From contig JAUSCU010000108.1 of NCBI GenBank assembly GCA_030651065.1, forward strand, positions 1 to 32,379: a DNA stretch of 32,379 nt, read 5' to 3'. The position numbers and the translations under genes are program-made. This stretch comes from Candidatus Omnitrophota bacterium. Lineage in GTDB: Bacteria > Omnitrophota > Gorgyraeia > 1-14-0-20-64-10. Below, in pieces: positions 1 to 32,379 of this stretch. Numbering within the stretch: position 1 is the first letter of the stretch; each line of letters begins with the position of its first letter. A model generated the notes under the pieces. That model was not told the origin of the DNA and did not search any database. It saw only the letters and a list, made by a program, of their open reading frames with translations.

Positions 1-276
1 GGCGGAGTGCTCGATCCCCTGGTCCACCGGCAGGATGGAGAGATACCCGGAGTCGGCCAGCCGTCCGTGGCCGAAGAGCGTCTCCAGGTTCTTTAGGACC
101 GGCCGGGGCCGGTCGCTGGGCGAGAAGATCCGGTCCACGAAATCGGGGCCGGGCAGGTGGAGCCTCTCCTTGGGGAACTTGGGGGCCGAAAAACTCAGCA
201 GCCCCTCGCTGTCCCCTCCCAACTGCTCCACGATGCGGTCCATAGACTTCCCGCCGGATTTGGTTATGACGGCCAC
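1..276 (-). CDS. Class I fructose-bisphosphate aldolase (DhnA/FbaB-type), N-terminal part, truncated by window edge
   Basis: Reverse-strand translation from GTG at 276 (AGGAGG upstream): MAVITKSGGKSMDRIVEQLGGDSEGLLSF...GYLSILPVDQGIEHSA. The ILPVDQGIEH motif is typical of the archaeal-type class I aldolase. Not in the ORF track because it runs off the window. Confidence 0.8.
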   Translation of the reverse strand, partial: MAVITKSGGKSMDRIVEQLGGDSEGLLSFSAPKFPKERLHLPGPDFVDRIFSPSDRPRPVLKNLETLFGHGRLADSGYLSILPVDQGIEHSA

Positions 277-295
277 TTCACTAATCCTCCTTCGA

Positions 296-787
296 TCAAT
301 ACGAAACGGGCGCTTCCGGCTCCTCAACGATTTGACCCCGGGTGGAGGCCGCGATGGTCATCAGCTCATCCAGCTCCTTTTGGGGCACGTTGAAAGAAAC
401 CAGTGAAGCCTGCAGGTCGCCCGCGATCGCGTTGAACTCAGCGTCGCTGATCTTCATGCCGCTGTGCACGGCAGCCATGTCCCGGCCTTCGTAGATTTGC
501 GGGCCGCCGGTGACGGAGCAGAGGAACTGCGTCAGGTGCTTCTTCAACGTGGCGACGTTCTCAGGAGAGGCTTCCCACTCCTTGCCGGTCCCCTGGCGGG
601 TGAAATTGACCGCCGGGTCGGAAGCGGCGCGTCCGACAAAATCATCCACAACGGCCGTGATGGCGGCCTCGCCGCCGAGCCGCTCGTACAGGGACGTGGT
701 TTCAGGCATCATTGCATCTTCCGCGTGAACCGGAACGGAAAAGAGGGATGCCAGGACAAACGCCAAAACGAACGATCCGATTTTCAT
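296..787 (-). CDS. Truncated haemoglobin (group 1-like) with N-terminal signal peptide
   Basis: Start reset to ATG at 787 (AGGAGGA upstream): MKIGSFVLAFVLASLFSVPVHAEDA signal peptide, then SLYERLGGEAAITAVVDDFV and MAAVHSGMKISDAEFNAI (proximal His motif). Confidence 0.85.
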   Translation of the reverse strand: MKIGSFVLAFVLASLFSVPVHAEDAMMPETTSLYERLGGEAAITAVVDDFVGRAASDPAVNFTRQGTGKEWEASPENVATLKKHLTQFLCSVTGGPQIYEGRDMAAVHSGMKISDAEFNAIAGDLQASLVSFNVPQKELDELMTIAASTRGQIVEEPEAPVSY

Positions 788-835
788 GTGAGCAGACTCC
801 TCCTTAGGTGAGGTTTCACTATATACTGAGTTGCT

Positions 836-2137
836 ATGGAGCGCAAGATCAAGCAAAGCCTCAGCATCTCCTGGAAGGAGGGGATCCCGGCCTCGATGAT
901 GCTGGGGGTGCTGGACTACTACCTGGTGCCCTACGGTCTGTTCCTGGGGGCGACGAACCGGGTGGTGGCGCTCCTATCGGCGCTGCCGCACCTGGCCGCT
1001 TCGGTGGCCCAGTTCTGGGCGATGGCGGCGGTCCGCCGGGCTGGGAGCCGGCTGAGGGTGGTCGTGGTCACGGCGGCGGCGCAGGCCGCGGTGCTACTGC
1101 CGATGGCGGCGCTCGCGTTGGCCGATTTCCGCGGCCGGCTGGCGGCGCTGGTGGCGCTGGCGGTGGCGTTTAGGGTGCTCAACAATCTGTGCGGCACCGC
1201 CTGGAGCAGTCTGGTGAGTGAGTACCTGCCGGCTCAGCGGCGCGGCGGCTATTTCGGCTGGCGGGCCCGTATCGCGGGGCTGGCGGCGTTGGCTGGAACG
1301 ATGATGGGCGGTCTGCTGTTGGCCGGCATGAAGCCGGTGTCGCTGGCTGCGGGTTTTTTCATCCTTTTCGCGGCGGCCGCGCTGCTGCGGTTTCTCTCAG
1401 CCGGGATGCTCTCCCGCATGGCGGAGCTGCCGCTGACCTCTTCGCCGGGATCGGATTTCACGTTCCTCATGTTCCTGCGCCGGTTCCGGGAGAGCAACTT
1501 CGTGAAGTTCGTGCTGTTCGTTGCCAGCACGCTGTTCACCACTCACTTAGCAGCCCCCTACTTCAGCGTCTACATGCTGAGGGACCTGGGGCTGGGTTAT
1601 TTCCTCTATATGGTGATCCACTTGGCGGCGGCGGTGGGCAGCCTGGCCGCCTTCCCGATCTGGGGCCGAAACGCCGACGTGGTCGGCAACGCCCGGATCC
1701 TCAAGACCACCGGATGGCTGATCCCGGTGATCCCGCTGCTCTGGCTGATTTCCCGGGACCCGGCCTACCTGATGCTGGTGGAGTTTTTTGCCGGGTTCGT
1801 CTGGGGCGGGTTCAACCTGTGCGCGGCGAACTTCATCTACGACGCGGTGACGCCGGAGAAGCGGGTCCGCTGCCTCGGTTACTTCAACCTGATCAGCGGG
1901 GTGGCGATCTTCGCCGGCGCCCTCATCGGCGGGTTCCTGGCGGACCGGCTGCCGCCGCTGTTGGGCCTGCCGCTCATGTCGCTGTTCCTGCTTTCAGGCC
2001 TGCTGCGGTTCACCGCGATGCTTTGGCCCTGGGGGCGGTTCAAGGAGGTGCGGGAGTCCGCCCGGAAAGTCTCCAGCCGCCAGCTCTTCTTCAGCGTGGT
2101 GGGGATCCGCCCGTTGGCGGGAGAAGCGCTGGAATGA
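836..2137 (+). CDS. MFS-type transporter, multi-TM
   Basis: 433 aa, about 12 hydrophobic segments, MFS-like organisation (YFGWRARIAGLAALAGTMMGG; GALIGGFLADRLPPLLGLPLMSLFLLSGLLR). Confidence 0.75.
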   Translation: MERKIKQSLSISWKEGIPASMMLGVLDYYLVPYGLFLGATNRVVALLSALPHLAASVAQFWAMAAVRRAGSRLRVVVVTAAAQAAVLLPMAALALADFRGRLAALVALAVAFRVLNNLCGTAWSSLVSEYLPAQRRGGYFGWRARIAGLAALAGTMMGGLLLAGMKPVSLAAGFFILFAAAALLRFLSAGMLSRMAELPLTSSPGSDFTFLMFLRRFRESNFVKFVLFVASTLFTTHLAAPYFSVYMLRDLGLGYFLYMVIHLAAAVGSLAAFPIWGRNADVVGNARILKTTGWLIPVIPLLWLISRDPAYLMLVEFFAGFVWGGFNLCAANFIYDAVTPEKRVRCLGYFNLISGVAIFAGALIGGFLADRLPPLLGLPLMSLFLLSGLLRFTAMLWPWGRFKEVRESARKVSSRQLFFSVVGIRPLAGEALE

Positions 2138-2859
2138 AGAAACTTCTGATTGGAATTATCGCGGCATTGGCGCTGCTGTTCCTCGCCAAGGGGGTGATCG
2201 CCCGGCTGGCTGTCTCGGCCGGCGTTAAGGCGGTGACCGGATTGAGGCTGGAGATCCGTAGCCTGCAGGTGGGAGTTTTTCGAAGCCGGGTGCACGCGCG
2301 GGAGATTAAGCTCCACAACCCTCGCGGATTCCCGGACCCCCTTATGGCCGATCTGCCGGAACTGTATGTGGATTATGACCTGCCGGCCTTCTTCACCGGC
2401 CGGACGCATCTGCGGGAATTGCGGGTAGAGCTGGCAGAGTTCAACGTGGTGAAAGATCGCCAGGGACGGCTCAACCTGGATTCGCTGACCGCGGTGAAAA
2501 AAGCGAAAGAGGAAAAGGGCAAGGAGAAGAAACCGGTCCGGCCCGGCTCGTTCCAGATCGACCAGCTGGATTTGAAGGTGAGGAAAGTGGTTTACAAGGA
2601 TTACTCGGGCGGCGGTGAGCCGTCGGTGCGGGAATTCAACGTCAACCTGCATGAACGCCACGCGAACGTCAACGACCCAACCGCGCTGGGAGCCCTGATC
2701 GTCAGCCGGGCGTTGCTGAACACGGCCATCGCGAAGCTGGCCCACTTCGATCTGGGTGCTCTGGACAACTACGCGAAGGACGTTGTAGGGAAAGCGGTGG
2801 ACACCGCCGGCGACGTGGTCGAGAAGGCCAGCGACACGCTGAAGAACCTGCTAAAATGA
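2134..2859 (+). CDS. AsmA-like membrane-anchored protein
   Basis: ATG at 2134 overlaps the MFS stop (ATGA). N-terminal TM followed by AsmA-like beta segments (LEIRSLQVGVFRSRVHAREIKLHNPRGFPDP, FNVVKDRQGRLNLDSL). Confidence 0.6.
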   Translation: MKKLLIGIIAALALLFLAKGVIARLAVSAGVKAVTGLRLEIRSLQVGVFRSRVHAREIKLHNPRGFPDPLMADLPELYVDYDLPAFFTGRTHLRELRVELAEFNVVKDRQGRLNLDSLTAVKKAKEEKGKEKKPVRPGSFQIDQLDLKVRKVVYKDYSGGGEPSVREFNVNLHERHANVNDPTALGALIVSRALLNTAIAKLAHFDLGALDNYAKDVVGKAVDTAGDVVEKASDTLKNLLK

Positions 2860-2865
2860 GAGCCT

Positions 2866-4254
<1,389 letters not shown>

Positions 4255-4339
4255 CCGGGGCTGTGTTAGAATAATCCCCTCGCAGCGAAGCAGCGTTCGT
4301 TTCCGTTCACCATAAACCTAGACAAGGATTCATCCAAAG

Positions 4340-5326
4340 ATGGCCATTCGAACAACTGTTGTCGGATCTTTCCCCAAAGTCACTGAAACCGGGTCGGACA
4401 ACCTCCCCGGGACCATTGATAAATGGCAGAAACAGGCGGTCAACGACGCCGGCCTCCAGCAGGAGATTGAAAAAGTAATTCGCCGCATCCTCAAAGAGCA
4501 GGAAGAGGCCGGCCTGGACCTGGTGACCGACGGGCAGGTCCGCTGGGAGGATCTGCCGCACCTGATCGCCCGGAGCTCGACGGGGATCCAGCGCGGCGCC
4601 TTGCGCCGCTTCTTCGACAACAACGTCTATTACCGCCGGTTGGAGATGGCCGGGGGCGTTTCCTGGCAGAAGAGCGCCGCCGCCGACGAGGTTCGATTCG
4701 CTTCCGCGGCGACGAAGAAGCCGGTGAAGGCGGCCCTTCCGGGCCCGCTGCTGCTGGCTTACGCCACTGAATTGAAGCCAGGCCAGACGGTCGAGAGCCT
4801 GATCCCGCTTTACGCGGACCTGCTCCGGCAGGAGGTGCAGGCGCTCGAGAAGGCCGGCGTTAAGGAGATCCAGATCGATGAGCCGAACTTGTCGGCCTCG
4901 GAACCGCTGACGGCCAAGACGGTGGAAGCGATCAACAAGATCTTCGACGGCGTCAAAGCGCGCCGCTGGGTGGCGGTCTATTTCCAGGATGTGTCGGCGG
5001 TTCTGCCGGCGCTGGCCAAGCTGCAGGTGGAGGTGCTCGGGCTGGACCTGGTCTCCGCCCGGGAGAAAAATCCCAACCTGCTTTCGAAGGTGGCCGATTT
5101 CTTAAAGAGCGGCGCTTGGAAGGGTGAGGTGGCGCTGGGCCTGGTGGATGCCCGCAACACCAAGCTGGAGGATGTCGTCCGGCTCAAGCAAGAGATCGCC
5201 CAGTTCACCGAGGCGGTTTCCGCGGACAAGCTCTGGCTTTCCCCCAACTGCGGACTTGAATTCCTTCCGCACGAGGCGGCTGTGAAGAAGATTAAGCTGC
5301 TGCGGGAGGCGGCCGCCGGAGCGTAA
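4340..5326 (+). CDS. Cobalamin-independent methionine synthase family, MetE N-terminal-domain-like (no zinc His-x-Cys)
   Basis: Matches conserved MetE N-domain segments: KPVKAALPGPLLLAY, EIQIDEPNL, VAVYFQDVSAVLPALAKLQVEVLGLDLV, ALGLVDARN, LWLSPNCGLEFLP. Confidence 0.8.
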   Translation: MAIRTTVVGSFPKVTETGSDNLPGTIDKWQKQAVNDAGLQQEIEKVIRRILKEQEEAGLDLVTDGQVRWEDLPHLIARSSTGIQRGALRRFFDNNVYYRRLEMAGGVSWQKSAAADEVRFASAATKKPVKAALPGPLLLAYATELKPGQTVESLIPLYADLLRQEVQALEKAGVKEIQIDEPNLSASEPLTAKTVEAINKIFDGVKARRWVAVYFQDVSAVLPALAKLQVEVLGLDLVSAREKNPNLLSKVADFLKSGAWKGEVALGLVDARNTKLEDVVRLKQEIAQFTEAVSADKLWLSPNCGLEFLPHEAAVKKIKLLREAAAGA

Positions 5327-5632
5327 GTGGCCGATTTCCAGAAAGTCGCCCGCCGGGACGAGATCCCGGAAGGCCAGGGGAAGGTGGTTGAGATCGCCGG
5401 CCGGACGATCGCGGTGTTCCAATCGGGCGGAAAGTTCTATGCCACCGACAACACCTGCCTGCACCGGGGCGGCCCGCTCGGCGAGGGGCACGTGAAAGAG
5501 AACGTGGTCAGCTGCCCCTGGCACATGTGGGGCTTCGACGTGACCACCGGACTCTGCACGGTCAACGAGGAGTTCAAGCTGGAGACGTTCCCGGTGAAGG
5601 TGGAAGGGGAGGAGATCCTGGTTGGAATCTAA
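5327..5632 (+). CDS. Rieske [2Fe-2S] ferredoxin-like protein
   Basis: GTG start directly after upstream stop; CxH (NTCLHRGG) and CxxH (VSCPWHMWGFD) cluster motifs. Confidence 0.92.
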   Translation: MADFQKVARRDEIPEGQGKVVEIAGRTIAVFQSGGKFYATDNTCLHRGGPLGEGHVKENVVSCPWHMWGFDVTTGLCTVNEEFKLETFPVKVEGEEILVGI

Positions 5633-6401
5633 ACCCGAGCGGCTGCGAAACCTGCTGCGGGAGATGGGTTCGGCCCTTGTCACTTTTTCCGGCGGCGTGG
5701 ATTCGGTCTTCTTGGCTAAGGCGGCCGTGGACGTGCTGGGAGACCGGGCAGCGGCCCTGACGGCGGTTTCGGCCAGTCTGCCCGCAGCCGAACTGGAGCA
5801 GGCGAAAGAGCTGGCCCGGCAGATCGGCATCCGGCACCTGGTCATCGAATCGAAAGAGCTGGACGATCCGCGCTACGCCGCCAACCCGGTCAACCGCTGT
5901 TATTTCTGCAAGTCGGAGTTGTTCGCGCTGGCCGCGCGGGTGGCCAAGGAGCAGGGGTTCCAGGCTGTTCTGGACGGTATGCAGGCGGACGATTTGAAGC
6001 AGGACCGCCCGGGCCGGCAGGCGGCGAAAGAGTGGGGCATCCGCTCCCCCCTTGCGGAGGCCGGCTACACTAAAGAAGAGATTCGGGAAGAAAGCCGGAC
6101 CCTGGGGTTGCCTACCTGGGACAAGCCGGAGATGGCCTGTCTGGCGTCAAGGCTTCCGACGGGAACTGCCGTGACCATCGGGCGGTTGGGGCGGGTCGAG
6201 CGATGCGAGGCAGCCTTAAAAGGACTTGGGTTTTCCCAATTGAGGGCGCGGCACCAGGCGGATGAGACGGTTCGGATCGAGCTGGAACCGGAGGCAATTG
6301 TTCGTCTGACCGATCCCCTTCTGCAAGAACAGGTTACAGCTGTTTGCCGGGAAGCTGGTTTTGAGCGGGTTCTGGTGGACTTGGCGGGGTATCGCCGATG
6401 A
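5622..6401 (+). CDS. larE: LarE-like ATP-dependent PP-loop sulfurtransferase
   Basis: TTG start overlapping the Rieske gene. PP-loop TFSGGVDSVFLAKAA, NRCYFCKSELF, PEMACLASRLPTG, RLGRVERCE. Confidence 0.88.
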   Translation: MESKPERLRNLLREMGSALVTFSGGVDSVFLAKAAVDVLGDRAAALTAVSASLPAAELEQAKELARQIGIRHLVIESKELDDPRYAANPVNRCYFCKSELFALAARVAKEQGFQAVLDGMQADDLKQDRPGRQAAKEWGIRSPLAEAGYTKEEIREESRTLGLPTWDKPEMACLASRLPTGTAVTIGRLGRVERCEAALKGLGFSQLRARHQADETVRIELEPEAIVRLTDPLLQEQVTAVCREAGFERVLVDLAGYRR

Positions 6402-7246
6402 TCCGGTTGGGCGCCCATATGTCGATTGCCGGCGGGTATGAGAAATCAGTTGAGCGCGGCTTGAGCGTCGGCTGCGAAACGATCCAGATCTTTTCAAAAT
6501 CGAACAACCAGTGGGATGCCCCGCCGATCACGGAAGAACAGGCGGAGCGGTTCAAGCAGGCGGTGGCTCAGAGCGGCGTCGGGCCGATTTTCGCGCACAC
6601 CGCCTACCTGATCAACGTGGGGTCGCCGGAGAAGGCGGTCTGGACCCGTTCCCGCTCGGCTCTAAAGACCGAGGTGGAACGGGCGACGGCCTTGGGGTTG
6701 CCCTTCATCGTGCATCACCCCGGCTCCCACAAGGAGACCGGAGAGGCCGAAGGGATTAAGCGGATCGCCGAGGCGGCGCGCTGGGTGATTGACCAGACCC
6801 CAAAATCGAAGGTGAAGATACTTTTCGAGATTGCCGCGGGGCAGGGGGCCTGCATCGGACACCGGTTCGAGCATCTGGCGGAGATCCTGGAGAAGACCGG
6901 GCGTCCGGAACGGACCGGCATTTGCCTGGACACCTGCCACCTGTTCGCGGCCGGCTACGACATCCGGACCGAGGCGGCTTACAAGAAGACGATGGCGGAG
7001 TTGGACCGGATCGTCGGCATCAAGAGGATCCAGGCGGTCCATTTGAACGACTCAAAGAAAGAGCTTGGCTGCCGGGTGGACCGGCACGAGCACATCGGAC
7101 AGGGGCAGATCGGGCTGGAGGCGTTCCGCTGCCTGCTCAACGACAAGCGTTTTGCGAACGTGCCGATGGTGCTCGAGACGCCGAAAGATGAGGAGTGCAC
7201 TGAGGACAAGATGAACTTGAAAGTGCTGCGAGGGCTGCTCAATTGA
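6398..7246 (+). CDS. nfo: Deoxyribonuclease IV (endonuclease IV, AP endonuclease)
   Basis: LGAHMSIAGGYEKSVERG, IFAHTAYLINVGSP, GICLDTCHLFAAGYD, AVHLNDSKKELGCRVDRHEHIGQGQIG; ATGA overlap with larE. Confidence 0.95.
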   Translation: MIRLGAHMSIAGGYEKSVERGLSVGCETIQIFSKSNNQWDAPPITEEQAERFKQAVAQSGVGPIFAHTAYLINVGSPEKAVWTRSRSALKTEVERATALGLPFIVHHPGSHKETGEAEGIKRIAEAARWVIDQTPKSKVKILFEIAAGQGACIGHRFEHLAEILEKTGRPERTGICLDTCHLFAAGYDIRTEAAYKKTMAELDRIVGIKRIQAVHLNDSKKELGCRVDRHEHIGQGQIGLEAFRCLLNDKRFANVPMVLETPKDEECTEDKMNLKVLRGLLN

Positions 7247-8259
7247 ACAAAAAAGCGGTGGTCATGGTCTCCGGCGGGTTGGATTCCACGCTGGCGGCCA
7301 AGATCATGCTCGACCAGGGGGTGGATCTGACGGGGATCTATCTCTCAGCGCCGTGGGGCTGCTGCGACAAGACGGTGGCGATGAAGGCGGCCCATACGCT
7401 GGGGATCCCGTTCCTGGTGATCAAGATGACCGACGAGTACATCGGGGTGATCCGAAATCCGAAGTACGGCTACGGCTCCAGCATGAACCCTTGCATTGAT
7501 TGCCGGATCTACATGTTCGAGAAGGTGAAGGAGGTGATGGCCCGCATCGGTGCTTCTTTCCTGGTGACCGGCGAGGTGCTGGGCCAGCGGCCGATGTCCC
7601 AGATGAAGAACTCGATGGCCCTCATCGAGGAGCGGGCGGGTCTTAAGGGCTTGGTGGTGCGGCCTCTGTCGGCCAAAGCGATGGAGCCGTCCCTGCCGGA
7701 GCAGGCGGGCGTCGTGGACCGCGAGAAGCTCTACGGTATCACCGGCCGCTCCCGCAAAGAGCAAATGGCGCTGGCAATACAGTTTGGGCTCCTGGATTAC
7801 CCGAATCCGGCCGGCGGATGCCTGCTGACCGACCAGGAGTTCGGCATCCGGGTGAAGGACCTGTTTAATCACCAGGACAAGATTGACCTGGAGGACATGG
7901 AGCTGCTTCGGTTCGGCCGCCATTTCCGGGCGAGTCCCTCGACCAAGCTGATTGTGGGCAGGAACGAGCAGGAGAACGCCACTCTGGCGGAGTACCTGGC
8001 CCCGGGCCGGCTGCTATTCCAGCCGGACCAGTTCGCGGCACCGTCGGTGCTGCTGCTGGGTCCGCCGGATGATGACATGAACGGCTTGGCGCTCAAGATG
8101 ATCTCCCGTTACACGAAGCCGGAGAAGCGCCCGGCGGAGGCCAAGGTGTTGGTGAAGATAGGAGTTCCGCGCGGGAATGCCCCGCTCCAAGGGGAGACGG
8201 TCACGCTGAACGAGTCCATTGCCCAAGAGGAGCTGGATAAGATGAGAATCGGACTATGA
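7243..8259 (+). CDS. PP-loop tRNA thiolation-like protein (ThiI/MnmA-like ATPase domain)
   Basis: TTG start overlapping nfo stop. PP-loop VMVSGGLDSTLAAKIM, NPCIDCRIYMF, FLVTGEVLGQRPMSQ, NPAGGCLLTDQEF. Confidence 0.8.
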   Translation: MNKKAVVMVSGGLDSTLAAKIMLDQGVDLTGIYLSAPWGCCDKTVAMKAAHTLGIPFLVIKMTDEYIGVIRNPKYGYGSSMNPCIDCRIYMFEKVKEVMARIGASFLVTGEVLGQRPMSQMKNSMALIEERAGLKGLVVRPLSAKAMEPSLPEQAGVVDREKLYGITGRSRKEQMALAIQFGLLDYPNPAGGCLLTDQEFGIRVKDLFNHQDKIDLEDMELLRFGRHFRASPSTKLIVGRNEQENATLAEYLAPGRLLFQPDQFAAPSVLLLGPPDDDMNGLALKMISRYTKPEKRPAEAKVLVKIGVPRGNAPLQGETVTLNESIAQEELDKMRIGL

Positions 8260-8981
8260 GCGGCCAACCCCTTCAGGCCGAAAAGGGTCTGACCCCTCCG
8301 GCGATCCCGGAAAACCCGACCTTTGTGGATTTCCCCTGTTTTTCGGTGGACCCCGCTTTCCGCCGGCTGCCGGCCGCGGAGCAAAAGGAAGGGATCCGCG
8401 GGTTTGTCGAGACGCTGGCCCAGTCCCGCAAGGATCTGCAGGTGCGGTCCTACCTCGGCATCGGCCTGCGGCATGACACCGATTTCTTCTTCTGGGCGAT
8501 CGCCAAGGATTTGGCCCCGTTCCAAGACTTCGCAGCGGACCTGATGCGAACTAGGTTGGGGCATTACCTGAAGTCCAGCTACAATTTTCTCGCGATGACC
8601 CGGCCGTCGCAGTACAACCCGGGCCACCTCCCCGCCTTCGAGGCCGGTGAGGCGCCCAGGAAGTACCTGTTTCTTTATCCGTTCGTCAAGTCGCGGGAGT
8701 GGTACCTGCTGCCGTTCGAGGAGCGGCGCAGGATGATGCGGGGCCACATGTCCACCGGGGAGCTTTACCCGATGGTTCGGCTCAACACGACCTATTCGTT
8801 TGGCCTGGGCGACCAGGACTTCGTGCTGGCGTTCGAGACCGATCAGCCGGCCGCTTTTGAGGATTTGGTGCAGCGCCTCCGGGAGTCGGAGGCCAGCCGA
8901 TACACGGTACGGGACACGCCTTTCATCCTCGGCCAGCGATGCGCCGACGGGGAGGCCTTAATCAAAGGATTGGGACTATAA
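8256..8981 (+). CDS. Chlorite dismutase / coproheme decarboxylase (HemQ) family protein
   Basis: Family signature KSREWYLLPFEERRRMMRGH, followed by TTYSFGLGDQDFVLAFETD. Confidence 0.85.
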   Translation: MSGQPLQAEKGLTPPAIPENPTFVDFPCFSVDPAFRRLPAAEQKEGIRGFVETLAQSRKDLQVRSYLGIGLRHDTDFFFWAIAKDLAPFQDFAADLMRTRLGHYLKSSYNFLAMTRPSQYNPGHLPAFEAGEAPRKYLFLYPFVKSREWYLLPFEERRRMMRGHMSTGELYPMVRLNTTYSFGLGDQDFVLAFETDQPAAFEDLVQRLRESEASRYTVRDTPFILGQRCADGEALIKGLGL

Positions 8982-9950
8982 ATGTTAGAGACGACAACCG
9001 TAGGTAGCTTTCCAAAATCGGAGGAGTTGAAATCGGCCAGGGCCAAGGCGCGGCGGGGGCAGATCTCCGCGGCCGAGCTGTTGAAGCTCGAACAGGCCGA
9101 GACCCGGGAGTGGATCCGCATCCAGGAGGAGATCGGATTGGATATCCTGGTGGACGGGGAATTCTACCGGGGGGACATGGCCACCTATTTCGCCGAGCAC
9201 CTGGGCGGGTTCACGATCAGCTCGCTGGTCCGCTCCTACGGCAACCGGTACTACCGCAAGCCGATTGCCACCGGCCCAATCCGCTGGAAGGGCCCGATCA
9301 CCGTCGAGTGGTTCAAATTCGCTCAGGGACTCACCAAGAAACCGGTCAAAGGCATGCTGACCGGCCCCTACACGATGATGGATTGGTCCTTCGACGAGCA
9401 CTACCCGAACCGCCGTGCCTTCTGCCTGGACCTGGCGCGGGCGATCCACGAGGAAGTGAAGGCGCTGGAGCAGGCGGGAGCCCAATTCATCCAGATCGAT
9501 GAGCCGGCCGTCTCCACCCGAGTAGAGGAGCTGGATTTGGCCATCGAGGCGATGAAGATCGTTACCGAAGGCGTCAAGGTCAAGACCGGCACGCACATCT
9601 GCTACGGCGACTTCGAGAAGGCCTACCCGAAGATGCTGGGTTTGGCAGTGGACCAGTTCGACCTGGAGTTCACGAACTCCGATTTCCGGCTGCTGGACGT
9701 GATCAAGCGGGTGCCGTTCACCAAGGAGGTGGCGTTCGGCGTGGTGGACGTGCACTCCCACCGCGTGGAGTCGGTGGAGGAGATCGCCGCTTCGATCCGG
9801 AAGGCGCTGGAGGTCTTCCCGCCCGAGAAGCTGATGATCGACCCGGACTGCGGCTTGAAGACCCGGCTGAAAGAGGAGTCGGTCGCCAAGCTGACCAACA
9901 TGGTGGCGGCGGTCCGCAAGGTCAAGCAAGAGCTTGGCGTCCCGGTCTAA
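8982..9950 (+). CDS. Methionine synthase II, MetE C-terminal catalytic domain only
   Basis: TTTVGSFPKSEEL, ITVEWFKFAQGLTKKPVKGMLTGPYTM, FIQIDEPAVS, THICYGDFE (zinc His/Cys), FDLEFTNSD (Glu), DPDCGLKTR (Cys). Confidence 0.92.
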   Translation: MLETTTVGSFPKSEELKSARAKARRGQISAAELLKLEQAETREWIRIQEEIGLDILVDGEFYRGDMATYFAEHLGGFTISSLVRSYGNRYYRKPIATGPIRWKGPITVEWFKFAQGLTKKPVKGMLTGPYTMMDWSFDEHYPNRRAFCLDLARAIHEEVKALEQAGAQFIQIDEPAVSTRVEELDLAIEAMKIVTEGVKVKTGTHICYGDFEKAYPKMLGLAVDQFDLEFTNSDFRLLDVIKRVPFTKEVAFGVVDVHSHRVESVEEIAASIRKALEVFPPEKLMIDPDCGLKTRLKEESVAKLTNMVAAVRKVKQELGVPV

Positions 9951-10671
9951 GATCCTCGAGGAGCTGGGCGGCCGCCCCGGCTACCTCGACGAGGCTTGGC
10001 ATTCCCCCAAGGGAAAGCTGATTCGTGAGGTGATCTACGGGGCGACGGATGGTCTCGTCACCTCGCTTGGTTTCGTGATCGGCGTTTTCGGAGCGCTTCA
10101 CGACAGCCGGATCATCCTGATCACAGGCATCGCGGGCGCGAGTGCCGGCGCCCTCTCGATGGGCTTCTCCGCCTACATCTCCTCCAAATCCCAAATGGAA
10201 TTTTTCCTGGCCGAGATTGAGCGGGAGCGCCGGGAGATGAAAGAGATGCCGGACAAGGAAAGGGAAGAGATCCGGAAAATCTACCGGGCCAAGGGGTTTC
10301 ACGGCCAGGAACTGGAGATGGTGGTGAACCGGATCACCTCGAACCCCTCCGTCTGGCTGCGCGTCATGATGGAGGAAGAACTGGGGCTCTTGGTTGAGAG
10401 CTTCGACACCCCCTGGGTCGTCGGCAGCGTGACTGCCGCCGCCTACGCCGCGTCCGCTTTTCTGCCCATCCTTCCGTACGCGCAAGTTTCTCCCCAGAAC
10501 GCTTTTCCCTGGTCGGTGGGGATCTCGATCGCCGCGCTGTTCATCCTCGGGGCCGGCAAGACCTACTGGACACGCCTCTCTCTGTGGCGCAGCGGGCTGG
10601 AGATCGTGGGGATTGGGATGATCTCCGCGCTGGTCGGTTACGGGATCGGTAAATTAGCGGGTGGGCTTTAA
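9934..10671 (+). CDS. VIT/CCC1 family Fe/Mn transporter
   Basis: TTG start overlapping the upstream gene. LIREVIYGATDGLVTSLGFVIGV, ASAGALSMGFSAYISSKSQMEFF, long Glu-rich cytoplasmic segment, C-terminal TMs. Confidence 0.9.
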   Translation: MASRSKILEELGGRPGYLDEAWHSPKGKLIREVIYGATDGLVTSLGFVIGVFGALHDSRIILITGIAGASAGALSMGFSAYISSKSQMEFFLAEIERERREMKEMPDKEREEIRKIYRAKGFHGQELEMVVNRITSNPSVWLRVMMEEELGLLVESFDTPWVVGSVTAAAYAASAFLPILPYAQVSPQNAFPWSVGISIAALFILGAGKTYWTRLSLWRSGLEIVGIGMISALVGYGIGKLAGGL

Positions 10672-10678
10672 TCTTCTA

Positions 10679-10707
10679 TTGACACTGCTTAACGACGTTT
10701 GTATTAT
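10679..10707 (+). promoter_or_regulatory. Sigma70-type promoter for tRNA-Glu
   Basis: TTGACA (10679-10684), 17-nt spacer, TATTAT (10702-10707), 25 nt upstream of the tRNA. Confidence 0.75.
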
Positions 10708-10732
10708 GCCTTACTTAGGCGCTGCTTCATGA

Positions 10733-10809
10733 GGCGCTATCGTCTAGTGGCCTAGGACGCATCCCTCTCACGGATGAAACACGGGTTCGATTCCCGTTAG
10801 CGCTACCAT
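10733..10809 (+). tRNA. tRNA-Glu (anticodon CTC), CCA encoded
   Basis: GGCGCTATCGTCTAGTGGCCTAGGACGCATCCCTCTCACGGATG...ACGGGTTCGATTCCCGTTAGCGCTACCA. Acceptor, anticodon (CATCC/GGATG) and T-arm (ACGGG/CCCGT) stems pair; anticodon loop CTCTCAC. Confidence 0.95.
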
Positions 10810-10816
10810 AACCTGA

Positions 10817-11173
10817 ATGATCTGTATCTACTGCCAGAAAGAATTTGATCCGTCCAAGTACCGGCGCACCAAACAGCGCGCCTGCGGGGACCCGGACTGC
10901 CAGAAGAAGCGTCAGCGGGATAATCTGACGGCGTGGCAGGGAAGGAACCCCCTCTATTACCGGATCAAGCGGATGGACCCGGTCTGGAGGGGTAAGGCCC
11001 GCCAGCGGGCGAAACGGTGGAGGACGGCCCACCGGGACAGGATCCAGGCCTACCGCACCGCCACGATGGATCAGTACCGGATCTACATGCGCGAATACAT
11101 GCGCCGCTACCGCGCGGCGCTACGGGAACGGCAGAAGCCCGCTTCAGACCCCCTGACGAAAGGACAATCGTAA
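10817..11173 (+). CDS. Small basic zinc-ribbon protein
   Basis: MICIYCQKEFDPSKYRRTKQRACGDPDCQKKRQRDN: CxxC...CxxxxC then Arg/Lys/Trp/Tyr-rich helices; starts 8 nt after the tRNA CCA. Confidence 0.65.
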   Translation: MICIYCQKEFDPSKYRRTKQRACGDPDCQKKRQRDNLTAWQGRNPLYYRIKRMDPVWRGKARQRAKRWRTAHRDRIQAYRTATMDQYRIYMREYMRRYRAALRERQKPASDPLTKGQS

Positions 11174-11176
11174 CCC

Positions 11177-11428
11177 ATGTCGAGCTCATTTGGACTGCTG
11201 AAGATCCTATCGGTCACTTTTAAGGTGCTGGCCTGCGTGGTGCTGGTGCTGATGCTGACCGGCGCAGTGGGGATAGTGATGACCCCCGCCGATCCTTCCT
11301 CTCCCGTTCCGGTCCCGCTGATCCTGAACATGGTTTTCAATGGTATCCTCGCTTTCCTGACAATGGTCGCCTTTGGCGAGGTGATCCGGTTGCTCCTCGC
11401 CATCGAGTCCCAGACCCGCAAGGAATAA
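11177..11428 (+). CDS. Small membrane protein, two predicted TM helices
   Basis: 83 aa; hydrophobic stretches VLACVVLVLMLTGAVGIVM and VPLILNMVFNGILAFLTMVAFGEVI; 3 nt after the previous ORF. Confidence 0.55.
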   Translation: MSSSFGLLKILSVTFKVLACVVLVLMLTGAVGIVMTPADPSSPVPVPLILNMVFNGILAFLTMVAFGEVIRLLLAIESQTRKE

Positions 11429-11473
11429 ATAGAAACTAATTCTAGTAAATCTTAACCATATCAGGCTTCCGGC

Positions 11474-11502
11474 TTGACTTCTCCCATCCGGTTGTGTAAT
11501 CT
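11474..11502 (+). promoter_or_regulatory. Candidate promoter for the TolC/MFP/RND locus
   Basis: TTGACT (11474-11479), 17-nt spacer, TAATCT (11497-11502), 15 nt upstream of the tolC-like ATG. Confidence 0.5.
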
Positions 11503-11517
11503 TGAGCTTAACAAGAT

Positions 11518-13335
11518 ATGGTTTTGAGACGGTATTCCCTCCACTGGCTCTGGTTCACCGGCGGGTTTCTGCTCACCTGCTTTACACCGCTATGCCCGGC
11601 TTTCGCAGCCGATGAGAGAATCACCCTCCAATCCCTTCAGATTGATCCGGATCTTGAAGGAGATATCCTGCAGGTTCGTTCCGACCGTCCGTTCGCTTTC
11701 ATCACCTATACGCTGACCCAGCCCGACCGGCTAATCATTGATCCGGTTGAGACAGAGGTGGTTTCTGCCTTGAAGCCGGCGGGCCGGCTCTCTGGGGAGC
11801 TGGTTCGGGGCTGGCGGGTGCTGCCGCCGGCGGGGAGCTCTTCCGGAACCCAAGTGGACTACCTCGAGATCGAGCTGGCCGAACCGGTGGAGCACCTCGT
11901 GGAGGACACCGACGGGAAACTGGTCTTGAGGATTCGTTCGAAAGAGCAGCAGTCGTTTCTTCCGGCCACCGCGGGTGAGCCGTCCCCGGCCGCCGCTTCT
12001 TCCGTGCCGCCCTCTAATTCTAAGGTCTGGGATGTGAAGGACTCCCTCGCGTTTGGCTTGGCCCGGCACCGGCCGGTCCGGATCGCCCGCCAGGAGGCGG
12101 AGCTGGCCCAAATGAAGGTGAGAGAAGCCCGGCGCGCGCTCTACCCGGTGGCGACCCTCAAATACAGCTATACGGACGGCGTGGCCTCCAACGTGAGTTT
12201 TCGGGAATACACAACCGGTATCCAGGTGGAACAGCCGCTCTACTATTCCGGCCGGCTCATGCAAGCGTACCGGCAATCGTTGGTCAACCTGCAGGTGGCC
12301 GAGAAACGCCAAGCCAAGGTGAAGGCCGATTATTCCCAGGAACTGGCCCAGGAGTATTACCAATACATCGGCGCCAAGTCGAGCCGCGTCACCCAGCAGG
12401 GTCTGCTGGCGGAGGCGGAGGATTTCCTGGAACGGGCGCGGGTCCGTTTCGGCAAGGGTTTGCTCACCCGGCTGGAAGTGCTGAACATCGAATCGCAGGT
12501 CAACCAGGCGAAATTCCAGCGGGCCAACGCCGACAATGATGTGGAGCTGGCCCGGTTGAAATTCATCCAGAAGATGGGCCTCGAGGCCCAGACCCGTTCC
12601 GTGGACGTGCCGGAGACGTTCGAGGAGCCCCTGCTGCAGCCGGTGGACCTGGAGGAGGCGGTGTCGCTGGCGCTCAAGAACAAGCCGGACATCCTGGTCA
12701 ACAGCCTGCTCGTGAAATTCCATGAGTACGAGGAGCGGATCGCCATCGCGAAGACGAAGTTCAAGGTGGACCTCTCCGGTTTCATGGGCACCTCGGCGGC
12801 CGCGTTCGAGACCGAGCCGCTGGATGCCGGCGACGACTACTTCGTGGGCCTGAAGGCGACCCACAACTGGGGCCCCAACAGCACGACTGCCTCCGCTACC
12901 AAGACGAAGACCTCCCCCCGGCTGGGCCAGACGACCCGGACCGAATCCACTGTTTACTCGACCGAGATGGGCATCATCGATCAGCTGGCCTCCCTTTCCG
13001 AGATCAAGCAGGCGCAGGTGAACCTGAACAAGGCACGGCGGGACCTGGAGGAAGCCAAGGTCTCCGCGATCCAGGAGGTGCAGGAGGCGCACATCAGCAC
13101 CCAGAAAGCGCGGCTTCAGCTGGGTTACGCGCAGCAGAAGATCGCTTTCCGGGAGGAGCAGGTGAAGATCCTCAAGGCGCAGGCTTCCGTCAACGAGGCG
13201 CTGCCGTCCCAGGTGTTGGAGTCGGTGATGCGGCTGACGGAAGAGCGGGTGGGCCAGGCCCAGGCGCTCAGTAACTACTACGTCGCGTTGGCCAAGCTGA
13301 ATAAGGCCGTCGGCTTGTCGGGCCACTATAAGTAA
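11518..13335 (+). CDS. TolC-family outer-membrane efflux protein with N-terminal AMIN-like domain
   Basis: Signal peptide; AMIN-like beta domain (ILQVRSDRPFAFITYTLTQPDRLIIDPVETEV...LEIELAEPVEHLVEDTDGKLVLRI); long TolC coiled-coil repeats (QEYYQYIGAKSSRVTQQGLLAEAEDFLERARVRFGKGLLTRLEVLNIESQVNQAKFQRANADNDVELAR). Confidence 0.85.
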   Translation: MVLRRYSLHWLWFTGGFLLTCFTPLCPAFAADERITLQSLQIDPDLEGDILQVRSDRPFAFITYTLTQPDRLIIDPVETEVVSALKPAGRLSGELVRGWRVLPPAGSSSGTQVDYLEIELAEPVEHLVEDTDGKLVLRIRSKEQQSFLPATAGEPSPAAASSVPPSNSKVWDVKDSLAFGLARHRPVRIARQEAELAQMKVREARRALYPVATLKYSYTDGVASNVSFREYTTGIQVEQPLYYSGRLMQAYRQSLVNLQVAEKRQAKVKADYSQELAQEYYQYIGAKSSRVTQQGLLAEAEDFLERARVRFGKGLLTRLEVLNIESQVNQAKFQRANADNDVELARLKFIQKMGLEAQTRSVDVPETFEEPLLQPVDLEEAVSLALKNKPDILVNSLLVKFHEYEERIAIAKTKFKVDLSGFMGTSAAAFETEPLDAGDDYFVGLKATHNWGPNSTTASATKTKTSPRLGQTTRTESTVYSTEMGIIDQLASLSEIKQAQVNLNKARRDLEEAKVSAIQEVQEAHISTQKARLQLGYAQQKIAFREEQVKILKAQASVNEALPSQVLESVMRLTEERVGQAQALSNYYVALAKLNKAVGLSGHYK

Positions 13336-13345
13336 AGGAGGCCAG

Positions 13346-14554
13346 GTGAAACGTCTTAGAACGATTCTGATCTTCCTCATCGTCATTATCGTGGGATTCG
13401 TCGCCGTCACCCGCTGGCTGCCGGCGATGCTCAAGGAACAGAAGGTGACGCGCCTTCCTCCGGGCGTCAAGCCGGAAGGGGCCGCTGTCTCCGAGGAGAA
13501 TATTCCGATCCCGGTCCGCACGTTCAAGGCGGCCCGGATCGAGTTCACCGACCTCCTGCCGACGCTGGGCACCGTCCGGGGGCAGACGGAGGTGGAGCTC
13601 AAGTTCGAGGTGAGCGGCACGGTACAGGCGATCAACTTTCGGGAAGGGGACCTCGCCAAGAAAGGCCAGGAGCTGGCCTCGGTAGATAACCGGGAGGCCC
13701 AGTTGAAGGTGGAGTACGCCGAGTCGAAGCAGGCCACGGCCCAGGCGCAGTTGAAACTGGCGCGGAAACGGCTGTCGGTAAACGAGGAACTATTCCAAAT
13801 CGGCGCGATCATCCGGCCGAAGCTGGAGGAGTCGCAGATTGAAGTCGAGCAGGCCGAGACGCAAGTGAAGACGGCCGTCAAGGAAGCCGGAATTTCCAAG
13901 CATGATCTGGGCCGCACCACGCTCGAGGCGCCGATTGAGGGCGTGATCGGCACGCGGCAGGTGGAGCCGGGCGAGTACGTGACGCCGCAGAACGTGATCG
14001 CCACGCTGATGGACGTGAACTCCGTGTACGTTGAGCTGGGAATCATCGAGCGGGACATTGAGAGGATCCGGTTGGGCCAGAGGGTCAAGGTGAGCGTAGA
14101 CTCACTGCCGAACACCTCATTCGAGGGGAAGGTGGACAACCTGGCCCCGGTCATCGAGGGCAAGTCCCGCACGCTCACGGCAAAGGTGAAGGTGGAGAAC
14201 ACGCAGGGGCAGCTGCTGCCCGGCATGTTCGCCCGGGCGGAGATCGCCGTCTTCGAGAAGCCCAACGCGCTGGTGGTCCCCACCTCGGCGCTCAAAGACA
14301 CCGATGGGGACGGCAAGTTCGAATCGGTCTTCGTGGCAGCTCCGGGAGACAAGGCGGCGCTCAAACCCATCACCTTGGGATACCTGACCACCGACTACGC
14401 CGAGGTGTCCCAGGGCCTCGACGAGGGAGAACAGGTGATCACCGAGGCCCGCGGCAACCTGAAAGATGGGTCGGCCCTGACTTTCCTGGAGCAGGAAGAG
14501 GCCGCCTTCCAACGGGCGGAACCGGAGATTAAAGGGCCTGAGCCGGAAAGGTAG
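13346..14554 (+). CDS. RND efflux periplasmic adaptor (membrane fusion protein)
   Basis: GTG start with AGGAGG upstream; N-terminal TM; VELKFEVSGTVQAINFREGDLAKKGQELASVDNREAQLKVEYAES; TLEAPIEGVIGTRQVEPGEYVTPQ. Confidence 0.92.
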   Translation: MKRLRTILIFLIVIIVGFVAVTRWLPAMLKEQKVTRLPPGVKPEGAAVSEENIPIPVRTFKAARIEFTDLLPTLGTVRGQTEVELKFEVSGTVQAINFREGDLAKKGQELASVDNREAQLKVEYAESKQATAQAQLKLARKRLSVNEELFQIGAIIRPKLEESQIEVEQAETQVKTAVKEAGISKHDLGRTTLEAPIEGVIGTRQVEPGEYVTPQNVIATLMDVNSVYVELGIIERDIERIRLGQRVKVSVDSLPNTSFEGKVDNLAPVIEGKSRTLTAKVKVENTQGQLLPGMFARAEIAVFEKPNALVVPTSALKDTDGDGKFESVFVAAPGDKAALKPITLGYLTTDYAEVSQGLDEGEQVITEARGNLKDGSALTFLEQEEAAFQRAEPEIKGPEPER

Positions 14555-14566
14555 GAGGGCGGCCCA

Positions 14567-17500
14567 TTGAGTTGGCTTCAGTTCAGCATAAAAAGGCCGG
14601 TCACCACCGTCATGGTCTATCTGGGGGTGGTGCTGCTGGGCGTTATCGCCTGGTTCCGCCTGCCGCAGGAGTTGTTCCCGCCGATCACCTACCCGCAGTT
14701 GACCATCGTCACCCGCTACAAGGATGCCGCCCCCGAAGAGATCGAGTTACTCGTCACCAAACCGATCGAGGAGGTGGCCGGTACGGTCTCGGGCCTGCGC
14801 CGGATCAGCTCGATCTCTAAGGAAGAGATTTCCCTGGTCATCGCGGAGTTCAACTGGGACACGAATATGGACTTCGCGGGGCTTGGCGTGCGGGAAAAGA
14901 TCGACCTGATCAAGGAAAAGCTCCCGCGCGGCTCCGATGAGCCGGTGGTGATCAAATACAACCCCTTCGAGCTTCCGGTCCTGGCACTCAACCTCACCGG
15001 CGATGTCACCCCCCATGAATTGCTCACCATCGCTCGCAAGCAGGTCAAGAACGAAATCGAGAAGGTGGAAGGGGTGGCGGCGGTCAACATCTCCGGCGGT
15101 CTCGAAAGGGAGATCCTGGTGGAGGTGGACCAGGGCCGCTTGCAGGCGGCGAACATGCCGATCTCCCACGTGGTGGACGGTCTCTCCCGCGCCAATCTGA
15201 ACTACCCCGCCGGCACCATCAAAGAGGCCTTCTACGAGTATCTGATCCGGACGATCGGGGAGTTCTCGGTGGTCAAGGAGATTCCCGGGATCACGGTCAG
15301 CGTGGACGAGCAGAAGGAAAACCCCGAGAAGGAGCTGCAGCGCCAACAGAAGGAGAGCCAGGGGGGTCCCCTGGAGAAAGAGCAGGGGGTGGCCCCGCGC
15401 CAGCGCTTGGTCCTGCTCAAAGACGTCGCGACGGTCAAGGACACCTTCCGGGAACCGGAATCGATCTCCCGCTACAACGGCCAAGACAACGTCTCTTTAA
15501 ACATCCAGAAACAATCGGGCGCCAACACGGTGCAGTTGGCCAAGAAGATCAAGGAAGAAATTGAGCAGATCCAGCTGTCGCTGCCGCCCGGCGTCAAGCT
15601 CTCGGTCGCTTATGACCAGTCGCTAGCGATCTCCAGCGCGGTCAACGGCGTGATCACCGAGGTGGCGCAGGGAGGGGTGCTGGCGTTCTTAGCGCTGTAC
15701 CTGATCTTGGGCAGCGTCTGGACCGCGCTGAACGTCTCGCTGGCGATCCCGATCTCGGTGCTGGCGACCATCGCGGTCATGTATTTCAGCGGCATGACGG
15801 TAAACGTCATCTCGATGGGCGGGCTGGCGCTTGGCATCGGTATGCTGGTGGATGCCGGCATCGTTGTGGTGGAGAACATCTCCCGTTACCGGGAGATGGG
15901 CCGGCCTCCGGCGGAGGCGGCCGTCGAGGGAACCTCAGAGGTGGCCAGCGCTATTGCCGGTTCCGTTCTGACCACGGTGGTCGTTTTCCTGCCGATGATT
16001 TTCGTGGTCGGGGTCGCCGGGCAGCTGTTCAAGGAGTTGGGGTACACTGTCACGATCTCGCTGATGGCCAGCTGGGCGATCTCGATGACGCTTACCTCCC
16101 TGTTCGCTTCCCGTATCCGGTCGGAGACGGGTGTTCGTTCTCCCATTGAGCCGCTGCTGAAGAGGATCTACCGGCTCGATCTGGGCATGGTCCGGTGGTT
16201 CCTGGCGAACCGGTTGGTCGGGGCGACGGTCATGGTGGCTCTGCTCATCGTCTCGATCTTTACCCTCAAGGGGCTCGACCGGGAGACCCTGCCGCGCGTG
16301 GATCAGGGGCAGTTCATCCTCCGGGTCAACCTGCCGCCGGGGACCCGGCTGGAGTCCACCGACAAGGTGGCCGGCCGGATCGAGCGGGTGCTGCAGGCAA
16401 CACCGGAGGTGCGGGACGTCACGATTACCATGGGCTCTTCTAAGGAGAAAAGGGCCGAGGAGCTGCTGGAGACGTTGGGGTCCAACCAAGCCCAACTCCT
16501 GGTCAACCTGTGGCCGCGCCAGCAGGGGTGGGGTTCTCCGGCGCCCGGCCCCCACATACGCCTGAGGAAAACCTCGGACATCGTTCAGGAACTCAAGGAC
16601 ACCCTGGGGCGGGAGCCGCTCGAGGGGGCGGTGATCGAGTATCTGCTCCAGGAATCCATTTTCAAGTCGGCTTTCACGGCCGGCGCTCCCATCGTGATAG
16701 AGGTTAAGGGGTCCGACCTGCAGAAGATAGAGAAGCTGGCGCTCCAGGTCCAGAAGAAGCTGGAAGGGGTGCAGGGCCTGTACGGGGTTCAGACCAGCAT
16801 GATCCCCCCCTCTCCGGAAACCAAGGTCCATGTGCTCAAGGACCGGGCGGCCACCTACCACTTGTCGGTCAGCGACATTGCGTTGACCGCCCAGACCGCT
16901 TTCAAGGGGTTCGTGGCGTCGAAGTTCAAGGAGGAGGGAAAGGAAATTGACATCCGGGTCCGGCTCCGCAAAGAAGACCGGAACGATATCAACAAGATCC
17001 GGAGCCTGCTGATCCACTCCCCGTTGGACCTAGACGTCCAGTTGGCGGAGGTGGCGTATCTCTCAGTGGGGAAGGGCCCCACGGAGATCCGCCACCTGGA
17101 CCAGCAGCGGACCATCCTCGTCTCGGCCCAGCTGTTCCGAAGGTCGCTCGGGGAAACGTTTGACGAGCTAAACCGCCTGCTGGCCGGCATTAAATTGCCT
17201 CCCGGCTATACCGCGGCACTCACCGGAGAGAACCGGCAGATGCAGGAGTCGTTCCGCTCCCTGGTGTTCGCGCTGATCCTCTCGGTGCTGCTGGTTTACA
17301 TGGTGATGGCGGCGGAATTGGAGTCCCTGTGGCAGCCGTTCCTGATCATGGCCACGATCCCAATGTCGCTCATCGGCGTGGCGCTGGGGCTTTCGGTTAC
17401 CCATACGCCGATCAGCGTGATGTCGGGCTTAGGTCTCATCATCCTCGGCGGCGTTGTGGTGGACAACGGCATCGTGCTGATCGAGTTCATCAACCATGAG

Positions 17501-18508
17501 CGGGCCCAGGGAATGCCCCTGGAGGAGGCGGTAGTCCAGGCCAGCCAGACCCGTTTGCGCCCGATCATCCTGACGGCCGGAACGACCATTGCCGGCTTGC
17601 TGCCTCTGAGTTTGGGATGGCAGCAAGGAGCGGAGCTCCAGATCCCGATGGGAATCACGATCATGTGGGGTCTGGCGATCTCCACCTTCCTGACGCTGGT
17701 CTATTTGCCGACCATCTATGTCGTGGGAGCCCATTTTTTTGAACAATTCTCATGGTTCGCTCCTCCCCCGGTTGAGCCTGCGATGGTCCACGGCTCCGCG
17801 GAGCCGGAGATGCCGGCGGCGGTGATGGCTGTCGCCTCCGCGCCGGTTTCGGTCACCTCGCCCGCCAACGATCTATGGCGGGCTTCACCAAGCCTTCCTC
17901 CGGAGATGCAGGAGATCCCCTCCGATTTCGGGGGTGAAGAAGCCGTGCCCGATAAGGCGGACTCCCCCCTCTTTTTCCTAGGGAGCTCTATCGGTCTTCC
18001 GGAGCCGTCAGAGCCCGCCACGGATCGTTGGCGGGAAGCCCTACCTCCTGTTGCTGATACGGTTGAGGAAACGCCCCTGCTCGAAGAGCCGGCGCCTACT
18101 CCCGAACCAGCGCTGGAACCGGCGCCGGAACCAGAGCCTTCACCCGAACCTCCGGTTTTGGAGGAAGAGCCGCGTGTCATTGAGCCTGAGCCCGCCAAAG
18201 ATCCTTGGCGGGAGCCGGGGCTGCCGCCGATCCTGCCTCCTTCGTTACCGTCCATAACCTCTCCCTCGCTCCCGCCGGCCGGATTTTCGCCGCCTCCTTT
18301 GCCGGCACCATCCGTACCGCTGAATCCCCGGCAGGAAAAATTGATCCAACATCTGAAGAAGCGGGGCCGCATCACACGGGTGGAATATGTGAATCTGACA
18401 GGCGCCTCTGTTCCGACAGCTGCCCGCGACCTTAAGGAGCTGGTGGACGCGGGACTGATCAAGGGGATCGGGCCGTTGGCGAAGGGAAGGTATTATGTCC
18501 TGGCCTGA
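14567..18508 (+). CDS. RND-family efflux transporter (AcrB/HAE1-type) with about 250-aa C-terminal extension ending in a winged-helix domain
   Basis: TTG start; SWLQFSIKRPVTTVMVYLGVVLLGVIAWFRLPQELFP, GGLALGIGMLVDAGIVVVENI, GLGLIILGGVVVDNGIVLIEFI. After the last TM (TFLTLVYLPTIYVVG) there is a Pro/Glu-rich linker then LNPRQEKLIQHLKKRGRITRVEYVNLTGASVPTAARDLKELVDAGLIKGIGPLAKGRYYVLA. Confidence 0.92.
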   Translation: MSWLQFSIKRPVTTVMVYLGVVLLGVIAWFRLPQELFPPITYPQLTIVTRYKDAAPEEIELLVTKPIEEVAGTVSGLRRISSISKEEISLVIAEFNWDTNMDFAGLGVREKIDLIKEKLPRGSDEPVVIKYNPFELPVLALNLTGDVTPHELLTIARKQVKNEIEKVEGVAAVNISGGLEREILVEVDQGRLQAANMPISHVVDGLSRANLNYPAGTIKEAFYEYLIRTIGEFSVVKEIPGITVSVDEQKENPEKELQRQQKESQGGPLEKEQGVAPRQRLVLLKDVATVKDTFREPESISRYNGQDNVSLNIQKQSGANTVQLAKKIKEEIEQIQLSLPPGVKLSVAYDQSLAISSAVNGVITEVAQGGVLAFLALYLILGSVWTALNVSLAIPISVLATIAVMYFSGMTVNVISMGGLALGIGMLVDAGIVVVENISRYREMGRPPAEAAVEGTSEVASAIAGSVLTTVVVFLPMIFVVGVAGQLFKELGYTVTISLMASWAISMTLTSLFASRIRSETGVRSPIEPLLKRIYRLDLGMVRWFLANRLVGATVMVALLIVSIFTLKGLDRETLPRVDQGQFILRVNLPPGTRLESTDKVAGRIERVLQATPEVRDVTITMGSSKEKRAEELLETLGSNQAQLLVNLWPRQQGWGSPAPGPHIRLRKTSDIVQELKDTLGREPLEGAVIEYLLQESIFKSAFTAGAPIVIEVKGSDLQKIEKLALQVQKKLEGVQGLYGVQTSMIPPSPETKVHVLKDRAATYHLSVSDIALTAQTAFKGFVASKFKEEGKEIDIRVRLRKEDRNDINKIRSLLIHSPLDLDVQLAEVAYLSVGKGPTEIRHLDQQRTILVSAQLFRRSLGETFDELNRLLAGIKLPPGYTAALTGENRQMQESFRSLVFALILSVLLVYMVMAAELESLWQPFLIMATIPMSLIGVALGLSVTHTPISVMSGLGLIILGGVVVDNGIVLIEFINHERAQGMPLEEAVVQASQTRLRPIILTAGTTIAGLLPLSLGWQQGAELQIPMGITIMWGLAISTFLTLVYLPTIYVVGAHFFEQFSWFAPPPVEPAMVHGSAEPEMPAAVMAVASAPVSVTSPANDLWRASPSLPPEMQEIPSDFGGEEAVPDKADSPLFFLGSSIGLPEPSEPATDRWREALPPVADTVEETPLLEEPAPTPEPALEPAPEPEPSPEPPVLEEEPRVIEPEPAKDPWREPGLPPILPPSLPSITSPSLPPAGFSPPPLPAPSVPLNPRQEKLIQHLKKRGRITRVEYVNLTGASVPTAARDLKELVDAGLIKGIGPLAKGRYYVLA
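18320..18505 (+). other. Winged helix-turn-helix-like domain fused to the RND C-terminus
   Basis: RQEKLIQHLKKRGRITRVEYVNLTGASVPTAARDLKELVDAGLIKGIGPLAKGRYYV follows the helix / helix-turn-helix / wing pattern of DeoR/Fic-associated winged-helix domains. Confidence 0.7.
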
Positions 18509-21500
18509 GTTTTCTATCCGCCGGCCGATCACGATCCTGATGCTTTGCGTGGCGATGGCCCTCCTGGGCAGCATCGCGATCACCCAGCTTCCGATTGAGC
18601 TGTACCCCAATTTCAGCTTCGGCGACATCCAGATCATCATCGATGTCCGGGGCGGCATGCCGCCTGAGGAAGTCGAGAACCAGATTGCCCGCCCGATCGA
18701 GGAAACGGTGGGCGACGTCACCCACATGAAAGACATGATCTCGATCTCCGAGGAGGCCCGCTGCCGCGTCGTTCTCACCTTTGAACCCGGCACCGATATG
18801 GATTTTGCCGGTTTGGAAGTTCGTGAGAAGTTCTCCAAAGTTCGCTCCAAGCTGCCGAAGGAGATTGAGAAACCGGTCATCGCGAAGTTCAACCAGGAGG
18901 ATGCCCCGATCCTGGTCATGGCAGTCACGGCGCTTGCCTACACGCCGGAGATGCTGCGCCGTCTGGTGGATGAAGAAATCAAGGACCGGATCATGCGGGC
19001 TGAGGGGGTGGCGAACGTCGAGATCGGCGGCGGCCGGGAGCGGAAGATCCTGGTGGAGATTGATCTGGCCAAGCTGCAGTCCTTCCGGCTGCCGCTTGAC
19101 CGGGTGACCCGCCTGCTCAACGTCAGCAACCTCAACCTTCTGGCGGGGGAGGTGGACCGCTCCCGCAATAAATATCTGATCCGGGCGATGGGGGAGTTCC
19201 AATCGCTGCAGGATATCGAGAACCTGGGGGTGGCGGTCACCGCCAGCCGATCGATCATCCGGCTTAAGGATGTCGCCACGGTAAAGGATTCCTTCCTCGA
19301 AGCCACCAGCTACGCCCGGGTCAACGCGCTGCCGGTGGTCTCCCTCTACATCCAAAAGGAGACCACGGCCAACACGGTCAAGGTAGCCCAGAACGTGATG
19401 GAGGCGCTCGACGAGATACAGAAAGACCCGAGGCTGCCGCGGGAGCTGCGCTTCATCATCACGCACGATCAGTCGGTGCAGATCAAGCGGGCCATCGAGC
19501 TGGTCGGGTCGGCGCTGGTCAGCGGCGGGACGCTCGCGGTCCTGGTGCTGGGGGCTTTCTTTGCCACGCACCGGGTGCCCCAACTGCTCTTCATCCCGGC
19601 CGCGCTGGTGATCACGGTACTCTCGGTGTTCACCTACCGGTACGGGAACATCCCGGTGACGGCCATCAACCTGGGGATCAACCTGTTCCTGGGCGCTCTG
19701 CTGGCGCTGGCGATCTGCTGGAAACATCTGCGGCTGACGCTGATTGCCGCGGTGGCAATCCCGGTGGCGACCATCGTGACGTTCGGCTTCATGTTCTTCC
19801 TGAACCTGGCCGCTAAAAAGCTCAACTTCATGAACCTGACGCTGAACATCATGACGCTGGGAGGGCTGGCACTCGGTGTGGGCATGCTGGTGGACAACGC
19901 AGTCGTCGTGCTGGACAACATCCTCAAGCGCCGGGCGGCGGGCGAGTCCCCCCGTCAGGCGGCGGGCAAGGGCGCCTCCCAGATGATGCTGGCCATCGTC
20001 TCCTCCACGATCTCCAGCATCATCGTGTTCCTGCCGATCGTCTTCATCAACAAGGAGATCCGGATCCTGTACATCGGACTGGCGTTGACGATCTGCTTCT
20101 CTCTTCTGGCCTCCCTCTGGGTGGCGCTGACCGTGGTGCCCTTGCTGGCCTCCCGGCTCTCCTTCCCGGTGATCGTCTCCGTCCGCCGGCCGCTTAAGAT
20201 CCGCACGCAATACCGCCGCTTCATCAGCGCGGTCCTGCGCTGGCGCTGGCTAGCCGGGGTTTTCGTGCTGTTCCTGCTCGTCGCCGGATGGCAGATCTAC
20301 AGCTCGATCCCGAAAGAGTTCCTGGGGACCGCCGAGGCGGAAGATTTCACGGTCTTCGTGGAACTGCCCAGCGGCGCCAAACTGGAGATCTCCGACCAGG
20401 CGGTGGGCAAGCTGGAGAAGGTGCTCAACGAGGTGCCGGAAATCAAGTCAGTCTCTTCCCGGATCGAGAAGTGGTCCTCCAAGATCTACGTCAAGCTGCA
20501 CCCGCTTGCCCAACGGACCCGCTCCACGAAGGACGTGATGGACTCGCTGCGCCCGCAGGTGGAGGAGATCGAGCGGGGGTTCCGGGAGGCCTTCATCTAT
20601 TTCGAAGAGCCCCACGAAGTTGAGTCGAACGAGGTGATCGTGGAGATTTACGGCTGGAACTACGAGATCCTGAACCAGCTGGCCGTGGAGATGCTGAAAC
20701 GGATGCAGCAGGTGCCGGGTCTCACCGACCTCAAGATCCGCTGGCGGCGCGGCCGGCCGGAGTGGCTGGTCAAGGTGGATAAGCTGAAGGCGGCCCAGCA
20801 TGGGCTCTCGGTGGATGACGTCGCCCAGGCGCTGCACGCCGAGATGCGGGGTTTAAGGGCCACGCTGTACCACACCGAGTCGAACGAGGTGGAAGTGGTG
20901 ACCCGCCTCCAGGAGGCGGACCGGGCCACGCTGGATAAGCTCAGACGCCTGAGCTTTACGCTTCCGGACCGGACCGTGGTGTCGCTGGAGCAGATCGCCC
21001 GGCTGGAACCGGCGATTGGACCCTCCAAGGTCTGGCGTAAGAATAAGCAGAGGATGATCCAGGTGAGCACCAACCGGGGGCGCTACGCGTTTGGAGAGGC
21101 GGCCCAGAAGGTGTACGGAGCGATCCAGGAGATGCCGTTTCCAGAGGATTACTACTGGCGGTTCGGCTCCAACTACTGGAAGCTGATCCAGAACCAGAAG
21201 GAGCTGAGCTTTGCCCTGGTCCTTTCTCTGGCGCTGATCTTCCTAGTTCTAGCCTCCTTGTTTGAGTCCCTGCTGCAGCCGCTGATCATCATGGCAGAGG
21301 TCCCATTGGGGGCTTTTGGTGCTTTCCTCACCTTGAAAATAGCCCACATGGCGCTGAACGTCGGAGCCCTAATGGGTGTGATACTGTTGGGTGGGATCGT
21401 GGTGAATAAGTCGATCATTCTGGTAGATGAAATCAACCGTCTCAGGGCAGGGGGAATGCGCACAAAGAGAGCGGTGATCACTGCCACCCAGAGCCGGGTC

Positions 21501-21734
21501 AGGCCGATCGCCATCACATCGCTTACCTCCATCCTGGGGCTCCTTCCGCTGGCTTTGAGCCGGACTGAGGAGTCCAGTCTTTGGGCCCCTATGTCCCTGG
21601 TAGTCATCGGGGGCATGGCCTTTTCAACCCTCATGACCCCGTTCGTGGTTCCCAGCCTTTACCTGGTCCTGGAGGATGTGAAACGGTTCGTTAGAAAGGT
21701 GATACGGTTCAAAATCAGCCCAATTCGTAAGTAG
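18495..21734 (+). CDS. Second RND-family efflux transporter
   Basis: SWPEFSIRRPITILMLCVAMALLGSIAITQLPIELYP, GGLALGVGMLVDNAVVVLDNI, GVILLGGIVVNKSIILVDEI; overlaps the 3' end of the first RND gene by 14 nt. Confidence 0.92.
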   Translation: MSWPEFSIRRPITILMLCVAMALLGSIAITQLPIELYPNFSFGDIQIIIDVRGGMPPEEVENQIARPIEETVGDVTHMKDMISISEEARCRVVLTFEPGTDMDFAGLEVREKFSKVRSKLPKEIEKPVIAKFNQEDAPILVMAVTALAYTPEMLRRLVDEEIKDRIMRAEGVANVEIGGGRERKILVEIDLAKLQSFRLPLDRVTRLLNVSNLNLLAGEVDRSRNKYLIRAMGEFQSLQDIENLGVAVTASRSIIRLKDVATVKDSFLEATSYARVNALPVVSLYIQKETTANTVKVAQNVMEALDEIQKDPRLPRELRFIITHDQSVQIKRAIELVGSALVSGGTLAVLVLGAFFATHRVPQLLFIPAALVITVLSVFTYRYGNIPVTAINLGINLFLGALLALAICWKHLRLTLIAAVAIPVATIVTFGFMFFLNLAAKKLNFMNLTLNIMTLGGLALGVGMLVDNAVVVLDNILKRRAAGESPRQAAGKGASQMMLAIVSSTISSIIVFLPIVFINKEIRILYIGLALTICFSLLASLWVALTVVPLLASRLSFPVIVSVRRPLKIRTQYRRFISAVLRWRWLAGVFVLFLLVAGWQIYSSIPKEFLGTAEAEDFTVFVELPSGAKLEISDQAVGKLEKVLNEVPEIKSVSSRIEKWSSKIYVKLHPLAQRTRSTKDVMDSLRPQVEEIERGFREAFIYFEEPHEVESNEVIVEIYGWNYEILNQLAVEMLKRMQQVPGLTDLKIRWRRGRPEWLVKVDKLKAAQHGLSVDDVAQALHAEMRGLRATLYHTESNEVEVVTRLQEADRATLDKLRRLSFTLPDRTVVSLEQIARLEPAIGPSKVWRKNKQRMIQVSTNRGRYAFGEAAQKVYGAIQEMPFPEDYYWRFGSNYWKLIQNQKELSFALVLSLALIFLVLASLFESLLQPLIIMAEVPLGAFGAFLTLKIAHMALNVGALMGVILLGGIVVNKSIILVDEINRLRAGGMRTKRAVITATQSRVRPIAITSLTSILGLLPLALSRTEESSLWAPMSLVVIGGMAFSTLMTPFVVPSLYLVLEDVKRFVRKVIRFKISPIRK

Positions 21735-21757
21735 AGATTAATATCTAGAACATACTG

Positions 21758-21787
21758 TTGACAGCATAGAAAGAGTGGTGGTAATCT
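21758..21787 (+). promoter_or_regulatory. Candidate promoter upstream of the giant gene
   Basis: Perfect TTGACA (21758-21763), 18-nt spacer, TAATCT (21782-21787), followed by an AT-rich leader of about 320 nt. Confidence 0.4.
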
Positions 21788-21970
21788 TAAGGTGGAGACT
21801 ATTTGAATGAAACCTTTAATCCCTTTTACAATACAGGGCTTGTTTTGGCGCTTTTGGGGTCAATTTTGCGCCTACAAAGAAATTACATTGCAAAAGAATT
21901 TAACCTTGATTTCTTATCATGATCGAAGGTATCATTTAGTCGCAGGTGCTAATTGTCAGAGTGCCTGTTT

Positions 21971-22060
21971 AAACTATCTCCCCGATAGAGGCAACCTCGC
22001 CGTAAGGCGGGGTAGAGTAGCTCCGGTAGCAGAGTCGTCTCCCCGTGTGGGGAGAGTAAT
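21971..22060 (+). ncRNA. Candidate structured leader RNA (possible cis-regulatory element)
   Basis: CCTCGCC-GTAA-GGCGGGG hairpin with GNRA loop (21995-22012), CTCCCC-GTGT-GGGGAG hairpin (22039-22054) and CTATC/GATAG stem (21974-21988), just upstream of the giant ORF. Confidence 0.35.
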
Positions 22061-22108
22061 TCTGTTTTGCCGGGCTGGCCTGGGGAGTGGAGTTGACCGG
22101 ACAGCTCG

Positions 22109-25100
22109 GTGAGAAAAAAAGACCTCTACGATAAAAGCGAAACAACTGGTGCCGAGGGAGCGATCCTGGAATGGAACGCCCCCCGGCGGCGTCCCATCCT
22201 CAAGTTTGTCTCGTCGGTTACCTGCTTTACCTTCATCCTGACCCAGCTCCCGATCCACGCGTACGCCCTGCCTCGCATGCAGCCAGTGGACTCCACGAAC
22301 CTCGTCAACGGCGTCAATAGTGTTTCCAACCTCGCTTTTCAGGAGGAGCGGGCCCAGATGCTGCGCAGGCGGATGGAGGATCTGGGGAAGGTGCAGCGGG
22401 CCGTGGAGGTGGGGTGGCTGACCACCAGCGGTTCTTTCAGCCAGAGCCTCCAGATCTTGGGAGCGGACATCAATCGGGGAGCCGAGTTCCTGCAGCGGAC
22501 CTGGGACCAGGGGGTCAACCGGGTCCAGGAGTTGGCCGGTGTGGTGGCCGGCCCGAACAATACCGGAACGATCGAGTTCAATTACATGCCGATCAAGCAG
22601 GAAGGGGGCAAGCCGATGATGCTCTACTTCCGCAACGGCCTGACCTCGCGGGTCATCGGGGAGAAGACCAAGGACGGTTACCAGGACACCTTCAACATGA
22701 AATATCACAGCAACCGGCTCCTCTCTTCCTACGAATCCATGGAGTACAAGGAGATGCCGGGTCTTCTGGGTGGGAGGCTGATCCTCCGCACAACGAAGTG
22801 GACCGGCGACTGGCTGCCCGGTTCCATGTTCTACGCGAGCTCCGAGACCCAGGCGGTTCGCCAGATCAACCAGGAGAGGATCGAGACCACCGGCTTCAAC
22901 ACCTGGACTGAAGCGGATGTGGACCGCCTCCAGACAAAACTGACGGATATGGAGTCCAAGATCACCTCTGCCGCGGAGCTGGCCTGGGTGGTGGCGATGC
23001 GGCAGGCCCTCTCCACGGGCGCGATCGGCGCGGGTGTGACCTCGGAGGTCACCTCGATCACCGAGCGGAACTACAAGAAGCACGACCGGAGCCGGCCGCT
23101 GGAGTGGAGCCAGAAGCTGACCGATCCCACCGGCGTGGTCGAGTCCAACGTGGTGGTGACCTACAAGGGGCCGAAGGAGAACAACCTCACTTCCTATATT
23201 GAAGAGGGGACCCGGAAGAGCCTGTTTATCAGCGAGGCTGATTTTGAACTGTATCAGGAGTGGATGGGAGAGATCCTGGGCAATCCGGACGCCGGGCGGG
23301 AAGAGCGCTCCGCGGCTGAGCGGCTGGCCGGAATGGTGGCGCGCGGCGAGATCGGCCCCGGCACCACGGTGCAGACCGGTTTCCGGGTGGAGCGGACCTA
23401 CCTGGATTACTCGCCGAAAAATGACCCCCTTCATTACAAGGAGAAGCGTACCTCCAGCGACAGTTCGGTGGTGACCGAGTCTGAAGTGAAGATCGAATAC
23501 GACACGGACCGGCAGGTCAAGCGCCAGGAGGAGAGCCGGACGGAGGTGGGGCATTATACGGTGCGGGACGTGGACGCCTTTTGGGAGGCTTTGCGGGAGA
23601 TCGAGGAGCGCAGCCCCGAACAGGTGACCTCCGCGGAGGGCCAGTTCGCGGCCGACCTGCGGTTCAAGTTGGAGACCGGAGAGATCGGGGAAGGAAGGAT
23701 CTTCTCGCGGGAGATTCAGGTGGTCCGGGAAGGGTTCCTCTACGGCGATTCGATGCAGGCGGTGGAGTGGGACCAGACCACGGTCATCGGCGGCACCACG
23801 CTGAAAGAGAAGGTCCTCACCTACCAGAATGACGCGCAAGGGCGCAGCCTCGAGCTTTTGACCCTTTCAGATGAGCAGACCGCTTACACCGATAAGGACC
23901 GGGAGAACTTACGCCGCCGGGCGCAGGAGGTCTTCTCCGATCCGGACACGACCGACGCGGCCCGCGACGCCGCGCGGGAGACGCTGGCGGCGCTCGACAG
24001 CGGCGTCGCGATGCCGTCGGTATTCCGCCGCAGCTCGGTGCGGTACGAAGGGGACATCCGCTACAACGCGGCCGGCCTGAGGATCCAGTACACACGCCAG
24101 AGCACCTCGAATTCCGACAAGCTGTTGACGGTGGAGGAGGTCGGCGGGACCGTCTACGACACCCGCGGACGGGAATTGAGCTCGCTGCGCAAGGTTCAGA
24201 GGATCGGGACGGACAGCCGAAACGCCTACCTGCTGGAGGACGGCAAGGAGATAACGCCGGAAATCCTGCGCACGCTGCTGGAAGCCTTCTCGAGTGGCGG
24301 CGATCCGGTGACGATCCAGAACCTGATGGACCGGGGGCTGCTAACGGCCACCGACGCTTCCGGCACCGAGATGAGGGAAGAAGAGATCGAGGCGATGCTC
24401 CGGGCCCATCCGGTGAGCATTGAGGGGGCGCCCGGCAGCCGGCCCAGTACCCTGCAAGAGGTGATGGATTTGACGGATGATGCCGACCGGCCCCTGCTTC
24501 GCGTCATGGGCGCCGACGGTTTGGAGATGACCGAAAGGGACGTGTCGGCCTTGCTGAGCCGGGAATCCCGGCCGGCCCACGTGGCCACGATCGATGAGCT
24601 GGTTGAGAAAGGGGTCCTTCGGCTGGAATCGATGCCGATGACGATGAACCAGCACAGCGCGGTGGACCGGTACGGCGCCCAGTACGACGACATGGGCCGG
24701 CTGATCGGGGTCACCGAAGAAACTACCGATCCCGCGACCAACTTGAGGAACCTCACCCGGATTTACGGCACCACCTATGATTCCGAGAGCCGGCAGGATT
24801 CCTCGGTGACGGCTTCCCGGCAATATGGTGAGTCGGTCCGGATGATGCTGTTCCGGGCCGGCAGCGACCAGGAGCTCGATGCCTTGGAGTTGCATGACAT
24901 GATCCAGCAAAACGGCCTCTCGCTTGGGGTTCTGATGCTGCGGGGGATGATTGAGCGCAGGGAGGCGACGGGGGAGCTGGACCAGACCACCACCACTTAC
25001 CGGAAAGCGACCCGCTATTATGACTCCAACCTCGCGGAAGGGTTCTCCGACGCCGTTAGCACGAAGGGCTTCGGCGCGGACGGGATCACGGAAGAGACCC

Positions 25101-28100
25101 AGAGCTCCTTGACCCGCTACAACGAGGCCGGCCAGATGCAGAGCCAGCTTCTGATGAGTCACCGGACCGGCATGGACACCGCCACGGTCCACAAGCTGGA
25201 TGGCAAGGATCTGGTCTATGAGGACCTGCGGAGCGTGATGAACGATACCGGCATGAGCCTGAAAGATCTGTTCGACACGGGCCGGATCACACTGGAAAAG
25301 AAGGCGAGCCTCCTGGACACGCGGACCGAGACCTTCCGGCATGACGTCCAATACGACCCGTTCACCGGGTTCTTGGTTCATCAGGTGGACTTCAGCACTG
25401 GCGATCAGAACCCCGGCACCAACCAGATCACATTCCAGGACGCCAACTACACGGAGCAGGGGCAGCTCTCCAGCGCCCGGACCATCAACCGCTCCGACCT
25501 GTTCGGCCTGGAAGGGAACGCCACCGATGTCTGGACGCAGTACACCCGAACGGAGGATGGCACGCTCCGGTTCGCGGAGGCGGTCGGCAACCAGGCCACC
25601 TTTGACATCTTCGGCAGCACCTCGGCCGCCCGGATCGAGCAGTCCTTCCTGGGGATTGCCGGCCAGAGCCGGATGGTCGCCGGCGTGGTCTCCGGCGTGG
25701 CAGTCGAGGTGGACGGCTCCCATTTTGATGTCGGTCAGATCACTACCTACGCCTACGATCCCTCCGCTATCCTGATCGGAGCCCACGGCTCCAACTTCCG
25801 GGAGGGGAGCGATATCTTCCTGAACTACAGCCGGCGTACCCTTGAGAACCTCTATTCGATCATCAACGGAGACGCGCGGGTGAAACTCTCTTTCTCCACG
25901 GATGGCAGCTTTGGGCCGGAGAGCCCTGTTGCTCAGCCCGGGACCGGCGCCACGTTCACCACGCTGCCGGTTGCGAATGATACGGATATTACCGGGGCTG
26001 CAGCGGCTCCGTTCCTGGTCTCACCGAGCCTCTACATTTCTGAGACGGTTCGTGATTACGGAGCGATCAAAGTTATTGCTTACTATAACAAGAATTCAGA
26101 TGATTCGAAGGGAGCTCTCGCCGGGGTCCAAGTGACGGTGCCGGGGGCTCCCATTATTCTCACCGATGTCACTTCGGTGACCCCGGGAACGGAAACGGTC
26201 TTTCAGGGCGGCAGTGTTTCGAAGTACCGTTACCGGATCAGCGCGGATAATGAGGGCGGTGTTACGGTGACCCGTTTCAGCCTCTCCGGCACGGCGGAGA
26301 CCGAGACCGAAACCTTTTTCAGCCGGACAGTGGAGAGCGGGCCCGGAACGGGGATCTTCACGACGACGCAAAAGAGTCTAGGGCTCACCACCGCTATCGT
26401 CCATTCGATGGGTAGTGGCAGCGTGACGGTCGGTCACCTCAATGGAAATCCCAACGGTACGGTGACCGTCAGTATACCCGGCAGCGTCGCCTCCTTCAGC
26501 AACGTCAGCGGCTGGCCGATCATCAACTCCGACTCCGGCCCGGATGAGATCCGTATCATGGCGGGATCTGATGTTCTTGCTACCTTAGTTCGTAATCAAT
26601 CTAACGAAATCAGTCTTGAGAGAGTCGGTGCTGATACGGTTTCCGTCCAGAGGCTAGTGGGACCGAGCGGAGAGACACTGCCGATACTGCTGACTACTAC
26701 GAAGACAAACCCCGCCATTCCTGCTGATGCTAGGGTAACCAAGGCGGTTTGGACGCACGAGGTCAGCGGGGACATCCTCTTGGCGGTTACCGCCAGCTGG
26801 GCTGCTGACGGACTCTCAGCCAAGGTCATGATCACCGGCATGAATGGAGTGGCCGTCAACCGCCTGCTGGAAGGAGTGACGGACCTGACTTCCTTGAACG
26901 GCGTAGTCAAGATCAGCAAGACGGCCGCCGACTTCCAGGAGATCTCCGTTGGTTCGGACTCTCAGGTGTTGATACGGATCACGGCGGCCGGCGCGCTGGC
27001 TAGCACGATCGAAACCGGTTTGGACGCCACTGGCGCGCGGGTGATCCTCTATAAGAATGCCGCGGGCACGGTCACCACCAAGACGATTCGGGAAGAGACC
27101 GGGACTACGCTCACCCGTGTTGTGACCTACCGGGACGCTTACAATCCTTCCGGAACGAACACGCGCGAAGAGGAGATGATGATCGGGCCCGGTTTCCTGC
27201 GGGTGGATAGCTACGTCAAGGCGGATGATACGGTGGGCTCGCAGGTGGCCCGCCGGGCGATTACCTACCTGAATATGGAAACCGGCCGGGCGACGCAGGC
27301 GGCCAAGATCGAGTATTACCCCGATTCCGCGTCCGTGAAGCAGGTGGAGATAGAGCAGTACAATCCGGACGGGGCAACCGTTAAGGTGATGAAGGTCCTC
27401 CGCGCTCCGGACGGGAAGATCTCCGGGGCGGACCGGCAGCAGTACGATGCCAACGGGAACCGGACCGTGATGAGACTGGAGCCGACCGGCAACGGGGACG
27501 GGAGTCTGAACTTGGTCGCAAGCTATGTCAGCGCCAACGGGGACCGCCTGCGGGTGCTCTGGATCGAGAATACAAGGCGGCAGATCTTCGAGATGACGAC
27601 CGGCACGCCGCGGTTGTGGCAGGTGGTGGTGACTGGCGGCGACCCGGCGGCCTTAACGGATTTTGTGTTCCAGAGCGATGATCAGTGGCAGAAGCTCCTG
27701 ACCGGTCAGACGATCGATGTCACGGTCGGAGCCAAGAGCTGTTCCATCCGCTTGGCTAATCCGGGAGAAAGCGGGGCGGTGGAGCTATCGGTGCCGGTTC
27801 CTCTGCCGGTCGCCATGGCGGTGGAGATCGTCTCTTATACCGGGTATACCGGAATTGGAACTGATCGGCCGGATATGACGATACAGGACCTGATGAAGAT
27901 GCAGTGGGACGGCACCGTCACCGAAGAGGAGATAAAGGCCTTCCGAGCCGGCCAGAAGATCACGGTGGATTTGGGACCCGGCAAGACGGTGACGCTGCGG
28001 CAGGCCTCCATCAATCCGAACACCCTGACGCAGGATCAGAGGAACGCGCTCTACGGCCCCCTCAACCTTGGGGGTGGGAGGGTGGATCTTCGGCAGCGGA

Positions 28101-31100
28101 CGCTCGTCTGGACGGACGGGTATTCCGGCTCGCTGGATTCCGTTGTGCTCAGCGAGGCCGAGAGGAACGACCTGATAAACAACGGTATGGCGGTGCTGGT
28201 GGGAACGCCGGTGCGGCCGCAGCAGGCCTCGGAGGTTTTGCACCTCTTCGACGCGGTCGCTCAAAGGCTAACGCAGGAACAGCAGGAACGGCTTGCCCTG
28301 GGGGATTCAGTGATGTTGGCGGACGGCAAGGTGGTTTCCTACGTGCAGGTGGATCAGCGGGTGGAGCTGGTGACCGCCGCCTATTACGGGACGCCGCTGG
28401 GCATGAGTGTGAGGCAGGACCAAAGTGATTCCAAGCTCTTCCACTACACTTTCCTCAACCCCACGAATCCCACACAGGACCCAGTCAAGATTGACCTGAG
28501 GGCGGACGGGTTTGGGGACGGCTGGCAGAAGGAGTACCAGGGCACGTTGTCTCTGGCGACGACGCTCCAGTACGGTACCGCCGTCCAGGTGAGCGGCTGG
28601 ACCGGGCAGGGGCTTCCTCCTTCCTTAAAGGATGTCACCCTGACCGCCGCCGACTGGGCCTTGCTGCAATCCGGTGGGACGGTCACCCGGACGGTGGGAG
28701 ATCAGGTGTTGACGCTGGAGGCCCGGCCGGTGACAGGTTTAAGCGAACAGCAGGTGAAGGATCTAAAGGCCGGACGGTTCGTTACCGTGGGTTCGGAGGT
28801 GTTGGCCTCCGTGGCAGTTGAGAGCGGCGAGTACTTTGTCACCGGCTCCTCCGGCACGGAACTCATGAAGGTGATCGAGAACGCGGACGGGACCGTGCAG
28901 GCGTTCAAGCCGGTACTGGATGCGAACGGGGATCCCACTCGAGATGTAAATGGGAATGTTGTTTTCTCTTCCACGCCGGTTGCCCTATCCCAGGAGGATG
29001 CCAAGGCGATGCAGGCGGCCGCGCGGAAGCTGGCTCCTCCGGTGGCGGCCGGTGCAAAGAGGACTCGCTCGACCGGGCTGACGCTGAAAAGCGAGCCGCT
29101 CTTTTCCACGGAAATGCTGGACATTTCGGACATGAACGGGAACAACAACCGGCTGGAGAATGCCCAGGTTGCCGGGAACCTTTGGTACACGGTGTCGGGC
29201 AACGCGCTGCCGATGTTCAACGGAACACGGGATTTCAGGGATGACATTGACCAGAGTTTCCTGCTGAACGCGGGCTACGTTCCCTTCTCGGCCAAATATG
29301 GTTTTGTGAGCCGGTTCGAGTACGATCCGAACCTGCCGCCGGCTGCGGTTGGAATCTTTGGAGCGAACGCCGCCGGAGCGGCCGGCCTGTTCGGCCTGCT
29401 GGGAGCCGGATCCCGGGCCCCTCCGGAGATCGCCGGCTCGCTTCAGACGTCTTCTTCCACGCAAGTTTCTCCTCCATCCGCCTCAGTCCAGGCACCTGTC
29501 CAGAACGAACAGATCGCCGAGCAGCTGGACGCGCAGTTCCGTGATCGCCAAAATTTGACCCAGCGAGTACTCGGCCGCATTGGGGATCTGCTCCGCGGAA
29601 TGATGCAACGGCTCCAGGGAGTTTCCGCGGGCGCTTTGGGGGTCCTCACCGAGTCGAAAATTGTCGAGATCCTCGCGCAGCTCGTAGCCGGGTTCGGCGC
29701 TTTCCTGGTCAACTGCGGCGCGATCGCGCTCGCCGCGATGCTGCAGGCGCGCCACGCCCTCCTTCCCACCCAGGTGGATCTCATGGTGGCGAATCTCCTC
29801 GTGGAACAGATGAGGGATCAAGGCCTTGGACCGATGTTGGCCGCGGGAATCGCTGGGGGGGTTGGCCCGCTGCTCTCCGCCCGCACGATCCGCCTCGTGG
29901 CCGGGTTGTCCAACGTGAATCTGCAGACGATCCGCGTCGCCGGCAGCAGCATGGAGCTCTTGCTGGCCATGTTGTCCAGCGCGGGCAGCCGGGCGATCAT
30001 CGGCCTGCCGGGCCACTTCGTCACGGCCCTTGGTTTGGAGAAGGATTCCGCCGGCAATTCGGTGGTCCGCTTCCTGGATTCCGACAACAAGGAGTACCGG
30101 CTCGGCCTGCCGCAGTTCCTCAATGTCTGGCGGGCGGGTGGCGGCTATGCGCTGGTGGACAAGGATGCGGCGCCTGTGACGGCGGCGGCGACGACGGGCC
30201 CGGTTTTCGCTCCTCCGACGATCGCCGCGATCGCGCCGGTTCAGCCGCCCCCGGCGGTTTCTCCGGCACCCGAACCGGAGATTTCTTCTCCGGTCGAGAG
30301 GATCTACACCTTCCCGGTGATCCAGGTGGGCCCGGACGAGGAGCGGGGGGTGGTGGGGGCGCAGCCGGTTCCTCCGTTGCTGCCGGGTCAGGTGGATCGG
30401 GTCGAGGCCGATGGCACCGCATCCCACAACGAAAGCTTTGTGGAGTTCGAATTCGACGATTCCGGGAAACTGATCGGGGCTCGGGGCGGATCTTTGAGCT
30501 GGGGGCTCACGGTCTTCGGCGAGGCCTTCTTCACCCAGACGACCGACGAGTATGTGATTACCGAATCCCTGGGGCAGGCGAAGGTCAGCCGCTCCACGGC
30601 GGAGACCACCACCCATCGGGCGGACGGCTCTCACGTTGACACCAAGACGACGACCAATTTCACCTACACGAATTCGGGTACCGATCCAGCGGAGTTGCCC
30701 GATTACTATCGGAACCCCGATGGGTCGGTGAAGGATGTCTTCTTGGACGGCGCGGGCCAGGTGCGGGAAGGTTTGACCCTGCGGGTCGAGGGATCGGTTC
30801 ACGGAGTGGGTGATACGGTCTTCGGCGAGACCTTCATGCAGGACAGCATCCAGAGATACGACATCATAGCGGGCGGGCCGAAGGTAATCCGGACGGAGAC
30901 GACCACCGATACCGTGGCTGTGGACGGCGGCCGCAGCCGGAGCACGCAGGTAGTCGAGCAGGAGTATGACAAGGAGACCGGCCTGCTGACGGCCATGTTC
31001 CATCCCAACGACGCGCCGGACGTGTTTACTGAATCGGAGGATGTGTTTGGCAACAAGACCCTCACCCGAGTGCTGGAGCAGTTCGAGCGCGTCAACGGCC

Positions 31101-32379
31101 AGGGCAAGGTGGTGCTGGCCCACACGGAATCGATCACCACCGGGATTGACGGAGCCACCTCCCTCTCGATCTCGGAGACCCGGAACTTCTACTCTGACGG
31201 CACCGAGGATCCCAGCGCTTTGTCCCCCGAATACAGCCAGTCCGCGCCCAACGGGATGCAGCCTCCTTCCGGCCGGACCTGGATCGGCAACTTGACGGCG
31301 GTGACCGAAGAAGAGGTGGGATATTCGGATTTCGAGGGCCTCCCCCAGGTCTATAAAGGAACGGTCACCCTTTCCACGGATGCGTTCGGCTTCAGCAAGA
31401 CCGTCTCCCTCGTTAAGAATACCTATGAGATCGTGTCCGGCCAGCCGAAAGGGGTCTTGAGTGAGACCCATTCCACGCAGAGATCCAACGACGGCAGCGA
31501 CGCCGTGACGGTCAGCCTTGTCCGGACCGGCTACACCGATGGGACCGAGGATCCGGCCGGCCTGGCCGCGGAATACCACAAGGACCATCCGGAGGGGAAG
31601 GTCTGGAAGGGGCTTATTAAGGAAGTGAAGGAGCAGGAGGTGGTTTTCGACAACCCGTTGACCGGCGCCAGCGAAACTTACATCGGCGCGGTCACGGTAG
31701 CGCACGATGCTTTCCAGTTCACCACATCGGTTTCCAAGGCCAGCAACCGGTACGATCTGGTCTACGGCATCTCCCGGGTGGGTGAGACGCTGACCACCAC
31801 CGAGAACCTCAGCCTGGACGGCGCCAACTCCGCCACTCTCAGCACTACCTCCTATGAGTACACAGTCCGGGAATCGGCCGACTTGGATGGTGACGGCACC
31901 GTGACTGCCTCCGAATTGGAGATTCTGCTGCCCGGCGTGGCGCCGGAGTCCCGCGCGGCCTACGTGGATCCATCCGGCAAGCTGTACCCAACCCTTCTGA
32001 AAGCGGTCTCCGGTTTCAGCGCGACCGACGGCGAAGACGCGTTCGCGTTCAACAAGTTCCACACCGACACGACCGACACGTACTCCGTGATCCAGGGCCA
32101 GGCTCGCGTGGCCACCAGCCACAGCGTCACGACCACAACCGGCGATGACGACAGCACGTCCACCACCACCGCGGATGTCGTGAACACCTACAGCTCCGTC
32201 GCGAAACTGACCGGTGTGACCGGCGGCAGCGTCACGGATGGCGAAGACGCGTTCAAGTTCAACGCGTTCCACACCGAGACGACCGACACGTACGATCAGG
32301 CCTTGATCACCACCACCGGCCAGGCTCGTGTGGCCACCAGCCACAGCGTCACGACCACAACCGGCGATGACGACAGCAC
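22109..32379 (+). CDS. Giant exported repeat protein (at least 3,423 codons, 3' end beyond window)
   Basis: GTG at 22109 (MRKKDLYDKSETTGAEGAILEWNAPRRRPILKFVSSVTCFTFILTQLPIHAYALPRMQ...). The frame is still open at the window end: spot checks from 22109 through 29714, 30509, 31880 and 32327 are in phase. The ORF track reports no stop-terminated ORF for it. It has a signal-like N-terminus, multiple repeat families and a C39-like domain. Confidence 0.88.
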   Translation, partial: MRKKDLYDKSETTGAEGAILEWNAPRRRPILKFVSSVTCFTFILTQLPIHAYALPRMQPVDSTNLVNGVNSVSNLAFQEERAQMLRRRMEDLGKVQRAVEVGWLTTSGSFSQSLQILGADINRGAEFLQRTWDQGVNRVQELAGVVAGPNNTGTIEFNYMPIKQEGGKPMMLYFRNGLTSRVIGEKTKDGYQDTFNMKYHSNRLLSSYESMEYKEMPGLLGGRLILRTTKWTGDWLPGSMFYASSETQAVRQINQERIETTGFNTWTEADVDRLQTKLTDMESKITSAAELAWVVAMRQALSTGAIGAGVTSEVTSITERNYKKHDRSRPLEWSQKLTDPTGVVESNVVVTYKGPKENNLTSYIEEGTRKSLFISEADFELYQEWMGEILGNPDAGREERSAAERLAGMVARGEIGPGTTVQTGFRVERTYLDYSPKNDPLHYKEKRTSSDSSVVTESEVKIEYDTDRQVKRQEESRTEVGHYTVRDVDAFWEALREIEERSPEQVTSAEGQFAADLRFKLETGEIGEGRIFSREIQVVREGFLYGDSMQAVEWDQTTVIGGTTLKEKVLTYQNDAQGRSLELLTLSDEQTAYTDKDRENLRRRAQEVFSDPDTTDAARDAARETLAALDSGVAMPSVFRRSSVRYEGDIRYNAAGLRIQYTRQSTSNSDKLLTVEEVGGTVYDTRGRELSSLRKVQRIGTDSRNAYLLEDGKEITPEILRTLLEAFSSGGDPVTIQNLMDRGLLTATDASGTEMREEEIEAMLRAHPVSIEGAPGSRPSTLQEVMDLTDDADRPLLRVMGADGLEMTERDVSALLSRESRPAHVATIDELVEKGVLRLESMPMTMNQHSAVDRYGAQYDDMGRLIGVTEETTDPATNLRNLTRIYGTTYDSESRQDSSVTASRQYGESVRMMLFRAGSDQELDALELHDMIQQNGLSLGVLMLRGMIERREATGELDQTTTTYRKATRYYDSNLAEGFSDAVSTKGFGADGITEETQSSLTRYNEAGQMQSQLLMSHRTGMDTATVHKLDGKDLVYEDLRSVMNDTGMSLKDLFDTGRITLEKKASLLDTRTETFRHDVQYDPFTGFLVHQVDFSTGDQNPGTNQITFQDANYTEQGQLSSARTINRSDLFGLEGNATDVWTQYTRTEDGTLRFAEAVGNQATFDIFGSTSAARIEQSFLGIAGQSRMVAGVVSGVAVEVDGSHFDVGQITTYAYDPSAILIGAHGSNFREGSDIFLNYSRRTLENLYSIINGDARVKLSFSTDGSFGPESPVAQPGTGATFTTLPVANDTDITGAAAAPFLVSPSLYISETVRDYGAIKVIAYYNKNSDDSKGALAGVQVTVPGAPIILTDVTSVTPGTETVFQGGSVSKYRYRISADNEGGVTVTRFSLSGTAETETETFFSRTVESGPGTGIFTTTQKSLGLTTAIVHSMGSGSVTVGHLNGNPNGTVTVSIPGSVASFSNVSGWPIINSDSGPDEIRIMAGSDVLATLVRNQSNEISLERVGADTVSVQRLVGPSGETLPILLTTTKTNPAIPADARVTKAVWTHEVSGDILLAVTASWAADGLSAKVMITGMNGVAVNRLLEGVTDLTSLNGVVKISKTAADFQEISVGSDSQVLIRITAAGALASTIETGLDATGARVILYKNAAGTVTTKTIREETGTTLTRVVTYRDAYNPSGTNTREEEMMIGPGFLRVDSYVKADDTVGSQVARRAITYLNMETGRATQAAKIEYYPDSASVKQVEIEQYNPDGATVKVMKVLRAPDGKISGADRQQYDANGNRTVMRLEPTGNGDGSLNLVASYVSANGDRLRVLWIENTRRQIFEMTTGTPRLWQVVVTGGDPAALTDFVFQSDDQWQKLLTGQTIDVTVGAKSCSIRLANPGESGAVELSVPVPLPVAMAVEIVSYTGYTGIGTDRPDMTIQDLMKMQWDGTVTEEEIKAFRAGQKITVDLGPGKTVTLRQASINPNTLTQDQRNALYGPLNLGGGRVDLRQRTLVWTDGYSGSLDSVVLSEAERNDLINNGMAVLVGTPVRPQQASEVLHLFDAVAQRLTQEQQERLALGDSVMLADGKVVSYVQVDQRVELVTAAYYGTPLGMSVRQDQSDSKLFHYTFLNPTNPTQDPVKIDLRADGFGDGWQKEYQGTLSLATTLQYGTAVQVSGWTGQGLPPSLKDVTLTAADWALLQSGGTVTRTVGDQVLTLEARPVTGLSEQQVKDLKAGRFVTVGSEVLASVAVESGEYFVTGSSGTELMKVIENADGTVQAFKPVLDANGDPTRDVNGNVVFSSTPVALSQEDAKAMQAAARKLAPPVAAGAKRTRSTGLTLKSEPLFSTEMLDISDMNGNNNRLENAQVAGNLWYTVSGNALPMFNGTRDFRDDIDQSFLLNAGYVPFSAKYGFVSRFEYDPNLPPAAVGIFGANAAGAAGLFGLLGAGSRAPPEIAGSLQTSSSTQVSPPSASVQAPVQNEQIAEQLDAQFRDRQNLTQRVLGRIGDLLRGMMQRLQGVSAGALGVLTESKIVEILAQLVAGFGAFLVNCGAIALAAMLQARHALLPTQVDLMVANLLVEQMRDQGLGPMLAAGIAGGVGPLLSARTIRLVAGLSNVNLQTIRVAGSSMELLLAMLSSAGSRAIIGLPGHFVTALGLEKDSAGNSVVRFLDSDNKEYRLGLPQFLNVWRAGGGYALVDKDAAPVTAAATTGPVFAPPTIAAIAPVQPPPAVSPAPEPEISSPVERIYTFPVIQVGPDEERGVVGAQPVPPLLPGQVDRVEADGTASHNESFVEFEFDDSGKLIGARGGSLSWGLTVFGEAFFTQTTDEYVITESLGQAKVSRSTAETTTHRADGSHVDTKTTTNFTYTNSGTDPAELPDYYRNPDGSVKDVFLDGAGQVREGLTLRVEGSVHGVGDTVFGETFMQDSIQRYDIIAGGPKVIRTETTTDTVAVDGGRSRSTQVVEQEYDKETGLLTAMFHPNDAPDVFTESEDVFGNKTLTRVLEQFERVNGQGKVVLAHTESITTGIDGATSLSISETRNFYSDGTEDPSALSPEYSQSAPNGMQPPSGRTWIGNLTAVTEEEVGYSDFEGLPQVYKGTVTLSTDAFGFSKTVSLVKNTYEIVSGQPKGVLSETHSTQRSNDGSDAVTVSLVRTGYTDGTEDPAGLAAEYHKDHPEGKVWKGLIKEVKEQEVVFDNPLTGASETYIGAVTVAHDAFQFTTSVSKASNRYDLVYGISRVGETLTTTENLSLDGANSATLSTTSYEYTVRESADLDGDGTVTASELEILLPGVAPESRAAYVDPSGKLYPTLLKAVSGFSATDGEDAFAFNKFHTDTTDTYSVIQGQARVATSHSVTTTTGDDDSTSTTTADVVNTYSSVAKLTGVTGGSVTDGEDAFKFNAFHTETTDTYDQALITTTGQARVATSHSVTTTTGDDDS
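23222..25320 (+). repeat. Degenerate composite repeats (helical segment plus YD-like beta strands) in the giant protein
   Basis: FISEADFELYQEW..LAGMVARGEIG; YTVRDVDAFWEAL..LRFKLETGEIG; YLLEDGKEITPEILRTLL..LMDRGLL; GADGLEMTERDVSALL..LVEKGVL; KLDGKDLVYEDLRSVM..LFDTGRI, interspersed with RYGAQYDDMGRLIGV-type strands. Confidence 0.6.
27913..28840 (+). repeat. About 32-aa repeats of the form L(S/T)xxxxxxLxxGxxVxVGxxVL in the giant protein
   Basis: TVTEEEIKAFRAGQKITVDLGPG; VLSEAERNDLINNGMAVLVGTPV; RLTQEQQERLALGDSVMLADGKVV; TLTAADWALLQSGGTVTRTVGDQVL; GLSEQQVKDLKAGRFVTVGSEVL. Confidence 0.6.
29480..30175 (+). other. C39/papain-like cysteine peptidase-type domain within the giant protein
   Basis: Candidate Cys in FLVNCGAIALAAML (TGC at 29714-29716), candidate His in GLPGHFVTALGLE (CAC at 30014-30016), followed by VVRFLDSDNKEYRLGLPQFLNVWRAGGGYALVDKD. 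Confidence 0.6.
30509..32379 (+). repeat. Seven-copy C-terminal repeat family, divergent to near-identical, continuing past the window
   Basis: Units begin near 30509, 30815, 31040, 31379, 31706, 32036 and 32246; consensus (D/T)(A/V)FxFxxxxTxxxxxYxxxxGQxxVxxSxTxTTxxxDGS. The last two share a 62-bp block (32096-32157 and 32318-32379) with one visible mismatch. Confidence 0.8.

Follow-up and report, generated by a model that had tools for sequence, protein, structure and literature searches.

The window, i.e., the whole analyzed stretch of 32,379 nucleotides, is an entire contig (C61) of a 1.4 Mb genome (88.7% complete) and ends within a giant open reading frame (ORF). Immediately upstream of the giant gene lies an RND efflux operon (OEP, HlyD-like and two AcrB-type genes; window 11518-21734), whose first AcrB-type ORF encodes 1313 aa with a DeoR-like HTH match at the C-terminus. 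The features of the giant gene are as follows:

22109..32377, plus strand: giant, putatively exported ORF (>3423 aa, GTG start, open at the contig end)
22184..22267, plus strand: Sec signal-peptide-like segment RRRPILKFVSSVTCFTFILTQLPIHAYA, AYA directly ahead of LPRM (translation judged by eye)
29537..30160, plus strand: predicted C39-like domain of papain fold, including a helical extension at its N-terminus (core, about 29672-30157)
29714..29716, plus strand: predicted nucleophile Cys (TGC), residue 2536, motif NCGAIALAAML
30014..30016, plus strand: predicted catalytic His (CAC), residue 2636, motif GHFVTALGL
30077..30079, plus strand: predicted third catalytic residue, Asp (GAT), residue 2657, motif FLDSDN
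30170..30320, plus strand: Pro/Ala-rich linker, variable in length and sequence (AF2 pLDDT < 50)
30326..30361, plus strand: candidate self-cleavage site VGPDEERGVVGA in double-glycine-leader register (V-12, E-8, V-4, G-2, A-1), predicted cut after 30361
30362..32377, plus strand: C-terminal region, starting with PVPPLLPGQVDRVEADGTASH... and including repeat-like FVEFEFDDSGKLIGARGG units, which ends with the contig

A sequence-only reading of this DNA had proposed a C39/papain-like domain at 29480-30175 inside a giant surface protein, and this frame is indeed open and belongs to the ORF starting at 22109 and running to 32377. The TGC codon named as that of the nucleophile is present at 29714-29716, and the Cys/His/Asp layout of C39 type was recovered at 29714, 30014 and 30077, with triad order and spacing as in C39 (C79, H179 and D200 of the segment). 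A Pro-rich linker does adjoin the domain (30170-30320), and no ABC exporter occurs within the window, both as described. The claim that the domain lies between repeat regions is true only loosely, as no DNA-level tandem repeats were detected in the giant ORF by Tandem Repeats Finder. The domain occupies residues ~2505-2683 of the >3423-aa window ORF and is, thus, internal rather than C-terminal. An open frame of 964 codons runs antisense to the giant gene (window 29483-32377, minus strand), probably as an effect of GC-rich codon use.

A single-sequence search of the window domain returned nothing relevant in Pfam, NCBIfam or PDB, nor did a five-member profile of the window family in PDB; a first scan of genome contigs with the single window protein gave no match, and no relatives were found in viral contigs. 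The A3 profile, built from 19 embedded domains, matched C39 peptidases in PDB (7n87, 1.2e-8; LahT 6mpz, 1.9e-8; PCAT1 4ry2, 3e-7; ComA 8hf6, 5e-6), and 16 of its 19 members matched the Pfam C39 family PF03412. A held-out profile, built without the window's family, retrieved the window's homologues at E-values of 4.5e-8, 1.2e-7 and 3e-4 and the window itself at 0.06 (full length, triad aligned), with zero matches to 200 shuffled copies and the reversed protein. Direct hhalign comparison connected the window family with the Ser-type family (E-value 1.1e-8, probability 95.6) and the Cys-type family (E-value 2.8e-5, probability 74). For an AF2 model of window 29480-30427 (pLDDT 70.3, pTM 0.70), the best PDB matches found by Foldseek were papain-like peptidases (staphopain first, probability 1.00, E-value only 0.011), and no C39 structures were present among the best 50. 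Because of these profile, held-out, hhalign and AF2/Foldseek matches, the window domain is, as far as sequence profiles and a predicted structure can tell, C39-like with a papain fold and distinct from an exporter protease. The proposed fold has, thus, held up against both the C39 profiles and structure prediction, which gave no non-papain alternative (best matches papain-like, E-values of at least 0.011).

Four close homologues of the window domain (42-62% identity; 41-56% over the region aligned within the family) come from the same taxonomic family. In public databases they are recorded as Candidatus Omnitrophota MAGs, at least two of which are labelled as coming from groundwater. The window family (n = 5) shares N-C-G, the His and S-D-N throughout, the position of the Asp at 30077 is D in four members and E in one, and the Cys is never lost, unlike in a CLD of the HlyB type, while the oxyanion Gln expected at -6 from the Cys is replaced by Gly. 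On a broader scale, PF03412 matches were observed in 37 of 59 relatives, many of them within very long ORFs, and the A3 profile retrieved members from 195 of the 384 class genomes and from 149 of the 285 genomes sampled across the phylum, with open frames bearing embedded domains reaching 57,756 aa. Of the 44 ORFs whose N-terminus is visible, 41 have a module that begins 88-256 aa past the upstream stop, shortly after a signal-peptide-like segment; the window family, with its domain beginning at residue ~2,505, is an exception in position. The nucleophile column over 95 domains contains Cys (64), Ser (30) and one gap, the His is conserved in 94 of 95, and the third residue is mostly D (60) or E (31). 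The embedded domains lack the oxyanion Gln at -6, which is present in two separate C39 proteins (L013/L014) of the same phylum; in the LahT complex the distance between the corresponding Gln and the relevant oxygen is 4.3 A, which puts its oxyanion role in doubt (PMC6363468).

A candidate explanation involving a helper exporter with its own C39 domain was rejected, since no C39-ABC protein was seen among the 59 relatives. The same set contained no TIGR03796 matches above cut-off, and among the matches listed all start at position 132 or beyond.

Directly after the embedded domains we observed a recurrent 12-mer, [LIVM][STN]xxE[AL]xx[IV]xG[AS], which in most relatives takes the typical form L-S/T-x-x-E-A-x-x-I-x-G-[A/S]. 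This corresponds to the published double-glycine leader pattern, in which C39 substrates display Leu(-12)-X3-Glu(-8)-Leu(-7) and end in G-G, G-A or G-S (PMC6363468). A site score was defined over seven positions; its residue classes were fixed once the pattern was known, and controls were scored identically. A score of at least 6/7 within 60 aa downstream was obtained for 61 of 91 domains (counts that, given shared descent of the members, do not represent independent events), as compared with 1/91 in the 60 aa upstream, 19/1,820 shuffles and 9/484 windows farther downstream. A later set of 19 domains, drawn mainly from other classes, yielded 10 with a score of at least 6 and 16 with a score of at least 5. 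All 28 Ser-type members scored at least 5. The column entropy of Cys-type members amounts to 0.00 at -2 and 0.89 at -1 (P1) and rises to at least 3.33 from +1 (P1') onward. Conservation thus breaks off at the bond presumed to be cut, as would be expected of a cleavage site; some unscored positions (e.g., -6) are likewise constrained. The self-processing suggested by the sequence-only reading has, therefore, gained support, as most relatives carry a site of double-glycine type immediately behind the domain, the window's own match being weaker than most of theirs.

The idea of a polyprotein with many sites along the giant was not supported: the 57,756-aa ORF (G358:C2) contains 10 matches of at least 6 vs. 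8.8 expected, and its sole 7/7 match is the one beside the C39 domain, which argues for a single cut.

In the window protein itself, VGPDEERGVVGA stands after a ~45-residue disordered Pro-rich linker and ahead of a conserved region. It scores 5/7 (V instead of L at -12, G instead of S at -11, E instead of L/A at -7). A score of 6 is reached by three other 12-mers of this protein; therefore, score alone would not single it out. At the equivalent place, relatives of the window carry VGEEEERGITGT, VGEAEERSVLGA and VGEWEERQMAGT despite very different linker lengths, and one member of the family (L046) has merely ...LLTGA at the site. The adjoining domain may account for part of the conservation of the site. 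In the AF2 model of 29480-30427, residues 281-290 are ordered (average pLDDT 81; strand 280-282, helix 285-290) behind a linker with pLDDT < 50, and this segment resembles the LahT leader helix, which is described as having two turns (PMC6363468). A second AF2 model (L045 first, with a decoy site) was poor (pLDDT 57.5, pTM 0.41), and its site was not ordered.

The best reading of the combined data, to which we assign a probability of about two in three, is C39-like processing in cis, namely a single self-cut of the giant protein by an exporter-free peptidase domain. The giants would probably undergo self-cleavage at a single defined position, because phylum-wide the domains sit just before a matching site. 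According to this scheme, the giant protein would be exported by Sec and the domain would then fold outside the cytoplasm, both of which appear very likely. The downstream 12-residue segment ending in G-A (VGPDEERGVVGA in the window) would be captured in the leader-binding groove of the same chain; such binding in cis is predicted as likely at the phylum level and as somewhat favored for the window protein. The Cys-His-Asp triad would cut once, after G-A, and a Cys-dependent cut at this bond is, overall, reasonably probable. The cut would part the N-terminal portion and the protease from the C-terminal array; in the window, the region from 30362 onward would be detached. We infer export, catalysis, action in cis over action in trans, timing and the function of the portion set free; most simply, a cut would serve to break a cell-surface giant at a fixed point or to release it from its anchor. 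A broader generalization, in which giants throughout the phylum share a module for a single self-cut that is related to exporter C39 peptidases and also exists in a Ser-nucleophile version (LHFGxSAF) of the same papain fold and chemistry, is proposed only tentatively and appears rather doubtful at present.

The main rival, which we regard as unlikely, is a non-catalytic clamp, in which a pseudo-peptidase would hold the leader-like segment and leave it uncut in the manner of the HlyB CLD, perhaps keeping the chain export-competent or folding the linker back. It would be in line with the absence of the oxyanion Gln, with the replacement of Cys by Ser in a third of the family while the site is still kept, and with the ability of CLDs to bind substrates without proteolysis (PMC6363468). 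Nevertheless, restriction of the nucleophile to Cys or Ser and near-invariance of the His over ~95 diverse domains are stricter than binding should need, and a small P1 combined with a free P1' resembles a protease site. Action in trans, in which other giants or foreign proteins would be cut at G-G/G-A and the downstream match would be incidental, is much less probable. This possibility draws on Cpe1, a ComA/LahT homologue and T6SS toxin that cuts GyrB/ParE after a double glycine (PMC12136450), as well as on matches of the A3 profile to CdiA and DUF4150 effector chains; however, effector domains are C-terminal, whereas the domain described here is internal or near the N-terminus, and in most members the site is placed just after it. 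Least probable of all is a papain-like transpeptidase, in which an amine would resolve the G-A acyl-enzyme and the N-terminal part would be joined to a surface polymer or protein: transfer reactions are possible for thiol acyl-enzymes, but no acceptor motif was found and C39 relatives of known activity hydrolyse.

A comparison of C39-like cis-processing with established systems revealed both shared and distinct features. The C39 domains of PCAT/AMS exporters (LahT, PCAT1, ComA; PF03412) are homologous, with the same Cys-His-Asp layout and the same site register (L-12/E-8/I-4/G-2/[G,A,S]-1). Unlike them, the embedded domains are without an ABC transporter, have the site on the same chain and C-terminal to the protease, would be extracytoplasmic via the signal peptide, lack the oxyanion Gln, carry a helical N-terminal extension and, in one subfamily, have a putative Ser nucleophile. 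C39 domains are also known as parts of toxins (PMC3482391), which, together with Cpe1 (PMC12136450), represent the closest non-exporter uses. These Tox-PL-C39/Cpe1 proteins likewise contain a C39-related domain outside an exporter, with Gly-Gly specificity in the case of Cpe1, but they are C-terminal toxins acting on foreign proteins, whereas the embedded domains are internal or N-terminal with their own site adjoining. Autoprocessing domains of polymorphic and other large toxins (HINT, ZU5, caspase-like and papain-like; PMC3482391) share the principle of an in-chain protease that frees part of an exported protein; they differ in family and site type, and the Omnitrophota module is mostly located right behind the signal peptide rather than before a C-terminal toxin. 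Finally, the HlyB CLD has the C39 fold with a changed active site and a chaperone-like role, and it is reported to be without proteolytic activity, whereas the embedded domains keep Cys or Ser and are followed by a leader-type site.

The giant proteins of Omnitrophota rank among the largest predicted proteins on record. Their ORFs have been described as having few annotated domains (PMC10066038), and their integrity after synthesis has been described as unclear (PMC10066038; PMC12057145). In the openly accessible journal articles searched, an embedded C39 domain accompanied by a cis site was not reported. Here, a C39-type peptidase appears to bear its own leader-like substrate on one chain, and such a protease-plus-site module offers a mature N-terminus or break point to look for directly, probably also in Velamenicoccus archaeovorus, whose giant's peptides have already been measured. 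The published LiM giant of this organism comprises 39,678 aa (PMC10066038), and a 39,687-aa ORF of a single-contig genome in our set (G063; 1,974,201 bp), with the module at residues 88-266 and a weaker site (LEEAVAKAVQGA, 5/7), is probably the same protein, as judged on ORF length. This ORF (L147-L152; G063:C1:29823-148884) contains nine leader-like 12-mers scoring at least 6 vs. 0.4 expected from whole-protein shuffles; therefore, the case against a polyprotein is weaker for the G063 protein. One of its 12-mers scores 7/7 (LTPFDMMALMGS at residue 6492) and is located far from the C39 domain.

Several variants were observed within the broader family. The Ser subfamily LHFGxSAF (L047, L053, L058, L061, L132 and others; alignment A6) is large, with Ser invariant at the nucleophile position, and it keeps the leader-like site, which is usually followed by a mostly hydrophobic segment starting FF, GW or C; papain-like families with Ser for Cys are known and little explored (PMC10318531). 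Another subgroup (lnCGVYAL/lnCGIYAL; L103, L105, L118, L120, L123, L124) displays a different site, ~VxDxMxAFIWG[SN]KW, at a similar place. Two C39-like domains per protein are present in L057, L079, L096, L100, L112 and L113, the second of which (Cys-His-Glu, then a short Pro-rich stretch, e.g., ERAPP) is without a cleavage-like site. An identical sequence around the domain was found in two genomes of different classes (L071 in G005:C9 and L131 in G404:C32; ORFs of 45,037 and 26,028 aa), possibly by binning contamination, so that the class of this ORF is uncertain. Distinct from the embedded kind are short separate C39 proteins of ~250-390 aa (L020, L023, L024, L027, L031, L032, L034), which have lipoprotein-like N-termini and repeat-like (possibly TPR) C-termini.
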